A stretch of DNA of 64,000 nucleotides from the NCBI RefSeq assembly GCF_006125015.1, contig NZ_SZZN01000001.1, positions 3,038,001-3,102,000 on the forward strand. Direction: 5' to 3'. A model generated the notes under the pieces. That model searched no databases, was not told the DNA's origin, and saw only the letters and a list, made by a program, of their open reading frames with translations. The position numbers and the translations under genes were made by a program. The first letter of the stretch is position 1, and every line of letters begins with the position of its first letter. Positions 1 to 64,000 of the stretch are shown in pieces. Origin of the DNA: Roseovarius arcticus (GTDB taxonomy: Bacteria > Pseudomonadota > Alphaproteobacteria > Rhodobacterales > Rhodobacteraceae).

Positions 1-891
1 GTTAACAGCGGAATGGGTGTTTGCAACGCTACTGTTCTTAAAGCCGCGCACCTGAGGCGAGGAACCAGTGAAGTCTACAATGAGGGAATCGTTTTCGACC
101 GTAATCTTGACGCGCGTCTCTACCTCTATTGTTTCAAAACAATCGGTGTCACTGAAATCGCTGGCAGTCCAGCTGCCGTTCGGCAGAGACGAGATTGCCT
201 GACGCATGCTTCTTTCACCGTAATCAAGCACCGCTTCTAGGCAACGAGCCGAGCGTTCGGACCCGTGGTGTAAGATAAGCGCCTGGAACCGCTCAGTTCC
301 GATGCGCGTCGACCCAAGCATCGCCCCGAGGTCACCGTCCAGAAGGTCCGGGCTTCTGGAATTCAACAACAGAAGGTTCCAAAGATCTTGTCGTAATTGC
401 CCTTTGTCGACTAGTTTTAATACCGGGAGCCGAATACCCTCGTGAAAGATCTCGGTTGCTGCGGAGTTGTATGTTCCTGCCGCGCCACCGCCGATATCCG
501 ATTGATGTGCCCGGTTGGTGCAAAAACCGAAAAGACGATCATCCACAAAGACCGGACGTATGACCGTCCAATCCGGAAGATGATTTCCTCCTGCGACGTA
601 TGGATCACTGAGAATAAAGACGTCATCCGGGAATATTTGGTCGGCAAAGTCCCGCAGCACAGCCCGAACTGCGAAGCCGCCGCCTCCGGTGTGAATCGGT
701 ATACCATCTGCCTGCGCGACAGTTTCTCCATGCGCATTGCTGAGAAAACAAGAAAAGTCATGACTCTGGCTGAAAATCGGACTTCTGGCAGTCCGCGTCA
801 TCACTAGGCCCATCTGAAGACTGATATGATCCAGTTGGCGCTGTATGATCGACACTAAAATCGGGTCTTCAGTAATACGGGTCATAGACAT
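1..891 (-). CDS. hyuB: Hydantoinase B/oxoprolinase family protein, N-terminal part (runs off the window)
   Basis: I read this frame by hand: it stays open from an ATG at 891 to the window edge, giving 297 residues of a protein whose family is usually 500-600 long, so only the N-terminal half is present. Recognisable family blocks are HTGGGGFAVR (about residue 67), SDPYVAGGNHLPDW (about 94), NRAHQSDIGGG and EIFHEGIRLP. HyuB proteins pair with HyuA in ATP-dependent hydrolysis of cyclic amides such as hydantoins or 5-oxoproline, or in related carboxylases. The gene lies 51 bases downstream of hyuA on the same strand, so the two should be co-transcribed. AGGTAA just before the ATG is a plausible ribosome site; a second ATG at 885 is possible. 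The substrate cannot be told from sequence. Confidence 0.9.
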   Translation of the reverse strand, partial: MSMTRITEDPILVSIIQRQLDHISLQMGLVMTRTARSPIFSQSHDFSCFLSNAHGETVAQADGIPIHTGGGGFAVRAVLRDFADQIFPDDVFILSDPYVAGGNHLPDWTVIRPVFVDDRLFGFCTNRAHQSDIGGGAAGTYNSAATEIFHEGIRLPVLKLVDKGQLRQDLWNLLLLNSRSPDLLDGDLGAMLGSTRIGTERFQALILHHGSERSARCLEAVLDYGERSMRQAISSLPNGSWTASDFSDTDCFETIEVETRVKITVENDSLIVDFTGSSPQVRGFKNSSVANTHSAVN

Positions 892-942
892 TTTACCTGC
901 TTTTAGGTGATTTGGATTCTAAAAATGAGACAGGCCGGCGCA

Positions 943-3021
943 TTATATCAGGCTCGAGTCATATTCAGGGCGAATTAAATACCCGTCCGCGGATGTTATC
1001 TGCATGTGGTCGCCCTGGCTGAGGAGAATTGTTGTGGTATCTTCTTCAATAATTGCCGGACCGACAACCATATGACCCAACTGCAGCTTTCGCCCATCAT
1101 AGATATCGACATCAACTGTTCCAATCTGCGCGTTGATCCAAACCGGACGTTTCGCGATCGGAGTAGCTGTTTCGAGCGTAACCGAGGGGGTTTCAGGCAA
1201 AACCTTTGGAAGTATGCCTGTTGCTGAAATCCGCAGATTTACAATTTCAATCTGACCTTTAGGTTGAGCGTAGCCATATCGGCGTTCATACTCTACCTCA
1301 AAGGCATCTCGGATTAGATCCGGATCCATCGTCTGGACGTCCACCGCGACCGTCCACTGTTGGCCATAATATCGTAGATCATAGCCAGTTTTCACAACGA
1401 TTTTTTCGCTTGGAAACCCCTCACGCAACAAGATCTTTTGTGCATTTTCTTCAAGGCGGGTAAACTCACCGCGAAGCTTTTCGCAATCATGGTCGTCATC
1501 ATCATCAAGATCTCGGAGCCAAGTTGACGTGTAGTCATGCCTTATGTCTGTATTGCACATGCCAAATGCGCAAAATACGCCAGCAAATCGTGGAATAAAA
1601 ATGCCAGCACAGTTCAGGGCTCGCGCGACACCCGGCGCGTGCAATGGTCCTGCCCCTCCAGCTGCCACGAGCGTGAAAAGTCTTGGGTCGTGGCCACGCT
1701 CCACTGATACTCGCTCCACGACATGCTGCATGTGTTGTTCAGCCAGCTGGATCACACCAGCAGCGGCATCGCAAATGCTTAACCCCAAAGGATCGGCTAG
1801 ATGCTCTTTTATCGCATTGGTCGCCTTGCTGAGGTCTAGCGATATCGCCCCACCCGCATAAGGGCCGGGTTTCAATCTTCCAAGAACGAGTTGAGCGTCG
1901 GTAACAGTCGGTCGGACTCCACCCAATCCATATGCCGCTGGCCCGGGAACCGCTCCGGCACCTTCCGGCCCTACGCGCAACAGTCCGCCCTTGTCCACGT
2001 AGGCGATGGTCCCTCCCCCAGCGCCCACCGTTTCGATATCAACGGCGGGAACAATGAGATGATTGCCATCCACTTCCAGCCGATCTGTCATGCCCGTCAC
2101 GCCGTTTTGCGTAAGCATTACATCACAGCTCGTACCGCCGACCTCTATCGATAGAATGTCGTCCGAGCCAATGCTGTTCGAGTAATACTTTATCGCTCCA
2201 GCTCCAGCTGCCGGGCCTGATAAGATCAACTCCACAGGTTTTTCACGAATCTCTTTCACCGAAATTGCGCCTCCGTTGGATTGAACAATGAGGACCTCTT
2301 TCGGGAGGCCCAGTTTGTTCAACCGTCCGTTCAATGCACGCAAGTACGGGATAACCTTAGGCGCAACGTAGGCGTTTACCACTGTTGTCGACGTCCGTTC
2401 GTATTCCCCAACGACAGGCGCAACGTCGGATGAACAAGTGATCCATACGTCGGGCAGATGCCGCTTTAACATCTCGCAAACTGCATACTCGTTGTTCGGG
2501 TTGCGATAAGAATGCAGCAATGAGATGGCGACTGCTTCGACCCCTTCTTGTCTGAAAACTTCGGCAGCTTCGCTTACAGTGGTCGCGTCAACCTCGCGAA
2601 TGATTTGCCCGTCGGCAGAAACCCGTTCGTCAATTGGTAGCCGAAGATATCGTGGCACAAGGACCTCGGGAGCCGGAGTCCGATGTTCCCAAACATTCTC
2701 GCGTAGCCCACGCCTAATTTCCAAGCTATCCCGAAACCCTTTTGTTGTCAGCAACCCAACGCAAGAACCCTTCCTCTCAAGTAGAGTATTGGTGGCGATA
2801 GTAGACCCGTGCACAAAATGCTCGGTTTCGCTAAGTAATTTTTCAACTGAACAGTTTTGAGAACGGGCAGCAAGTTCGATAGCGGCTATAACCCCGTCAG
2901 TCGGGTTGGCAGCGTTTGATGGCACTTTGAATGCGTAAACACTACCAGTGTTCCCTACAATTACCAAATCAGTAAACGTTCCGCCAATATCGACGCCAAT
3001 TCGATATGATTCTGACTGCAT
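943..3021 (-). CDS. hyuA: Hydantoinase A/oxoprolinase family protein
   Basis: 692 residues, the usual length for the HyuA/N-methylhydantoinase A family. The N-terminus carries the ASKHA-type phosphate loop GVDIGGTFTDLVIV (about residues 9-22), followed by the hydantoinase/oxoprolinase N-terminal domain, the large ATPase-like domain (LSGPAAGAGAIKYY, SIEVGGTSCDVML, AAGGAGPLHAPGVARAL) and a C-terminal domain. With HyuB it is expected to form a cytoplasmic ATP-dependent ring-opening enzyme for hydantoins, 5-oxoproline or a similar lactam; acetone-carboxylase relatives share the fold, so the reaction is not fixed. A GAGGACA ribosome site precedes the ATG. The gene lies between an aminotransferase gene and hyuB in one direction, which suggests one catabolic operon for an amino-acid-like compound. 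Confidence 0.93.
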   Translation of the reverse strand: MQSESYRIGVDIGGTFTDLVIVGNTGSVYAFKVPSNAANPTDGVIAAIELAARSQNCSVEKLLSETEHFVHGSTIATNTLLERKGSCVGLLTTKGFRDSLEIRRGLRENVWEHRTPAPEVLVPRYLRLPIDERVSADGQIIREVDATTVSEAAEVFRQEGVEAVAISLLHSYRNPNNEYAVCEMLKRHLPDVWITCSSDVAPVVGEYERTSTTVVNAYVAPKVIPYLRALNGRLNKLGLPKEVLIVQSNGGAISVKEIREKPVELILSGPAAGAGAIKYYSNSIGSDDILSIEVGGTSCDVMLTQNGVTGMTDRLEVDGNHLIVPAVDIETVGAGGGTIAYVDKGGLLRVGPEGAGAVPGPAAYGLGGVRPTVTDAQLVLGRLKPGPYAGGAISLDLSKATNAIKEHLADPLGLSICDAAAGVIQLAEQHMQHVVERVSVERGHDPRLFTLVAAGGAGPLHAPGVARALNCAGIFIPRFAGVFCAFGMCNTDIRHDYTSTWLRDLDDDDDHDCEKLRGEFTRLEENAQKILLREGFPSEKIVVKTGYDLRYYGQQWTVAVDVQTMDPDLIRDAFEVEYERRYGYAQPKGQIEIVNLRISATGILPKVLPETPSVTLETATPIAKRPVWINAQIGTVDVDIYDGRKLQLGHMVVGPAIIEEDTTTILLSQGDHMQITSADGYLIRPEYDSSLI

Positions 3022-3132
3022 AAAGATAGTGTCCTCTTGACTTTTAGAGCATAGATTATGGGAACCGATTTTTCAGGGAACGGCTTTGACAACAGGATTG
3101 TGGCTCAATCTAATTCAGAAAAATTTCGTTAC

Positions 3133-4473
3133 TCATTGTGGCTCAAGATTTAAAAACTTCTCAAAAACTTCCACAATCCCATCAATATCTGCATCAGTCA
3201 TCGCGGTTGACAAGCACGCCGCTCTTCCTATGGGTAATATGATATTCTGGCTGAGAAAATATCGCTTCATATCGCTCATGTTTTTTGCTTCGTCCGGCGT
3301 TGTGTGCGCTTCCCGATAATTTTCAGGTAATGTTGCTTTGTTATGAATGCGAAATAGCGATGCAGCTCCGCTAACTACATAATGCACATTACGCCGGCTT
3401 ATGACGTCACTTAGACCGGAACGAAGACGGTCGCCCATACTGTCGAGGCGTGCAAAGGCTGTTTCGTCCAATGCCTCCATACATGCATAGCCAGCGACCA
3501 TAGAAACCGGGTTTGCGGAGAATGTGCCGGCTTGCCCAACTTTCGCAGGCCCATTCGACCCGTCAAAGACACTCATCACTCGACTTGACCCGCCAACTGC
3601 CCCTATCGGGAATCCTCCGCCAATGATCTTGCCAGCTGTAATAAGGTCCGGTTCAATGCCGTACCGTGCTGAAGCGCCTTGGTAACCTTGGCGTAGATTG
3701 AGCACCTCATCACAAATCACGAGCACCCCGTATTCGCGCGCTGTTTCAACAACTGCCGCAATAAATTCAGGATCTGGATGATTCAGCCCACCACAACTTG
3801 GCATTGGGTCAAGCAGAATACACGCGAGCCGATCAGCCGACGCAGCGATTTGCTGTCGCGCTTGGTCCGGGTCGTTGAAAGGAAGAATTAGGCAATCGTC
3901 CGCGACCGACGTCGGCATGCCTTCATATGCCGGCACAGGGACAGGTGAGTCTGCATCCCCCCAGGTCGAGGGGTTCCCTACTTGGCCGACCTCGGCCCAA
4001 TCATATGACCCGTGATACGACCCCTCAAACTTCGCGACGCCTGGTCGACCAGTAAATGCGCGCGCAGCCTTGATCGCGAACATGACGGCTTCGGTGCCTG
4101 TGTTTACAAAACGAATTTTGTCGATCGCCGGTATGCGACTGACTAAGAGCTCTGCCAAAGCAACTTCATGGGCTGTTGGGTTGGAAAAGCAAGTGCCATC
4201 TTGAAGAACGCGCGAAACCGCCTCGATCACAGGTGGATAGGCGTGCCCATGAATTAATGTGGTGAAGTTATTGCTGAGATCGAGAAATTTCTGACCATCG
4301 ACATCAGTCAAATATGCGCCGGAACCTTTAGAAATATAGCACGGCGATGGATCGCGTTCTACAGTAGAGCGTGTGATGCCACCAGGAAAGACCTTTTGGG
4401 CGCGGGACGATAACTCCCTTGATTTGAGACCCGGAAAGTCTGCACCAGAACACTTCATAGATTTTCCCATCAT
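3133..4473 (-). CDS. Class III aminotransferase of the glutamate-1-semialdehyde aminomutase type
   Basis: 446 residues from the start chosen here. A longer frame exists upstream to 4560, but AAGGAGCGAATT stands directly before the ATG-ATG at 4473/4470, so I place the start there. PLP-enzyme marks: VNTGTEAVMFAIKAARAFTG (substrate/PLP phosphate region), VICDEV with the pyridine-binding Asp near 255, and ITAGKIIGGGFPIGAVGG with the Schiff-base Lys near 282. The motif style is that of GSA 2,1-aminomutase and related 'aspartate aminotransferase family' proteins. True HemL is a housekeeping tetrapyrrole enzyme; the setting before hyuA/hyuB makes a catabolic aminotransferase or aminomutase more likely (inference). 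It is probably the first gene of the operon. Base composition looks lower in GC than the rest of the window. Confidence 0.88.
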   Translation of the reverse strand: MMGKSMKCSGADFPGLKSRELSSRAQKVFPGGITRSTVERDPSPCYISKGSGAYLTDVDGQKFLDLSNNFTTLIHGHAYPPVIEAVSRVLQDGTCFSNPTAHEVALAELLVSRIPAIDKIRFVNTGTEAVMFAIKAARAFTGRPGVAKFEGSYHGSYDWAEVGQVGNPSTWGDADSPVPVPAYEGMPTSVADDCLILPFNDPDQARQQIAASADRLACILLDPMPSCGGLNHPDPEFIAAVVETAREYGVLVICDEVLNLRQGYQGASARYGIEPDLITAGKIIGGGFPIGAVGGSSRVMSVFDGSNGPAKVGQAGTFSANPVSMVAGYACMEALDETAFARLDSMGDRLRSGLSDVISRRNVHYVVSGAASLFRIHNKATLPENYREAHTTPDEAKNMSDMKRYFLSQNIILPIGRAACLSTAMTDADIDGIVEVFEKFLNLEPQ

Positions 4474-4764
4474 AATTCGCTCCTTAATGAAGTTTAGCCT
4501 TCTCGCCGTTAGGCGCGCATCTCTCAACTTGCCAGATTTACATGTCGCACCCCGACACACATGTCCATCTTTAGCCGATATTATATTCTAAAATCATCAT
4601 TTTGATATCACACATTACATCCAAAGCAATGTCAATAGCATGCCGCTCGTTTCAAAGGCCCACGAAAGGCCGAAGGGCGATGTTGTCACATTAACGGGCC
4701 TGAGGTTGCTGGTTCATTGATCTGGTCTTAGGCGGTGTCGATGCAGACAGTGAAAATCAGCTAA

Positions 4765-5229
4765 AAACGCCACCGGTTTCCGCCCCAGATCATTGCTCAT
4801 GTTGTCTGGCTCTACGCCCGGTTCAACTTGAGCCTGCGCGAGGTCGAGGAGATGATGCTGGAACGTGGCGTGGAGGTTTTGTACGAGACGCTCCGGCGCT
4901 GGACCGTCAGGTTTGGGCCCCTGATCGCCCACGTTCTGCGGCGACGGCAGCCGCACCCCGGCGAGGTCTGGCACCTAGACGAAGTCGTCGTGAAGATCGC
5001 GGGCCGGTCATACTGGCTGTGGCGTGCTGTCGACTAACACGGCGTGGTTCTTGAGGAAATCCTGCAATCGAGGCGAGACAAGCGCGCGGCAAAGCGACTT
5101 TTGGTCAAGCTGATGAAACGCTGGGGCTTCGTTCCCAAAAGGATCATTACGGACAAATTGAGATCCTACGGCGCCGCCAAGCGCAATGCCGCAAGCGTCC
5201 TTGCGATCAGTCTTTACAGGAATTGCTGA
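4765..5229 (+). pseudogene. IS6-family (IS26-like) transposase remnant with in-frame stop and missing 3' end
   Basis: The frame reads KRHRFPPQIIAHVVWLYARFN, then LSLREVEEMMLERGVEV, WHLDEVVVKIAGRSYWLW and KRIITDKLRSYGAAKR, the familiar order of an IS6-type DDE transposase: N-terminal helix region, first catalytic Asp in WHLDE, second in ITDK. A TAA stands in frame just upstream of the conserved start (4762), and a second TAA interrupts the gene at 5035-5037 after LWRAVD. After KRNA the sequence stops resembling the family and ends by 5229, so the third catalytic residue (Glu) and C-terminus are absent. It cannot make an active enzyme. No clean terminal inverted repeats could be assigned. Confidence 0.85.
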
Positions 5230-5403
5230 CAATGCGGCATGCAAGTGCCGTGTTTCCATCAGGTTAGCATGCACGCCTTTTGGTTTCAGGCCGCAAACGA
5301 GGAATTCTCAAAGCGGCCCAGCTTCAAGCCCAATTCCTTCTAACGTCGCCAAGTATGGCGAAAGGGCAGATCACAGCATATCTGTGAACAAGGGAGTCAG
5401 AAG

Positions 5404-5580
5404 ATGGAATATTATGTTGGATTAGATGTGTCGCTTCGGTCGTGTGCGCTGTGCATCGTCGATAGCAGGGGTAAGGTTCATCTCGAACGAGAGTTGCCAT
5501 GCGAAATCGAGGACATCGCCAATTGTCTCGCAGCTTTTGAATACCCCGTCGAACGCAACAAAGCCGCTCTGCCATCATAG
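5404..5580 (+). pseudogene. IS110-family transposase, N-terminal fragment
   Basis: A 58-residue frame beginning MEYYVGLDVSLRSCALCIVD, typical of the RuvC-like N-terminus of IS110-family transposases (the Asp in GLDVS is the first of the DEDD set). Full-length members have 300-400 residues; here the similarity ends around the ERN codons and a TAG follows, so only the first fifth or so remains. It lies 170 bases after the IS6 remnant and just before the convergent DUF5681 gene, marking a junction made by nested insertions or deletions. Confidence 0.75.
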
Positions 5581-5588
5581 TCAAAAAA

Positions 5589-6332
5589 TCAGAGTTTTGT
5601 CGCGCTGATCCCATTCTTCCACTCAATCTTGTCGAGCAGTGATTCAATGACTTCCAATACCTTTTCGACCTGCTCTTTTTCTTCCTGCAGAATGGCGATG
5701 CGCTCAGGTTTTCTGGCACGCTTTAATGCCCTGAGAGTAGCTTCCAGTTCCTCCTCAAACATGCGCTGCCGGTCCCGCCACATTTCAACCTCGCCGACCT
5801 GATCTTTGGTTGCAGGACCTTCGATGTGGGCCAGACCGGTACTCATGTTGATCTTGACCTGGTCAGGATGCGGCAGCGGCGGTGGCAGGTCAGTGATGCC
5901 GAGCATCTCGCGGCGATGCAGCTCGCGCTCCCATTCCACCTTATATTCTATTGCGGTGCCCAGCCATGCGTCGGCCAGAGCCTTATTTTGACGTTCTGTG
6001 CTGGAAAGTATCTCCGCAAAGAGCCGTTGCGCGCGGTGCTGGCCCTTTGCAGCATTGACCGCCATTGACCGCACCACAGCCTGCGCCATAGGTACCGACA
6101 CATTACGATGCCCGTCACGCACGGTGATGTTCCGATAGGCTTCCTCGAGAATGATGCCCTTGAGCCGTTCGTCATTAAGCGCCGGGCGTTTATTTTTGGC
6201 ACCGCGTGGACGTCCCTTCGGATTACCGGACTGTCCCGGCATGAACCTTGTGCCCGCTGGCGGCTTGCCGAAGCCAACTTCATATCCCGCTTCAGGCGGG
6301 CTTGCAGGCAACATGAGCTTGCGGTCCTTCAT
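5589..6332 (-). CDS. DUF5681 domain-containing protein
   Basis: 247 residues. The N-terminus has the DUF5681 signature: YEVGFGKPPAGTRFMPGQSGNPKGRPRGAKN (written as EVGFGKPP...RFMPGQSGNPKGRPRGAKN, residues about 19-47), a basic Gly/Pro-rich stretch, followed by a helical region. The C-terminal part (about 170-245) is highly charged (EEELEATLRALKRARK, LQEEKEQVEKVLEV) and probably coiled coil. The function of DUF5681 is unknown; members often lie in prophages and plasmid-like islands next to ParB/methyltransferase genes, as here. Its ATG overlaps the stop of the ParB-methyltransferase gene by four bases (ATGA), so the two are translationally coupled. Confidence 0.85.
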   Translation of the reverse strand: MKDRKLMLPASPPEAGYEVGFGKPPAGTRFMPGQSGNPKGRPRGAKNKRPALNDERLKGIILEEAYRNITVRDGHRNVSVPMAQAVVRSMAVNAAKGQHRAQRLFAEILSSTERQNKALADAWLGTAIEYKVEWERELHRREMLGITDLPPPLPHPDQVKINMSTGLAHIEGPATKDQVGEVEMWRDRQRMFEEELEATLRALKRARKPERIAILQEEKEQVEKVLEVIESLLDKIEWKNGISATKL

Positions 6333-7636
6333 TCCGCCGCCTCTAGCGAGTGTACCGACGCAGGCGGTGTCCAGCCGCAGAGGATCTGCTCGGCATTGTC
6401 CTTGGCATACCCCTCCCAGCGGGTCAGAATACGGTCACAGTAGATCGTATCAAGTTCGCAAAGATATCCCCTGCGGCCGGTCTTCTCAGCCGCAATCAGC
6501 GTCGAGCCCGAGCCTGCAAATATGTCCAGGACAATATCACCGCGACCAGAGACATCCCGGATCGCATCGGCAATCATCTGCACTGGCTTCACTGTGGGAT
6601 GCAGTGCCAGCTCCTCCATCCGCCCTGCCCGCATGGTGTTCACACCGCGGTATTGCCAGACGTTCGTGCGGTAGCGCCCATGCTGACCGAGCTCGAAGGT
6701 GTTGATGTGGGCGGCTGTGCCCTTCTTAAACGCAAAGATTAGTTCGTGACGCGAGCGATAGAAGGTTCCCATACCCCCATTGTCCTTGACCCAGACAATG
6801 AGGTTTTTCATCTCGGCGTAAACCCCCTGCCCTGCCTGCAGAATCTCGGCCATGTGCCGCCAGTCCATGCAAATGAAGTGGATGGAGCCATCAACGCTTT
6901 GGTCGGACAGGTTTTGGAAAGCGGTCGTCAGGAATGCGGTGAACTCCTGTGACGACATCTCTCCCGATGCCATCGCGAACTCCCGGTGTTGAATCTTGCC
7001 GGAATTACCGACATGACCCTCGATCGGCACGTTATAGGGCGGATCCGAGAATACCATTCGGGCAGCCTCCCCTGACATCAAGACCGCGACCACCTCCGGG
7101 TCCAGCGCATCGCCACAAACCAACCTATGCCGCCCCAGTTGCCAGATATCGCCTGAGCGCACGCGCGCTGGGGCTTCGGCGGGCAGAACATCATCTTCCG
7201 GATCGCTTGGCTCCTCTGGTGCCACCGCCTCCATCAAGCTGTCGATTTCCGGGATTGAAAACCCGGTAAGGCCGATATCAAAGTCGAGGTCATCCGACAT
7301 CAGTGCTCCCAGTTCGGCGGCAAGAAGATCTTCATCCCAACCCGCGTTCAACGCCAGCTTGTTGTCGGCCAGCACATAGGCGCGTTTTTCCTTCTCCGTC
7401 ATATGATCCAGCCGCAGACAAGGCACCTCCCGCATCCCCAGAAGCTTCGCTGCCTCGACCCGCCCGTGACCTGCAAGGATTGTATGGCGCTCGTCAATCA
7501 ACACCGGATTAGTAAACCCGAAGGTCTCGATGCTGTCGGCAATCTGGCGGATCTGCTTCTTCGAATGCGTCCGGGCATTGCGCGCCCAAGGCGTGAGATC
7601 ACCGATGGCGAGGTGGTTAATGTTCTTCAGGGCCAT
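6329..7636 (-). CDS. ParB-domain DNA methyltransferase (N6-adenine or N4-cytosine)
   Basis: 435 residues with two parts. Residues about 5-95 are a ParB/Srx-like nuclease-type domain (IGDLTPWARNARTHSKKQ, ILAGHGRVEAAKLLGM). Residues about 165-425 are a DNA methylase: catalytic motif IV DPPYNVP near 198, and the SAM-binding FAGSGSTLIAAE near the C-terminus, so the motif order (IV before I) is that of the beta class. No restriction enzyme gene is next to it, so it looks like an orphan methyltransferase of the sort carried by phages and integrative elements. It is the first gene of a two-gene unit with the DUF5681 gene and is divergent from the XRE regulator. Confidence 0.92.
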   Translation of the reverse strand: MALKNINHLAIGDLTPWARNARTHSKKQIRQIADSIETFGFTNPVLIDERHTILAGHGRVEAAKLLGMREVPCLRLDHMTEKEKRAYVLADNKLALNAGWDEDLLAAELGALMSDDLDFDIGLTGFSIPEIDSLMEAVAPEEPSDPEDDVLPAEAPARVRSGDIWQLGRHRLVCGDALDPEVVAVLMSGEAARMVFSDPPYNVPIEGHVGNSGKIQHREFAMASGEMSSQEFTAFLTTAFQNLSDQSVDGSIHFICMDWRHMAEILQAGQGVYAEMKNLIVWVKDNGGMGTFYRSRHELIFAFKKGTAAHINTFELGQHGRYRTNVWQYRGVNTMRAGRMEELALHPTVKPVQMIADAIRDVSGRGDIVLDIFAGSGSTLIAAEKTGRRGYLCELDTIYCDRILTRWEGYAKDNAEQILCGWTPPASVHSLEAAE

Positions 7637-7768
7637 GATGGCTTTCCTCTTTGCTCGCCGATTGACTCAATGAATCGGCCTCTGGAGTTAGATGTATCAT
7701 ACGACTGGCTATCCGTCAAATGTGGGTGTATCAAGGTGTCAGACAAAACTTACGGCTGGGAGAAGCCA

Positions 7769-8113
7769 ATGCAAATCGGTGAACAATTGTTCAGCTTGCG
7801 GCAAAAGACCGGAGAATCGCTGCAAATGGTGGCCGATCAAGTCGGCCTGTCAAAAGCCCATGTCTGGGAACTGGAGAAGGGGCATAGCAAAAACCCCTCC
7901 TTTGACCTGGTGCGCAAGCTCGCCTCGCACTACGGCGTCAGCATCGACGTCCTCACAGGAGAGAGCGACGTGCCGAGCCAGAAAGACCTTCAGGTGGGCC
8001 GACTGAACCGTGGGTTTGAAGACCTCTCGCCACGAGACCGTGAAATCGTAGAGCAAATGATTGAGACCATGCGACAGAAGCAGCCTGAGGCATCCAGACC
8101 CATTGAATCTTGA
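7769..8113 (+). CDS. XRE-family helix-turn-helix regulator
   Basis: 114 residues from the ATG at 7769; the frame is open further upstream, but only from here does it look like protein, and GGGAG lies at the right distance before this ATG. Residues about 4-60 are an XRE/Cro HTH domain: LFSLRQKTGESLQMVADQVG, then LSKAHVWELEKGHSKNPSFD and LVRKLASHYGVSIDVLTG. A short C-terminal tail (LSPRDREIVEQMIETMRQKQ) is charged and helical. The next gene overlaps it and encodes an ImmA/IrrE-type metallopeptidase. Such pairs (repressor plus the protease that cleaves it) control integrative elements, phages or stress responses, so this is probably the regulator of the mobile patch. Confidence 0.9.
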   Translation: MQIGEQLFSLRQKTGESLQMVADQVGLSKAHVWELEKGHSKNPSFDLVRKLASHYGVSIDVLTGESDVPSQKDLQVGRLNRGFEDLSPRDREIVEQMIETMRQKQPEASRPIES

Positions 8114-8903
8114 CCGAGTAGCGCTTTCCGACATTCATCATCCCCGTGCACTCGCTAAAGCGATACATGATCAACTGGGACCGGTTGAATGCAGCATCCC
8201 CGTGGTCAGGATTGCGAAGGAACTCGGAATCGGAGAGGTCAGATTGTGTCTGCTTGACGGACTGGAAGGCATGCTGCTCACGGACAGGGTACGCAGCAGA
8301 GGGTCGATTCTGGCAAATACCCTCAAAGGCAATCGGCGCGCCAATTTTACCGTGGCTCATGAATTGGGCCATTTCCTTCTGGAACGGCACATCTTTGAGA
8401 GCGCAGGATTCACATGCAGTCCTAAAGATATGCGGGTCAACGCGGGGAGCAGCCGCCACCAGCAGCAGGAGGCCGAAGCAAACGAATTTGCGATTTCGTT
8501 GCTGGCACCGCCGTACCGTATCCTGCCACTGTTGGGCAGCACGCCGGACCTGCAAGATGCCGTTCGATTGCGAAACGAACTCGACATCAGCCTCGAAGCA
8601 AGTGTTCGGCTGCTCATCGATTTCAGGCCTGAACCAATAGCGGCAATTTGGTCTAAAGGCGGAAGGGTACGTTACTTCGTCACCTCCCGCGCGTTTCCCT
8701 CTGTCTCGGTCAATCCAGGAGAAATGCTGCGAGATGACACTGGAGCCACAGGACTCATTGCTGCCAATAATCAGCGCATGTCAGAGTTCGTCAAAACACC
8801 GTCTGCAGCCTGGACCAAGAAAAAAGATATTCCCATGGGTGAGCAGACAAGGCTAGGGCGTGATGGCTATGCGGTGACGCTCCTAATTTGCGGACCTCTC
8901 TGA
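8061..8903 (+). CDS. ImmA/IrrE-family metallopeptidase
   Basis: Up to 280 residues. The zinc-binding HExxH is present as HELGHFLLERH (about residues 100-110), within ANFTVAHELGHFLL, and EANEFAISLLAP downstream matches the family's third-ligand region. The C-terminal third has no motif I recognise. The start is uncertain: the ATG at 8061 overlaps the XRE gene by 53 bases, while a TTG at 8103 would give an 11-base overlap and a more usual N-terminus (NLDRVALSDIHHP). Neither has a strong ribosome site. Together with the preceding XRE protein it forms a likely repressor/anti-repressor-protease pair acting in the cytoplasm. Confidence 0.88.
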   Translation: MRPCDRSSLRHPDPLNLDRVALSDIHHPRALAKAIHDQLGPVECSIPVVRIAKELGIGEVRLCLLDGLEGMLLTDRVRSRGSILANTLKGNRRANFTVAHELGHFLLERHIFESAGFTCSPKDMRVNAGSSRHQQQEAEANEFAISLLAPPYRILPLLGSTPDLQDAVRLRNELDISLEASVRLLIDFRPEPIAAIWSKGGRVRYFVTSRAFPSVSVNPGEMLRDDTGATGLIAANNQRMSEFVKTPSAAWTKKKDIPMGEQTRLGRDGYAVTLLICGPL

Positions 8904-9402
8904 TGAGGATGGGACCGGACGAGTGACGTCGCAATCGGGACGAAATGATCATCCGTTCAAATAATCTGCATGGGTACAGCACACCCTGTTTACAACATAT
9001 CCTTCCCTGCAATCTCCTGAGCTTTCCCTGATAGAAAACTAAAGATTCCCTGTTCTTTAAGTAGCAGGGAAATGCCGCGCAAGACCCTGTAATCATGCCT
9101 AGAATCAGGCAGTGAATTGCTGGTTTTGCCGGACTACTCCCCAAAATCGCCAAATTTCCCTGTAAATTCCCTGTTAACCGGGAAGTACCAAGCCAGACCA
9201 GTTAGCTCAGAGGTGTCTCCACGACCAGACACCCAATGCACGCCAGACCCTTCGACTGCGTACGTTAATCACAGTTCGCGCGCGTTTGGGGGCGAACGTG
9301 TTATCCGCTAATCTGCAGAGTGATGCGATCGTCAGCTGCCGTCATTCGCAAAGTGATTGCGATTACTCTATCACGCGCCACGGACGTCGCTGGATAGCGA
9401 CA
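8904..9402. other. Gene-free stretch between the mobile patch and the C45 hydrolase gene
   Basis: About 500 bases with no frame that looks like protein. It holds a cluster of TTCCCTG words (listed separately) and the sequence CCCTGTTAACCGGGAAG around 9169-9185. I see no tRNA and no integrase gene. It may be an end of the mobile patch; this is inference. Confidence 0.5.
9003..9173. repeat. Cluster of TTCCCTG heptamers
   Basis: TTCCCTG occurs on the plus strand at 9003-9009, 9024-9030, 9046-9052, 9156-9162 and 9167-9173, and its complement CAGGGAA at 9065-9071. Six copies in 171 bases is far more than expected by chance for a heptamer. The copies are unevenly spaced. They could be binding sites for a recombinase or a decayed end of an element. 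Confidence 0.6.
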
Positions 9403-9425
9403 AGGCGGGCGGTGATCGCCCGCCT
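9403..9425 (-). terminator. Hairpin terminator after the C45 hydrolase gene
   Basis: AGGCGGGCG and CGCCCGCCT form a perfect 9-bp stem around a five-base loop, eight bases past the stop codon at 9433. On the minus strand it is followed by TTGTC, only a weak U-run, so it could be a terminator or a transcript-end stabiliser. Confidence 0.6.
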
Positions 9426-9432
9426 GCCGTGT

Positions 9433-10578
9433 CTATGACGCCTCACTGCCAATGGCGCACACTGCATCAAGATAGGCGTGTATCGGGCGCCCGCGTCCCC
9501 CGGCATAATCCAGGCCCACTGCTGCCCAATCGATCCGGGCCGCGCGGGACCAGTCGATACCGGCGCCTTCATGCCCTGCATAGGACGGCGCGCTGATCTG
9601 CCCGGCGGATTGGGAGTAGTCTACATTGCGTTGCCCCTCCTCAAACGCGTCCAATGCCTGATCCCATCTCTCACCGCTCAGCGTCAGGCCCAAAGTCCGA
9701 TCTTTGGGATTATACTCAGCTGTGAACAGCGTCCCGAACCCTTCGCCATAGCGGTCCTGAATCAACGGCGACTTAAGAAACTGCCGATTCAGGTGGCGCG
9801 GGCTGATGCGCAGATCCTTCAGATGCGCATGACGCTCGTAGCTGCGGGTAAAGGCAGGCCGGGCCGCAGGTTCAGGGCCGCTTTGGTGGTTCGTCGCTAT
9901 TGCCTGCGGCATCACCCGCACTCCGCCGCCGGGGATTAGCTCAACGCTGGCCGTGCAGCCGGAAGCATCGGCGAGGACAAGATTATAGGCCATATGAGAC
10001 GGCACTCGCCGCAGCGCTTTCAGTGCATCATCAACTGTATCGCACGTCTCGAGCACATAGCGCAGGATGGTCGTCACGCCAAAGCCCTCGCCCGTCTGGG
10101 CGCGCCCGCCATATGCCAGCGCCACGCTAAGGCCCGCATCGTTGATGCCGTCCGATAGCCCCCAGAGGAATTCGATCATGCCCATCACGGCGCGCCCGGT
10201 CCATTCGGTGCGCAAGAGCAGCCCCTCGTTCAACTCGGGCGACAGATCGTAATTGCGCACGAGGCGAACGTCGGTTTTATCGGACAACGCGGCCAGCGAG
10301 CAGCCGCCCAGATATGCCGGTGGGCACCACGTGGACAAGAAGCGCGCCGCACGATCAGACCCGCCTGCAAGCGCGACTAGCCTGTCATAGAGTGGCACTA
10401 TTTCCGGCATGTAGTCGCGCATCGCGTCCCTGCAATCTGGCGCCGATGGGCCATTGTCACCGCCGCGGGCGACAAACCACGCCTCGTAGGCGGGCCACGA
10501 CCGCTGCCAGCGTGCAACCCATTTTGGTCCGGGCGTTGCCTCGGAAACCGCGTCGAATGTCAGCTTCATACTCGTCAT
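9433..10578 (-). CDS. C45-family autoproteolytic acyltransferase/hydrolase
   Basis: 381 residues. The family's N-terminal nucleophile is seen in YLGGCSLAALS: after self-cleavage between Gly92 and Cys93, the Cys would become the catalytic N-terminus. Other family blocks are VRNYDLSPE, GMIEFLWGLSDGINDAGLSVALAYGG and YNLVLADASG. Relatives include the acyl-CoA:6-aminopenicillanate acyltransferase family, but most are hydrolases of unknown amide substrates. Its ATG lies one base after the stop of the esterase gene (AAGGAAACATGAGATG), so translation is coupled and the AAGGA ribosome site lies inside the upstream gene. Confidence 0.88.
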   Translation of the reverse strand: MTSMKLTFDAVSEATPGPKWVARWQRSWPAYEAWFVARGGDNGPSAPDCRDAMRDYMPEIVPLYDRLVALAGGSDRAARFLSTWCPPAYLGGCSLAALSDKTDVRLVRNYDLSPELNEGLLLRTEWTGRAVMGMIEFLWGLSDGINDAGLSVALAYGGRAQTGEGFGVTTILRYVLETCDTVDDALKALRRVPSHMAYNLVLADASGCTASVELIPGGGVRVMPQAIATNHQSGPEPAARPAFTRSYERHAHLKDLRISPRHLNRQFLKSPLIQDRYGEGFGTLFTAEYNPKDRTLGLTLSGERWDQALDAFEEGQRNVDYSQSAGQISAPSYAGHEGAGIDWSRAARIDWAAVGLDYAGGRGRPIHAYLDAVCAIGSEAS

Positions 10579-10579
10579 C

Positions 10580-11659
10580 TCATGTTTCCTTGTCGGTATC
10601 GTTAAAGAAAAAGCGGATCATTTCGGCGCTGGCATCGGGGCCTTTGGCATCCGTGTAGGACCCGGCAGGCTGGCCGCCTGACCACGCATGACCCAGTCCG
10701 TCGATTGCCCAGTGTTCCAGCGCCGTGGTGCCGTCCGGTGCGGATGTGATCTTGCGACTGTACGTTCTGCCCCCCGCAGTTCCTCGGTCCTCGTGCTCAA
10801 TCGTTTGGCGCGGCCCGCGATCCATGGCGTCCCGTGCAATGCGATCCCCGTTTGACGGATGCACCGTTGCGTCTGCCGTCCCGTGAAAGACTATGGTGCG
10901 GGTAGCTGCCGCAGTGGATGCGCTGCGCGGGCCTTCCTGCGCGGTGCCGGACATGGCTGCAAAAGCAGATGGCACATCCTTGGCCGCGCCAAATGGCAGA
11001 CCGGAATGCGCGCCGACGGCGGCGAACACGTCTGGATATGTCTCGCCAAGGATCACAGCCATGGCAGCGCCAGCTGATAGCCCCGCGACAAACGTCTGGT
11101 CGGACGAAACCCCATGCTCGGCCATCGCCTTACGGGTCATGCCGACAAGGATCTCAGGCTCGCCTCGATCACGGCGTTGATCGCCGGCGCTGAACCAGTT
11201 CCAGCACGATTGCGCGTTATCACCGCGCGATTGCTCTGGGTAGATCACGATCAGGCGGTGTGTTTCCGCCAAGGCGTTCATGCCCGTTCCAGCGGCAAAA
11301 TCTTCAGCGTTCTGCGTGCAGCCGTGCAGCATTACGACGATGCCGCGCGCGCCTTCGTCGATTGAGGCTGGAATGTAGGTCCGATACTGACGACTTCCTG
11401 ATTTGCCAGTATGAGTGCTTTGCCGGAATTCAGCCCCTTCTGGAATGATGACTGGTTGCGGCGAGAGGCCGCCTTGCTTGGATGCGAGCCCTGCCATCAG
11501 CGCATTCATCGATGGCAATGGACCGCCAGATACTGCCGTCTGGCCGGAAAGCCCGTGCTGCGCCAATGTGCGCTGAACAAGGTCGTTCGCACCCTCAAAA
11601 CCTTTTGCGCGTGCGTCATCGTTCGCCCAGCGCAGTGCGCCAGCGGCAAAATTCTTCAT
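10580..11659 (-). CDS. PHB-depolymerase-family esterase
   Basis: 359 residues. It is an alpha/beta hydrolase of the poly(3-hydroxybutyrate) depolymerase / LpqC type: VVMLHGCTQNAEDFA (oxyanion region, about 108-122), QSCWNWF, the lipase box GLSAG with the Ser near 195, and GLGHAWSGG with the catalytic His near the C-terminus. I see no convincing signal peptide. The first 60 residues are specific to this subgroup (MKNFAAGALRWANDDA...). Relatives include PHB or 3-hydroxybutyrate oligomer hydrolases and feruloyl-type esterases; the true substrate is not evident. It sits between a ribbon-helix-helix gene (30 bases upstream) and the C45 hydrolase gene, with all three on one strand. Confidence 0.9.
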   Translation of the reverse strand: MKNFAAGALRWANDDARAKGFEGANDLVQRTLAQHGLSGQTAVSGGPLPSMNALMAGLASKQGGLSPQPVIIPEGAEFRQSTHTGKSGSRQYRTYIPASIDEGARGIVVMLHGCTQNAEDFAAGTGMNALAETHRLIVIYPEQSRGDNAQSCWNWFSAGDQRRDRGEPEILVGMTRKAMAEHGVSSDQTFVAGLSAGAAMAVILGETYPDVFAAVGAHSGLPFGAAKDVPSAFAAMSGTAQEGPRSASTAAATRTIVFHGTADATVHPSNGDRIARDAMDRGPRQTIEHEDRGTAGGRTYSRKITSAPDGTTALEHWAIDGLGHAWSGGQPAGSYTDAKGPDASAEMIRFFFNDTDKET

Positions 11660-11689
11660 TTTTTTCGTCCTTTTTTTCGGCTGTTAAGC

Positions 11690-12106
11690 CTATTGGATAC
11701 GGTCTGCGAGGGCTTTCTTAATCTCGGCGCTGGCCTGCAATGCACCCAGCACAGTGATGGAGCCGATGGTAGCCAAAGCCAGCTCTGGCGTGACGTCAGG
11801 GGCGATGCGCGCAAGGCCAACGACCTTTACGTGCAATATCTCGCCCGCGGCCCGAACCGCCTCAAGATCGGCAGCGGTATAATCGCGCAGGCCCAGTTCC
11901 ATCGTGTGTCGCTCGATGGATTGACTGACGGCAACTTCGTGAGTGCCTAGCTGATTGCGAATGGCCGTTCTGATAAAATCGCTGCGGTTGGAGTAGAACC
12001 CCTCCTGCACCAGCAAGTCGATCCGGCCGAGGTCGACATAGCCCAGATTGATCGTGATTTTCTCGCTATCGGGGGTCTTGTCTCGCAGCTGTCTGATGTT
12101 GCTCAT
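11690..12106 (-). CDS. CopG/ribbon-helix-helix family protein
   Basis: 138 residues. Residues about 15-53 form a ribbon-helix-helix: a beta strand KITINLGYVDLGRIDLLVQEG, then YSNRSDFIRTAIRNQL, as in CopG/NikR/ParD-type DNA-binding proteins. The C-terminal half (GEILHVKVVGLARIAPDV..., ASAEIKKALADRIQ) is unlike NikR's metal domain and I do not recognise it. GGAGAAATGAG precedes the ATG. A perfect 16-bp palindrome and a repeated half-site lie ten bases upstream, pointing to autoregulation and control of the following esterase and C45 hydrolase genes. Confidence 0.85.
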   Translation of the reverse strand: MSNIRQLRDKTPDSEKITINLGYVDLGRIDLLVQEGFYSNRSDFIRTAIRNQLGTHEVAVSQSIERHTMELGLRDYTAADLEAVRAAGEILHVKVVGLARIAPDVTPELALATIGSITVLGALQASAEIKKALADRIQ

Positions 12107-12115
12107 CTCATTTCT

Positions 12116-12141
12116 CCATCCATATGGATGGTATATGGATG
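12116..12141 (-). promoter_or_regulatory. Palindromic operator candidate for the ribbon-helix-helix protein
   Basis: CCATCCATATGGATGG at 12116-12131 is a perfect 16-bp palindrome ending ten bases before the start codon of the CopG-like gene. The half-site ATATGGATG occurs at 12122-12130 and again at 12133-12141, 11 bp apart, about one helical turn. Ribbon-helix-helix proteins bind such spaced repeats as pairs of dimers, so autoregulation is the natural reading. Confidence 0.65.
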
Positions 12142-12255
12142 CTTATTACGGCTTTGCAAGACTGAAATAGACATGGGTGTGATAAAAGTTCGCGCGCACA
12201 GGATCGGTCTGCAACGCATACCTTCGGGCGACGACGCCCTAAATTTACCTATGGA

Positions 12256-12597
12256 TCAGTCAGCTAAACCAGTGTCATGCAGGCGCCGCGACAGGCGCAC
12301 TTTGATCTCGGTGGGCTCTGCGCCGATGGCCTGCACCACCTGCTCAAGCTTGCTATGCGCGCCATGCAACTGATCGAGCAGCGACATGATGATGACCAGT
12401 GCATCCTCGTTGACGTCAAAATCGTCGGTCAGCTCGCACAACAGCGTAATCCTGCGCACATCCAGCGTGTGATAACGCGGCCCTTCAGAAGTATTTACCG
12501 GGGTTACGATGCATAAACGCTCGAAATGGCTCAGGCGCTCTGCTGTGAGCGAAGTGATCGCATCGATCACCTGCTCCGGGGCGAAGGCATTGTTCAT
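12256..12597 (-). CDS. cbpM: Chaperone modulator CbpM-like protein
   Basis: 113 residues, the usual size for CbpM-type modulators of the DnaJ-like protein CbpA. The protein is helical with a MerR-like N-terminal region (LSHFERLCIVTPVNTSEGPRYH, then LDVRRITLLCELTDDFDV) and a C-terminal helix (MSLLDQLHGAHSKLEQVV). Its ATG overlaps the cbpA stop by four bases, exactly the cbpA-cbpM arrangement known in other proteobacteria. CbpM binds the CbpA J-domain and inhibits its co-chaperone and DNA-binding activity. The assignment rests on context as much as on sequence. Confidence 0.82.
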   Translation of the reverse strand: MNNAFAPEQVIDAITSLTAERLSHFERLCIVTPVNTSEGPRYHTLDVRRITLLCELTDDFDVNEDALVIIMSLLDQLHGAHSKLEQVVQAIGAEPTEIKVRLSRRLHDTGLAD

Positions 12598-13544
12598 GAT
12601 GTCTCCTTTCCAGCGCGGGGATTATAAGCGTGTTTCGCCCGCCACCCTTCCATGAAGTGTTTCAGCTCTGCGTCGATCTTGGGCGGGCTAACAATGCGCA
12701 GCGTAATGCGCTGGTCCCCCTTGCCCGAGCGTCCTTTGACACCGCGACCCTTTAGACGCAGCACCTGTCCAGAACTTGCACCAACAGGCACCGTCACATT
12801 CACCGCGCCTGTCACCGTGTTCACAGGAACTTTGCCGCCGAGGATCGCCTCATCGATTGAGATCGGTAAAGTGACCAAAATATCGTCGCCATCGCGCTCA
12901 AAATCTGGGTCCGGGGTGACGTCCAGAGTGATAAATGCGTCGCCGGGCCGGCCTGCGCCGTAACCTGGCCCACCTTTGCCGCGCAATCGCAGAGTTTGCC
13001 CGTCGCGCGCACCTTCGGGGATCGTTACCTCCAGTGCGTTTCCATCTGGCAGGGTAATCCGTGTCTTGGCCCCCCGCGCGGCATCTAGAAACGACACGGC
13101 GAGGCGATATTGTGCGTCCTGCCCCGGCATATCGCCGGGTGCGCCACGGCGCGGGTCGCCGCCAAACCCAGCGCCGCGATTGCGTGCGAATTGCGCGAAG
13201 AAATCATCCGCGTCGAACCCGTCGCCAAAGGGATCGCCACCTGATGCGGAGCGGCGTTGCGTATAGGGATTTTCCGGCCTGCGTGCCTCATCCCGATAAT
13301 AGCCGCGTGGCGCCTGTTCAGCGCCGGTCGCATCAATTTCTCCGGCGTCGAAGCGGCGCCGCTGCTCGGGATCTTTGAGCAAATCATGCGCGCGGCCTGC
13401 TTCCTTGAAGCGCTCCTCCGCGCCGGGATCATCTGGATGAAGGTCTGGGTGGCTCGTGCGCGCAATCTTGCGATATGCCTTCTTTATCTCGTCCGCCGTT
13501 GCATTCTTGGTTAAACCGAGCGCGGCATAGGGGTCTCGTGGCAT
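12594..13544 (-). CDS. cbpA: Curved-DNA-binding / DnaJ-like co-chaperone CbpA
   Basis: 316 residues. An N-terminal J-domain (about 3-66) has the essential HPD at 32-34 within IARTSHPDLHPDD. It is followed by a Gly/Arg-rich linker and then the two DnaJ C-terminal substrate-binding domains (LPDGNALEVTIPEGARDGQTL, LRLKGRGVKGRSGKGDQRI). The Cys-rich zinc domain of true DnaJ is absent, which defines the CbpA (type II) class. It stimulates DnaK's ATPase in the cytoplasm and in some bacteria also binds curved DNA in the nucleoid. It is the first gene of a two-gene unit with cbpM. Confidence 0.93.
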   Translation of the reverse strand: MPRDPYAALGLTKNATADEIKKAYRKIARTSHPDLHPDDPGAEERFKEAGRAHDLLKDPEQRRRFDAGEIDATGAEQAPRGYYRDEARRPENPYTQRRSASGGDPFGDGFDADDFFAQFARNRGAGFGGDPRRGAPGDMPGQDAQYRLAVSFLDAARGAKTRITLPDGNALEVTIPEGARDGQTLRLRGKGGPGYGAGRPGDAFITLDVTPDPDFERDGDDILVTLPISIDEAILGGKVPVNTVTGAVNVTVPVGASSGQVLRLKGRGVKGRSGKGDQRITLRIVSPPKIDAELKHFMEGWRAKHAYNPRAGKETS

Positions 13545-13733
13545 TATTCGCTCCGCATTTGGTTAGTGGTCTATGACGGCGGGCCCGAATGCGCCGCAGG
13601 GCAAACTGTCGACCACTTCTGTCGTAAAATGGCACAAGCTATATCGTATCATTTCATTAACTAAGGGCAACCTCTACCGAAATCTAAAGCTCCGTGGCAA
13701 AGCGCTGAGCTGCATTTTCCCCTATGCAAACGA

Positions 13734-13761
13734 AAACGGGGCAGATTGCTCTGCCCCGTTT
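13734..13761 (-). terminator. Strong intrinsic terminator after the DUF481 gene
   Basis: AAACGGGGCAGA and TCTGCCCCGTTT form a perfect 12-bp stem around a four-base loop (TTGC), 26 bases after the DUF481 stop. The stem itself supplies the U-rich 3' side on the minus strand. It should also work on the other strand. Confidence 0.85.
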
Positions 13762-13786
13762 CGTCGTCTGTATGGCTAGCTTTGGA

Positions 13787-14614
13787 TCAGAAGCCGACCA
13801 CGAGGGACACGTTGAACGATGTATCGGTATCGTCGCGGCCGGGCAGTGGATCGCTGTTCCATTCAGTCCGCAGGCTGGTCCGAGTGGCCAGACGCTTGGT
13901 CAGTTGGAATGTCACACCCAGATCGTTGACGACGAGCGTATCGGTATCGGAGAACAACACGTCTGTGTCATTCGACAGGAAGGCGTTGTCGTTGATCTTC
14001 TGGTACAGACGCGAGGATGCAATGCCCGCAACTTCGGTGTTGTCATTGCCGTTCTGATCTTCGATGTAGCGCACGCCGGGGCCCGCCTGAACGCGCCATG
14101 CGGTCTGCGGTGTGTTGATGATCCGGTAGCCCGGACCAGCGCCCAAGAACGCGTCCCACTTGTTGGAAGCAAAGCCGTCGTAGCGCACGCTGCCCAGACC
14201 AAAGAGGTAGAAATCTTCGGTGACGTAGCGGTTCGCTTCGTAGGTTGCGAAGGCTTCTTCTTTGTTGCGGACACTGTTGTCCTCAGCGGCTTCGAGTGCG
14301 AAGCCGAACGTGTGGTTCCAAGGTCCGTTGCCGTAGCGCAGGCGACCAGCGATCGACAGATCGGCGGTATCTGTGTTGCCTTCGGTGGCCGACAGACCCA
14401 GCGACAGGCTACCAGCCCAGCCTTGGGCGAACTGGTTGTTGCCGAAACGGTTGCTGTCTTCGCCATCGTCCATGTCGCGCGAGATGTCGCGCTCAATGTC
14501 TTCGATGCGATCATCCAGGCCTTCAATGCCGACGATCGCGCTCTGAGCGAAAGCGGGTGCAGTGAAAAGCAGCGCCAGGGCGGTGGCAGACGCCAGTTTG
14601 GTTGCGTTTTTCAT
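13787..14614 (-). CDS. DUF481 outer-membrane beta-barrel protein
   Basis: 275 residues beginning with a Sec signal peptide (MKNATKLASATALALLFTAP, cleavage after AFAQ). The mature part has alternating hydrophobic strands typical of DUF481/YdiY barrels: WAGSLSLGLSATEGNTDTADLSIAGRL, then YVTEDFYLFGLGSVRYDGFASN, a GAGPGYRII block and a final strand ending VSLVVGF, with the terminal Phe expected of outer-membrane barrels. YdiY-like proteins have been linked to acid or salt response, but the role is largely unknown. The gene stands alone, has a strong terminator and lies downstream of a LysR gene on the same strand. Confidence 0.9.
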   Translation of the reverse strand: MKNATKLASATALALLFTAPAFAQSAIVGIEGLDDRIEDIERDISRDMDDGEDSNRFGNNQFAQGWAGSLSLGLSATEGNTDTADLSIAGRLRYGNGPWNHTFGFALEAAEDNSVRNKEEAFATYEANRYVTEDFYLFGLGSVRYDGFASNKWDAFLGAGPGYRIINTPQTAWRVQAGPGVRYIEDQNGNDNTEVAGIASSRLYQKINDNAFLSNDTDVLFSDTDTLVVNDLGVTFQLTKRLATRTSLRTEWNSDPLPGRDDTDTSFNVSLVVGF

Positions 14615-14740
14615 GGGGTGATTCCTTTCCCAACAAGGTGACCCGATCTGATTTTCAAACCGGGAGCATCTCTGCTGAGACTGAAATATGAAATGCGGAC
14701 GCCTAAGTTAAATTCATTTCATTCAAGGATGAAACGTTTA

Positions 14741-15694
14741 TTACTCACCCTTGATACCCTTGAAATCGCCAAGGATTGCTATGTTGTCCATATCACTGAT
14801 TTGACGCCATTTCTCCAGGACCTGTTCCTGCTCTACCTCGTTGTTCAGGGTCACATCCAGCAGTGCAGAGCGTGCCATTTCTGCCACTTCCGGATCTAAA
14901 TCTTCTCGCAAGATGCACCAGATCGGGAAGGGAAATACCGGCGCCTCGGGCACCAGATGCAACTGGCCGCTATCGAGGTATCGCTTGACGTATCTGGCGG
15001 GCAGATAGGCCGCATAATTGCGCAGCAAGATAAACTCTGTCGCCATAGCCCCCAGCGCGAATGTCAGGCCCGGATTGGTCAGATGGGGCAGTTCGTGCGC
15101 ATGGGACTGCACGAATTCCGGCCCCCAGTCGACGAACAGGTAGCGCCCCTCCAGATCCATCGTCGGATCGGGCCAGGGCGCGACCAGCACCAGATCCTCC
15201 TCAATCACCTTCTCGACCGACAGGCCCGGTCGCACCTGCGGGATATACATCAGAGCTGCGTGCAAAACCCCCTCGGTCAGCAGGCGGGTCAGGCGGTCGG
15301 GCATCCCTACCTCGGCTCGGATGTTCAGCTGCGGCATGATCTCTCGCAGGCGGTCAACCCAGCGAAAGCCGGACCGCGGCCAGAGCGAGTACTGCGCGCC
15401 GATTGTCAGCGTCTTGGTATAGCCTGCCGGGATTGCGATCTGCTGGCGCGCCTCCTCCCAGATCTTGATGAGGCTCAGCGCATAATGCTGAAATTCGCGG
15501 CCCGCAGGCGTCAGCTCCGCCCCCGCCTTGGACCGGGTGAAAAGAGGCCGGCCCAGCGAGTCCTCAAGTCGCAAAATGCGCAAGGAGACAGCCGATTGCG
15601 TGACGAACAGCCGCTCGGACGCCGCCACAAAAGAGCCGGAGGCCGCAACTTCGAGAAATGATTTGATGAGAGTGATATCCATGCGGCCAAGCAT
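14741..15694 (-). CDS. LysR-family transcriptional regulator
   Basis: 317 residues. The N-terminal winged HTH is clear: MDITLIKSFLEVAASGSFVAASERL, then FVTQSAVSLRILRLEDSLG and LFTRSKAGAELTPAGREF (residues about 5-70). A LysR substrate-binding domain follows. I use the ATG at 15694 because GAGG lies seven bases upstream; the inner ATG at 15682 is the alternative. It follows the DUF1513 gene on the same strand after 48 bases, so it may be read with the iron operon or from its own promoter; CATGAG-N5-CTCATG at 15692-15708 overlaps its start. The effector is unknown. Confidence 0.92.
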   Translation of the reverse strand: MLGRMDITLIKSFLEVAASGSFVAASERLFVTQSAVSLRILRLEDSLGRPLFTRSKAGAELTPAGREFQHYALSLIKIWEEARQQIAIPAGYTKTLTIGAQYSLWPRSGFRWVDRLREIMPQLNIRAEVGMPDRLTRLLTEGVLHAALMYIPQVRPGLSVEKVIEEDLVLVAPWPDPTMDLEGRYLFVDWGPEFVQSHAHELPHLTNPGLTFALGAMATEFILLRNYAAYLPARYVKRYLDSGQLHLVPEAPVFPFPIWCILREDLDPEVAEMARSALLDVTLNNEVEQEQVLEKWRQISDMDNIAILGDFKGIKGE

Positions 15695-15742
15695 GAGAGA
15701 TCCTCATGACATCAGCAAATAAAAAGCATGGTTAGTGGCGAT

Positions 15743-16810
15743 CTAAAGCGAAACGAGGTGGTTATCCCACATCAGGCCGGGATGGGCGACCTGCGCCTTG
15801 TCGCGGCCCAGCCGGACCAGATCACCGGTGCCGGACGCCACGATCAGACCGCCAGTACAGGCCGCAACACCGCAGGCATCGGCCATCGCATCGCTGCGGA
15901 GATATTTGGCACTACCGGTGTCGAACATCTGCACAAGCCCGCCACGCGGCGAGGTGACCGCCACTTCGCGTTGCCCGGCAGCAAAGGTGATGCTGCCAAT
16001 ATAGCCTTGCATCGCGCGAAGGTGCGTATCGGGCGCTGTGCACAGGCGGATCGCGCCGCCGCGCCGGTGCAAACCCACCAACGCCGGGCCATCCTCATCC
16101 CCCTGCCATTGCATTCCAAAAGCCACCTCGCCGATCTGCGACACGGCAATATGCCGGATTGAGCCCCTGTGCATCTCAGGCGGCAAAGCGGCCGTTTCAG
16201 TCACCTTGCCGCTGTCGATATAGCTAAGGTTCGGCTGCATTATGGCGATGTTCAGCTTGGCCCGGCCCGACGCCGGATGCGTTTCGATCCCGCCATTGGC
16301 GACGACCAGTACATCGCTGCCGGGCATGCGCCGTATCTCATGCGGACCAGTGCCGCCGCTGGCAAATTCGCCTGTGCGTTTATATCCGTGTTGCGCATCC
16401 CAGATACCAATGACACCGCGCGCGGCTTCAAAATCGTTCTCAGTGGTATAGAGCCAGCGACCATCCAATGAAAACGCGCCGTGCCCGTAGAAATGCCGTC
16501 CTGTGGGCGCGGCCATCTGCGCTGTCTGGCGTCCGGCGGCGCAGTCGATGACGATGGCAAACGTGCCGGGGCGGCGGGCGAATGCGACGGCCTCGGGCCG
16601 CTCGGGGTGGGCGGCGGCGGCGTGTCCCCTGCCCGGTAGCGGAATGCGAAACCGCAGACCCATATCCTCGCCAATCCCGCACAGCGCAAAGCCGCCATCT
16701 GGCAGCCCCGCCGCCGACAGCCAGCGGGGCGCGCCCGCGTCGGCCCATGTCGCGGCAGGCGCAAGACCCGTCGCCAAAAGCCCCGCCAGAAAACCACGTC
16801 TGCTGGCCAT
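15743..16810 (-). CDS. DUF1513 domain protein (periplasmic, Tat signal)
   Basis: 355 residues from the ATG at 16810, chosen because it begins a twin-arginine signal (MASRRGFLAGLLATGLAPAA) and follows the imelysin stop by four bases. The rest resembles a beta-propeller-like protein (GHGAFSLDGRWLYTTENDFEAARGVIGIWD, ...HEIRRMPGSDVLVVANGGIETHP, shown here as separate blocks). DUF1513 (COG3490) is known to travel with two imelysins and the di-heme oxidoreductase (COG3487-3489), as here. Its biochemical role is unknown; the Tat signal implies export in folded form. It is the last structural gene of the iron operon. Confidence 0.88.
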   Translation of the reverse strand: MASRRGFLAGLLATGLAPAATWADAGAPRWLSAAGLPDGGFALCGIGEDMGLRFRIPLPGRGHAAAAHPERPEAVAFARRPGTFAIVIDCAAGRQTAQMAAPTGRHFYGHGAFSLDGRWLYTTENDFEAARGVIGIWDAQHGYKRTGEFASGGTGPHEIRRMPGSDVLVVANGGIETHPASGRAKLNIAIMQPNLSYIDSGKVTETAALPPEMHRGSIRHIAVSQIGEVAFGMQWQGDEDGPALVGLHRRGGAIRLCTAPDTHLRAMQGYIGSITFAAGQREVAVTSPRGGLVQMFDTGSAKYLRSDAMADACGVAACTGGLIVASGTGDLVRLGRDKAQVAHPGLMWDNHLVSL

Positions 16811-16814
16811 GGCG

Positions 16815-17828
16815 TCAGTCCCCATCCATCGCGTTAAAGCCGGGGGCAACACCCAGTTCTGGCCCCAAATCATCGCGCACAATCTCGCGCACTTGGTTGA
16901 TGGACTGCTGAAGTGATTCTACCCGAAGCCGTTTCAGCGGATCAGCGACGCCCGCGAGGATCGGATCATCCAATGCCTCTGCATCCGCGATCGCGATCCG
17001 AAACGCATCCTTCAGGCGGGCCTGCAATTCCGTATCGCGCTGCGCGAGGATTCCCGCAAGATCATCGAGCGACGCCAACGACAGCGCGATATTGCGCAGG
17101 GACCGGCCCGCGCGCCACGCCTCCGCACGTTTCGGGCGTGGCTTGTCGAAAGTGCCCAAGGGGCGGCCCAGCCGTGTATCGGAAGTGATTTCAAGCCCGA
17201 AGGTCAACGCCTTGAATAACTCCTGCACCGCTTCTTCGTCGCTGCGATAGGGGCTGCCTTGCCCTGTGTTCAGAATCTTGTCTGCATAACCGCCTTGCCA
17301 GCCATTAAGGATATCCGCGCTGAGCGCCGCGATATCTGTTGCCACCGCGCGCACCAGCTCGCAGCGGTACTCGGCTTCGCCCATGGCCCGAATTTCGGGA
17401 TCGTAGAGCAAAAACTCCAGCGCATAGAAACCGCGCGCGGCGATAGACACACCCGCAAATGCGCTGGGATCACGCGCCACCGGATCAGCACCGTCGATCA
17501 AAGCAGCCAGGGCCCTCGGCGTGATCCCGCGCGTATCGGGCCAAAAGGCCAGCGCGAATGCGCGGTCCTGTGCCTCGCTGGGACCAAAGCGCAGGTGGCT
17601 GGCCGCGATCCACGCGTCGAAAGCATCGCTATAAGCCGCCGTCAGGGCGGGCGCATCGGGGCTGCACTCAGATTGCGCAGTCGTGGCCAACGTCTCGCCC
17701 GCCTTGGCGAGCGCCTCGTAGCGGGGCAGGATGTGCTGCGTCACGGCAATTTGCGCCGTCTCCCCCGCAGTTTGGGCAAAGGTCGTGGCGGGCAGCAAAA
17801 GTGCGAGGCAGAGAGGGATCAGGCGCAT
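16815..17828 (-). CDS. Imelysin-family periplasmic protein (second copy, altered motif)
   Basis: 337 residues with a Sec signal peptide (MRLIPLCLALLLPATTFAQ). The body is helical and matches the imelysin/EfeO-like (peptidase M75) family, COG3489 type: AYSDAFDAWIAASHLRFGPSE, LAFWPDTRGITPRALAALI, and LRNIALSLASLDDLAGIL. The family's GxHxxE motif appears as GFYALE (residues 133-138), with Tyr in place of the His. The gene starts three bases after the di-heme oxidoreductase stop, so the two are tightly coupled. Imelysins are periplasmic or lipid-anchored proteins tied to iron uptake; no proteolytic activity should be assumed. Confidence 0.9.
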   Translation of the reverse strand: MRLIPLCLALLLPATTFAQTAGETAQIAVTQHILPRYEALAKAGETLATTAQSECSPDAPALTAAYSDAFDAWIAASHLRFGPSEAQDRAFALAFWPDTRGITPRALAALIDGADPVARDPSAFAGVSIAARGFYALEFLLYDPEIRAMGEAEYRCELVRAVATDIAALSADILNGWQGGYADKILNTGQGSPYRSDEEAVQELFKALTFGLEITSDTRLGRPLGTFDKPRPKRAEAWRAGRSLRNIALSLASLDDLAGILAQRDTELQARLKDAFRIAIADAEALDDPILAGVADPLKRLRVESLQQSINQVREIVRDDLGPELGVAPGFNAMDGD

Positions 17829-17831
17829 ATG

Positions 17832-19367
17832 TCAGAGGCTTTCCAGATATTTGATCAGGGCGTCGCGGTCATCAGGCGGCATTTGGGTGACGGTATCCCG
17901 CGCGGTTTGCGCCTCACCCCCGTGCCACAAAACAGCCTCAAGCAGCGAACGGGCGCGCCCGTCATGCAGGAAATAGGTGTGATCGCTGACACGTCCAGTC
18001 AGGCCAATGCCCCATAGCGGCGCGGTGCGCCATTCGCGCCCGGTCGCGCGCGCCTCAGGCCGGTTGTCAGCCAGCCCCTCGCCCATGTCATGGAGTAACA
18101 TGTCGGTGTGCGGCCAGATCAACTGAAAGCTCTGCTCGGGCTGATCCTCTAGCCTGTGGGTTACGAATTTTGGCGTATGGCAGGCGGCGCAGCCAGTATC
18201 CTGAAACACCTTCTTGCCACGTAGCACCTGCGGGTCATCGACGTCGCGCCGCGCCGGCACGCCAAGGTTGCGGCTGTAGAATGTCACCAGATCAAGGCCA
18301 GTCTCGTCCACCTCATAAACGCGGTCGTCGCCGGCGCCACTCGGCGCGGTCTGGCAGGCATCCTGAATGGTGGTGCATTCGCCAAAGGGATCGGCAAAGA
18401 TGGGGTTTGATATGCCGATATCACCCGCGAACGCCCCGGCGCTCTGCTCGCGAATTGTGGGCGTGCCGGCCTTCAGGCCAAAGCGGCCCAGCATGGGCAT
18501 GTCAAACTCAGCCGACCAGACGATATTGGCGCGGCCCGATATGCCGTCGCCATTCGCATCATCCGGGTCGGCGCCAGCCAGAATATCCGCTGCCGGAATT
18601 GCCTCAAGAAGGCCGAGCCCGATCATCTGCGGCGCGACACGCGGGCTTAGCATGGCCTGCGGGTGCATTGGGCCATAGCCCAAATCGGCGGCCGTGTACG
18701 TGGGCGCACGCAGGCTGGCCATTTCGCCGCCGGATAACGCAACGGGGATCTCTTTGAATTCGATTTGCAGCCGGTACTCTGCGGGAATGCCCGGCAACGC
18801 GAAATCCTGTAGCTGCGTGCCGTATGTCGGGTCGGGCGCGGTGCCTAGATATTCCTCAATTTCGGCAATCTGCGCGGCCTCGTCCGGGATCGAGATGCGC
18901 AGAAACATCGACACCGCATTGTCCTGCGGTCCCTCGGGCGGATGGCCGCGACCATCCTTTATGTGGCAGCTCTGGCACGACCGCGCATTGAATAACGGGC
19001 CCAGCCCATCAGAAGCGAGCGTCGAGGACGGCGAGGACACCCACAGCTTGCGAAAGAGGCCATTGCCGACCTTGAATTTCAACTCGCCGTCGAAGCTGAT
19101 ATTGTTCGACGGGTCCGAAAACGCATCAGCGGAATTGCGCACGCGCACCGTGGCGGCGCCTGCTGGCAGGTCCTCGAACCGTTCGGACGCGGTAAAATCA
19201 TCGGTGGGGCGCACCGCGCCGGAAATGCGCGCCGCCTCGGCCTCTGTCCTGGGGATGATAGGCAGATGCGGCTCGTCCAGCGGGCCGGACAAGGCAGGGC
19301 CGACTAGCAGTGCGAGCGCTGCGAGGCTAATCGACGTGATCCATGCTGAGTTGGACGAGCTGCGCAT
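17832..19367 (-). CDS. Di-heme oxidoreductase / thiol-oxidoreductase-like cytochrome (DUF1111, COG3488)
   Basis: 511 residues from the ATG at 19367, which has AAAGGA before it and opens a signal peptide (MRSSSNSAWITSISLAALAL); the frame is open upstream but without protein character. Two heme c sites are visible: CQSCHIKDGRG (about residue 135) and CAACHTPKFVTH (about residue 400), each CxxCH. The C-terminal block DHTYFLHDGRARSLLEAVLWHGGEA is typical of the family. It should be a periplasmic c-type cytochrome; its electron partner is unknown. It always appears beside imelysins, suggesting ferric/ferrous handling during iron import (inference). Confidence 0.92.
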   Translation of the reverse strand: MRSSSNSAWITSISLAALALLVGPALSGPLDEPHLPIIPRTEAEAARISGAVRPTDDFTASERFEDLPAGAATVRVRNSADAFSDPSNNISFDGELKFKVGNGLFRKLWVSSPSSTLASDGLGPLFNARSCQSCHIKDGRGHPPEGPQDNAVSMFLRISIPDEAAQIAEIEEYLGTAPDPTYGTQLQDFALPGIPAEYRLQIEFKEIPVALSGGEMASLRAPTYTAADLGYGPMHPQAMLSPRVAPQMIGLGLLEAIPAADILAGADPDDANGDGISGRANIVWSAEFDMPMLGRFGLKAGTPTIREQSAGAFAGDIGISNPIFADPFGECTTIQDACQTAPSGAGDDRVYEVDETGLDLVTFYSRNLGVPARRDVDDPQVLRGKKVFQDTGCAACHTPKFVTHRLEDQPEQSFQLIWPHTDMLLHDMGEGLADNRPEARATGREWRTAPLWGIGLTGRVSDHTYFLHDGRARSLLEAVLWHGGEAQTARDTVTQMPPDDRDALIKYLESL

Positions 19368-19505
19368 GATGTCCTTTGCTAGCCTCGCAGAGCCAGTCAA
19401 ATTGCGTTTGACCAAATGGTTATGCCCTTCGCGCCCTATCATCAACTGCCTCTGCGCCGCTATCGCCCTAAAATCGCACTTGGGCCTGTCGCATCCTCGG
19501 CCCTC

Positions 19506-20526
19506 TCAAAACTCGTAAGTAATGAGGGTTCCGATGGTCTGGTTCTTGTCCGCACCCTCGCGAGCCCACCGATAGCCGAGCGAGCCGAAGAGGTTTGGCG
19601 CCAGCGCCATCTCGCCTGAGACCGTGGCCAGATGGTCAGTGCGCGCGCCGCGGGCGTCCCGGGCCGAATAGGTGCCCGACACGGTCACCGGACCAATCGG
19701 CGCGGCAACGCCGACCGTGCTATACAGCGCAGATGCGTTTGTGCCGCCGAAATCAGTGAAGTACGCCGTCTCGGCGAGCAGCGCGATGGGAATGCCAAAA
19801 TCGTAAGTATGCGTGACGCCGAGCACCGCGCCGGTCTGGTCATGCGTATCGCCCGCGCCGCGCGCAAGGCGCTGCACGCCAACGTTATAGGTCGTATCGC
19901 CCAACGCGCCGTTCATGGCGATGGCGATGCTTTCTGGTCCCTTCGTATTACTGACGCCGCCCGCAGCAATGTTGTTTTGCCCGCGCACGCGGCCCAGAGA
20001 ATCCGACAGGATCGTGCGGTCAGCATTAAACAACGCGACCGATAGGAAATTTTCGGACGCGCCAATAGCGAACGGGATCAGCACCGCGCCGCCAAGTTGC
20101 TCGGTCAGTTGGTAATCCTCGGCAAAGTCGGCGCCAAAGATGCCAGGCGCCTCGTCCCATGCGACGCCGAACGCGGGGTTGAATTTGCCCAAGATCAGCT
20201 CGACTGCGCCAAAATCGTGGTTAAAGAATAGCTCTTCGGCATACAGCCCGTGATCCTCGAAAAATCGGTCACCTGCTGCGTCGGTGATCGGCTCGAACAC
20301 CAGCGACGCATTCAACGACGACGATGCACCAATTGCCATCGTGATGGCGGCCTCTATTGTCGCGTAGGTATCGCTCATCTCTTTCGCGGGGTCGGTCGAT
20401 TTGAAAAGCGAGTCGTTTTCGATTTCGACGGTAAGTTCAGCGATCAGCGATCCGTATTCCAGTGCCGCCGCGGGGGGGGGCAGTCATTAACGCAAGCGTG
20501 CCTGCGATTGGGGCCAGTGTCTTCAT
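19506..20526 (-). pseudogene. Outer-membrane beta-barrel (porin-like) gene, frameshifted at a nine-base C run
   Basis: The long frame 19506-20378 encodes a barrel: repeated strands such as LLAETAYFTDFGG, FGSLGYRWAREGADKN and a terminal ITYEF with the usual final Phe. It lacks a signal peptide. One is found upstream in another frame, starting at the ATG at 20526 (MKTLAPIAGTLALMTAPP). The two frames meet at nine consecutive G on the plus strand (20472-20480). With eight, the reading would be MTAPPAAALEYGSLIAEL and run on into the barrel, giving about 339 residues with an AAA cleavage site. So the gene is broken by one extra base, either a real mutation, a phase-variable switch or a sequencing error. 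It is embedded in the iron operon. Confidence 0.8.
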
Positions 20527-20587
20527 GATCGTGTCTTTCTGTGACTGAAGGATCTGGCTGGCGCGCTGCGCGCGTGGCTGAGGATTG

Positions 20588-20610
20588 GCCCGCCGCCGCG
20601 TGCGGCGGGC
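20588..20610 (-). other. Hairpin between the imelysin and porin-like genes
   Basis: GCCCGCCGC and GCGGCGGGC form a perfect 9-bp stem with a five-base loop, directly after the imelysin stop at 20618. It lacks a U-run on the minus strand, so it more likely tunes mRNA decay or read-through within the operon than ends it. Confidence 0.6.
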
Positions 20611-20617
20611 AGAGGGT

Positions 20618-21880
20618 TTATTGGAACACGGCGTCCGGATCATCGAGGCTATCGGACCCCTCAAAGGCGATGCTTTGGGCGCCCAGCGCCGTGACGATAC
20701 GCTCAATCGTCTTGGTCTGGTCGATCAAGCCGTCTACGCCGCCCATGATCAGCGCCTCGCCCGCCGCATTACCGCGCGCCAGCATCTGGTCGTAGGAGGT
20801 GCCGGCCTCGGCCGCCGTCTTGATCCGGCCCAGCGCGCGCATCGTCGTCGACAGCTTGGCCTGCATTTCGGTATCAAGCGCCGGTTCGGCCTCCATGACC
20901 AGATCCGACAGCGACGCACCCGACACGACGCTGCCGTCGATGCGGACATACTGACCCAGATAGACGTTCTGCACGCCGATGCCATCATAGTAATGGCTGT
21001 TGTGGGTGTTGTCGGAGAAGCAGTCATGCTCTTCCTCGGGATCGTTTAGCATCAGGCCCAGCCGCATCCGTTCGCCCGCTTGCTCGCCGTAGCTGAGGCT
21101 GCCCATTCCGGTCAGCATTGCCGAGATACCGGCGTCCTCATTCTTGGTCACTGCGGCGCGCGCATCGCCGCCTTCGGCCCATTGCTGCGCCATCCAGTCC
21201 AGGTCGGAAACCAGCAGATCGGTCGCCGCGACCAAGTATTCGCCGCGGCGATCGCAATTGCCGTTGGTGCAATCATCACCTGCGCCGTAGTCCGTCCAAG
21301 GCCGTGCGCCCGCGCCATGATCCGTTCCGTTCAGATCCTGGCCCCAAAGCAGAAATTCGATGGCGTGGTAACCTGTCGCGACATTCGCCTCATTGCCATC
21401 GGCCTCGTGCAGGGTACCTGATAGAAACTCGGGCGTAATAGCGCTTGCATCGATCTGGTTTCCGGACAACTCAAAACTGGGGTTCGCCACGACGTTTAGC
21501 GCCTTCAGCTCATTCTCATCGGACGCTCCGCCATAGGCGGCATCGACGTAGTCGATCAGCCCCTCATCCAACGGCCACCCGTTTAGCTGCCCCTCCCAAT
21601 CGTCGACGATTGGGTTGCCAAAGCGGAACACCTCGGTTTGCTGGTAGGGTACGCGCGCTGCCAGCCAGGCGGCGCGCGCCGCCTGCATCGCGCCCGCCGA
21701 GGGGGCGTCGATTAATGTCTGGACCGCCTCCCGCAGGGTGCGCGCGGCGATGGCGCTATCGTCATATCCAGCGGCGGCAATGGCGGCGTAGGTGTCCAGC
21801 ACCTCGGATTTGGTCGCGGCGAAGGCGGGCAGCGACAGGCTGATGGCAATGGCGGTCGAGCTCAAAAAGAGGCGGTTCAT
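20618..21880 (-). CDS. Imelysin-family protein (IrpA-like, COG3487)
   Basis: 420 residues with a signal peptide (MNRLFLSSTAIAISLSLPAFA). The imelysin hallmark GxHxxE is intact as GYHAIEFLLWGQD (residues 170-175), followed by the family block GARPWTDYG and a Cys pair region DDCTNGNCDRRGEYL. AWLAARVPYQQTEVFRFGNP is the typical first-domain motif. Homologues are periplasmic or outer-surface iron-regulated proteins thought to bind iron or heme compounds. In this operon it follows hemP by 97 bases and precedes a porin-like barrel and a di-heme cytochrome. Confidence 0.93.
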   Translation of the reverse strand: MNRLFLSSTAIAISLSLPAFAATKSEVLDTYAAIAAAGYDDSAIAARTLREAVQTLIDAPSAGAMQAARAAWLAARVPYQQTEVFRFGNPIVDDWEGQLNGWPLDEGLIDYVDAAYGGASDENELKALNVVANPSFELSGNQIDASAITPEFLSGTLHEADGNEANVATGYHAIEFLLWGQDLNGTDHGAGARPWTDYGAGDDCTNGNCDRRGEYLVAATDLLVSDLDWMAQQWAEGGDARAAVTKNEDAGISAMLTGMGSLSYGEQAGERMRLGLMLNDPEEEHDCFSDNTHNSHYYDGIGVQNVYLGQYVRIDGSVVSGASLSDLVMEAEPALDTEMQAKLSTTMRALGRIKTAAEAGTSYDQMLARGNAAGEALIMGGVDGLIDQTKTIERIVTALGAQSIAFEGSDSLDDPDAVFQ

Positions 21881-21903
21881 TACGTTCTGTCCTTTGGTGG
21901 GAT

Positions 21904-21925
21904 GGGGCAGGTTTGGGTGCCTGCC
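21904..21925 (-). other. Intercistronic hairpin between hemP and the imelysin gene
   Basis: GGCAGG (21906-21911) pairs with CCTGCC (21920-21925), and the base next to each arm allows one extra pair on the loop side. There is no U-run. It sits in the 97-base gap and may set the ratio of hemP to downstream messages. Confidence 0.4.
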
Positions 21926-21977
21926 TTAAGTTGATGGTTTAGCGCGACGGCGGGCAATCTGGCAGCGGCGAGCGCGC

Positions 21978-22145
21978 TCACTTGGTCAGGATCAGCTTAC
22001 CCGCGCGGGTGATGCGCAGGTTATACACCTTGTCCTCGAACACGATGCGGGCCTGATCGCCGCCCAGCACCAGATGCCTAGCGTCGTAGGTCGGCAGGCT
22101 GTCTGCGATGTGGTCAATCTGAATTGTCTTGGGCCGGTGGTTCAT
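21978..22145 (-). CDS. hemP: Hemin uptake protein HemP
   Basis: 55 residues from the ATG at 22145; the frame continues to an ATG at 22187, but the stretch between lacks family similarity and the 22145 start overlaps the stop of the small ORF upstream in the ATGA manner. The C-terminal half is the HemP signature: YDARHLVLGGDQARIVFEDK followed by VYNLRITRAGKLILTK. HemP is a small cytoplasmic protein that in several proteobacteria is iron-regulated and needed for expression of heme uptake genes. Here it opens the imelysin operon rather than a heme receptor operon. Confidence 0.92.
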   Translation of the reverse strand: MNHRPKTIQIDHIADSLPTYDARHLVLGGDQARIVFEDKVYNLRITRAGKLILTK

Positions 22146-22312
22146 GGCCGGGCCTCCTGCGTTGGGCGCATCCGGTCCAGCATCCACTCAAGGGACGCGC
22201 CCTCAATCCCGCCATCCTCGTGCCACCGCTGCACAAACTCGGCGGCACCGGGGCGCGCGGCGGATCGTGCAGGTATGGGGGCGGTCTGCTGCGGTGATAG
22301 CGGGGCTGGCAT
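22142..22312 (-). CDS. Small protein of unknown function overlapping hemP
   Basis: A 56-residue frame read by hand: MPAPLSPQQTAPIP at the start, and a protein-like C-terminus AAEFVQRWHEDGGIEG, ASLEWMLDRMRPTQEARP. The stop overlaps the hemP ATG by four bases (ATGA). The predicted amphipathic helix in the second half and the tight overlap speak for a real gene. I do not recognise the family. The start could be later or at a non-ATG codon further up. Confidence 0.6.
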   Translation of the reverse strand: MPAPLSPQQTAPIPARSAARPGAAEFVQRWHEDGGIEGASLEWMLDRMRPTQEARP

Positions 22313-22425
22313 ACATTGCGCCTTGATTTGTGAACATCAATCGGCTGCCCGTGGCCGGGGCGAACCCGAATCGAGGTGGCTGGTAGAAATTCATTTCTGA
22401 GTATTTTCATAGGGTATGTCAATCC

Positions 22426-22438
22426 GACTTTTTTAGTC
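22426..22438. promoter_or_regulatory. Inverted repeat GACT-N5-AGTC, candidate iron-responsive operator
   Basis: GACTTTTTTAGTC is a perfect 4-bp-arm inverted repeat with a T5 spacer, inside an AT-rich stretch about 115 bases upstream of the small ORF/hemP start and about 125 bases before the divergent FAD oxidoreductase. It resembles in outline the GACT/AGTC-type iron boxes described in Rhodobacterales (Iron-Rhodo box, read by IscR/RirA-class Rrf2 proteins), recalled from memory and not checked here. Confidence 0.45.
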
Positions 22439-22561
22439 AGATAAAATGCGCGCCGTTCTGAGGCCCTGCTAACCCCGCGCATGCAACCCTTGCCTTTTGC
22501 CGCGTCCCTGTTGAAAGTCGCCTGAAACCTGCAGTGCCACCCTGCCGCCCGGAGATGCCCT

Positions 22562-23779
22562 ATGCCGCCTAACAGCTACGTGTCCTCGCCCGCGCATAAC
22601 GCCTATGACGTTATCATTATCGGGGGCGCAATGATGGGCGCGGCGGCGGCATGGTTTACCGCCAGCGACCCGGATTTCGATGGGCGCATTTTGGTGATCG
22701 ACCGCGATCCCAGCTATGCCAACTGCTCGACCGCGCATACGAATTCTTGCATTCGCCAGCAGTTTAGCACTGCGCTAAATGTACGTATTTCACAGTTTGG
22801 CGCGGACTTCATTCAAAACCTGCGCGGCTACATGGGGGGCGATCCCCGCGTGCCCCAGCTAAAAATTCAGAACTATGGCTATATGTATCTGGCAGACACG
22901 ACGGCCGGGGCCGATGCACTGCGCTCCAGCCATGCGGTGCAGCGCGCCGAGGGGGCCGAGACGCGTTTGATGACACCGGAGGAGCTGGCGACGGAATACC
23001 CCTTTTATGCCACGGACGATTTGGTCCTGGGCAGCATCAATACCAAGGATGAGGGCTATTGGGACTACATGGCCGTCTTTGACTGGTGGCGCCGCTCCGC
23101 GCGCGAGCGTGGGGTCGAATTTCTGGCAGGCGACGTGACGCAGATTAGCCACGATGCAGGACGCGTGACCGGCGTGACGCTGGCCTCGGGTGACAGCATA
23201 TCCTGCAGACAGTTGGTCAATGCCTCGGGCCCGCGCGCCGCGCGCACCGCCGCTATGGCTGGTATCAATATCCCGGTAGAACCGCGCAAACGCTATACTT
23301 GGACGTTTTCCGCCGCGCAGCCGCTTTGCCGCGAATTGCCGCTGACAGTGGACCCGTCGGGCGTGCATATTCGGCAGGACGGCGCGGAGACTTACATGGC
23401 GGGCGCGCATAGCCATATAGATCCGGCGGTCGACCCGGATGATTTTGATATGGACCACGAAATCTGGATGGATCACGTCTGGCCCGCCATCGCCGCGCGC
23501 ATCCCCCAATTCGAGGCGATCCGCGTGTTGCGCGAATGGGCCGGGCATTACGCGATGAACACATTCGATCAAAACGCCATCTGCGGGCCGCACCCCGAGC
23601 TAACGAATTTTCTGTTTCTCAACGGATTTTCCGGCCATGGCCTGCAACAAGCGCCCGCAATGGGCCGCGGCACTACCGAATGGCTGGTGCATGGCGGCTA
23701 TCGCACGCTTGACCTAAGCCCCTTTCATTTTGAGCGGATTACGATGGGCAAACCCTATGTTGAGACCGCTATAATCTAA
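22562..23779 (+). CDS. FAD-dependent oxidoreductase (DAO / glycine-oxidase-like family)
   Basis: 405 residues. An N-terminal dinucleotide-binding fold has DVIIIGGAMMGAAAAWF (GxGxxG variant, about residues 16-32) and ILVIDRDPSYANCSTAHTN. The body has the DAO-type substrate domain (VTGVTLASGDSISCRQLVNASGPRAA, split here by position) and the C-terminal FAD motif NFLFLNGFSGHGLQQAPAMGRG. Such flavoenzymes oxidise amines or amino acids to imines with release of ammonia or formaldehyde. It lies ten bases before a D-2-hydroxyacid dehydrogenase gene, at the edge of the aminoethylphosphonate cluster. Other flavin oxidases of this fold are known to act on substituted aminoethylphosphonates, so that is a reasonable but unproven role. 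Confidence 0.88.
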   Translation: MPPNSYVSSPAHNAYDVIIIGGAMMGAAAAWFTASDPDFDGRILVIDRDPSYANCSTAHTNSCIRQQFSTALNVRISQFGADFIQNLRGYMGGDPRVPQLKIQNYGYMYLADTTAGADALRSSHAVQRAEGAETRLMTPEELATEYPFYATDDLVLGSINTKDEGYWDYMAVFDWWRRSARERGVEFLAGDVTQISHDAGRVTGVTLASGDSISCRQLVNASGPRAARTAAMAGINIPVEPRKRYTWTFSAAQPLCRELPLTVDPSGVHIRQDGAETYMAGAHSHIDPAVDPDDFDMDHEIWMDHVWPAIAARIPQFEAIRVLREWAGHYAMNTFDQNAICGPHPELTNFLFLNGFSGHGLQQAPAMGRGTTEWLVHGGYRTLDLSPFHFERITMGKPYVETAII

Positions 23780-23789
23780 AGGATCGCCC

Positions 23790-24797
23790 ATGAAGATCGT
23801 CCGCACCGACGCCGAGCTGCAAACCCCCATCACCGACGCGGCCCTGCGCGCGGCTGGGCACGATCTGGTCACCCTGCCTGATGGGATTGATGAGGATAGC
23901 CTGATCGCCGCCGTGCAAGACGCAGACCTTTTGCTGATGTGCTACACACCCATCACCGCGCGGGTGATAGAGGCTGCACCGCGCCTGCGCGGTATCGTCA
24001 AATACGGTGTCGGCATCGACGCCATCGACATTCCCGAGGCCAAGGCACACGGCGTAACCGTCGTGAACATCCCCGAATACGCCGAGGAAACGGTGGCCGA
24101 GGGCGCATTCACCCTGATGATCGCACTGGCCAAACGTCTGATCCCGCTGGACCGCCAGATGCGCCAAGAGGGCTGGGCGTGGCCCGAGCCTGCGTGGCTG
24201 GGCAGTGACATCGCGGGCAAGACGATCGGCATTATCGGCTTTGGCAAAATCGGGCGCAGCATGGCGCGGATGTGCGGCAAGGGCTTTCGCGCCGACGTGG
24301 TCGCCTATAGCCCGCATACGCCCGCCAGCGATATGGAAGCCGAGGGCGTGCGCCATGCCGCCACGCTGGAGGAATTGCTGGCACAAAGCGATGTCGTTAG
24401 CATCCATTGCGTTTTGAATGACAGCACCCGGCACTTGATCGGCGAGGCGCAGCTGCGCGCGATGCAGCCCCACGCGCATCTGATAAACGTCTCGCGCGGG
24501 GCCATCGTGGACGAGGCGGCACTGGTGCTTGCGTTGCAGGAGGGCTGGATCGCGGGCGCAGGGCTGGACGTGTTCAGCGAGGAGCCGGTGCGCCGGACCG
24601 GGCACACGATCAGCCCGCTTTTCGATATGGATAACGTGATCCTGTCGCCGCACCTGACATTTTATACAGCAGAGGCAATGGAGCGGTTGGAGCGCGAGAC
24701 TTTGGAGCGGTGCAGCGAGTTGTTAGAAGGCAAGCCAGTCATGATCAAATCTGCCGATCCGCGCCTTCAAGGGCAGCCCGGCGCGCGTTATCCGTGA
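23790..24797 (+). CDS. D-2-hydroxyacid dehydrogenase (NAD-dependent)
   Basis: 335 residues. The Rossmann motif is GIIGFGKIGRSMARM (about residues 149-163). The active-site marks of the family are present: the catalytic Arg in NVSRGAIVDEAALV, the Glu in AGLDVFSEEP and the His in LSPHLTFYT. It reduces a 2-oxoacid to a D-2-hydroxyacid, or the reverse, in the cytoplasm; the closest styles are phosphoglycerate- and glyoxylate/hydroxypyruvate-type enzymes. Operon partner of the preceding FAD oxidoreductase (ten-base gap). It converges with and overlaps by ten bases the DMT transporter gene. A phosphono-substrate such as phosphonopyruvate is conceivable from the context only. Confidence 0.92.
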   Translation: MKIVRTDAELQTPITDAALRAAGHDLVTLPDGIDEDSLIAAVQDADLLLMCYTPITARVIEAAPRLRGIVKYGVGIDAIDIPEAKAHGVTVVNIPEYAEETVAEGAFTLMIALAKRLIPLDRQMRQEGWAWPEPAWLGSDIAGKTIGIIGFGKIGRSMARMCGKGFRADVVAYSPHTPASDMEAEGVRHAATLEELLAQSDVVSIHCVLNDSTRHLIGEAQLRAMQPHAHLINVSRGAIVDEAALVLALQEGWIAGAGLDVFSEEPVRRTGHTISPLFDMDNVILSPHLTFYTAEAMERLERETLERCSELLEGKPVMIKSADPRLQGQPGARYP

Positions 24798-25606
24798 CCG
24801 GCGATCAGCACGATCCCCAGCGCCACGATGATCGCCGCGATCAGGCGCCGCCCGCGCGGCCCTTCACCAAACCATAACACGCCAATCATCGCGGCAAAGA
24901 TCACTGACGTCTCGCGCAGCGCAGATACCAGCCCAAGCGGCGCCAGCGTCTTGGCATATAGAACCAAGCCATAGGCGCAGCCCGATATAACCCCACCCAG
25001 CAAGGCCAGCGCGATGGTCTTGGCAGGTAGGGCGCGCAACCGTGCTATGCGCGTGGGAAAAATGTACATCGCCACCGTCACGTTGCCGATAAACACCCAC
25101 CCGATATAGGCCACCGGATTGCCTGATGCCCGCACCCCCATCCCGTCGACCAGTGTGTAGCTGGCCACGATCACGCCGACACCGATCGCCGCCATGACGC
25201 CCGCCAACGGCAGCGCGCCGCGCAGAACCGGGGCGGCCAACACCGAGATGCCGACGCTAATCGCCAGGATGCCCGCCCATGCGTAGGCGGGCAGTACCTC
25301 GCCCACCCAAAATTGCGCCCCAAGCGCCACCAGCAGCGGGGCAAGACCGCGCGAAATGGGATAGATAAGGCTCAGATCGCCCAGCCCATAGGCGACGTTC
25401 AGCAGCCAGAAGTAGCCCCAGTGAATGACGATGGACGCGATCAGCCACGGCACCGCGTCCCAAGACATGAACGGCGAATAGAACGCTAGCACCAGACCGA
25501 ACGCCGCCTGCCCCACACATATCAGCCCCGAGGTCAGCGCGCGGTCCCGCGCGCCCTTCATCACGGCATTCCAAAGCGCATGAAGCAGCGCGGCGCAGAG
25601 CACCAT
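24788..25606 (-). CDS. EamA/DMT-family transporter
   Basis: 272 residues with about ten hydrophobic segments and the two EamA halves, e.g. LLHALWNAVMKGARDRALT near the N-terminus, LSLIYPISRGLAPLLVALGA, and in the second half PLGLVSALRETSVIFAAMIGVLWFGE. Family members export or import small metabolites across the inner membrane. It follows the PbfA-like gene by 17 bases; a 7-bp hairpin (25610-25628) covers that junction and may affect coupling. The frame continues upstream of the ATG to a CTG near the previous stop, so a few more residues are possible. Its place suggests movement of an aminophosphonate or its product. Confidence 0.88.
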   Translation of the reverse strand: MVLCAALLHALWNAVMKGARDRALTSGLICVGQAAFGLVLAFYSPFMSWDAVPWLIASIVIHWGYFWLLNVAYGLGDLSLIYPISRGLAPLLVALGAQFWVGEVLPAYAWAGILAISVGISVLAAPVLRGALPLAGVMAAIGVGVIVASYTLVDGMGVRASGNPVAYIGWVFIGNVTVAMYIFPTRIARLRALPAKTIALALLGGVISGCAYGLVLYAKTLAPLGLVSALRETSVIFAAMIGVLWFGEGPRGRRLIAAIIVALGIVLIAGHG

Positions 25607-25623
25607 AAGGCTGACAGTTAGTG

Positions 25624-26979
25624 TCAGCTTGCCGCGTCCCGAATTGCGGTCACGACGATGTTCAGCGCGCGATCCAGATCATCCTTCGGGATGGTCAGCG
25701 GCGGTGACAGGGTCAGCACGCAGCCTTGGGATATTTTGAAGCTGAGGCCCGCGTCGAGACAGGCGTAATAGATACTCTCGGCCAGCGCATTTCCGGGGGT
25801 TTTACCCTCACGCTCCTGCACGATCTCGACGCCGAACATCAGGCCGCGGCCCCGAATATCACCAACGATACGGCAGCCGTCCAAGCGGTCACGCAGCATG
25901 TTCATCGCGTAATCGCCCAGCTCGGCCGAACGCTCGACAAGGTTCTCGTCCTCGATGATTTCCAGCGTGGTCAGCGCCGCGCGGGCGGTCACCGGGTTTT
26001 TCTCATGCGTGTAATGCCCGATGGCAAAATCACCGCATACGTCCAGATCGCGACGCGCAACGCAGGCCGCAATGGGCAGGATGCCCCCGCCCAGTGCCTT
26101 GCCCATCGTCACGATATCTGGGATCACATTGTCATGCTCAAACGCGAACATGCGGCCCGTTTTGCCCAGGCCTGTCGGTATCTCGTCAAAGATCAGCAGC
26201 GCGCCGTGGCGATCGCACGCCTCGCGCACCGCCTTCCAAAAACCGGGGGGCGGCACGTAGGGCACCGCGCGCATTGGCTCGGCTATCACAGCCGCGACAT
26301 CGCCCTCACGCTCGAGTACGTAGTCTACCATCTTGGCGCAAGCCAACCCGCAGACGTCCGGCCCCGCGTGGTTGTAGGGGCAGCGATAGCAGGCGAAGGG
26401 CGCAACATGCTCGGCGCCAGGTATCAGCGGCCCGGCAATATGGCTGCGGAACGTCGCCTCGCCGCCGACGCTGGCCGCGCCCATCCCCGCACCGTGGAAG
26501 GCATCCCAGAAACTGACCGTCTTGAACCGGCCCGTCGCCGCGCGCGCGATTTTCAGTGCGACCTCATTGGCGTCCGAACCGCCCGTGGTGAACAGCGTCT
26601 TGCCCAGATCGCCGGGTGCGATCTCGGCCAATTTCTCGGCCAGTTGCGTCGCAGGCTCGTTGGTGAAACGGCGGGGGGCGAATGGCAGCGCGTCCATCTG
26701 TGCCGCGATGGCGGCCTTGAGGCGCGGATGGCCGTACCCAATATGGTGCAGCGAATTGCCGTGGAAATCCATGAAACGCCGGCCATCGAGGTCTTCGATC
26801 CAGATGCCTTCGGCCTTTGCGATGGTGCTGACACAGGGGCTGCTCAGGCTCTGGTGCAAAAACGCGTTCGAGTCGCGCTGCAGCAGCGGCGCAGAATTCG
26901 GCCCGATTGATTTCTTCAGCCACGCCTGACGCGCCTTCGAGGTGTTGGATTCGCCTTCGGTGTGAACAATCGGGGTCAT
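25624..26979 (-). CDS. pbfA: Class III PLP enzyme, probable (R)-1-hydroxy-2-aminoethylphosphonate ammonia-lyase (PbfA-like)
   Basis: 451 residues of the class III aminotransferase fold. PLP marks: FTTGGSDANEVALKIARAATG (about 130), the Asp in LIFDEIPTGLGKTGRMFA (265), and the Schiff-base Lys in VTMGKALGGGILPIA (294). A Cys-rich segment CYRCPYNHAGPDVCGLACAK (197-215) is characteristic of this subgroup. PLP enzymes of this type that sit in phnWAY or phnWX clusters were shown to be PbfA, which eliminates ammonia from hydroxylated AEP to give phosphonoacetaldehyde, feeding the same pathway. The identification rests on gene context and fold; a transaminase is the alternative. GAGGCACCC is the ribosome site. 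An intrinsic terminator separates it from phnY. Confidence 0.7.
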   Translation of the reverse strand: MTPIVHTEGESNTSKARQAWLKKSIGPNSAPLLQRDSNAFLHQSLSSPCVSTIAKAEGIWIEDLDGRRFMDFHGNSLHHIGYGHPRLKAAIAAQMDALPFAPRRFTNEPATQLAEKLAEIAPGDLGKTLFTTGGSDANEVALKIARAATGRFKTVSFWDAFHGAGMGAASVGGEATFRSHIAGPLIPGAEHVAPFACYRCPYNHAGPDVCGLACAKMVDYVLEREGDVAAVIAEPMRAVPYVPPPGFWKAVREACDRHGALLIFDEIPTGLGKTGRMFAFEHDNVIPDIVTMGKALGGGILPIAACVARRDLDVCGDFAIGHYTHEKNPVTARAALTTLEIIEDENLVERSAELGDYAMNMLRDRLDGCRIVGDIRGRGLMFGVEIVQEREGKTPGNALAESIYYACLDAGLSFKISQGCVLTLSPPLTIPKDDLDRALNIVVTAIRDAAS

Positions 26980-27010
26980 GGGTGCCTCGTCTTTGGGGTG
27001 CCGGTGGCGT

Positions 27011-27040
27011 CAAAAAAGAGAGGCCCGACATGCGGGCCTC
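27011..27040 (-). terminator. Intrinsic terminator between phnY and the PbfA-like gene
   Basis: GAGGCCCG (27020-27027) and CGGGCCTC (27033-27040) make a perfect 8-bp stem with a five-base loop; on the minus strand it is followed by TCTTTTTT. This is a textbook rho-independent terminator 19 bases after the phnY stop, so phnWAY forms one unit and the PbfA-like gene depends on read-through or its own promoter. Confidence 0.9.
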
Positions 27041-27058
27041 AAGTCTCAGGAAGAGTGG

Positions 27059-28507
27059 CTATACCGGCCAAGGAAGCGAGTATGTTTTAACATTGGTGAA
27101 GAACTTCATCGCCTCGATGACGCCCTCTTTTACGCCATTTCCGCTATCTTTGATCCCGCCGAAGGGCGACATTTCTATCCGGTAGCCGGGCTGTTCCCAG
27201 ATATTGCATGTGCCCACGTTCAGCCCGTTGATATAGGCGATAGCGCGGTTCAGATCGTTGGTGCAGACGCCGGACGACAGGCCAAAGGGCGTCGAGTTCG
27301 AAATCTTCATCACCTCGGCGTCGTCATCTGGCACACGCACGATGGGGATGATGGGGCCAAATGTTTCCTCCATCACCAGCTCGCTGTCGTGAGGCACAAA
27401 ATCCACTACAATAGGCGGCAGTAGCGCGCCTTGCCGTTTGGGATGATAGAGTATCTTGGCACCCTGCTTTTCTGCGTCCAGAACACGGTTTTCGAAAATT
27501 TCGGCGGCTTTGGAGTGAATCACGCAGCCCAGCTGTGTTTCTGGGTCTTGCGGGTCACCAAAGCGGATTGCCTTGGCCTTTTCCAGCACCAGCGGCACGA
27601 AGCGGTCCGCGACCGATTCCTGAACCAAAATACGCTTGATCGCGGTGCAACGCTGGCCAGAATTGCCCGTCGCGCCCGCAACGGCGATGGTTGCGGCCTT
27701 ATCTAGATCGGCATCAGACAGGTCGTTGCAGATGATCAGCGGATCGTTTCCGCCCAGCTCCAGCGCTTGGCGTTTATAGCCTGCCTTGGATGCGATCATC
27801 TTGCCCACCGGGACGCCGCCTGTGAACGTGATGATATCGATATGCTCGTTGGTGATCATCTCGTCCCCAATATCGCCGGGCAGGCCGGTGACGATCTGAA
27901 ACATTTCGGGCGGCAGGCCGGCCTCATAGAGGATATCGGCCAGCGCAATCGCGGTTAGCGGCGTCAGCTCGGTCGGTTTGCAGACCATGCAATTATTCGT
28001 GGCAATTGACGGCGCGATCTTGTGGCTGACCATGTTCAGCGGGTGGTTGAACGGGGTAATCGCGCTAATGCAGCGCACCGGCTCGCGCATGGTGTAGATG
28101 TTACGCGCCTTCCCATTGTGCGTCAGGTCGCACGAGAAGATCTCGCCATCGTCAATCAGTGCCTGACCTGCGGCAAATTGGTAGACATCCTGCGCGCGCT
28201 TCGTCTCGTAAATGGCGTGCTGGTGGCAAATACCTAGCTCCAACGTCAGCCACTTTGCCAAATACTCGCGCTTTTCGCCGATCAGCTGGCCTGCGCGGGT
28301 CAGGATCTGGCTACGCTCGTAGCGGGTCAGGGTCGACTTGTAATTTGCGGCGATCTCGAACGCGCGGCGCGCGTGCTCAGCCTTGCCCGCGGGGACGGTG
28401 CCCACGACCTCATCGGTGTAGGGATAGAGCACCTCGATGACATCATCGGTAAAGACGATTTCGCCGCCGATGCGCATTCCCTCGTGGCGTTGCTCGATCT
28501 TGGTCAT
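27059..28507 (-). CDS. phnY: Phosphonoacetaldehyde dehydrogenase
   Basis: 482 residues, an aldehyde dehydrogenase of full length. Key residues: Asn154 in [10 protein letters not shown], Lys177 in [12 protein letters not shown], the general base Glu250 in ALELGGNDP and the nucleophile Cys287 in [12 protein letters not shown]. PhnY oxidises phosphonoacetaldehyde, produced by PhnW, to phosphonoacetate with NAD(P). The name is fixed by its place directly after phnA and phnW: the gap to phnA is 11 bases. A strong terminator follows. Confidence 0.93.
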
Positions 28508-28518
28508 GGGCTGGCCCC

Positions 28519-29763
28519 TTACTGCGCGGCGGCGGTGGTGGCGTAATAGAATGCGTCGAAATTACGCAATTCCGGCTTGCTGGGCAGGTCGAGTTTGCGG
28601 TTCGCGATGAAGGGCACGACCTGCTCGGTCAGGCCGCCGTGGCTGCGCAGCGGCTCGTTCAGGGCGGCCAGATCATGGCGATGCTCGGACGTGCCGATGG
28701 TCATGTTTTCGGTCGAGATCATGACGATATCGCCGATGCGATCCTCTGGCAGCTCAAAGCGTTTGACGGCCTCTTCTTTGCTGATGACTTCCAGCAGCTC
28801 GTCGTGCTTTTTAAGGCGCGCGATGATGTCGGCGCGGTCGGCGTTCTTGGGCAGGTAGGCGGTGGCAAAGCCGCCCAGCGCGCCGTGGTGGACAACATAG
28901 GGATCAGTGATTGGCAGGATAACGCGGGCCGCAGCCTCGCCCAGCCATTCGTCCATCAAATCCTGCACATAGATGACCTGCGGATCGCCATTGGCGTCAT
29001 GTTTCGGCTTCATGCCGTGGTCCGCTGTCACAACGATAGCCGCGCCCATCTCATCAAGTTGGCCCAGATATTTGTCGAACATCTTGTAGAACGATTTGGC
29101 CTCGGCGTCGTCGGGCGCATACTTGTGCTGAACATAGTCGGTGGTGGTCAGATACATCACGTCCGGCTTCCACTCCCGCAGCAGCTTGACGCCGGCGGCG
29201 AACACGAATTCCGACAGCTCGGCAGAATATACCTCGGGCTGCGCCATGCCCAGCCACTTGCTGGCGGCGTCCTGCCCATGCTCGGCCTGCGTGGAGGTAT
29301 CGGATTTCTCGGCCGAGAAGCATTTGGCGCGGTCGTCGTCGAACTTGAGCCCCGCGCCCAAGAGCGCGCGCAGCTTGTCTTTGGCGGTGACGATGGCGAC
29401 GCGGGCGCCCGCCTCGTAGAATTTGCTGAACACGGTCGGCGCGCGTAGGAAGCGGACGTCGTTCATCATCACCTCTTCGCCAGTATCCGGATCATAGAGG
29501 TAATTGCCGCAGATCCCGTGGACGATGGGCGGGCGGCCCGTCGCGATGCTTAGGTTATTGGGGTTGGTAAAGGACGGGATCACCGAATGGGCCAGCCGGT
29601 CGGTGCCCGTCTCCTTCATCCGCGCAAGGTTCGGCATCAGGCCATCCGCGATGGCTTTTGTCAGATATTCCGGCTCGCAGCCGTCGAGGCAGATGGCGAT
29701 GGCACAGACCTTGGGCGCGGGATAGGTGCGGTCGTTGGCAGTGACGGGGTTGGTTACGGGCAT
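28519..29763 (-). CDS. phnA: Phosphonoacetate hydrolase
   Basis: 414 residues, alkaline-phosphatase superfamily. The metal and nucleophile region is [11 protein letters not shown] (Asp27) and [17 protein letters not shown] (Thr66 as nucleophile); later metal ligands are in [13 protein letters not shown] and a C-terminal SHGGLTEQ block. PhnA cleaves phosphonoacetate to acetate and phosphate using two zinc ions, the last step of the PhnW-PhnY-PhnA route. It lies between phnW (16-base gap) and phnY, all on one strand. It should not be confused with the unrelated E. coli protein once called PhnA. Confidence 0.94.
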
Positions 29764-29779
29764 CTTAGTTCCTTAAAAT

Positions 29780-30964
29780 TCAGGCGGCCAGCTTGGCGCG
29801 TTCTTCCAGCGCGATGGCCGGCGGTGTGGCGTCGGTGACGCCCATTTCCTTGAGCGATGCGGCGGCGGCATCGACCACCTTGCGCATCACGTGTTCGTCC
29901 ATCTGCCCGATGCAGCCGACGCGGAAGCTGTCCACGATGGTTAACTTGCCGGGGTAGATGATGAAACCTTTGTCCTTCATCAGGCTATAAAAGCGATCAA
30001 AGACGAAGCTCTCATCCGCAGGGCAGAAAAATGTGACGATGATTGGTGACAGCCAGCGATCTTTGAGCAGCGTCTCAAAACCGAGGCCGCGCATCCCCTC
30101 GACCATTACGTCGCGGTTGCGTGCATACCTCGCGCCGCGCCCAGCAACGCCGCCCTCAACCTCGTGTGCGCGGAGGGCCACGAGGAACGCCGCGACCACA
30201 TGGGTCGGCGGGGTAAATCGCCATTGGCCGGTTTTGTTCATATGCGCCCATTGCGCGTGAACGTCGAGGCTAAGCGAATGACTGCGGCCTTTAGCGGCCT
30301 CCAACTCAGACTTGCGCGCAATGACAAAGCCAAAGCCGGGCACGCCCTCGATGCATTTGTTGGCGGACGATACCAGCGCCTCATAGCGGATTTCGGACGG
30401 CTTTAGCTCAATCGCGCCAAAGGCCGACATCGAATCGATCAGCAGCTTGCGGCCTGCCGCATATGTCGCCTCCGATATTTCCTGCACCGGGTTCAGAATA
30501 CCGCTCGACGTTTCGCAATGAATGGCGATGACGTGGGTAATGGCGGGATCGTTCGCGAGGATCTGCGCAACCTCTTCGCCCCGCGGGGGCAGGTAGTCGC
30601 CCTTATCCAGCACGATGTGATCGCGGCCCAGATACTCCAGCGTTTGCACTGTGCGTTTGCCATAGGCGCCGTTGGCCAGCACCAGCGCCTTGCCGTCCTT
30701 GGGCAGAAATGACGCCAGCATCGCCTCGACCGCAAAGGTGCCGCTGCCTTGCATCGGGACGCAGTCGAAATCGTCCTTACCGTCGCCCAACAGCACCAGC
30801 AGCCGGGTGCGCACCTCAGCTGTCATGCCGCGAAAATCGTCGTCCCAACTGCCCCAGTCACGCAGCATCGCCTCCTTGGTGGCCAGCGATGTGGTCAGCG
30901 GACCGGGCGTAAGCAGGTAAGGCTCACCCAGATGCGGGGCCTCAAGAGGGGGGGTCTCGGCCAT
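29780..30964 (-). CDS. phnW: 2-aminoethylphosphonate--pyruvate transaminase
   Basis: 394 residues from the ATG at 30964, which has GGAGA before it; the frame is open to 31033 but the added residues are not family-like. The class V aminotransferase marks are YLLTPGPLTTSLATKEAMLRDWGS (given as position 17-40), the Asp in LLIDSMSAFGAI and the PLP Lys203 in VSSANKCIEGVPG. It moves the amino group of AEP to pyruvate, giving phosphonoacetaldehyde and alanine. First gene of the phnWAY operon, divergent from a LysR gene with a dyad element between them. A short C-terminal extension (DATPPAIALEERAKLAA) goes beyond many homologues. Confidence 0.95.
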   Translation of the reverse strand: MAETPPLEAPHLGEPYLLTPGPLTTSLATKEAMLRDWGSWDDDFRGMTAEVRTRLLVLLGDGKDDFDCVPMQGSGTFAVEAMLASFLPKDGKALVLANGAYGKRTVQTLEYLGRDHIVLDKGDYLPPRGEEVAQILANDPAITHVIAIHCETSSGILNPVQEISEATYAAGRKLLIDSMSAFGAIELKPSEIRYEALVSSANKCIEGVPGFGFVIARKSELEAAKGRSHSLSLDVHAQWAHMNKTGQWRFTPPTHVVAAFLVALRAHEVEGGVAGRGARYARNRDVMVEGMRGLGFETLLKDRWLSPIIVTFFCPADESFVFDRFYSLMKDKGFIIYPGKLTIVDSFRVGCIGQMDEHVMRKVVDAAAASLKEMGVTDATPPAIALEERAKLAA

Positions 30965-31043
30965 GGACGTATCTCCGAAATAGCTGTTTCTAGAATAGGA
31001 TTGCCGCAAGCGTGCCCATATGTAAAATTGCAATAATCAATTA

Positions 31044-31066
31044 AAGCATAGGCGCGACTTATGCTT
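31044..31066. promoter_or_regulatory. LysR-type operator in the phnW / lysR divergent promoter
   Basis: AAGCATA at 31044-31050 and TATGCTT at 31060-31066 are perfect 7-bp inverted arms with a nine-base spacer. They contain the classic T-N11-A LysR core (T at 31049, A at 31061). The element lies 18 bases before the regulator's start codon and about 80 bases from the phnW start, a usual place for autorepression and activation of the divergent operon. Confidence 0.65.
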
Positions 31067-31084
31067 CTTTACCAGAGAGGCCCT

Positions 31085-31960
31085 ATGCGGCACAGCCAGC
31101 TACGCGCGTTTCACCATGTCGCCGCCCTTGGCGGATTTTCGCGCGCGGCTGAGGCGCTATTTCTAACGCAGCCCGCCATATCGGAGCAGGTTCGCAAGCT
31201 GGAACAGGCCTATGATGTGCTGCTGTTTCACCGCGAACGGCGGCGCGTGCGTCTGACCGAAACGGGCGAGCATCTATTCCTGCTGACCAAGCAATTTTTT
31301 GAGGTCGAGCAGCGCATCGCCGACTACATGACCGAAACCCGCGCCCGCGTGGAGGGCGAACTGCGCATCGTCGCCGACAGCGCGCATCACGTGATCGACA
31401 TGCTGACCCAGTTTCGCCAGAAATATCCGGGCGTGACCCTGTCACTGCGCAGCGGCAACACCGAGGGAATCTTGCATGACTTGCGCAGCTACGACGCCGA
31501 GATTGGCGTAATTGGCGACGCACCTTCGGGGCCCGACTTGCAACTGCTGGATCTGGGCGACACGCCCATCGTCGCCTTTGCGGCGGCGGGTTTGCTGGAC
31601 GATCCTGCCGCCGGGCTAACGCTGGCGCAGGCCGCCAAGTGGCCGCTGATCCTGCGCGAGGCGGGATCGAAAACACGCGCCAGCCTAGAGGAACAGGCAG
31701 GAAAGCTGGGTATCACCCTGAGCCCCGCTATCGTGGCCGAGGGACGCGAGGCGGTGCGCGAAATGGTGGCATCCGGCGCCGGGATCGGCTTCGTCTCGCA
31801 GGCGGAATTCGGGTATGATCCGCGGCTGGTGCAAATACCGCTGACGGATGTAGATATTCGGATGCGCGAGACGATCGTGCACCTAAGCCAGCGCAGCGAG
31901 GTGCGGGTAATCCGCGCCTTCATGGAATTCGCGCGCGCGGGTGCACCGCCGCAGGACTAG
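31085..31960 (+). CDS. LysR-family regulator of the AEP cluster
   Basis: 291 residues from the ATG at 31085 (AGAGAGG lies upstream; the frame is open from 31061). N-terminal wHTH: HSQLRAFHHVAALGGFSRAA, then LTQPAISEQVRKLEQAYDVLLF and RRRVRLTETGEHLFLL. A LysR effector domain follows (SGNTEGILHDLRSYDAEIGVIG). It is divergent from phnW and converges with the ABC permease gene, overlapping its stop by four bases, so it sits in the middle of AEP catabolism and uptake. LysR proteins in this position are known to induce AEP genes in response to the substrate, independent of phosphate status; that role is inferred here. Confidence 0.9.
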   Translation: MRHSQLRAFHHVAALGGFSRAAEALFLTQPAISEQVRKLEQAYDVLLFHRERRRVRLTETGEHLFLLTKQFFEVEQRIADYMTETRARVEGELRIVADSAHHVIDMLTQFRQKYPGVTLSLRSGNTEGILHDLRSYDAEIGVIGDAPSGPDLQLLDLGDTPIVAFAAAGLLDDPAAGLTLAQAAKWPLILREAGSKTRASLEEQAGKLGITLSPAIVAEGREAVREMVASGAGIGFVSQAEFGYDPRLVQIPLTDVDIRMRETIVHLSQRSEVRVIRAFMEFARAGAPPQD

Positions 31961-33984
31961 CGGGTGCGCCACGCCTGCGTGCGTCCCAAGATCCCTCTGG
32001 ACGCGATGAGGTGGATGATCCGCGCAAACGCGTTGGTATAGAAAATCATCATCCCCATCGCCGCCGCCGGGGCGATATCGCCCGCGTCGTCCATATTGAG
32101 CACAGCAATCGACGCCAGCGCCGTGTCGGTCGAATAAAGGAAAACGACTGCCGATACCGTCGTCATCGCGTTGACGAACAGATAGATCGAAATGTCGAGG
32201 ATCGCAGGTAGGCAAACCGGGACAGTGACGCGCGCAAACAGCTTCATGGTTGGTTGCTTGAGCGACGCCGCGACAGATTCGAACTCACCGTCCATCTGCT
32301 TGAGTGCGGTCACAGCGGTCAGATGCGACACGGTGTAAAAGTGAGTGACCGTCGACACGACGAGGATCACCATCGTGCCGTAAATCACGTTCAGCGGATT
32401 ATCGGGATTGTTGAAAAAGAAGATGTAAGCGAGGCCCAAGACCATTCCGGGGATCGCCATGGGTAGCATCGCAAAGCCCTGAAATATTGCGCGTCCGGTT
32501 GTGAAACCCTTCGACTTCTCGACGAGGTAGGCGCCAAAGAATACGACCGCCGTGCCGATAACCGCCGTGAGCAGGCCCAGCTTGATCGAGTTGTAATACG
32601 CCTCCCAGCCGCCGCCATCCATGCGGTTGAATTGAAAGTTCTTCAGACTGAGGCTAAGATCGTAAGGCCAAAATTTAACCAGTGCGGCAAACTGGCAAAT
32701 GGCGAGGATGCCGACAATAAATATACCGACCAGCGTGCAATAGATCAGGAATATCCTGTCCATCTTCTTGTCCGGTTTGGGCTGGAACGGGACGGACCGC
32801 GCCGATAGGGATGAGATCTGTTTCGACTGCACCAGCCGGTCAATGGCGAAGGCGAAGATCGCAGGTATCACGAGGACGACGGACACCACCGCGCCCATCT
32901 CAAAATTCTGCTGGCCGATGACCTGTTTGTAGATATCGACCGCCAGCACGTTGAACTGGCCGCCGATAACCTTGGGCAGGCCAAAATCGGTGATCACCAA
33001 GTTAAACACCACGAACGCCGCAGAAATCAGGCCATAACGTGCAGCGGGAATCGTGACCGTCCAGAATGTGCGCCACGGCGACGCGCGCAAGGAGGTGGCC
33101 GCCTCGTACAGCCGCGCGTCCGATATCGCGAGCGCGGTTGATATGATGATGAATGCATGCGGAAAGGTGAAGAAAACTGAACCGATCAGGATGCCGATGG
33201 GGCCGTAGATCGACGCGCCAAAGAGCAATTCTTTGAGCATTCCCTGATTGCCGAAGAGATAGACCAAGGCAATGCCGGGCAAGAGTGACGGGACCAGAAT
33301 GGGCATCATCGCGATCAGCCGGAACACGCCCTTGAACCTTATGCAGCTACGGTTCAGCGCATAGGCAAACCAGAACGCCAGCGCCACGGTGATGACCGTG
33401 CTAACGGCGGCGATCCATAGCGAGTTCTTGATCGAGTTCGACAGCGCAGGGGTCGAGAAATACTCGACAAAGTTGCTGATACCGCGCGATTTCGTCGGTC
33501 GCAGCGACACGCGCCGGAACGTGTTACTGTCCAGTTGCTGCCATTCAGAACCAGTGTAAAGTGTTGAGCCAACTAGATAACGGCCATCCTCGGCGATTGA
33601 ACGGATCTTATACTCGACCGGGCTGCGAAAGCTGAAGTCCGGGAAAAAGCCTGTCACGCCGAGGCGGCCATCGGCATTGGTGTTCAAATCGCGCGGCGTG
33701 TACACACCAGCGGCTTCATTCAGCTCAAGACCGTTCAGAATCGTGCCGTCGAACGTGCCAGCCTCATCACTGACCTGAAACTCAAAGGCGGACAGATCAA
33801 ATCGGTAGGTCGACAGCGATTTTGAGAACATGATTGACAGCGGCATTACCAGCGTCACGATCAAATATAGCGCGATCACGATCATCCCGGCGCGCATCAG
33901 AATGTCGTCGCGGCTGAGCTTACCTTTGATTGCCGCGCCAGTAGGCATTTGAGATTGTGCGGGCGAATGGGCTGTATCGGTCAT
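31957..33984 (-). CDS. phnU: AEP-type ABC transporter permease, two fused permease domains
   Basis: 675 residues with around twelve membrane segments arranged as two binding-protein-dependent permease halves. The EAA-type loop of the first half is in YEAATSLRASPWRTFWTVTI (about residues 295-314) and of the second in FESVAASLKQPTMKLFARVT. Between segment 1 and the first half there is a periplasmic insert of about 110 residues. The fused, Fbp-like layout matches the permease of the putative AEP transporter (PhnU2/AepV-W type). It lies three bases after the ATPase gene and converges with the LysR gene. Confidence 0.9.
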   Translation of the reverse strand: MTDTAHSPAQSQMPTGAAIKGKLSRDDILMRAGMIVIALYLIVTLVMPLSIMFSKSLSTYRFDLSAFEFQVSDEAGTFDGTILNGLELNEAAGVYTPRDLNTNADGRLGVTGFFPDFSFRSPVEYKIRSIAEDGRYLVGSTLYTGSEWQQLDSNTFRRVSLRPTKSRGISNFVEYFSTPALSNSIKNSLWIAAVSTVITVALAFWFAYALNRSCIRFKGVFRLIAMMPILVPSLLPGIALVYLFGNQGMLKELLFGASIYGPIGILIGSVFFTFPHAFIIISTALAISDARLYEAATSLRASPWRTFWTVTIPAARYGLISAAFVVFNLVITDFGLPKVIGGQFNVLAVDIYKQVIGQQNFEMGAVVSVVLVIPAIFAFAIDRLVQSKQISSLSARSVPFQPKPDKKMDRIFLIYCTLVGIFIVGILAICQFAALVKFWPYDLSLSLKNFQFNRMDGGGWEAYYNSIKLGLLTAVIGTAVVFFGAYLVEKSKGFTTGRAIFQGFAMLPMAIPGMVLGLAYIFFFNNPDNPLNVIYGTMVILVVSTVTHFYTVSHLTAVTALKQMDGEFESVAASLKQPTMKLFARVTVPVCLPAILDISIYLFVNAMTTVSAVVFLYSTDTALASIAVLNMDDAGDIAPAAAMGMMIFYTNAFARIIHLIASRGILGRTQAWRTR

Positions 33985-33987
33985 CGA

Positions 33988-35112
33988 TCAGACCCCGGCC
34001 GCATCAAAGACCATGACGCGGCTCTTGGGCAACTCGACCATCATCCGCTTGCCTTCGCTTAGGTCCAAACGGCGCACTGCGTTCATCGAGAAATTCGCAA
34101 TCAACTCGCCCGACCCGAGGCTCGCCGATGCAAGGCGGCATCGCCAATATGAGCCGAGAAATTCCATTTCTGTCACTTCGACGTCTAGCGTGTTGCCTTG
34201 CGTCTCAACCTTGCCCGATGCGCCCGATGCCCCGTGCGCGCCCCCATGCGGCACCACATCCTCGGGGCGGATCGCCATGATGGCACGGCGGCCTTTGGGC
34301 ACTGCGTGCTGCTCGCATTCCAGTTGCATCTGGCCGCAAGTAACGCCCTCCGGACCGTCCACGATTCCGTCAAATTTGTTCATGTCGCCGATAAATCCGG
34401 CCACAAAAAGAGTGCTGGGATGGCGATAAATTTCGGTAGGCGTGCCAATTTGCTCGACCCGGCCATTGTTGATGACAACGATCCTGTCGGCCATCGACAG
34501 CGCTTCTTCTTGGTCGTGAGTCACCATCACGGTGGTCACGCGCAACTTGCGCTGAAGCTCCTTGATCTCATGGCGCAGGTGAACGCGCACCTTGGCATCG
34601 AGCGCCGACAAAGGCTCGTCCAGCAGCAGAAGGCCGGGATTGGTAGCGATGGCGCGGGCCAGCGCGATGCGCTGTTGTTGGCCGCCCGATAGCTGGGCGG
34701 GGTATTTCTTGCGCTGTTCTTCCAGGCCGACGAGGTCCAGAAGTTCGGTCACGCGCGCGGCAATCTCTGGCTTCGTGCGGCCCGCATTTTCGAGGCCAAA
34801 GGCAATATTCTTTTCAATGGTGAGGTTTGGAAACAGCGCGTAGGATTGGAACACGATTCCAAAATCCCGCTCGAACGGGGGCAGGTTCGACACGTCCTTG
34901 CCGCCTTGATGGACCGATCCTTTGGTTTGCAGATCAAGGCCCGCAATGGCGCGTAGTAGCGTGGTCTTGCCGCAGCCAGATGGGCCAAGGAAGCAGACGA
35001 ATTCGCCCTCTTCAATGTCCAGCGATACGTCGCTGAGCGCAAGGAAATCACCGAAGGCTTTCCACAGGTTTTCAATTTTTAGATAAGCATCGCCTGCGGT
35101 CGCCTCGGGCAC
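33988..35112 (-). CDS. phnT: AEP-type ABC transporter ATP-binding protein
   Basis: 374 residues. Walker A is [17 protein letters not shown] (about 44-60), the signature [14 protein letters not shown] (about 141), Walker [13 protein letters not shown], followed by the H-loop [15 protein letters not shown]. The C-terminal TOBE-like domain begins near residue 290. It powers the inner-membrane importer formed with the adjacent fused permease and the binding protein. It belongs to the Fe/Pot/spermidine-type ATPases, from which the AEP assignment differs only by context. A hairpin between the binding-protein gene and this one probably lowers its expression. Confidence 0.9.
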
Positions 35113-35158
35113 GGGGGTAGTCCTTTCACGGGTGTATTTATTGTGGAGCAGAGCGAAA

Positions 35159-35180
35159 GAGGGCGGCCTAAGCCGCCCTC
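35159..35180 (-). terminator. Hairpin after the binding-protein gene (attenuating terminator)
   Basis: GAGGGCGGC and GCCGCCCTC form a perfect 9-bp stem with a four-base loop (CTAA), 11 bases past the binding-protein stop; CTTTC follows on the minus strand. Such hairpins commonly give high binding-protein and low ATPase/permease message. Confidence 0.7.
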
Positions 35181-35190
35181 GGTCTCTGTC

Positions 35191-36210
35191 TTATTCCGCT
35201 TCGGACTTGCCGTCGTAGCGCTTCTGCCACTCTTCCAAGATGCGCGCGCGATTGTTTGCGGCAAACTCGAAATCGTTATCGATCATAGCGTCGGCCAGAC
35301 CATCGGGAAAGAATTCAACGGGCTGTGCGATACCGTCGATGGCAACAACGGCATAGCCGACGTTATACATCCGCATAGCGTCTTCGGTGACGGTGAAATC
35401 GACCAGCTTCTGCGCCGCCTCGACCGCGTCCGTGCCCGCGACAATTGCGGTAGCTTCCATGTCCCAGCCGACACCTTCGGACGGCACGATGATCTCAATC
35501 GGTGCGCCTTCGGCCTTGGACTTGGCCCCGCGGAATGCAAACGAGATGCCGATCGGAATTTCGCCTGACGCCGCCAGCTTGCACGGCTTGGAGCCGGAGT
35601 GGGTGTAGCGCGCGATGTTGTTATGCAGCGCATCCATATATGCCCAGCCTTCGTCCTCGCCAAACATCTGCAACCAGCTGGACACGTCAAGGAAGCCTGT
35701 TCCCGATGAGTTCGGGTTTGGCATGATCACGTGGCCCTCATATTGCGGATCGGTCAGATCCTTCCACGAGGTCGGCATCGTCAGGCCCAGCTTTTCGGCC
35801 TCTACGGTGTTGACGCAAACGGCCGCGACCCAGGCGTCCATTCCGACCCATGCAGGGGGCGTATCCTTGTCCACGAACTTCGCGTTCAACTTTTCGACGC
35901 CAGCGGGCGCATAGGGCTCCAGCATGCCTTCGGATTTCAGCAGCAACAGCGATGTCGCGGCAAGACCCCAGATCACGTCAGCCTGCGGATTGTCACGCTC
36001 GGCCAGCAGCTTGGCAGTGATGACACCGGTGGAATCGCGGACCCAGTTGACGGTGATGTCGGGGTTCACCTCGTTGAATTTTTCAGCGTAGCGGGGCAGA
36101 TCCTCAGCCTCGACGGCGGTATAGACGGTCAGTTCAGTCTGGGCGATTGCGGCGGTCGCCATGGCCGCACCGATCAAAGCTGAAACCGCTGTTGTAAGTT
36201 TGAAATTCAT
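35191..36210 (-). CDS. phnS: AEP-type ABC transporter substrate-binding protein
   Basis: 339 residues from the ATG at 36210, which follows GGAGAAGACA; the frame extends to 36249 without protein character. A Sec signal peptide (MNFKLTTAVSALIGAAMATA, cleavage near AIAQ) leads to a type 2 periplasmic binding protein of the Fe3+/putative-AEP class: LTVYTAVEAEDLPRYAEKFN, WVRDSTGVITAKLLAERDNP and GLAATSLLLLKSEGML. The protein resembles the high-affinity AEP binding proteins (PhnS2/AepX) described from marine bacteria. It is the first gene of the transporter operon. Iron-binding relatives are the alternative; the flanking phn genes favour AEP. Confidence 0.88.
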   Translation of the reverse strand: MNFKLTTAVSALIGAAMATAAIAQTELTVYTAVEAEDLPRYAEKFNEVNPDITVNWVRDSTGVITAKLLAERDNPQADVIWGLAATSLLLLKSEGMLEPYAPAGVEKLNAKFVDKDTPPAWVGMDAWVAAVCVNTVEAEKLGLTMPTSWKDLTDPQYEGHVIMPNPNSSGTGFLDVSSWLQMFGEDEGWAYMDALHNNIARYTHSGSKPCKLAASGEIPIGISFAFRGAKSKAEGAPIEIIVPSEGVGWDMEATAIVAGTDAVEAAQKLVDFTVTEDAMRMYNVGYAVVAIDGIAQPVEFFPDGLADAMIDNDFEFAANNRARILEEWQKRYDGKSEAE

Positions 36211-36417
36211 TGTCTTCTCCTCTGTATTTGAGCGGGCAAATAGGCCCACTTGTATGTTGCACGGCCTTCTTAGGACCGCTTTGCAACGAGACTGTGACAG
36301 GTTCCGCCTACAAGGAAAATCGATTTAACCTATCGAACCATTGGCTGAGCTTATCATTTCGCCACCTCTTCACACGGCTTTCTTTTGCCACTCTACCTCT
36401 GCGCGAATGATGCGAAT

Positions 36418-38880
36418 TCATGCATCCGCTTTGGGTCGCGCGCCCGCGGGATCATAGGGACTGCGCAGATGCACTATGGCAGGCAGCTTTTCTCCTGCAA
36501 GATCAACTTTGAACTGCGCTGCCTCTAGCACTGCACGGGTCAGGGGCTGGCCCGCATGCAACAGGCACAATGCGGCGCTGGCGCCCAAAGAGTGCCCGTA
36601 TGCGGCCGAACGCACCTCGCCGATCTCATTGCCGTCCATTAGTACCGCCTCGCCACCCCAGAGCTGCGTAGCGCCGTCCTCCAGCACCAATTGCACAATT
36701 TTTGTGCAAAGGTGGCGCGGATCAGCCTTGGCTGCCACCAACGCATCCCGCCCGATAAAGCCGCCCGGCTTGTCCATATCGACAGCAAAGCTGAGGCCCG
36801 CCTGCATCGGCGTGATATCTGGCGTCAATTCACGGCTCCACGCACGAAAGCCTTTTTCCAGCCGCAGCCCTTCCAGCGCGTAATATCCGGCATCGCGGAT
36901 GCCGTGCGCGGCCCCGGCACGCATCAGGTCGTCATAGACGCCGACAGTAAATTCGGTCGGCACGATCAGCTCCCATCCCAGCTCGCCCACATATGTCATG
37001 CGATTGGCCAGCACTGTGGCATAGCCCAGATCAATCTGCCGGTGCGTGGAAAAAGGAAAAGCGGCATTGCCCAGATCGGCGTTGCTCAGCGCACCCAGAA
37101 CGTCGCGCGATTTCGGCCCCATCAACGCCAGCACCGACCATGCAGAAGTCACATCGGTCAGCACCACATGCGCGCCGCCCTCCAGATTGCGGGTGATCCA
37201 ATCAGCATCGTGCACCGCTTGGGCCGATCCGGTGATCAGCAGAAACTTGTCCCGCTCCAGCCGCAGGACGGTCAGATCGCTCTCGTATCCACCGCGCGAA
37301 TTGAGCAGACCAGTATATACGGTGTGCCCCGGCGCGACGTCGACATTCGCCGCGCAGATCCTGTTTAGCTGCGCGCAGGCATCAGCGCCCTGCACCATCA
37401 ATTTTGCAAACGACGTCTGGTCAAATAGGGCGACGCCCTCGCGCACTGCCTTATGCTCAGCGGCGACGGCATCGTGCCAATTCTGGCGGCCAAAGCTGTA
37501 ATCGATGCGGGCACTGGCCGCGTCCTCAGCAAAGAAATTTGCCCGCTCCCACCCCATTTTTGATCCGAAAACGGCATGCTTGGCTGCCAGCCGATCATAG
37601 AGCGGCGAGCGGCGAAAGGGGCGCGCTGTGTCCAGCTCCCGATTGGGCCAGGGCATGGCGTAATGCAGGCCCAGTGTCTCTTTGATCCGGTCGTGCAGCC
37701 ATGTGGGGTTATTGTTGAAACCCGCAAAGCGGCGGATATCAACGGCCCACAAGTCTGAGGTAGGCGCGCCCTCGACGATCCACTCGGCCAGCGCGCGACC
37801 GGCGCCCCCGGCACTTGCGATACCCATAGAATTAAAGCCGGCCCCGACAAAGAAGTTGCGCAGGTTGGGCGCCTCGCCAAGGATGTAATTGTTATCGGGG
37901 GTAAAGCTCTCAGGGCCATTGTAGAACTCTCGCACGCCAGCGTCTGCCAATTGCGGCACGCGGATCAGCGCATTGTCCATCAAGATCTCAAACTGGTTCC
38001 AGTCATCCGGCAAGAGCTGGAAAAAGAACTTGTCTGGGATGCCGTTCATCCCCCACGGCTTTGCCTCAGGCTCGAACCCGCCCATGACCAGGCCGCCGGT
38101 CTCCTCCTTGAAGTAGATAAAGCCGTCAGGATCGCGCATGACAGGCAAATCGGGGCTGACGCCTTCCATCTTTTCGGTGACGATGTAGAGATGCTCGGCC
38201 GAGTGCAGCGGCACATCGACGCCGCACATCAGGCCCAGCTTGCGCGCCCATTGGCCGGCGCAATTGATCACAACGTCTGCTTTGATTGTACCCTGGTCCG
38301 TAACAACACCGGTGACGGCGCCGTTTTCGGTCAGGATGTCCGTCACCTCGATCCCCTCAATCACCTTCGCGCCGCGATTTCGCGAGCCTTTGGCTAGCGA
38401 TTGCGTCAAGTCCGTCGGGTTTGCTTTGCCATCGCCAGGCATCCAGAGCGCGCCTTTAACGTCGTCCACCTGCATGACAGGCCATTTTTCCTGCGCCTCG
38501 GCGGGGCTGATTACATCCACTTCCACGCCCTGCGCACGCGCGGCAGCGGCGGTGCGTTTCAGCATCGTCATACGATCCTCAGTGCGTGCCACAGTGATTG
38601 AGCCGCATTGCTTCCATCCGGTGCCAAGGCCGGTTTCGGCCTCAAGGCCAGCATAAAGCTCGGTTGAATACCGGATCAGCTCGGTCATCGCAGGCTGACT
38701 GCGTAACTGGCCGACGAGGCCCGCAGCGTGCCAAGTAGTGCCGCAGCTGAGCTGGCCCTGCTCCAGTAGGACGACGTCAGTATGACCCAGCTTGGTCAGG
38801 TGATATGCAACCGAGCAGCCGACGATGCCACCGCCGATAATCACATATTGGACGTCGCCCGGAAGGGTTTGATCAGACAT
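36418..38880 (-). CDS. Dimethylglycine/sarcosine-dehydrogenase-like FAD oxidoreductase with GcvT domain
   Basis: 820 residues from the ATG at 38880 (GGAG lies upstream). An N-terminal FAD fold, YVIIGGGIVGCSVAYHL, is followed by SCGTTWHAAGLVGQLRS, where the His of TWHAAG is the residue that holds FAD covalently in the dimethylglycine-dehydrogenase family. The C-terminal half (about 420-815) is a GcvT-like aminomethyltransferase domain (VFDQTSFAKLMVQG, YALEGLRLEKGFRAW, GFIGRDALVAAK). Such enzymes demethylate N-methylated amines and pass the one-carbon unit to tetrahydrofolate. It lies 207 bases upstream of the AEP transporter and 82 bases after a DeoR gene. An N-methyl-AEP substrate is possible but unproved. 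Confidence 0.9.
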   Translation of the reverse strand: MSDQTLPGDVQYVIIGGGIVGCSVAYHLTKLGHTDVVLLEQGQLSCGTTWHAAGLVGQLRSQPAMTELIRYSTELYAGLEAETGLGTGWKQCGSITVARTEDRMTMLKRTAAAARAQGVEVDVISPAEAQEKWPVMQVDDVKGALWMPGDGKANPTDLTQSLAKGSRNRGAKVIEGIEVTDILTENGAVTGVVTDQGTIKADVVINCAGQWARKLGLMCGVDVPLHSAEHLYIVTEKMEGVSPDLPVMRDPDGFIYFKEETGGLVMGGFEPEAKPWGMNGIPDKFFFQLLPDDWNQFEILMDNALIRVPQLADAGVREFYNGPESFTPDNNYILGEAPNLRNFFVGAGFNSMGIASAGGAGRALAEWIVEGAPTSDLWAVDIRRFAGFNNNPTWLHDRIKETLGLHYAMPWPNRELDTARPFRRSPLYDRLAAKHAVFGSKMGWERANFFAEDAASARIDYSFGRQNWHDAVAAEHKAVREGVALFDQTSFAKLMVQGADACAQLNRICAANVDVAPGHTVYTGLLNSRGGYESDLTVLRLERDKFLLITGSAQAVHDADWITRNLEGGAHVVLTDVTSAWSVLALMGPKSRDVLGALSNADLGNAAFPFSTHRQIDLGYATVLANRMTYVGELGWELIVPTEFTVGVYDDLMRAGAAHGIRDAGYYALEGLRLEKGFRAWSRELTPDITPMQAGLSFAVDMDKPGGFIGRDALVAAKADPRHLCTKIVQLVLEDGATQLWGGEAVLMDGNEIGEVRSAAYGHSLGASAALCLLHAGQPLTRAVLEAAQFKVDLAGEKLPAIVHLRSPYDPAGARPKADA

Positions 38881-38939
38881 CGGCAGGCTCCAGATGGACA
38901 ACAGGAAATTCCATTGAGCCTACTCTTGCTTTGCATCAC

Positions 38940-38973
38940 TTGGCAATATCTTTCTTTTTTGGCTATTCGCCAA
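38940..38973. promoter_or_regulatory. TTGGC-rich dyad, candidate DeoR operator
   Basis: TTGGCAAT (38940-38947) and TTGGCTAT (38959-38966) are direct repeats, and TTGGC-N5-GCCAA (38959-38973) is an inverted repeat. They lie 60-95 bases upstream of the FAD oxidoreductase start, across the end of the DeoR gene. Repeated half-sites here would fit control of the flavoenzyme by that regulator. Confidence 0.4.
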
Positions 38974-39733
38974 TAACATCCGCCACGTCTACGCCGATGG
39001 ACGCGGCGCTGAGTGCTGCGGCAATCTCCTCGGGCGGCTCCATATCGGTGATCATACGCGCGCCCTTCGGCAGCGGGCCAAACACTACCTGCCCGACCTC
39101 GCCGAATTTGCTGCTGTCAGTCAGGATCAGTGCTTCTTCGGACTGGCGCATCATCCGCAGCCGCATTTCCGCAGCCTCGCGTGAAAAATCTGTAAAGAGG
39201 GCCCGCGCACTGACCCCGCCTGCACCAATCAGGGCATATTCAGCGCGGTAGCGTGCAAGATGTTCAAGCGTTTCAATGCCAAACGTCGCCGTCTCGGCAG
39301 GGTCTAGCCGCCCGCCCAGAACCGTGATCTCGCGGGCAGCAGGCACGATAATTTCAGCTATTTTCAAATCGTTAGTATATACAATCAGCCCTTGCCGTCG
39401 CTGCGCGATGGCATGGGCGACCGCCAGAGTGGTCGACCCATTATCAATAAACAGGCTCGCGCCGTCGGCAATCAACGCCGCAACATGCGCGGCAATACGG
39501 GCCTTACCCTCGCGGTTTGTCACGGCGCGCATTTGCGAGGGCGGCTCGGCCGTAAGGATGCGGGTGGCGCCGCCGCGCACCTGGCGCAACCGGTTTTCGT
39601 TGGCAAGCTGTTCAATATCCTTGCGCACCGTTTCCCGGCTTACACCAAGCGATGTAGTCAATTCGCGGATCGTGACTGCAGGCTGAGCAGCGACCCGGTG
39701 CAGAATGACTTGATGGCGCTGGGATGGCAGCAT
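38963..39733 (-). CDS. DeoR-family transcriptional regulator
   Basis: 256 residues. The N-terminal DeoR HTH is complete: RHQVILHRVAAQPAVTIREL, then LTTSLGVSRETVRKDIEQLA and LRQVRGGATRI (residues 5-59). A DeoR C-terminal sensor domain follows, of the phosphosugar-isomerase type, with FIDNGSTTLAVAHAI and LIGAGGVSARALFTDF. DeoR proteins usually repress sugar or polyol genes and are released by a phosphorylated metabolite. It sits between the phosphate-exporter-like gene and the FAD oxidoreductase on the same strand. Its ligand cannot be named; a phosphonate or phosphate ester would fit the neighbours. Confidence 0.92.
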   Translation of the reverse strand: MLPSQRHQVILHRVAAQPAVTIRELTTSLGVSRETVRKDIEQLANENRLRQVRGGATRILTAEPPSQMRAVTNREGKARIAAHVAALIADGASLFIDNGSTTLAVAHAIAQRRQGLIVYTNDLKIAEIIVPAAREITVLGGRLDPAETATFGIETLEHLARYRAEYALIGAGGVSARALFTDFSREAAEMRLRMMRQSEEALILTDSSKFGEVGQVVFGPLPKGARMITDMEPPEEIAAALSAASIGVDVADVIGE

Positions 39734-39814
39734 GGTATCGCCCCCTCTTTAGTTTGCGTCACGTGTCACGCCAAAAGTTGCCAAATGCGTGCAGCGGCAA
39801 ATGCGTTACACCGA

Positions 39815-41488
39815 TTAGTCGTCGCGACCTTCATCCATGTTCTGGATAAGGCGTGTCTCAAGAAGCTGGCCGTTGCGATAAAGGATAGGATACGCGACGG
39901 CCGAGATATGACCGTTCAGATCACGCAGCGCACGCAACGTTTCCAAATGCACGTCGCTAGAGCCGAAACTATCGGCGCGGCCCTCAGACAGACGTTGAAG
40001 GTGGCGCTTGCGACTGCGCCGCTCCTCTTGCTTGATCTCAGTCTTTTCCATGACCAGAAGGCGCGCGCTTTCGAGATCATCCGAGATCAAAACGTTGCTA
40101 GCCAGCTTGAAATTGGCACGTACAGCCTCGAACATATGCACCAGCTCTGACCAGCCTTCGCTGGACAGTTGCACATTTTCGTCCCGCTTTTCTGCTGCTG
40201 TTCGCAGGAATTGACCCGAGACTAGATCACCCGCCGCCTCTAGCCGGATCGCGTACTCCATAAGGCTACGCACAGTCTTGGCCTCCTCCTTGGTGTACTT
40301 TTCCTGCGGAATGTCGGCCACGTAGCGGCGGATCTCTAGAAGGGCGGCGTTAACGATATTGTCCTGCAGCTTGATCGCGCGCATTTGCATTTTGTCCGGA
40401 GATTGGTACTGGGACTGAATGGGCAGGTACATTCGTTCAACCAGCCCCATCATGCGCAAAAGCTCGCGCTTGAGGCTGGCAATCGCCATCGGGGGCGTGT
40501 CCAACACCGCCGGATCCAGCACGCTGATTTCGTCATGCTGCTCCGAAGCGGGGCGGGCGGTGGCAGGCATCATAGCGGTAACTGGCCGCGCCAGCGGACG
40601 GCAGAGCGGCAGCGCTACGATCAGCAACGACAGGTTGAACGCAATATGCGCGTAGATGAGCGACTGGCCGGGCGACACAAATAGCAGGTTTGATGGGTCG
40701 AACCCGAGATTTATCACCAACAGCGCGGCGAGCGCCCATGTGCCGCGCAACGCCATATTGGCGATCGGGATGCGCCGACCCTCTATGCCCATTCCGCGCG
40801 TTAAATAAACGGGAATTCCGGCGCTGCCCAGATTCGCGCCCAGCACCAGCGATAGACCAGCTGCAAACGGGATTGCACCAATATGGACCAATGTGACGCA
40901 CATCAGGATCGCCGCGACACTGGAATGCATAACGAACGCCAGCGCGGCACCTACGAGGAATGCGGTGATAAAATCACGCGCAAGATAATCGGCGATGGCA
41001 GGAAGGAACGCGCTATCTTTGATCGGCTCCATCGTTTGGCGCAGCAGTTGCAGTGAAATCAGGATGAATGCGACGCCCATCAGGATGCGCCCGGCCTGCC
41101 GCCAGCGACGGCCTTCTGTCTTTATAAAGAGCCAACCACCGACCGTTAGTAAGAGTGGCACCAGCCAATCAAGACGGAACGACAAAATTTGAATAATAAG
41201 TGCAGAGCCTAGATCGCCGCCCAGAACCACAGCCAATCCCGCTGGAAAGGCGAGGTAGCCCGCCGCAGCAAAGCCAGACGTCAACAGCGCGACCGCAGCC
41301 GAACTTTGCAAAATGAGCGCCAGCATCACACCGGTCGCGCCTGAGCCAAGCAGACTGGTGCTTTCGGTTAGCCAACGCTGGAATTGCGCACCAAAACTAC
41401 GCTCAATCCCAGTACGCACCATACGTACCGCAAAGAGCAACAGCATAGTGGCGCCTGCCAGATTGAGAATGAAGCTGAGGATCGCCAT
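39815..41488 (-). CDS. Na/Pi-cotransporter family protein with PhoU-like domain
   Basis: 557 residues. The N-terminal two-thirds has eight or so membrane segments with the duplicated Na/Pi-cotransporter motif: LLGSGATGVMLALILQSSAAVALL (positions 45-70) and FVMHSSVAAILMCVTLV, each with the conserved Q/H-S-S. Residues about 330-550 are a soluble helical PhoU-like domain. Bacterial relatives such as E. coli YjbB export inorganic phosphate. The gene lies 82 bases upstream of the DeoR gene on the same strand. Beside an AEP mineralisation cluster, removal of surplus phosphate is the natural reading (inference). Confidence 0.9.
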   Translation of the reverse strand: MAILSFILNLAGATMLLLFAVRMVRTGIERSFGAQFQRWLTESTSLLGSGATGVMLALILQSSAAVALLTSGFAAAGYLAFPAGLAVVLGGDLGSALIIQILSFRLDWLVPLLLTVGGWLFIKTEGRRWRQAGRILMGVAFILISLQLLRQTMEPIKDSAFLPAIADYLARDFITAFLVGAALAFVMHSSVAAILMCVTLVHIGAIPFAAGLSLVLGANLGSAGIPVYLTRGMGIEGRRIPIANMALRGTWALAALLVINLGFDPSNLLFVSPGQSLIYAHIAFNLSLLIVALPLCRPLARPVTAMMPATARPASEQHDEISVLDPAVLDTPPMAIASLKRELLRMMGLVERMYLPIQSQYQSPDKMQMRAIKLQDNIVNAALLEIRRYVADIPQEKYTKEEAKTVRSLMEYAIRLEAAGDLVSGQFLRTAAEKRDENVQLSSEGWSELVHMFEAVRANFKLASNVLISDDLESARLLVMEKTEIKQEERRSRKRHLQRLSEGRADSFGSSDVHLETLRALRDLNGHISAVAYPILYRNGQLLETRLIQNMDEGRDD

Positions 41489-41933
41489 GCCCTGATCTTT
41501 CCGGCTCGTCCGCGGTTACGCATCTATGCAGCATAGGTTATCGCGCTGAAACTCACGCAAAAAAGCCCGCGAACCATTTACAAAATCGTTATAAACCACA
41601 ATTCGTTGGGAAAACCCAGCCTAATTCTGGCAAATCTTGGCAAAATTGCGATGGTGCCAAGCCTTTGGGTCAGATTTGAATATGCGCGCGGATTGCAACT
41701 TCGGGCGCCAAGGCAGCACAAGGCGCAGTGTCTGAGAAGACCAAGCGCAAAGAGCGTTCATGCGATCAAGTGCAAGATGTAACGCACCCGCGTATCGCCT
41801 CCTACCGCTGCGCGCAGGGATCTTTCACTCCGTGATGGGCCAACCTACCCCGCTTTCGGAAATTGACTGTCTAACCATGACGCCGCAAGTTAATGCAAAT
41901 TGGGAGTGACGAATTGCAACTTGATGGTGAACC
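41489..41933. other. Gene-free stretch between two divergent genes
   Basis: About 440 bases with no convincing frame. The 41540-41650 part is AT-rich and should hold promoters for the Na/Pi family gene on the minus strand. I see no strong palindrome, RNA or repeat in it. Confidence 0.4.
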
Positions 41934-42338
41934 ATGAGCGCTGCCACGGATATGGTTGACGTGTTGGCGCGGCGCGTCCGAACTTATCTTCGCCGGATTG
42001 CCAGTCAGGCGACGCCCATCACCTATCAAGCTCTTGCCAGTTCGTTGGATCTCTCTCCCCCAAATACCATCCGTCAACTCACGGCCGCATTAGAACGCCT
42101 GATAGAGCAAGATGCCGCAGCAGGCCGCCCACTGATCGCGGCGCTGGTGGTGAGCAAGAACCGAACTGGCTTGCCCGCTATAGGATTTTTCGAATGCGCT
42201 CAGCGCGTAGGGCGTTTCGACGGCGACCCTTCGGGGCTTCAGAGGTCAGAGTTTCACGCCGCAGAGTTCAGCAAAGCGGCTGAGTTTTGGGGCGCGGTCG
42301 ACGAAACAGTAGACGCAGCCGACAAGCGGCTGACTTAG
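41934..42338 (+). CDS. Hypothetical protein with helical HTH-like N-terminus
   Basis: 134 residues. The first half is helical and has a pattern that could be a winged HTH: VLARRVRTYLRRIASQATPI, then TYQALASSLDLSPPNTIRQLT and ALERLIEQDAAAGRPLIAALVV. The second half contains TGLPAIGFFECAQRVGRFDG and ends without a motif I know. I do not recognise the family. No strong ribosome site is seen (GATGGTGA). The gene stands alone between a Na/Pi-family gene and an M20 hydrolase, and is convergent with the latter. Confidence 0.65.
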   Translation: MSAATDMVDVLARRVRTYLRRIASQATPITYQALASSLDLSPPNTIRQLTAALERLIEQDAAAGRPLIAALVVSKNRTGLPAIGFFECAQRVGRFDGDPSGLQRSEFHAAEFSKAAEFWGAVDETVDAADKRLT

Positions 42339-42384
42339 TACTGGCGCACTGGCCTAAACACCCATTGAAAGGCTCAGACGCTCG

Positions 42385-43536
42385 TCAGGCGGTTCCCAAG
42401 ATATCGCGCGCGATGCGATCAAATATCGCCGCGCCGACTGGGATCAGATCATCGGGAAAGTCGTAATCAGGATTGTGCAAGGCGGCGTGGCGCTCCCCCG
42501 ATCCAAGGAGCAGCATTGCGGCCTTGGCATTCCGGCCAAACACGCCAAAGTCTTCCGATGCGCGCATCGGCAAACCATCGTCGCCCATTGCAATGCCGAG
42601 GGCGTCCATAGCGGACACGGCCAAGCGTGCGGCATCTGGATCATTTACAGATGCCGCGAAATCGTCTCGCACAAGGAAGGCCACTTCGAGCCCCACCTCT
42701 TTTGCGGCCATAGCGGCCAATTTTCGAGAACCTGTCGCAAGCGCCGCCATCGCAGCATCATTTGCGGTGCGCAAGGTCGCATAAATGACCGCTTCCCCTG
42801 GGGAAATGCCAAAAGACGGCTCGCCAACGCGAATATGCGTGATGGTCACCAGCTTGAACTCATCGTCAAGCGGTCCACCTGTTCCCAACTCGCTTAAGGC
42901 CGAGATTAAATAGCCGACAGCTCGTGCAGGGGAGGTCCCCGTTTCGGGATTGGCGGCGTGCGCTGTCTTGCCCGTCAGCCTGATCTCAAGGCCCTGAGAT
43001 GCACAGTTGATAAGCCCGGCACGTATTCCGACCTGCCCAAAGGGACGTCCAGGTTCGTTGTGGATCGCGAACGCCCAGTCCGGTGCGATTTCGCTGAACG
43101 CCGGATCAGAGACGACTGCGCGCGCGCCGCTGCCATCTTCTTCGGCAGGCTGAAACATCAAGACCACACGGCCGGACGCAATGGGGCTGCGCGCGATCAA
43201 TCGCCCAAGCGCCAGAAGCATCGTCATATGGCCATCGTGTCCACAGAGGTGCCCCGATCCAACATATTGTGAAATCCAGGGAAGATCAGCCAGCTCCTGA
43301 ATTGGAAGCGCATCAAGTTCAGCGCGAAACAGAACAGTCGGTCCATCGCGCTTGCCCTCAAACACCGCGGCGACGCCATGCCCTCCCAAATCGCTCACAA
43401 TAAGATTGGGGGATAAAGCCTCTAGCGCGGCCATGATGGCGCGAGCTGTTTCGCGTTCCTCACCGGAAACTTCGGGGCGCTTGTGAAGGTCACGCCGGAA
43501 TTCGGTCAGCTCGATCAAATCGAAGTTCGTGAGCAT
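42385..43536 (-). CDS. M20-family amidohydrolase (hippurate/IAA-amino-acid hydrolase type)
   Basis: 383 residues. The N-terminus has the family start FRRDLHKRPEVSGEERETA, the metal site is SGHLCGHDGHMTMLL (about 95-108) and the catalytic/metal Glu pair is in MFQPAEEDGSGARAV. The C-terminal MRASEDFGVFGRNAKAAMLLLG block holds the last metal ligand region. These dimeric metallopeptidases cleave N-acyl or other amide bonds of amino-acid conjugates in the cytoplasm. It seems monocistronic. The substrate is unknown. Confidence 0.92.
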   Translation of the reverse strand: MLTNFDLIELTEFRRDLHKRPEVSGEERETARAIMAALEALSPNLIVSDLGGHGVAAVFEGKRDGPTVLFRAELDALPIQELADLPWISQYVGSGHLCGHDGHMTMLLALGRLIARSPIASGRVVLMFQPAEEDGSGARAVVSDPAFSEIAPDWAFAIHNEPGRPFGQVGIRAGLINCASQGLEIRLTGKTAHAANPETGTSPARAVGYLISALSELGTGGPLDDEFKLVTITHIRVGEPSFGISPGEAVIYATLRTANDAAMAALATGSRKLAAMAAKEVGLEVAFLVRDDFAASVNDPDAARLAVSAMDALGIAMGDDGLPMRASEDFGVFGRNAKAAMLLLGSGERHAALHNPDYDFPDDLIPVGAAIFDRIARDILGTA

Positions 43537-43779
43537 GGGCTGAAGGATACCTTGATTGGGCCGTTGGCTCAGAACTTAGACACTACGTTAAAAAATCGCG
43601 CAAGAGGAGCGCGATGCTCGGCATCTGCACGCCTTTGCTGCTGTGAAACTCGGTTGCATGTAGTCAGACAAACCTTGCTGGGCTGTAGCGTTAGTTTCCG
43701 CCTGTCTTGTCAAAGGTGCCGGCTCTGGGGTCAAAAAGTTGACTGGCCCCCTATGTACCCGGCTTACTGATCGAGAAAA

Positions 43780-45405
43780 TTATGGCTTCGGCGGGCAGTT
43801 TGTAATGGCCTGCTGCAGTCTCAGCATCGGCGTGCCGGAGCTAGACATATCGGTTGATTGAAGCATGCATTCCAAAGCTTCGTTACCAGTATAGCCGGAC
43901 CTCACCAATCTGAACAAAAGATGTCCAGAAGCGCAGTATGGCGACGCCATTGAGGTTCCGCTCATGCTGCCATAGGCGTTCCGCGAAAATTGACCGGTTA
44001 TATCGAATGCTACCGCGCTAAAAATGTCGACGCCCGGACACGAAATATGCCCGCCTGTATTTGAAAAGGGCGCGCGGTTTCCATTGGAATCATGCGCCTC
44101 AACAATGACACCGCTATTCGCAATACCTTGTTCTCGGGCCTCCAGTGCGGCCCAATTAAATGGGCTGGCAAATCTAGCGCTTATCGGTGTTTCAAGGCCA
44201 GTACTATCGTTGCCTGCCGCCGAAAAAATCACCCGGCCATTCCTATCTGCCAGCTCAAGCAGCGGGACAAGGATTGCGCCCTGTGAGGCAACCAAAGTCC
44301 GCCACTGAGCGGCGTCTGGTAAATCCGGGTTGATACCAAAGTTGCCTCGCCAGTTGTAACCCAGACTAATATTGAAAGTTAGAACTTCGTCTTGTTGGGA
44401 AACAAAGTTTTCAAGTGTCGCTAGCACCTGACTAAAGAGGACGAAAAACTCCAGTACTTGACCGCCCTCGTCGGCATTGAAAAATATGTCACCTGAACGG
44501 GCGCGAACAAAGCAATTTGGCAGGACTCCCTTAACACCGACCGCATTGTCATGCCGACCGCAACCAATTGCGGCCACGTGGTTGCCATGATCATCGACAT
44601 CTGTCCTGGGTGACAGGCCCATAAAAACCAGGTCCTCGTGCCGTGAAAAGCCTACATCCATAACTCCAAAGAGAACGCCGTCACGAGCATTGTCCAGCGA
44701 CCAGAGCTGGTCGGCTTCTATGTCTGCGATGCCCCAATCGGCCCTTTCAATTGGGTTGGCTGCATCTGACAAAACGACGTCGCTTGGCGTCAGAAGATTA
44801 GTAATAACAATTTCTGTTTCGGGATTGTCTTGATCGCGCAAAAACAAGTCTGGTGTAGCGTTTTTAATACGGGGATCAGATTTAAAATCCTCTACAATAT
44901 CAACCATCCCTCGCAGCAAAGCGTCATTCGCATTGTCGTCAGACAACTCAGGCATGAAGTACCTACTAAGATCACCTTCGGCCTGAACGGAGCGTATTGA
45001 CGGAAACTTGCGGATGATCTCAAGCTGTCGTTCGGCAAGAAATGCACTTACTTCAGCTTCTGTTGTGCCAGGTTCAAATTGAATAATCACACTATTGGGC
45101 GCTGCTATCGGAACCTCTGTCATGCCGTCTGCATTAAATTGAAGTTTCGTCGGCGCATCGGTAGGAAGTTGATCCGCGGTTACGCTAAACTGTAGAGTTT
45201 TTTGATCATCTATATTCTGACCTTTTAGGGGATCCTTCAAAAAGTCCGACTGAAACACTTCCTTTGCGGGCAAAGCTTGAATTGCTTGCTGAGTGACATC
45301 AGGAAGGAGACGCAGGTTTTCTTGGCTCAGGGCACTCTGAGCGTGCAGGCCGATATCAATAGAACCACCCAGCAAGATCGCTGCAATAAAAAGTGCTCTG
45401 GACAT
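43780..45405 (-). CDS. Secreted S8 (subtilisin-like) serine peptidase
   Basis: 541 residues with a signal peptide (MSRALFIAAILLGGSIDIGL, cleavage near HAQS). A long propeptide or N-domain (about 25-225) precedes the catalytic domain. The catalytic triad is visible: Asp in FGVMDVGFSRHEDL, His in DVDDHGNHVAAIGCGRHD and Ser in YGSMSGTSMASPYCASG, with the oxyanion Asn in FSAAGNDSTG. It should be exported and self-processed. Composition is visibly poorer in GC than the flanks, shared with the neighbouring cytochrome gene 74 bases upstream on the same strand, hinting at joint acquisition. Substrates are unknown. Confidence 0.92.
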   Translation of the reverse strand: MSRALFIAAILLGGSIDIGLHAQSALSQENLRLLPDVTQQAIQALPAKEVFQSDFLKDPLKGQNIDDQKTLQFSVTADQLPTDAPTKLQFNADGMTEVPIAAPNSVIIQFEPGTTEAEVSAFLAERQLEIIRKFPSIRSVQAEGDLSRYFMPELSDDNANDALLRGMVDIVEDFKSDPRIKNATPDLFLRDQDNPETEIVITNLLTPSDVVLSDAANPIERADWGIADIEADQLWSLDNARDGVLFGVMDVGFSRHEDLVFMGLSPRTDVDDHGNHVAAIGCGRHDNAVGVKGVLPNCFVRARSGDIFFNADEGGQVLEFFVLFSQVLATLENFVSQQDEVLTFNISLGYNWRGNFGINPDLPDAAQWRTLVASQGAILVPLLELADRNGRVIFSAAGNDSTGLETPISARFASPFNWAALEAREQGIANSGVIVEAHDSNGNRAPFSNTGGHISCPGVDIFSAVAFDITGQFSRNAYGSMSGTSMASPYCASGHLLFRLVRSGYTGNEALECMLQSTDMSSSGTPMLRLQQAITNCPPKP

Positions 45406-45479
45406 TGCTTATCCTCCTCAGACAGATTCCTTTTAAAAAGTGGTTATAGCGTCCGCGAATGACCAGCATACTTAACCGC

Positions 45480-47222
45480 TCAAAGAGACTTCAGGTATTC
45501 CAAAAGCGCTTCTCGATCACCGTCACTCAGGCTGCTCCCGTACTCGTGACCGCAGCGGCTATTTCCAGAACCGACATCCGTACAATCAGTTGTTTCAAGC
45601 ACGTAGTCGAATTGGCTTTGCTCTGTAGACAATCCAACGCTTTCAATGTCGTAGCTCGGTCCAATCTTGAAAGCCACCGGCCGATCTGATGCAGGAAGCA
45701 ACAGCGCCTCCAGTGTCGGCACTGACCCATTGTGCAAGTAAGGGGCCGCGGCCCAAATGCCTTGTAGGACTCGCGCCTCGTAAGCGCACCCTGATCTATT
45801 TGCTGACGTGGTCAGTCCAGCGGGCGGTGGCTTGATCTCTCTAAATGCGCCTTTTAGCTGGCTTAGCTCAGGGGGTAATCCGCTGGTGGACAAAGCAGCG
45901 TTATCTGCCGACCCGAAACTAGTAATCCGCTGAAAAATTGTTCCGATTACGGCTGTCGACAGTAAATTGAACGCAGTATCCACCGGCTTGAGCGGATCTG
46001 TCAGGAAAGGAATTTTCGCGCCTTCCATTATCCCTGTATTTACTGTGCGTTCAAGAATCTTGCATTCACGGTTGTCCGTGCCGACATCTTGAATCGGGGT
46101 TTCCCAAGTTCCGCGTATAGTCCACCTGTTTGCGCCGGGACGTTGACCGTGACACTTGATACATCCACCATCAACCGACTCCCGGTTAAAAATTTCCTCG
46201 CCAGCTGCTGCAAGTGTGTGGTTAATTTCCCAAGGCCATTCTGGCGGCCCAATCTTCCATATGAGTTCCTCCAGATGTGACAAACCTTCGAAATTCGCGG
46301 AGTTGGACCCCAAATAGTCACGATTCAGAATAGTGAGACCGGTGGTTTTTGTGGGGTGCAAGACGCCAAATACCCCATAGACCTCACCAAGATTTCGGGC
46401 GAGGCCTAAAGTGTTATTTCCATTATCTGCAAAGCCAGGCCATTGCGTTTTATCCTGGCGCGCAGCGTTCCAAAGAAATGGATACCGGGTTGGAGCATCT
46501 GCTGGATAAATATTATCTGGGATTAGGTACGTAGGGGGAAGGCCGATATCCAGTCCAGCCAAGCGGTTGAAAATCATGGATACTGCATCAAGCCGCCCCG
46601 GCCCCCAAGCTGGATCTGGTAGGGCGCGGTTTGTCAAAGTACTGAAGCGTAAATGCCATAGCTCAAGTTCTAACTTGAGCTGCGCTTTCTCTTCGTCGTT
46701 GACCCCCGCCCCGATCACCTTTTCCGCGAAGATTTCGAAACTTGCGTTTTCGGATAAAACCAATGCCATGGCCGCATCAAGGTCAGCAAGAAAAGATTGA
46801 AAATCCACAATGCCGGGACCACCATCTATACGGAAGGGGGTGTTGTTTACCTCTATCTGCCGAGTATGACATGCCGCGCAGGTCATCCCTATCGACGGCT
46901 TCCCGTCATGCTGGGCCACAGTGAAGCCAACCGGAATGTCCAATGAGGCGCCATTTGGGTTCGGAAGGTAGCCATAGCGCGTCAAGCTATCTTCCAGAAA
47001 ACCAGTTCCGTCGGGCGACACTAAAGCACGCATCCAAGCCAGAGGCATAATCCGCGACCCCTGATCTTGAGTATAAAAAGCGCTCCTATTATAGGAATTC
47101 CATTCAGAACCTTGCTCAACAAAAACGGTTTGAGCGCTGATCGACATGCTGCTGAACGCGACTATCAGAGTAGCAAAGATGGGGCAAAAAAACGCGATGA
47201 AATTTTTTGAAACGCATTGCAT
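45480..47222 (-). CDS. Di-heme c-type cytochrome (cytochrome c peroxidase / RoxA-like)
   Basis: About 580 residues from the ATG at 47222, which begins a plausible signal peptide (MQCVSKNFIAFFCPIFATLI...SISAQ); upstream ATGs at 47231 and 47282 cannot be excluded. Heme sites are CAACHTRQIEV (about 115) and CIKCHGQRPG (about 365). AAPYLHNGSVPTLEALLLPA near the C-terminus is a signature of di-heme cytochrome c peroxidases and of the larger RoxA-type rubber oxygenases. Length is above that of ordinary CcpA (about 350), closer to the larger group. Periplasmic or secreted; the function is not fixed by sequence. It pairs with the S8 protease gene. Confidence 0.86.
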   Translation of the reverse strand: MQCVSKNFIAFFCPIFATLIVAFSSMSISAQTVFVEQGSEWNSYNRSAFYTQDQGSRIMPLAWMRALVSPDGTGFLEDSLTRYGYLPNPNGASLDIPVGFTVAQHDGKPSIGMTCAACHTRQIEVNNTPFRIDGGPGIVDFQSFLADLDAAMALVLSENASFEIFAEKVIGAGVNDEEKAQLKLELELWHLRFSTLTNRALPDPAWGPGRLDAVSMIFNRLAGLDIGLPPTYLIPDNIYPADAPTRYPFLWNAARQDKTQWPGFADNGNNTLGLARNLGEVYGVFGVLHPTKTTGLTILNRDYLGSNSANFEGLSHLEELIWKIGPPEWPWEINHTLAAAGEEIFNRESVDGGCIKCHGQRPGANRWTIRGTWETPIQDVGTDNRECKILERTVNTGIMEGAKIPFLTDPLKPVDTAFNLLSTAVIGTIFQRITSFGSADNAALSTSGLPPELSQLKGAFREIKPPPAGLTTSANRSGCAYEARVLQGIWAAAPYLHNGSVPTLEALLLPASDRPVAFKIGPSYDIESVGLSTEQSQFDYVLETTDCTDVGSGNSRCGHEYGSSLSDGDREALLEYLKSL

Positions 47223-47455
47223 AATGGGCATCCCAGATACAACTAATGCGTGAATCGTAGCGTATTTAACGATTCTGATCAAGTTTTCGGCAATTTTGGC
47301 TGGCTTTTTTGTTTATTCTCACCCTTCAACGGCTGCGATCAATCAGAAATATCTGGGCGTTCAAACCTCCAAATCAGTTCGATTTGCGGTAATTACGAAC
47401 ACTCTTTCAGCATGTAATGCCATTTTGATACAAGGGCGCTGGCGTCAGACAGGAA

Positions 47456-48412
47456 TCATTGGTCAACCAGATCGGCGCGCGCCCCAGCCGCATGTCCAGT
47501 ATGGAAAAACGCTTCTAGAGTGGAGATGTTTCTTGGAAGGTCCTGCACGTGGACGCGCCCTTCGGCGGGCACCAGTGGCGGCCAAACACCAAGTGTTCCG
47601 GCGCGCGCGCCACTCACCAGCCATTCGGCGGCTGGCAGGCAATCGTCGACCAGATAGTCGGTGCCGTCGATACGCGCTTTGAGGGCGTCGGACATTCCGC
47701 CAACCGCACGCCCATCAAGGCGGCAGGAGGCACGAACAATCACGTCGTCTGCATGTGATACGCGATAGCCTGAGGACCGCAATGCGCGAACGATGCGGCG
47801 ATCCTCGCCGTTTTCGTTGCGCTCAAACCCGCCCACAGCAACATATGCCGCTGGGGTAAAGGCCAAACTTGCACCTGCCGCTTCGCCATGCGTGCCAATT
47901 AGGTCAGCCGACTCTTCGGCATACTTGGCATATATCGTTTGAACCAGTGCTCTATAGCGCCCCTCGTTGGTAGCGAGAACGAGGTCCATCTCGCTTAAAA
48001 TACCCTTCTCGCTCTCGATTAAGTCGATCCGGCCGCATACCGCATCGACGGATTCAAGGTGGCGGGCGTTACATGCAATCCAATCCGCGGCGACGATACA
48101 ATCGGCATCCGTGGTCATCATGTATCTAAGGTGGCGCATCTGGCGCATGGCGTGATCGCACCCGATCCTTCGTGCAGCGCCTACGCCGTCTGCCGGGTTC
48201 AGGGCGCAGTCGAGGACCGTAAGGTCCAGATCATACTGCGCAGCTGTGTCGCGGGCCCTCTCGGCGGTCGCATCAATAGTGTTGTTGATCACCAGAATAA
48301 TTGTGGTGCGTTCAATTTGTCCGGCAAAAGCGGCCAGACAGGCGCCGATCCGCTCCGCCTCATTCCGGGCTGGAATGACGACTGCAATATTTTTGGATGT
48401 GTCATCCCTCAT
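47456..48412 (-). CDS. Glycosyltransferase family 2 protein
   Basis: 318 residues from the ATG at 48412, which shares its A with the stop of the methyltransferase gene (TGATG). The GT-A fold is clear: IAVVIPARNEAERIGACLAAF, the DxD in MMTTDADCIVAADWI and the acceptor-side Glu-Asp in GFERNENGEDRRIVRAL. The family moves one sugar from a nucleotide donor. It is the last of seven interlocked genes and lacks membrane segments, so it acts in the cytoplasm, perhaps finishing or initiating the same product. Confidence 0.9.
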   Translation of the reverse strand: MRDDTSKNIAVVIPARNEAERIGACLAAFAGQIERTTIILVINNTIDATAERARDTAAQYDLDLTVLDCALNPADGVGAARRIGCDHAMRQMRHLRYMMTTDADCIVAADWIACNARHLESVDAVCGRIDLIESEKGILSEMDLVLATNEGRYRALVQTIYAKYAEESADLIGTHGEAAGASLAFTPAAYVAVGGFERNENGEDRRIVRALRSSGYRVSHADDVIVRASCRLDGRAVGGMSDALKARIDGTDYLVDDCLPAAEWLVSGARAGTLGVWPPLVPAEGRVHVQDLPRNISTLEAFFHTGHAAGARADLVDQ

Positions 48413-48978
48413 CAGCCGGCCCTCGGCAGGCCACAATCAATGCGATATCCTTCGGTCTGCCAGACCAGATCAAATTCATGAGTGCCGCTTAGGGCATGTG
48501 CGAAAATTGCAAAGGCGTCGCTGCCCTGCAAATCGTTGCCCGATTGGCCGAAGTAGGACACGCAGATCAACTCGGCATCAGGCCATTTGTCAGCGACGGT
48601 AACGGCAAGTGTACCGAGGCTGTCTTTATCCAGAAAGTAGAGGATTTCGGAGAAAATCAGAAGATCGAAATCATCGTCAGGGAGGGGACAGGGATAGTAG
48701 CCCTGAGTAAAACTCGCTGTCGGAACGGCATGCCGTGCGGCCTCTAACGCCTTTTCCACAGCGTCCATGCCAGCGTATCGCGCGCAGATATCGGCGAGAT
48801 GGTAGGCCAGTTGACCATTGCCGCAGCCCAGCTCAAACGCGGATTGATAATGCGTGCGCGACAATGCCTTGCGGGTCTGCGCGAACTTCTGCCGCTCATA
48901 CCCGCTGGTTCTAAAGGCCCACGGATCGTCACCACCAGCATATAAGCCGTGAAGGTGCTCCAGCCCGACGCCCGTCAT
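48412..48978 (-). CDS. NodS-like SAM-dependent methyltransferase
   Basis: 188 residues. The N-terminal GGDDPWAFRTSGYERQKFAQT block and the SAM motif SAFELGCGNGQLAYHLADIC (about 46-65) match the NodS family, whose founder N-methylates the terminal glucosamine of rhizobial Nod factors. FDLLIFSEILYFLD is the post-motif II. The ATG overlaps the PIG-L stop by four bases and the stop overlaps the next ATG by one base. Because its neighbour is a PIG-L deacetylase, methylation of a freed amino group is a fair guess. Confidence 0.9.
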   Translation of the reverse strand: MTGVGLEHLHGLYAGGDDPWAFRTSGYERQKFAQTRKALSRTHYQSAFELGCGNGQLAYHLADICARYAGMDAVEKALEAARHAVPTASFTQGYYPCPLPDDDFDLLIFSEILYFLDKDSLGTLAVTVADKWPDAELICVSYFGQSGNDLQGSDAFAIFAHALSGTHEFDLVWQTEGYRIDCGLPRAG

Positions 48979-49682
48979 GGCATCCTCCAGAAAATTTCAT
49001 CGCTATCGATGAATTTGGCAACAAGCGCAGCAGGTAGCGTGAACCCGCTAGGATCGTCGCGGACAACCTGTCCCAGCTGGCTTCGGTGCGCTGCGATGGC
49101 TTCGCTCTTTGCTGCACGTAGTTCCGGAGCGCTCAATCGGGCCGGATCGTGCGCCGACACCGTCCGATCAAAATCGGGATCGTCCCAGCGGCACCAAACG
49201 GGATAGCTGTAGTAAAACCAATCAGGCCGCATCCGTCGCAAAATGTTGGCGACTTCGGCGGCGACCTTATGATCCTCATGGTGGTCTTCAACGGCGGGCA
49301 CGAAAATATGCCGCGCTCCGCAGTCGGCAATGATCACCGACAGGTCTGCCGCGATCTTGGTAGGATCAAGCTGATATAGACGGGCATCGGGCAGGCCCAT
49401 GCAGGTCACGTCGGCGGCGGTGCCCCCCAGCCTGATCACAGCGTCAACCAGTTCGTCCCGTCTGCACCGCGATAGCCTGCTCGGCGGCCATTCCTGTGAG
49501 TTAGGGTGCGAGGCGCTACCGTCTGTCATGCAAACGACATGTGCGCCGCCCCTGCCCGCGAATGCGCGCCCCAAAAGAGTACCGCAACCAAGCGACTCGT
49601 CGTCTGGGTGCGGCGCGACGACGACCAACTTGTCCTGCGTGGACAGAAAATCGAATAAGTAGGGGCGGCGATCCAGCATCAC
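48975..49682 (-). CDS. PIG-L family deacetylase
   Basis: 235 residues. The zinc site of the PIG-L/LmbE family is present: VVVAPHPDDESLGCGTLLG (about 20-39) and the second half VEDHHEDHKVAAEVANIL. The family removes N-acetyl groups from GlcNAc-containing substrates (GlcNAc-PI, mycothiol and bacillithiol precursors, some antibiotics). Four-base overlaps join it to the acyl-CoA-dehydrogenase-like gene before it and to the methyltransferase gene after it. No signal peptide is seen, so it is cytoplasmic. Confidence 0.92.
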   Translation of the reverse strand: MMLDRRPYLFDFLSTQDKLVVVAPHPDDESLGCGTLLGRAFAGRGGAHVVCMTDGSASHPNSQEWPPSRLSRCRRDELVDAVIRLGGTAADVTCMGLPDARLYQLDPTKIAADLSVIIADCGARHIFVPAVEDHHEDHKVAAEVANILRRMRPDWFYYSYPVWCRWDDPDFDRTVSAHDPARLSAPELRAAKSEAIAAHRSQLGQVVRDDPSGFTLPAALVAKFIDSDEIFWRMP

Positions 49683-50782
49683 TCAAAAATCCCCCAGGTG
49701 CCGCCGTCTTGGCCCAGAGCATGCTCCGCTGCGCGCTGCAAAAAAGCATCTCTCGCCGCCTGCCGCAGATAGACGGCCAAGTCGCGGGCCATCCTTCCGG
49801 TCTGTGATTGCGCATCAAAGTGCCGAAGCCCGATGCTTTGTTCGACTGCGCGGATCGCATCCAGCGCGACGTCTTCGGTTAGCAGCCTCGCGGCAATCGA
49901 GGTGGCGACAATCTGTTCCGTCGCAAGCCCAGCGTCTGTGGTCGCCATCGCAGCGCGCTCCACCAATGATGCACCCGCCCAAGCCCGCATCAGTATGGGC
50001 ATCAGGCGCGCCTGCTGCGGTCCTGCGTGCATACGGCCCATGGCGCGCAACTCCGCAGCGGCGCAGTCGATAAGGCCGATCGCAGCACCAACCTGCAGCC
50101 CGGCGATGCGCCAGACACCACCAACGAAATGCGGCTCTCTCAAGTAGTCGCCGGGCTCTCCCAGCCACTCGGCCTGGCTCATCGGAAAGTCCGTGAAATC
50201 AAACCTGCCTGACGCCGTCGCCTTCATTCCGTGCATATCCCACACGCTAGCATCTGCACGTGCTGTGTCCGAGACGTCGACCAAAGCCAGACGAACCTTT
50301 GGGCCTGAATTAACTGTGATGACAGCGTGGGTCACGGTTCCAAGGCCGGAGGCGAACATCTTGGCACCGCTCAGACAATCGCTTGGAGCCGTCCACGTTA
50401 CCGGAGTTTTGCCATCTGCGCCCCACACCCCCAGAAACGCGCCTTGATCGATCAACGTACGCACGCGGCGTTTTAGGTGTGGCGCTCCGTAGAGGTTGAT
50501 CAGGGTGGACGCATTCATGTGTCCCTCCCACAGTCGGCCGACGCAAAGATTGGCCGCGCCAACCTTCATCAGCAAATTGGCGGTTCGGTTCGGCGGCTCA
50601 CCGCTGCCCTGGAGCAGGAGGTCTGCTGACCTCAGTAAATCAATGGAATTAGCAATGGGACGCGTGCCATCTTCTTCAGCCGCCGCTCCGTCGGATAATT
50701 TGGCCAGCAAATCAGCAGAGATCTCGCCTTGGCCTACCTCATGAAATGGCATCTTGGGCGTGACATTTGAGACCGGCATCAT
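49679..50782 (-). CDS. Acyl-CoA dehydrogenase-like protein
   Basis: 367 residues with the overall pattern of an acyl-CoA dehydrogenase: helical N-domain (LLMKVGAANLCVGRLWEGHM), a middle beta domain (VTWTAPSDCLSGAKMFASGLG, RLALVDVSDTARAD), and a helical C-domain (GLQVGAAIGLIDCAAAELRA, ATTDAGLATEQIVATSIAARL). Similarity to textbook members is weak and I cannot see the usual catalytic Glu, so it may be a divergent flavoprotein, or an FAD-dependent enzyme with another task (dehydrogenation or N-oxygenation). It is locked into the operon by four-base overlaps on both sides. Confidence 0.75.
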   Translation of the reverse strand: MMPVSNVTPKMPFHEVGQGEISADLLAKLSDGAAAEEDGTRPIANSIDLLRSADLLLQGSGEPPNRTANLLMKVGAANLCVGRLWEGHMNASTLINLYGAPHLKRRVRTLIDQGAFLGVWGADGKTPVTWTAPSDCLSGAKMFASGLGTVTHAVITVNSGPKVRLALVDVSDTARADASVWDMHGMKATASGRFDFTDFPMSQAEWLGEPGDYLREPHFVGGVWRIAGLQVGAAIGLIDCAAAELRAMGRMHAGPQQARLMPILMRAWAGASLVERAAMATTDAGLATEQIVATSIAARLLTEDVALDAIRAVEQSIGLRHFDAQSQTGRMARDLAVYLRQAARDAFLQRAAEHALGQDGGTWGIFE

Positions 50783-51849
50783 CTAATTCCTTGTGCGAGA
50801 GAATACGAGGCGGCGCCCGATGGCGTCCGCTTAACCGCGCTTTGCAGAAGCTCGGCCCAGACATTCGCGACTTCAGCCATGTTAAATTCAGGATTGGTGG
50901 TTACGGCCGGGCAAGAATGCCGCCACTGGGCGATTTTCTTTAAGATAGCCTCCGGGTCATTGCCGTCAACGCGCTGCGCCTCGTCGGCCACAACCTCGTC
51001 ATTTGCGCCCAAACCCTCGTGGATCAGAACGGGCGTTCCCACTGCATTCGCTTCGGCCAGCACAAGACCGAATGTCTCGGCAAAGGACGTCTGCGGATTG
51101 AAGAGGCAGAGCGCCTGCCTCATGTGCTGGACAAGTACGTGATGCGGCAACGCGCCCAGAAATGACACACCATCTGGAACGGCGCCTGTATCCCACTTCA
51201 GATATCCGGGGTCCGCAACGGCGAGAGTGATACTAGGGATAGACAATCTCAACGCTGCGAACTGTTCAAACACTTGCCCAAGCCCCTTGTGGGGAGAACT
51301 TGCAAACAGCAGCTTATCTGCGTCGCGGGTTGAGCCATCGGGCCGCAAGCCATCAGCAACAGGATTGTAGATAAACGTAATATCAGGACGGTCAGACGTG
51401 CGGGTAAAAGTTGCTAGCGATCTCACATGTGTCCGCGAGACACAAATCACTGTTATGTCCGCGTCTTTCATAACGGCGCCCATCGCGCGGTTATGCCGTC
51501 CGGGGTAGACATGAAGCCACAGGAATATCGGCGTGCCGGGATAAAGTTTGCGCAGTTTGGCAGCAACTTTCCAGCGATTAAGCACAACAATTGCATCAGC
51601 GGCACGTGCCTGGCGCAAATGATCCAAAGGGCGTAGATCGCCCGCATCAGACCGAATGCTGTCACTGCGGCCAGCCTGATAATGGGTCACTCTGAATCGA
51701 AACCGCAAGGCTGTGGCGACACGCAATACCGTCGCCTCAGTCCCGCCCAGTCCGCTCTTTTCCAAGTCAGCCAGATCATAACCGCCTGCACAGCACGGAT
51801 CGACGAACGCAATCAATGGTAGGTTTGGTGGGTTCGCCAACATCATCAT
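50779..51849 (-). CDS. Glycosyltransferase family 4-type protein
   Basis: 356 residues from the first of three ATGs (51849, 51846, 51843); the open frame continues far upstream but that part is the shadow of the next gene. GT-B fold signs: GGYDLADLEKSGLGGTEATVLRVA (blocks at about 20-45) and the donor-binding FAETFGLVLAEANAVGTPVL with the Glu-x7-Glu pattern. It transfers a sugar from a nucleotide donor in the cytoplasm. Its start lies inside the stop of the upstream GT2 gene and its stop overlaps the next ATG by four bases. Confidence 0.9.
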   Translation of the reverse strand: MMMLANPPNLPLIAFVDPCCAGGYDLADLEKSGLGGTEATVLRVATALRFRFRVTHYQAGRSDSIRSDAGDLRPLDHLRQARAADAIVVLNRWKVAAKLRKLYPGTPIFLWLHVYPGRHNRAMGAVMKDADITVICVSRTHVRSLATFTRTSDRPDITFIYNPVADGLRPDGSTRDADKLLFASSPHKGLGQVFEQFAALRLSIPSITLAVADPGYLKWDTGAVPDGVSFLGALPHHVLVQHMRQALCLFNPQTSFAETFGLVLAEANAVGTPVLIHEGLGANDEVVADEAQRVDGNDPEAILKKIAQWRHSCPAVTTNPEFNMAEVANVWAELLQSAVKRTPSGAASYSLAQGIR

Positions 51850-52814
51850 TGGGCGGCCACCGCACTGGCAGCGCATGATGAGATGATAGCATTGACAGCT
51901 GCTGCCGTTCTGTCGGTCATAGGCACGTCGCGGGCGACGAGGCTGGCGGGGTTGCTGGCAAAACAAACCTGAAGAGCGTCTATATCGATAGGCACCGGTG
52001 CGATCCGGCCTGTCCTTCGCCATTCGTCGACCTTGCCCCATACCAGCTGTCGGTCGGCCTTTCGCTTTGCGCTGTCGTAGTCCGAGGTGCTGGATTGCGT
52101 CAGGCTGCCGGGTGTTTCGATCTTGGTTAGCAGCAACTCGGGAATGACCCACACAATCTCGCCATTTAGGATCAGGCGGTTGCGAAATTCCCGGTCTTCT
52201 TCGATGCAATCCTCGAACCCGCCAAGCCGCTTTAGCACCTCGGCACGAAAAAGGCCGGAATTGATGTGCGTCCATTCACCGGGTACGCGGCTACCCATCT
52301 GAAGATTTGGAAACACGTCGTCGAACAAAGAGATGTCCCGGCGGATTTCAACACGCTGCCCGTCCGGCAGGATAAGCTCGTGATGCGTAAGAGCCGCGCC
52401 GACCTTCAGCGTCTGGCCTGCACTCTTGCCAGCTAGCGCCCAATTCAGACAATCGTCAGCGCCGATATTCTGCGCGGTTAGAACCCGAACCTGATGTAGA
52501 ACCTTATCGCGATGCGGCAGATCGTCAGAATCGTGAAAGGTAATAGCCTCACCGCCAGTCAGCAAAATACCAGCATTTTTCGCCTGCGCCGTACCAAGGT
52601 TATGGACCAAGCGGACATAATTGAACCGTGGGTTACCAAAGAATTGGCGAACGGCGACGGGGGTGTCGTCGGTGCTGGCATCGTCAATGACAGTCACCCG
52701 GCAGTTCCACCATGACTGATCGAGTGCTGCCTGGACTGCCTTGGCAATAAGGTGAGCGCGATTGTAGGTCGGAATAACGATATCTACCAAAGGTGCGAGG
52801 GGGTCGATGCTCAT
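51846..52814 (-). CDS. Glycosyltransferase family 2 protein
   Basis: 322 residues. The GT-A N-terminus is VDIVIPTYNRAHLIAKAVQA, VTVIDDASTDDTPVAV, the DxD-like ITFHDSDDLPHRDKVL (about 94), and the acceptor loop FEDCIEEDREFRNRLILNGE. No membrane segments. It shares a four-base overlap with the processive-type GT2 gene upstream and with the GT4 gene downstream. Third sugar transferase of the cluster; donor unknown. Confidence 0.92.
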   Translation of the reverse strand: MSIDPLAPLVDIVIPTYNRAHLIAKAVQAALDQSWWNCRVTVIDDASTDDTPVAVRQFFGNPRFNYVRLVHNLGTAQAKNAGILLTGGEAITFHDSDDLPHRDKVLHQVRVLTAQNIGADDCLNWALAGKSAGQTLKVGAALTHHELILPDGQRVEIRRDISLFDDVFPNLQMGSRVPGEWTHINSGLFRAEVLKRLGGFEDCIEEDREFRNRLILNGEIVWVIPELLLTKIETPGSLTQSSTSDYDSAKRKADRQLVWGKVDEWRRTGRIAPVPIDIDALQVCFASNPASLVARDVPMTDRTAAAVNAIISSCAASAVAAQ

Positions 52815-54274
52815 GCTGTGGCACCCCCGGCATCCAGCGAGATAGAGGCGCGGTAGGACCTGAGATTGCGAGCAGTAAAGAGCGCGGCGGGCAGAGGCAG
52901 CATCAGCGTGATCAGTGCAGCTATGACAAGAATGTGGTGTGGCTCGGCAGCGATCAAAGCGCAGAGTGACAGGACAAAGAGTGCTACATGACCAATTGGC
53001 ACTGTGCGATACCGCGATACTGCGTCGCCGGATTTGTTGGTGACGATAAACTGTAGTTTTCCGCCTATCACGCCATCAAGGGTCGCTTTTGCCGATTGCG
53101 GTGCCAACGCAATTCGGCACGCTAACGCGGCAAGGATTGTCGAAAGGCTACGCGCCTCGTTGATGCCGCGCTCTGCCACGCGAAGGACGACGTCAAGAAG
53201 GCAGAGAACGATAGTGGCAGAGGCGAACGCCACCAACCCGGCAGTTGCGCTGTCCAAAAGTAGCGCGGCCAGCAGCAGGATCGCAGGCACTAAAGCTAGG
53301 TTAAACCACGCGGTGAGTTGCGTGATGACGACCAAACGCTGCTGAATATTGAGAGAGCTTGCGTGACCTGTGATGATCGGCAAGTGACGAAGGAGCGTCC
53401 GCAAGTTTCCACTGCACCAGCGATATCTTTGCTTCTCAAGATCGCGCAAGGATAGCGGTAGCAGCCCTTGCCCGACGACCTCATTAATAAAGCGGCCGGA
53501 GTATCCTGCATGGCAAAGCCTGACGCCTAGCTCTGCATCCTCGGTCGTGGTCGCACCCGACCATCCGCCGACGGCAACCAGCGCACGGCGCGAAATCACA
53601 CATAGCGTGCCCGTCAACAGCACCGCCTCCGCGTCATCAGCCATGATTGCATTTGATCTGAAATACTCCTCAAGCTCGGCGTCCACCCCGGCAGCCGCTT
53701 GATCCGTCAACCGATAGGATTGTGGAAACTGAACATAATCCGCGCCTGTGCGCCCTAGTGCGGAGGCCGCGATGCTCAGGAAATCTGGTTGCACGATGTA
53801 ATCGGCGTCGACAGTGACAACATGGGTCGCATCCGCCCGCGTATGATCAAGTGCGATGTTCAAGGCGCCCGCCTTGGCGCCCACGACACCTAGTCTGTGT
53901 AGGAAGGTCAGGCGGCCGGGATGCTGGCTGCAAAACGCCTCAACTGGCCCCCACAAGGCGATATCCTGTGTGTTATTATCCATCACGATCACCTCAAACG
54001 CACCCGTCGTCCAATCCTGGTTGAGCAATGACTGCAATGTGCGGATGACCACTGCGGGTGGCTCGGAATGGGTCGCAACGTGAATGGAAAATACCGGGAT
54101 GGGCTGCAATGCGCCGACATCGCTCGCTGGTTTGGACCGGCCCGCCATCATCGGGCGGAGGCTCATCAACATGATCTGAAGCGCAAGAATAGCGCCGCAT
54201 AAAATTACGCCAACAGCAGGCACCAGAACACAGACAAACAGCAGCGAAAAAATCATGAGCAGACGCAGTTCCAT
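52811..54274 (-). CDS. Membrane glycosyltransferase family 2, processive (cellulose/chitin-synthase) type
   Basis: 487 residues. An N-terminal membrane segment pair (LLMIFSLLFVCVLVPAVGVI and the following hydrophobic run), a GT2 catalytic domain and several C-terminal membrane segments. All four motifs of processive synthases are present: the first Asp region in EVIVMDNNTQD, DxD as VDADYIVQPDF, the TED in ATTTEDAELGVRL and QxxRW as KQRYRWCSGN. The layout is that of NodC, BcsA-like and ICA synthases, which build and export beta-linked polymers or oligomers. As first gene of the seven-gene operon it probably makes the backbone. Confidence 0.93.
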   Translation of the reverse strand: MELRLLMIFSLLFVCVLVPAVGVILCGAILALQIMLMSLRPMMAGRSKPASDVGALQPIPVFSIHVATHSEPPAVVIRTLQSLLNQDWTTGAFEVIVMDNNTQDIALWGPVEAFCSQHPGRLTFLHRLGVVGAKAGALNIALDHTRADATHVVTVDADYIVQPDFLSIAASALGRTGADYVQFPQSYRLTDQAAAGVDAELEEYFRSNAIMADDAEAVLLTGTLCVISRRALVAVGGWSGATTTEDAELGVRLCHAGYSGRFINEVVGQGLLPLSLRDLEKQRYRWCSGNLRTLLRHLPIITGHASSLNIQQRLVVITQLTAWFNLALVPAILLLAALLLDSATAGLVAFASATIVLCLLDVVLRVAERGINEARSLSTILAALACRIALAPQSAKATLDGVIGGKLQFIVTNKSGDAVSRYRTVPIGHVALFVLSLCALIAAEPHHILVIAALITLMLPLPAALFTARNLRSYRASISLDAGGATA

Positions 54275-54469
54275 CGTTCACCCCCGAGGTGTTAAACGCC
54301 GGAAGTGGCGCCTATAAATTAGCCAGTATGGTAGTCATCGGAGAACGTCGCCTTGGTCAGGTTAGTTCCCGGTCATTCGAACAGAGCGCCTGTCCGTCCT
54401 ACACCTTGGGTGTACCGCAGCATCGAAGCTGCCGCCTGCATCTAGATTGAATCGGCAAAGCATTTGTGG

Positions 54470-55204
54470 CTATGCCGGAAACCACGATGTATCCATATCA
54501 GCATAGCGATCATGGAAATCTGTCAGTGCAATCAGCTTGTCCTCCTGCAACAACTCCAGGTGGTTGTTTTGTCGGCGGATCACGCCGTCCTCTTCCATCT
54601 GGATCAGTGTTTTACTGATATAAACGTTGGTCAGGCCGAGATAATCGGCAATTTGGCTTTGGGTCATGGGGAGGCGAATGGTGTTTGTCATTCGCAGATT
54701 AGTGACCCTCAGTCTGGAAATGAGGTCAAGCAACATATAGCTCACCCGTTCGCGGGCGCTCATCCGTCCCATGGCTCGAAGAAGGTCGATGAGGACAACC
54801 TGCTCTCGCAGCGCGATCGATAGCAGCAGGGCAGACAGCCTTGGCGATTCTCTTAAAATGACGTCGAGCGCCGATTTAGGAAATGGACAGAGGCAAACCT
54901 CCTCCATTGTGCAGAGGGTCGTCGTCAGGTGCTTCAATGCGACATCCGGAAATCCGATGATGTCACCGGGGTGGTGAATTTTGACGATCTGTCTGCGGCC
55001 ATCGGGCAGATCCAAGTAACTGAACGCCCAGCCATGCTTGACCACATAGAGGTCGCCGTTGACGTCACCGCCCTGGTAGATTTCCACCGCAGCGCCAAAG
55101 GTTCGTTCAGATTTTTCGAGGTGCGCCAGTCTGGATTTGTCAGCGTCGGTCATGGTCACATAATGTGACAGCTTGGTGACTAGGCAGCTTGATCTATCGG
55201 ACAT
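54470..55204 (-). CDS. Crp/Fnr-family transcriptional regulator
   Basis: 244 residues. An N-terminal cyclic-nucleotide-type beta barrel (GGDVNGDLYVVKHGWAFSYL, IHHPGDIIGFPDVAL) leads through a long helix to a Crp-type HTH: LPMTQSQIADYLGLTNVYIS, then KTLIQMEEDGVIRR. No Fnr-type N-terminal Cys cluster is seen, so an oxygen-sensing iron-sulfur centre is unlikely. It lies 195 bases upstream of the seven-gene glycan operon on the same strand, and is divergent from a receiver protein gene. It may control the operon (inference). Confidence 0.93.
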   Translation of the reverse strand: MSDRSSCLVTKLSHYVTMTDADKSRLAHLEKSERTFGAAVEIYQGGDVNGDLYVVKHGWAFSYLDLPDGRRQIVKIHHPGDIIGFPDVALKHLTTTLCTMEEVCLCPFPKSALDVILRESPRLSALLLSIALREQVVLIDLLRAMGRMSARERVSYMLLDLISRLRVTNLRMTNTIRLPMTQSQIADYLGLTNVYISKTLIQMEEDGVIRRQNNHLELLQEDKLIALTDFHDRYADMDTSWFPA

Positions 55205-55569
55205 TGAAAAACCTCTTCATTTGTTGCGAATACGGAGCGCTCAAATACATTTAGCCTTAGAGCACTAAGCGCCAACATGAACGCAGCATGCTTCGCAATG
55301 CTTAGGCCGCAAGCTGTGACGACAGCCCCGCACGGGACACCAAACCGCGATAAATCCGCACAGCAGGCGGCCCAGAACCAATGCCTGAAGACGCATAGAA
55401 ATCAAAAATTTGGCCTACGTAGACAGCAAATATGCATTTCATCGCCCAAATTGTAAATAATTCACTAATTTCAAAGCAAAGGTCATATTTCCGCCTCTTT
55501 TCGCGGTAGGGTTGTGCGCAAGCACGGTGCATAGGTGCGCCGTATCAACTGGCAGAAGCGAGAGAGAAC
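55205..55569. other. Divergent intergenic region between the Crp/Fnr and receiver genes
   Basis: About 365 bases, AT-rich in 55385-55500, which should contain both promoters. I find no clear operator palindrome. A 76-residue minus frame at 55302-55532 lacks protein character. Confidence 0.4.
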
Positions 55570-56559
55570 ATGAAAATTCTAGCGGTCGATGACGATCCGG
55601 TTATTCTCGAACTTCTCACGCATTTTGTCGCTGCTTCTGGCAGCCACAAGATAGTCACCGCATCGTCGGGCAAAGAGGCATTGGAAATCATAGAGCGCGT
55701 CGGCCTGCGCCAATTCGACTGCTTTCTTTTCGATATTCAGATGCCCGGCATGGACGGAATCGAGCTGATACGTGTGGTGCGGGAGTTACCACGTTGCGCC
55801 GATACGCCTATTCTCATGCTGACGGCGATGTCCGAAAAGCGCTATGTAGACGCTGCATTTGCCGCTGGTGCTATCGACTATGTGACCAAGCCCTTCGAGA
55901 TGTACGAGCTAAAAGGTCGCTTGGCCTTGGTCGACAAATTGGTCGAGGCACGTAAAAGTCGAACCAGCAAGATTTTAGGTGTCAAACCCGTCATTCGCAA
56001 AGGCGACATGCCAGCCCCCCCGAATGACGTGCTGCTTCACGAGCCTATCAAGATTCTCGAAGTGGAAAACGTGATTGAGTATCTGGCTATGGAGAATTAC
56101 GTGGCTCAGTTGTCGCGCAGTTCGCTGTTTGGATCGGTGACGTTCGCATTCTCAATCCGCCAGATCGAAGAAATCCATGCGAGGATGAGTTCATTTGAAT
56201 TCTATAGCCTGGTATCCGATGTGGCCGAGGTGATTTCCGATACCCTGCATGGGCATCAATTTCTGATGTCCTACGCCGGTAATGGTACCTTTGTCTGCGT
56301 CACCGAGAGCGGTTGGCGGCCTGATATGACGCAGTTGATGGACGCCGTGAACCTGTCGCTTTCGCGTACTGAACTCTATGACAATTCAGGCACGCGCGTT
56401 CAGGCGAGGGTCAGCACGGGCGATGCCATTCGCCTTATCTGGCAGAGCAAAGCAACCATTATGGACTCCATCGCCAAGGCCCACTCCAGCGCCGAGGCAG
56501 CCAGCGTCGCGTATGAAACCGCGCGCCATGATTACTGGTCTACAGAAAACCGCGCTTGA
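55570..56559 (+). CDS. Response regulator with degenerate GGDEF-like output domain
   Basis: 329 residues. The receiver domain (1-120) is complete: acidic pair in KILAVDDDPVI, phospho-Asp in FLFDIQMPGMDG, Thr in ILMLTAMSEKR and Lys in YVTKPFEMYELK. The C-terminal part (about 170-325) has the length and layout of a GGDEF domain (FAFSIRQIEEIHARMSSFEF, DTLHGHQFLMSYAGNGTFVCV), but the signature is YAGNGTF in place of GGDEF, so no cyclase activity is expected. It could bind a nucleotide or a partner. Divergent from the Crp/Fnr gene. Confidence 0.85.
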   Translation: MKILAVDDDPVILELLTHFVAASGSHKIVTASSGKEALEIIERVGLRQFDCFLFDIQMPGMDGIELIRVVRELPRCADTPILMLTAMSEKRYVDAAFAAGAIDYVTKPFEMYELKGRLALVDKLVEARKSRTSKILGVKPVIRKGDMPAPPNDVLLHEPIKILEVENVIEYLAMENYVAQLSRSSLFGSVTFAFSIRQIEEIHARMSSFEFYSLVSDVAEVISDTLHGHQFLMSYAGNGTFVCVTESGWRPDMTQLMDAVNLSLSRTELYDNSGTRVQARVSTGDAIRLIWQSKATIMDSIAKAHSSAEAASVAYETARHDYWSTENRA

Positions 56560-56734
56560 AGGTTCTGGCATCAGCAATCACACGGCTTTGAAGCCCTGCG
56601 CGTCAACTTCTTGACCCGTTTGCAATAACGTCAACCTTAGGTGTCATCTTTGCTATTCCGCCGCCGAATTGGGAACGAGCGGAAAGCTAGCCAATCCCCC
56701 CCTAAGTGACTTCGTAGCCGACCTCGTGGTCCTG

Positions 56735-57124
56735 TCAGGCGCTCAGCTTTATGCGATGCTCGTCGAGAACTGCCATGATCTGATCGCCCAGCAAAAGCGG
56801 GTCAAAGGGCTTACTGATCACAGACGCCGCGCCACAAGCGTGGAGCCTTTCAATCTCTGCATGCTGTGCGCGCGCAGTCATAAAAATTGTCAGACCGAAT
56901 GGTATGGACGGCATTTCGCGTATCTTATCGAGCACTTCGCAGCCAGTCATTCCGGGCATCATCATATCCAGCAACAGCACATCGGGGCGAAACGTCCCAA
57001 CCTGCTGCAAAGCCTCTTGGCCGGAGGCGCATTGAAGCACCTCGAACTGTCCAGATAGCGAGAGCGCTAATTTTGCAATTTCCCGGATATCCGCATCATC
57101 TTCTACGTGTAAAATCTTGATCAT
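56735..57124 (-). CDS. Stand-alone response regulator receiver protein
   Basis: 129 residues from the ATG at 57124 (GAGGCGCAC lies upstream; the frame is open to 57232 without family similarity). CheY-like: ILHVEDDADIREIA, phospho-Asp in VLLLDMMMPGMTGCE (about 53), Thr in IFMTARAQHAEIE and Lys in VISKPFDPLLLG. No output domain. It follows the hybrid kinase gene on the same strand after 135 bases, so it may receive phosphate from it. Confidence 0.92.
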   Translation of the reverse strand: MIKILHVEDDADIREIAKLALSLSGQFEVLQCASGQEALQQVGTFRPDVLLLDMMMPGMTGCEVLDKIREMPSIPFGLTIFMTARAQHAEIERLHACGAASVISKPFDPLLLGDQIMAVLDEHRIKLSA

Positions 57125-57259
57125 GTGCGCCTCGTGATCACTGCCGGAATGGAAGTGAATTAATTGCGTTGAAAATCTAATATATAACAAATGCAAAAAC
57201 ATACAGGCAGAATTGTGACGGGATCGGTTCAAGTTTGCGAGTGGCGACAGTGGCCCATC

Positions 57260-60200
57260 TCAGGAGGCCCTTGCCAAACAACGCTTGACCGATTTGACGA
57301 TTGCGGGCAGCTCTGATCTGCTTTTGATCAGATCAATCAGTAGCCTGGGGTCTCTGGTCTGGTCCTCGTCGGCCGACAGACCGATAAGGTGCGCGCCCGG
57401 TTGCCGGGCTGCCAGCTTGTCCAAGAAGATGCGCACATCGTCACCCGGCAATGCGCAGTCGAGGATCACCGCATCCAGAAACGTGCTTGCCGAAATCTGT
57501 GCCGCGTCCGTCAGTGACGTCGCATGAATGACGTTTGCCACCGGCGCGAGCGCTGACGCGATCACCTCCGCAAAATCCTTGTCTTCTTCAAAGTGAAGCA
57601 CAGTCATCTTTTCGGCCGGGGAGTCCGTCAAATGTACGTCACTCGCGGCGCTGAATGGCTCATCTTGCTGCTCAAGCTCTTTGGAGATCGGGCAGGTAAA
57701 CCAGAACACGGTGACACCGTTGGCAACGCTTTCAAAACCGATCTCGCCCTCATGGCGTTTTATAATCTTTCGGGTGATGTTCAGGCCCAGACCAGTGCCG
57801 CCGATCGCGCGCGTATCAGTACTGTCTGCTTGGGAAAACGCTTGAAATATCTTTGACTGAAAACTCTCAGGCACTCCGGGGCCAAAATTTTGAATGTATA
57901 CGATCGCAAAGTCATCAATCCGCTCCGCTTTGATCAAGACTTTTGTGTCTTTGGATGAATATTTGCAGGCGTTAGATATAAGATTGGCGAGCACTTGTTT
58001 GATGCGGCTCGCATCAACACGCACATTCAGCGGGTCATCCGGCAGGTGCAACGTCAGCTGATTGCCATGAGTCAGCGCAAAGGGCGACATTTCTTCAATT
58101 GCGGCGCTGATGATCGGTGCGAGATCGTGAGTTTCAAAGTTAAACGCGACCTCCCCCGAGGAAATCTTCTCTAGGTCAAGAATATCATTGACGATGCTCG
58201 ACAGTCGATCAGCGTTAGAGCGTGCAATTTCGACCAAGCGGGCAGTCATTTTCGGAAGAGGCCGGTCCGATGAACCCTTTACCAAATCCAGCGCCCCTTT
58301 GATCGACGTCAGCGGTGTGCGCAATTCGTGGCTGACAGTCGCGACAAACTCATTCTTGATCTGGTCGAGCCGCTTTTGATCCGTGATGTCGTTAATCTGA
58401 ACGATGTAGAAATTCTCGTCAGTATTGCGATCATAGGTCCAGGAAATGTTGAACAGACCCCAGCGGATTTCACCATTGCTACGCAAAATGCGGTGCTGGG
58501 CCGAGTATGTCTGCTTGTTAGCCGCCAGCGTTATGGCCGAGACGCCTATATAGATCTCCTTGATGTCCTCACGCGGCATCATGTCTGCCAGTCTCGCATC
58601 TTGCGTGATCCGGTCTTCGCTGACGCCGCACAGCTTGCAGAATGCGTCGTTTACAAGCACGAACTGCCCCTTGCTGTCCACCAGGGCCATACCCACAGGT
58701 GCGGCCGCAACAACTTGTCGGAACCTCTGCTCGCTCACTTCCAGCGCGTTGCGTGCCTGATAAAGCTCGGTCACGTCCCATTCGGTGCCGATCATCCGGG
58801 TTGCTGTGCCGTCCTCTGCACGCTCAACAATGGACGAGTCAGAGCGGATCCACCGCCATTCGTTCTCACCGAATTTCACACGAAACTCGGAGACAGCCCT
58901 TTCACTCAAGCCTTCGGTGCAGTCCTTTTCGGTACGCATCATGACAAGCAAATCATCCGGATGAACCCGCGAGTAGAACATGGCTTGCGGGTCTATATCG
59001 AAGACATCTTCGTCATATCCCATATTGCGAAGCCAAGTACCTGACACTTCCATTTTGCCGGTGACAAAATTGAAATCAAATACACCGATCTGCCCGGCCT
59101 CGAGAGCCATATCATACAAGGTTTTTGCCCGTGTCAGATCTTCTTGGGCCTTGATCTGAGCCGTGACGTCCCGAACGATCGCTGTGGTTCGCCCGTGTCC
59201 GTCTGCATTGGTCCATTCGTTTCTTTGCAAATCCAAGAATAATGTAGGGCCGGTCTGTGCGGCGCCGTGAGCATTGTAGTCCTGCTGCTCACCCGAGGTT
59301 TTGATTTCCTTGATCAGGTCCGAAAATTTTAAACCGGAAAGGCTTGGATCATCATGACGCAACATAATCTGCGCCGCGCGATTTGAGAATAGAACGACAT
59401 CATCGGCATCTAGCACAAAAACTGCAATTACATCATTCTCGACGATTGCCTGATTTTCTCGATCTCGCGACTCGACTTGCCGCGTGCGAAGATCCGCAAC
59501 TTCCCGCATCGCTTCGCTACGTCGATTTATGGCTCGAAACAGGGAAAGCAGCAGCGCGGTCAACAGAATTCCGACAAGCAGAATGACAGCAGGTTGGTTG
59601 CTTTCAAAAGCATTATCGAACCGCGGTGTGCTGTGAAAGACTATGGTCCATGGACGTCCAAACTGTTCAACAGTGTATGTGGCCGAATGGGCGCCTTCAG
59701 TTTCCCCTGCGAGATGATTTTCAAAAATCATTTTCTCAGGAAGCGCGCTCGACCCATCGAAAAGGTGGAATGTATAACTGTCGCCTGAACTGGGTGTGAG
59801 ATCGGACAGCAGGTTTTTTGCTATGAAGGGGGCATAGACCCAACCAAGGAACTCACCTTTGCCATTTTGGTCGGCTAAAGATGCGCCTGCTTTTGCAAAA
59901 TACGGTACAAGCAACAGGAAACCAGCCTGTTCCTTTGCGTGTTGCAGGAGGTGAATAGGAGGTGTCAGCTGAGCTTCGCCTGTATCGCGGGCTAACTCCA
60001 GAACCTCCCTTCTCACGGGTTCGAACGTCACATCAAGGCCGAGTGCATTCAAGTTTTCATTGATAGGATAGATGTACTTCACCAGATAATGCGTCTGAGC
60101 ACCGGTAAGGTTCTTTATCGTGTAGTCTGGCTGCCCATCCTGCCGGGTCCGTCGCAGATAGTCGTCGATCTCGGCGTCTGGAACGGACTGAACAAAGCCA

Positions 60201-60490
60201 ATTCCGCTCACCCCTGGCAAAAGCGTCTTCGCCTCTAGCTGGCTGACGTAGTCTGCAAAGGCTGCATGTGACATTTTATCGGCAACACGAAGGAATGCGG
60301 CCGTACCTTGGAGCGCCTGCAGATAGGTCTGCATACGTGTTTGAAGAACCTGAACGCCATCCTCGCTCAAGCGTCGAAACTCACCATCTGCGGCCTGATC
60401 TTTGGACGCGACGCTGACGGAGAAGAGTATCGCTGTGACGAGCATGCATAAGCATGTGAAAATCAATTCAGCCCAGCCCGGCAACTTCAT
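57260..60490 (-). CDS. CHASE-PAS hybrid sensor histidine kinase
   Basis: 1076 residues. Order: membrane segment (LIFTCLCMLVTAILFSVSVA), periplasmic CHASE domain (GIGFVQSVPDAEIDDYL, VTFEPVRREVLELARDTGEA), second membrane segment near 310 (PAVILLVGILLTALLLSLF), three PAS-like repeats (about 350-690), then HisKA with the phospho-His at about 721 (FVATVSHELRTPLTSIKGAL), HATPase (LISNACKYSSKD, GTGLGLNITRKI), and a C-terminal receiver with Asp in AVILDCALPGDD. The CHASE domain senses small extracellular ligands. The receiver lacks an obvious conserved Lys context, so it may be divergent. The gene is first in a unit with the stand-alone receiver. Confidence 0.93.
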   Translation of the reverse strand: MKLPGWAELIFTCLCMLVTAILFSVSVASKDQAADGEFRRLSEDGVQVLQTRMQTYLQALQGTAAFLRVADKMSHAAFADYVSQLEAKTLLPGVSGIGFVQSVPDAEIDDYLRRTRQDGQPDYTIKNLTGAQTHYLVKYIYPINENLNALGLDVTFEPVRREVLELARDTGEAQLTPPIHLLQHAKEQAGFLLLVPYFAKAGASLADQNGKGEFLGWVYAPFIAKNLLSDLTPSSGDSYTFHLFDGSSALPEKMIFENHLAGETEGAHSATYTVEQFGRPWTIVFHSTPRFDNAFESNQPAVILLVGILLTALLLSLFRAINRRSEAMREVADLRTRQVESRDRENQAIVENDVIAVFVLDADDVVLFSNRAAQIMLRHDDPSLSGLKFSDLIKEIKTSGEQQDYNAHGAAQTGPTLFLDLQRNEWTNADGHGRTTAIVRDVTAQIKAQEDLTRAKTLYDMALEAGQIGVFDFNFVTGKMEVSGTWLRNMGYDEDVFDIDPQAMFYSRVHPDDLLVMMRTEKDCTEGLSERAVSEFRVKFGENEWRWIRSDSSIVERAEDGTATRMIGTEWDVTELYQARNALEVSEQRFRQVVAAAPVGMALVDSKGQFVLVNDAFCKLCGVSEDRITQDARLADMMPREDIKEIYIGVSAITLAANKQTYSAQHRILRSNGEIRWGLFNISWTYDRNTDENFYIVQINDITDQKRLDQIKNEFVATVSHELRTPLTSIKGALDLVKGSSDRPLPKMTARLVEIARSNADRLSSIVNDILDLEKISSGEVAFNFETHDLAPIISAAIEEMSPFALTHGNQLTLHLPDDPLNVRVDASRIKQVLANLISNACKYSSKDTKVLIKAERIDDFAIVYIQNFGPGVPESFQSKIFQAFSQADSTDTRAIGGTGLGLNITRKIIKRHEGEIGFESVANGVTVFWFTCPISKELEQQDEPFSAASDVHLTDSPAEKMTVLHFEEDKDFAEVIASALAPVANVIHATSLTDAAQISASTFLDAVILDCALPGDDVRIFLDKLAARQPGAHLIGLSADEDQTRDPRLLIDLIKSRSELPAIVKSVKRCLARAS

Positions 60491-60817
60491 GAGATCATCA
60501 TTCTTCCAGTTTTTGAATATTCAGTTGCCAAAGATATTCTCTACCTTAGGTTGCTTGATTGCCAACGTCTACTCGACTGGATCGAATTGACAGCAGTGTT
60601 GTACTAACCCCCGTAGCGGGCGCTGCAAGTGGCTCTTCTGGGTTACTTGGCTCAAGATTGGATGTTAAAAGGGGAAATTGGGTGATGCCTCACGGCGCGA
60701 TGGGCTCCGGGACATTTACTACGCAGTCCGGCACGACAGCATTTCGCAAGCTCTGCGATACCACTGCAGGTGGTTACTTTTACCGCAGTTATAAGTGGCT
60801 TTTGGCCATACAGGGAA
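60491..60817. other. Gene-free stretch between the hybrid kinase and a glycosyltransferase gene
   Basis: About 330 bases upstream of the hybrid kinase and downstream of the minus-strand glycosyltransferase. No terminator hairpin, RNA or repeat was recognised. A plus-strand 96-residue frame from 60559 looks random. Confidence 0.4.
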
Positions 60818-61987
60818 TCACAAGCCAGAAGCCGCAAGAGTTCTTGTGATCACTTTGCCTATCGCCCCAAAAGAATGCTCCCGTCTTAACAGGTCTACGC
60901 CGTTTAACGTCTTCTGCTTCGCCTTCTCAGGTTGGTCGTAAATCTCCTGCAATCTGGATGCGGCTTGTTCAATTGACGGATCGGCCCATCTGGCGTTTTC
61001 CCAGCCAACATAATCACCGTCCTTTAATGCAAGATACCGCCATTCAACCGGAAAACCTGTTTCCTCATTTATAAAATCTCTTGTTCCTCCGTAATCCGTA
61101 CAGATGACGCTGCGCCCTGCAAGCAGCGCTTCGGCGCAACCCAGGCCGAACCCTTCTGATCTGTGAAGGGAGATGAAAGCGTGGTGATCCAGCATGAGCG
61201 TAGTCATTTCCGCTTCGGAAATTGTCTTGTCCAGAATTGTTATTCTTGGATCTTTCTGCGCCTGCTCAGCCAGCCAAGCTCGACGCCCATGATCCCGTTG
61301 GCCGCGGGTCTTTACGGTCAACCGCACGTCGCTGCGTTCGCGAGGAAATGCAGCCTGAAATGCTAAAACTGCCCCTTCCGGGTTTTTGCGGGCAGCAAAA
61401 GAGTCGAAGTCGAAATACGTCAGAAACTTGAGGCTGCCACCATTTACCGCTGGCAATGGGTTAGTTGCGGGGACGTCTACCGGCTGTTTTACCAGATGTA
61501 CCGGTGCTGATAGCTCAGCTTGCAAGCAATCAAAAATGAACTTTGAGGGGGCCCAGAAGCTGTCGAATTCGTTACAAGACTCTTTGATCTTGGAAGGTAG
61601 CTTTTCCAGCTCCCAGAACGGGTAAATGATATTATGTTGCCTCGTGCAAATGTCTTTGCGAAGATTTTTAACTTCGTTGATACCAAGAACACTGAGGCTT
61701 GCCTTGACGCTCTTTGGTGTCGAAAGCCGGTCCTTGAATACATCAGTATTCTGACGACCCTTCAGCTCCCGATTTATAAGCCCCGTAGGAAAATTTTGTG
61801 TGTCGGCGGCAGCCGAAAGTAGACGTACGGATTCGCCAAGGCCTATTTCCGAAAGGAAGTACCCATGAATATTTAATCCAAAACGAAGCGGCGGATTTGG
61901 CCTCAACTGGCATGGTTTCTTCATTTCGGTTGGGCACTGTGCCTTCCAGCACGGAAGCATCCGCAACGCTTTTTTCTTCAACTTCAT
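60818..61987 (-). CDS. Glycosyltransferase (GT4/GT-B type)
   Basis: 389 residues. GT-B signs: GLNIHGYFLSEIGLGESVRLL near the N-terminus (about 36, given by position) and the donor-site ISLHRSEGFGLGCAEALLAG followed by GRSVICTDYGGTRDFI, the typical E-x7-E region. The middle FDSFWAPSKFIFDCLQ block is common in GT4 proteins of sugar clusters. The first 30 residues are basic (MKLKKKALRM...) and may be an over-long start. GC looks lower than its neighbours. It stands before the GDP-fucose gene region but on the opposite strand. Confidence 0.87.
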   Translation of the reverse strand: MKLKKKALRMLPCWKAQCPTEMKKPCQLRPNPPLRFGLNIHGYFLSEIGLGESVRLLSAAADTQNFPTGLINRELKGRQNTDVFKDRLSTPKSVKASLSVLGINEVKNLRKDICTRQHNIIYPFWELEKLPSKIKESCNEFDSFWAPSKFIFDCLQAELSAPVHLVKQPVDVPATNPLPAVNGGSLKFLTYFDFDSFAARKNPEGAVLAFQAAFPRERSDVRLTVKTRGQRDHGRRAWLAEQAQKDPRITILDKTISEAEMTTLMLDHHAFISLHRSEGFGLGCAEALLAGRSVICTDYGGTRDFINEETGFPVEWRYLALKDGDYVGWENARWADPSIEQAASRLQEIYDQPEKAKQKTLNGVDLLRREHSFGAIGKVITRTLAASGL

Positions 61988-62582
61988 TTTCTAAGAAATT
62001 CTCCCACAAGAGCAACGCATCAGCAGTTCCGCAGCAAATTCTACGTCATTGAAACCGAAGTACAAGCACAAGCCCAGTGGTTGCCCCGCAAGCTTGTGGC
62101 GGATCGCAGATGAATCAACATGGGTATCGACGCAGCAGCCCGGGCAATGCCGATGCGCCATTTCAAATGAGACGGCACCTGCGCGACACCAAGAGTGAGG
62201 CACTCGGCAGGCGGAATTTTGCGCATGATTGCGAAGGTGGCCAGACCTACGGAGAGTGCGTTTATCGGCACTTCTCATGCAATCGGCACTTCTCATGCAA
62301 TCGGCACTTCTCATGCATTAGAGGACGGTGTGATTTCTCTCGCAACCCCAGCTTAGCAGGCTTGGCTGCACTACGCACCGCCTAACGAGACTTGACTATT
62401 CTATAGCGATGACCTCAGTCAAACCCCCCTCCTGACTGGCCCAGTCCAAGGGAACTCAGAACACGTGTTGTACGTATTCCACCTGCGGTCTCACTAGGGT
62501 AATGCTATTCGACAATCGCAGTAGACATTGTTACTTAACAACGAGAACAAACGAAAATATCCAGAATAAGAATGAGATTCAA
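61988..62582. other. Gene-free stretch with tandem repeats upstream of the GDP-fucose gene
   Basis: About 600 bases. It contains three perfect 18-bp tandem repeats (62264-62317), short frames of 76-107 residues on both strands that do not resemble known families, and, at its right end, the promoter region of the GDP-L-fucose synthase gene. Confidence 0.4.
62264..62317. repeat. Three perfect 18-bp tandem repeats
   Basis: The unit ATCGGCACTTCTCATGCA occurs three times head to tail (62264-62281, 62282-62299, 62300-62317) without a mismatch. Because 18 is a multiple of three it keeps frame on any strand. No spacers, so this is not a CRISPR array. Slippage could change the copy number. Confidence 0.9.
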
Positions 62583-63515
62583 ATGTATGATTTGACTGGA
62601 AAGCGCGTCTGGGTGTCTGGCCACGGCGGAATGGTCGGCTCGGCACTCGTGCGTCGCCTTGAGCGCGAATCCTGCGAGGTACTGACCTCCGACCGATCCG
62701 TCGATTTGCGCGATCCGCGGGCAGTGCGCGAGTGGATGGTAGCCAACAGGCCCGACGCGGTGATCGTTGCGGCGGCAAGGGTCGGCGGCATTATGGCCAA
62801 TGATACGCGGCCAGCGGAATTTATTTACGATAACCTGATGATCGGGGCGAATCAGATACACGAGGCACACGCCGCGGGCGTCGAGAAGCTGTTGTTTTTG
62901 GGATCGTCTTGTATCTATCCCAAATTCGCCCCTCAGCCAATTCCCGAAGACGCATTGCTCACCGGTCCACTAGAGCCGACCAATCAATGGTATGCGATTG
63001 CAAAGATCGCAGGCATTAAGCTGTGCCAGGCCTACCGGGCGCAGCACGGCGCGGATTTTATTTCTGCCATGCCGACCAACCTCTACGGACCCGGTGATAA
63101 CTACGATCTGACGTCCAGCCATGTCCTGCCCGCGCTTCTTCGCAAGATGCACGAAGCGATGGAGGCGAAACATGCTACCGTCGAGATCTGGGGCTCGGGA
63201 ACGCCGTTGCGCGAGTTCATGCATGTCGACGACTTGGCTGACGCTTGCGTGTTCCTACTACGCAATTATTCGGATGACGCGCATATCAATGTTGGCTCGG
63301 GGATCGAAACGTCCATCCGTGATTTGGCGCAGACGATCGCGAGGGTGGTCGGTTTTGAAGGAAAGTTGCGTTTCGATCAGACAAAGCCTGACGGGACCCC
63401 GCGTAAACTGATGGATAGCTCCCGGCTTCGGCGCCTAGGGTGGACGCCGTCGACTAATCTGCACGATGGGATCGCTGAGGTTTACGAGTCATTTCAAAGT
63501 CAGCAGACCGAGTGA
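62583..63515 (+). CDS. fcl: GDP-L-fucose synthase
   Basis: 310 residues from the ATG at 62583; the open frame starts at 62502 but lacks similarity before this codon. Short-chain dehydrogenase fold: VSGHGGMVGSALVRRL (NADP motif), the catalytic Tyr-x3-Lys in QWYAIAKIAGIKLCQ, and the family Cys and His in GSSCIYPKFAPQPIPE and DLTSSHVLPALLRKM. It performs the 3,5-epimerisation and reduction of GDP-4-keto-6-deoxymannose to GDP-L-fucose for surface polysaccharides. GDP-mannose dehydratase is not in the window. The next gene starts ten bases on. Confidence 0.94.
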   Translation: MYDLTGKRVWVSGHGGMVGSALVRRLERESCEVLTSDRSVDLRDPRAVREWMVANRPDAVIVAAARVGGIMANDTRPAEFIYDNLMIGANQIHEAHAAGVEKLLFLGSSCIYPKFAPQPIPEDALLTGPLEPTNQWYAIAKIAGIKLCQAYRAQHGADFISAMPTNLYGPGDNYDLTSSHVLPALLRKMHEAMEAKHATVEIWGSGTPLREFMHVDDLADACVFLLRNYSDDAHINVGSGIETSIRDLAQTIARVVGFEGKLRFDQTKPDGTPRKLMDSSRLRRLGWTPSTNLHDGIAEVYESFQSQQTE

Positions 63516-63525
63516 GGTTGATACC

Positions 63526-64000
63526 GTGAGTATTGTACGATCCCTTCGCAAGCGCCTTGTGCGGAATCCTGCCAGCGCGTCCCAAATTACGGCCGCTTTC
63601 AAGCAACATCTTGGGCGCTTGCCAAGTCGAAGAGAAATCGCAAGTTGGCAGCGGAAATGGCTTTCACCCAAGCAATTGGATCGCCGGGTCGAGAGATCGA
63701 CTAAAGGTGCTTATGTCTCTCGCATTCTAAAAGGCGGACTTTTTAACGCTGAATTCTCAGCTAAATTCGTAATGCCCGCGCCAGTCAACAAGCTTTCTGA
63801 TGAGGAGTACGTCAAAACTCTTTACGAGCATATTCTCGGCAGATATCCGAGCCCATCAGATTTGCAAGACACAGCGCTAATGCTTCAATCAGGTGGTTTG
63901 CAACGACATGATCTGATGGCACAGTATTTTGCTGAGCGTGTAGGAGAAGAAATGGATTGGGCGAAAACTGAGAGCGTCAATGACGTAAGCCAGTTCTCTA
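63526..64000 (+). CDS. DUF4214-like domain protein, start only (runs off the window)
   Basis: Read by hand from a GTG at 63526 (GAGG lies upstream) to the window edge: 158 codons, open. The N-terminus is basic (SIVRSLRKRLVRNPASASQI). Residues about 100-140 have the DUF4214 pattern: EYVKTLYEHILGRYPSPSDL, then ALMLQSGGLQRHDLMAQYF. DUF4214 often precedes a glycosyltransferase or other sugar-related domain in longer proteins. Ten-base spacing after GDP-fucose synthase implies one operon for surface glycan synthesis. Confidence 0.78.
   Translation, partial: MSIVRSLRKRLVRNPASASQITAAFKQHLGRLPSRREIASWQRKWLSPKQLDRRVERSTKGAYVSRILKGGLFNAEFSAKFVMPAPVNKLSDEEYVKTLYEHILGRYPSPSDLQDTALMLQSGGLQRHDLMAQYFAERVGEEMDWAKTESVNDVSQFS

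Follow-up and report, generated by a model that had tools for sequence, protein, structure and literature searches.

Four genes, encoding an ACAD-fold flavoprotein, a PIG-L deacetylase, a NodS-like methyltransferase, and the glycosyltransferase GT2C, constitute a co-inherited cassette. In the 64 kb stretch of DNA analyzed here (the window), the cassette is part of a run of seven genes that is probably a general-stress operon for the synthesis of a glycoconjugate whose aminosugar is de-N-acetylated, methylated, and oxidized. Such a product is proposed, and its chemistry is one that we infer.

Results and Discussion

Organization of the Seven-Gene Run

The open reading frames (ORFs) of the window include seven on the minus strand running from 54274 to 47456 (Table 1). 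As claimed in the preliminary description of this DNA, neighboring genes overlap by 1–4 bases at every junction. The overlaps amount to 4 bases for GT2A/GT2B (52811-52814), GT2B/GT4 (51846-51849, ATGA), GT4/flavoprotein (50779-50782), and PIG-L/methyltransferase (48975-48978), and to 1 base for methyltransferase/GT2C (48412), while the flavoprotein/PIG-L overlap is 4 bases with a GTG start and 1 base with the next ATG. Two of the ORFs are overlong as listed, namely that of GT4 (50779-52275), for which the likely start is at about 51849, and that of GT2C, listed from a TTG at 48436 and having its ATG at 48412. The claimed set of families, with three GT2, one GT4, PIG-L, and Pfam NodS, was recovered by family searches on the seven proteins.

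Table 1. Features of the seven-gene run and its upstream region in the window.
Feature	Position	Strand	Remarks
Crp/Fnr-family regulator	54470..55204	-	Directly upstream of GT2A; family match
Predicted EcfG promoter GGAAC-N17-CGTT	54344..54369	-	69 bases from motif end to GT2A start
GT2A, cellulose-synthase/NodC-type membrane GT2	52811..54274	-	Motifs DAD, TED, QRYRW
GT2B, GT2 without predicted membrane stretch	51846..52814	-	Family match, hydropathy scan
GT4 glycosyltransferase	50779..51849	-	Start corrected from 52275
ACAD-fold flavoprotein	49679..50782	-	Nearest solved sequences are DszC/MsuC monooxygenases
PIG-L (LmbE) de-N-acetylase	48975..49682	-	HPDDE and HEDH motifs intact
NodS-like SAM methyltransferase	48412..48978	-	Pfam NodS match
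GT2C, cassette glycosyltransferase	47456..48412	-	DxD and ED invariant

The full order of the seven genes is found in 25 of the 131 loci counted, the window included (23 exact runs and 2 followed by KatE), which rules out chance as its origin. It holds in the near relatives that have the set, with no scattering seen among them. Of the 23 loci with exactly these seven genes in the run, 19 have a Crp/Fnr-family gene no more than 9 kb away.

Co-inheritance of the Four-Gene Core

The 131 loci were retained after the removal of 10 duplicates (L034, L035, L037, L040, L041, L042, L129, L131, L172, and L175) and of 2 loci without the ACAD gene (L173 and L174). They are related to each other, such that the statistics do not refer to independent units, and 80 of them are biased to close relatives. 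A less biased, evenly drawn phylum sample, of which 31 loci were inspected, is reported alongside. The flavoprotein, PIG-L, and methyltransferase genes are in one same-strand run in 120/131 loci, and the quartet with GT2C falls within 9 kb in 114/131. In the phylum sample, the methyltransferase is present in all 31 loci, PIG-L in 27, and GT2C in 25.

The preliminary description considered the seven genes as the unit. This is not borne out, as GT2A and GT2B are both missing from all 31 inspected loci of the phylum sample, where the full order is likewise seen in 0/31. The GT2A-GT2B-GT4 trio is thus a lineage addition to the four-gene core. In one genome (G740, locus L173), the trio is present and the quartet was not found within 20 kb.

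The gene distances correlate at 0.75-0.90 over 106 loci, compared to a permutation maximum of 0.135; the remaining 25/131 loci, in which a family member is missing or has an odd length, were left out. In addition, mechanical ORF calls give one ORF for PIG-L and the methyltransferase in 7 loci, with Aureimonas as an example, one for the methyltransferase and the flavoprotein in 1 locus, and a fusion of the flavoprotein and PIG-L in P0066, so that every pair of these three is fused somewhere. The cassette occurs across Pseudomonadota as well as in Nostoc and Deinococcus, and also in Rubrobacter, where a deacetylase of the NodB type replaces PIG-L. A Sulfitobacter, a Methylobacterium, and Deinococcus radiodurans are among its carriers. 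Its distribution is patchy, and it is often plasmid-borne.

The suggestion that the genes act together, probably on an amino sugar, gains from the gene order, the correlated divergence, the fusions, and the intact PIG-L and GT2 residues, and also from Rubrobacter, where a PF01522 deacetylase lies beside the flavoprotein without PIG-L.

Glycosyltransferases, Deacetylase, and Methyltransferase

The catalytic residues of the GT2 proteins are intact, and the DxD and ED of GT2C are invariant. GT2A has its motifs at positions 156 (DAD), 244 (TED), and 282 (QRYRW), and a simple hydropathy scan gives six hydrophobic stretches, one being inside the catalytic part and two overlapping. Relatives of GT2B at E 1e-40 are found in 8/248 genomes of the family, its own genome counted.

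The deacetylase belongs to the PIG-L family, scoring 85 bits (cut-off 28.2), with the zinc and catalytic motifs HPDDE and HxDH invariant in 25 aligned members. PIG-L is absent from view in 9 loci. Among the 4 of these genomes that were searched, 2 have a family PIG-L with GT2C elsewhere, a third has it at a distance of about 12 kb, and the last gives only a weak match. The flavoprotein gene of one Rubrobacter is adjoined by a deacetylase gene of the PF01522 (NodB) type, and PIG-L was not found. Such a replacement was met only there: a search of the 9 loci lacking PIG-L, using a short motif as well as the protein of Rubrobacter, gave no NodB-type stand-in.

The assignment of the methyltransferase to the NodS family stands at the level of the Pfam NodS model (41.8 bits, cut-off 24) but not at that of the curated NodS equivalog (48.9 bits, cut-off 300). 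Compared to solved structures, it matches 4isc at 8e-17 and the NodS structure 3ofj at 7e-7. Membership in a NodS-like family does not prove N-methylation.

The ACAD-Fold Flavoprotein

The flavoprotein has no Pfam match at 1e-3. Its profile A2 matches DszC and MsuC with E values of 7.6e-16 and 7.9e-11, these being the nearest solved sequences. Like the amino-sugar oxidases DnmZ and KijD3, they are group D flavin monooxygenases. The earlier designation as acyl-CoA-dehydrogenase-like is not supported for the N-terminal half, which is closer to the DszC/MsuC type, with only about 190 N-terminal positions aligning well with DszC, whereas the C-terminal half is best matched by acyl-CoA dehydrogenases. 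The alignment with VLCAD stops at RDLavy, after which the letters in the family are LRQAA- or LRQPx-like; in acyl-CoA dehydrogenases, the catalytic glutamate follows the RD motif. No flavin reductase is encoded among the seven genes. A two-component flavin monooxygenase is more likely than an acyl-CoA dehydrogenase, although the C-terminal half may point to a dehydrogenase role.

The profile matches 34/398 Pseudomonadota genomes. In Deinococcus, the flavoprotein has an extra N-terminal part of about 400 residues, which is common to two species and has no Pfam match.

The EcfG Promoter Motif and the Stress Setting

A GGAAC-N16/17-CGTT search finds a putative EcfG-type promoter upstream of the operon (Table 1). 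The exact motif has this single match in the window, in the whole of which 0.73 would be expected by chance, and similar sites are found at comparable positions in relatives. For the 128 loci with enough upstream sequence (3/131 were dropped), a site of at least 8/9 is present in 64/104 alphaproteobacterial loci, compared to 12/104 on the opposite strand and 1/24 non-alphaproteobacterial loci (L030, L083, L116, and L186-L206), the latter being L083 with GCAAC for GGAAC. The class labels were taken from record titles, a kinship column, and the taxonomy of two genera. The other 40/104 alphaproteobacterial loci have no site of at least 8/9. The exact motif is seen in 17 alphaproteobacterial loci, in none on the opposite strand, and in none of the non-alphaproteobacterial loci. 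There were two permuted-motif controls, one of 500 random draws with repeats and one of 150 distinct motifs, in which GGAAC was never kept. A census of the organism's own genome gives 64 exact hits versus 122 for the reversed control, i.e., no genome-wide enrichment. The motif alone is therefore weak evidence genome-wide, and the case rests on the position, strand, and taxonomic controls.

Among the genes of this genome directly preceded by an exact motif are one for a long catalase and one of 195 aa that matches Catalase_C. The genome also encodes PhyR, NepR (above its cut-off), and an EcfG-type sigma factor (L239 locus). In the order sample, NepR is encoded in 20/20 flavoprotein-bearing genomes versus 114/176 others (p 3e-4); as NepR is common (134/196 genomes), this co-occurrence is supportive rather than decisive.

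Raw counts of neighbors within 9 kb of the cassette in the 131 loci give KatE in 35, LigD in 16, and Ku in 13. In 20/131 loci, the gene run itself includes KatE, which in 8 of these stands between GT4 and GT2C. These neighbors are rarer in the phylum sample (KatE 4/31, Ku 2/31, LigD 2/31). A plasmid of Acinetobacter johnsonii has catalase, DUF421, the cassette, and otsA-otsB adjoining. The preliminary description had missed this stress setting (KatE, Ku, LigD, and the EcfG motif).

An operon of four matching gene types is recorded in Acinetobacter baumannii (ACICU_02432-02435), where the expression of genes for a GT, an MT, an LmbE protein, and an ACAD-related protein drops by a factor of 31 to 62 along with that of a catalase and of trehalose synthesis genes (PMC5660220), and the same gene types lie beside blsA (PMC6240043). 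In the passages concerned, these are expression or map entries for which no function is proposed, and the GT trio is not mentioned. Keyword searches of the open-licence literature found no mention of the cassette beyond these two papers.

Proposed Mechanism

The gene set and order, the co-inheritance, the fusions, the promoter-motif enrichment, and the NepR co-occurrence were computed directly, and the mechanism suggested by them is as follows. Under stress, the PhyR-NepR-EcfG switch would lead EcfG to bind at the predicted promoter and transcribe the operon. The product of the adjacent upstream Crp/Fnr-type gene may modulate this transcription. GT2C would attach an N-acetylated sugar to an acceptor molecule, after which PIG-L would take off the N-acyl group and the NodS-like enzyme would methylate the freed amine. 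The flavoprotein, probably as a two-component flavin monooxygenase, would oxidize the product. In this lineage, the membrane protein GT2A, together with GT2B and GT4, would build or lengthen the glycan part. The resulting glycolipid or small glycoside may aid survival of oxidation or drying.

Alternative Explanations

We have also considered that the product is a low-molecular-weight thiol or another small soluble protectant. Mycothiol and bacillithiol synthesis proceeds through a glycosyltransferase followed by PIG-L de-N-acetylation, with MshA and BshA being GT4-type enzymes. By analogy, a GlcNAc glycoside would be formed and deacetylated and its amine modified. The antioxidant setting is shared, antioxidant genes being frequent neighbors, and four genes suffice in many lineages. 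PIG-L resembles MshB chains weakly, and also BshB2 (40.4 bits) and BshB1 (31.3 bits), but these scores are far under the curated cut-offs of 195.25 and 182.5, and membership in such a pathway was rejected. Moreover, the core glycosyltransferase of the cassette is a GT2 rather than a GT4, a methyltransferase and a flavoprotein are added, no MshC/BshC-like ligase is found among the seven proteins, and the trio with membrane-bound GT2A suggests an envelope product in this lineage. This explanation is thus unlikely.

An ordinary operon for surface-polysaccharide decoration, with the proximity to stress genes being incidental, would fit the four glycosyltransferases, one of them membrane-bound, and the patchy spread, the flavoprotein being present in only 1/8 other genomes of the same genus. 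It would also fit the glf and further glycosyltransferase genes adjoining the Deinococcus cassette and the few stress neighbors in the phylum sample. However, distant lineages have catalase, Ku, LigD, and trehalose genes close to the cassette, the EcfG motif is enriched, and no flippase or polymerase is among the about 18 annotated neighbor families (of 45 clusters listed). We regard it as rather improbable.

A Nod-factor-like signal molecule would require GT2A to make a chitin-type oligomer, PIG-L to deacetylate it, and the methyltransferase to N-methylate it. Nod-factor synthesis by the rhizobial nodABCS genes involves a GT2, a de-N-acetylase, and the NodS methyltransferase, and the parallel drawn in the preliminary description survives as one of logic: GT2A has processive-type motifs, the set includes a deacetylase along with a NodS-family methyltransferase, and the Rubrobacter deacetylase is of the NodB type. 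It does not extend to the enzymes themselves, since GT2A scores 37.8 bits against the NodC equivalog (cut-off 550) and the methyltransferase falls short of the curated NodS cut-off, on which grounds membership was rejected here as well. The seven proteins have no acyltransferase family match at 1e-3, in accord with that description. Unlike nodABCS, the cassette has PIG-L for NodB in nearly all loci, an added flavoprotein, and stress rather than symbiosis neighbors, and its core functions without the GT2A synthase, as the phylum sample shows. A signal of this kind is accordingly very unlikely.

Anti-phage defense via glycan modification, to which the patchy, often plasmid-borne occurrence and a weak match of GT4 to GT4-conflict (19.9 bits, under the cut-off) could point, is hardly credible and was rejected, as PADLOC on 8 proteins gives only two weak domain-level matches (a methyltransferase stretch and the Crp/Fnr helix-turn-helix).

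Conclusions

The cassette is kept in several phyla, variously fused, and recurs near stress and DNA-repair genes. In the database records consulted, its parts are annotated piecemeal as acyl-CoA dehydrogenase, PIG-L or LmbE protein, methyltransferase, and glycosyltransferase. These names may mislead, as no sign of fatty-acid oxidation or nodulation was found here. More tentatively, the four-gene cassette of Pseudomonadota, Cyanobacteriota, Deinococcota, and, with another deacetylase, Actinomycetota might be mobile and make an undescribed stress metabolite with an oxidized N-methyl amino sugar, which could serve as a widespread protectant against desiccation or oxidation under the stress regulator of each host (EcfG in alphaproteobacteria). 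If the general-stress reading of the operon holds, the cassette would point to an unrecognized protective glycoconjugate.

Operon Layout and Protein Families

The seven minus-strand genes between 54274 and 47456 encode, in order, the glycosyltransferases GT2A, GT2B and GT4, a flavoprotein of the acyl-CoA dehydrogenase (ACAD) fold, a PIG-L deacetylase, a NodS-like methyltransferase (NodS) and GT2C. The junctions overlapping by one to four bases that the preliminary description had reported were confirmed by an ORF check in the window, with the starts of two genes corrected (GT4 to near 51849, GT2C to 48412). Its family assignments were borne out by family searches, except for the protein called acyl-CoA-dehydrogenase-like, for which Pfam gave nothing at 1e-3; among named homologues of this flavoprotein, the best come from Roseovarius. 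The contig holding the window is 4.1 Mb long and the whole genome 4.22 Mb. A cytochrome c peroxidase-type gene and a subtilase gene lie directly downstream of the operon.

Features flanking the operon, and EcfG-type motifs elsewhere in the same genome (G000, contig C1)
Feature	Position	Strand	Basis
Di-heme cytochrome c peroxidase-type protein, RoxA-like stretch	45480-47282	-	NF040606, 458.7 bits
S8 subtilase	43780-45405	-	family search
Response regulator gene, upstream of operon	55570-56559	+	
Second ORF resembling response regulator, upstream of operon	56735-57232	-	by eye
Large CHASE-PAS histidine kinase, upstream of operon	57260-60490	-	
Exact EcfG-type motifs upstream of long catalase gene and Catalase_C-matching gene	G000:C1:2195401-2195426 and G000:C1:3812498-3812522		

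Distribution and Conserved Core

In a sample of 196 genomes from the order, 20 have the flavoprotein, as does one of eight other genomes of the genus; across Pseudomonadota its profile matches 34 of 398 genomes. Scanning the GTDB species genomes gave at least 596 matching stretches, at least 556 encoding relatives, and the best 80 were retained; the comparison set comprises 131 flavoprotein loci, with duplicates removed and the window counted in. The flavoprotein, PIG-L and methyltransferase genes share a single same-strand run in 120 of these loci, and the whole quartet, including GT2C, lies within 9 kb in 114. Twenty-five loci show the seven-gene order, one of them from an uncultured gammaproteobacterial Granulosicoccus (L083), but it does not extend to the phylum sample: three of its 34 matches (G000, G009, G014) were already in the comparison, and neither GT2A nor GT2B occurs at any of the 31 loci inspected. 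Because both are absent from all 31, the quartet is the core, and the GT2A-GT2B-GT4 trio is an addition found mainly in Roseobacteraceae and their relatives. The arrangement GT2A-GT2B-GT4-KatE-GT2C-ACAD-PIGL-NodS, with a long catalase (KatE) inside the run, occurs in 8 loci. Relatives of GT2B (1e-40) are present in 8 of 248 family genomes, six of which, including the present one, have both trio and quartet; the GT2B-bearing contig of locus L174 is too short to judge the gene set, and locus L173 has the trio without the quartet within 20 kb.

The four core genes behave like one functional unit. Protein distances between gene pairs correlate at 0.75-0.90 over 106 loci (permutation maximum 0.135), common species history contributing to these values. 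PIG-L and the methyltransferase form a single ORF in seven loci, Aureimonas and Advenella among them; the methyltransferase and the flavoprotein do so in Novosphingobium rosa (L118), and in P0066 a single protein combines the flavoprotein with PIG-L. At nine loci PIG-L was not seen in the stretch examined. A genome-wide search was possible for four of them: two alphaproteobacteria have PIG-L and GT2C genes near each other elsewhere in the genome, the third genome has PIG-L about 12 kb away, and the fourth gave a weak PIG-L match only. At four non-alphaproteobacterial loci (L190, L191, L193, L197), an extra PIG-L gene directly follows the cassette.

Outside Pseudomonadota, the complete quartet is found in Nostoc, with the glycosyltransferase on the opposite strand, and in Deinococcus AJ005, with an extended flavoprotein. 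In D. radiodurans a helicase gene lies between the genes for the flavoprotein, PIG-L and the methyltransferase. Two Deinococcus species (L030:6714-9077, L240:5543-7882) have a flavoprotein lengthened at its N terminus by about 400 residues, and in L030 this added part has no Pfam match. Rubrobacter has the flavoprotein, methyltransferase and glycosyltransferase together with a PF01522 (NodB-type) deacetylase, PIG-L not being found in the stretch examined. The PF01522 polysaccharide deacetylase of Rubrobacter indicoceani is possibly a non-orthologous replacement of PIG-L; its gene (L243:5901-6773) adjoins that of the flavoprotein.

Proposed Chemistry

The PIG-L motifs HPDDE and HxDH are kept in 25/25 aligned members, and the DxD and ED motifs of GT2C in 54/54 aligned sequences. 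In profile searches, the solved sequences nearest to the flavoprotein are DszC (7.6e-16) and MsuC (7.9e-11), and a smaller profile additionally matches DnmZ and KijD3, both amino-sugar oxidases. The usual acyl-CoA dehydrogenase catalytic glutamate is not evident in the sequence. This and the likeness to DszC and MsuC favor a flavoprotein that would oxidize the sugar or its amine. A dehydrogenase is possible, the C-terminal half alone having acyl-CoA dehydrogenases as its best matches. The simplest order of steps would be glycosyl transfer, de-N-acetylation, and then N-methylation and oxidation. In its membrane layout and motifs GT2A resembles processive synthases, and with GT2B and GT4 it would build or extend the glycan in this lineage.

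Stress-Gene Neighbors and a Predicted EcfG Promoter

Raw counts of neighbors within 9 kb of the flavoprotein in the 131 loci are 35 for KatE, 38 for a Crp/Fnr regulator, 25 for YetF/DUF421, 22 for DUF892 (YciE-like), 16 for LigD and 13 for Ku; of the 23 loci with a run made up of just the seven genes, 19 have the regulator. Stress neighbors are rarer in the less biased phylum sample (KatE 4/31, YetF 3/31, DUF892 3/31, Ku 2/31, LigD 2/31). Long catalases (PF18011) occur in 9 of 61 order genomes, 4/5 with the flavoprotein versus 5/56 without (p 0.001). On an Acinetobacter johnsonii plasmid, catalase, DUF421, cassette and otsA-otsB are adjacent. The four-gene operon of A. baumannii, which has the gene types of the cassette, is reported to be down 31- to 62-fold in colistin-dependent mutants, along with a catalase and trehalose genes (PMC5660220), and the same gene types are listed as blsA neighbors in PMC6240043.

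The promoter motif of EcfG, the alphaproteobacterial general stress sigma factor, is given as GGAAC-N16-CGTT in PMC3892343 and PMC7083833, with looser spacing in PMC6599016. The sole GGAAC-N16/17-CGTT match in the 64 kb window (54369-54344, spacer 17; 0.73 expected per whole window) sits between GT2A and the gene for the Crp/Fnr regulator. Among 128 upstream regions of 300 bases, 18 contain an exact motif; 500 draws of permuted motifs averaged 0.76 (at most 11, for GGAAC with GTTC), and 200 shuffles averaged 0.74 (at most 5). At 8/9 positions or better, 65/128 regions match, whereas 150 permuted motifs averaged 7.9 and never exceeded 25; the 65 comprise 64/104 alphaproteobacterial and 1/24 other loci, the opposite strand of the same alphaproteobacterial regions giving 12/104. 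Against EcfG control count the 40/104 alphaproteobacterial loci that lack such a site and the absence of genome-wide motif enrichment in the present genome. This genome encodes PhyR, NepR, an EcfG-like sigma factor and an HWE-type kinase together, and in the order sample NepR is present in 20/20 genomes with the flavoprotein versus 114/176 without. Exact motifs also lie about 40 bases upstream of its long catalase ORF and about 12 bases upstream of a 195-aa gene that matches Catalase_C, so that the regulon may be wider. A second, sub-threshold NepR-like match is located at G000:C1:3390857-3390946; an EcfG-type motif, again exact, follows some 110 bases further on (3391056).

Relation to Known Pathways

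The sequence of a glycosyltransferase, then a de-N-acetylase, then amine modification somewhat resembles both Nod-factor and mycothiol/bacillithiol synthesis. By curated models the cassette belongs to neither. Keyword searches of one open-licence literature collection found no paper treating the cassette as a system. There is a fair chance that the product of the cassette is a new compound.
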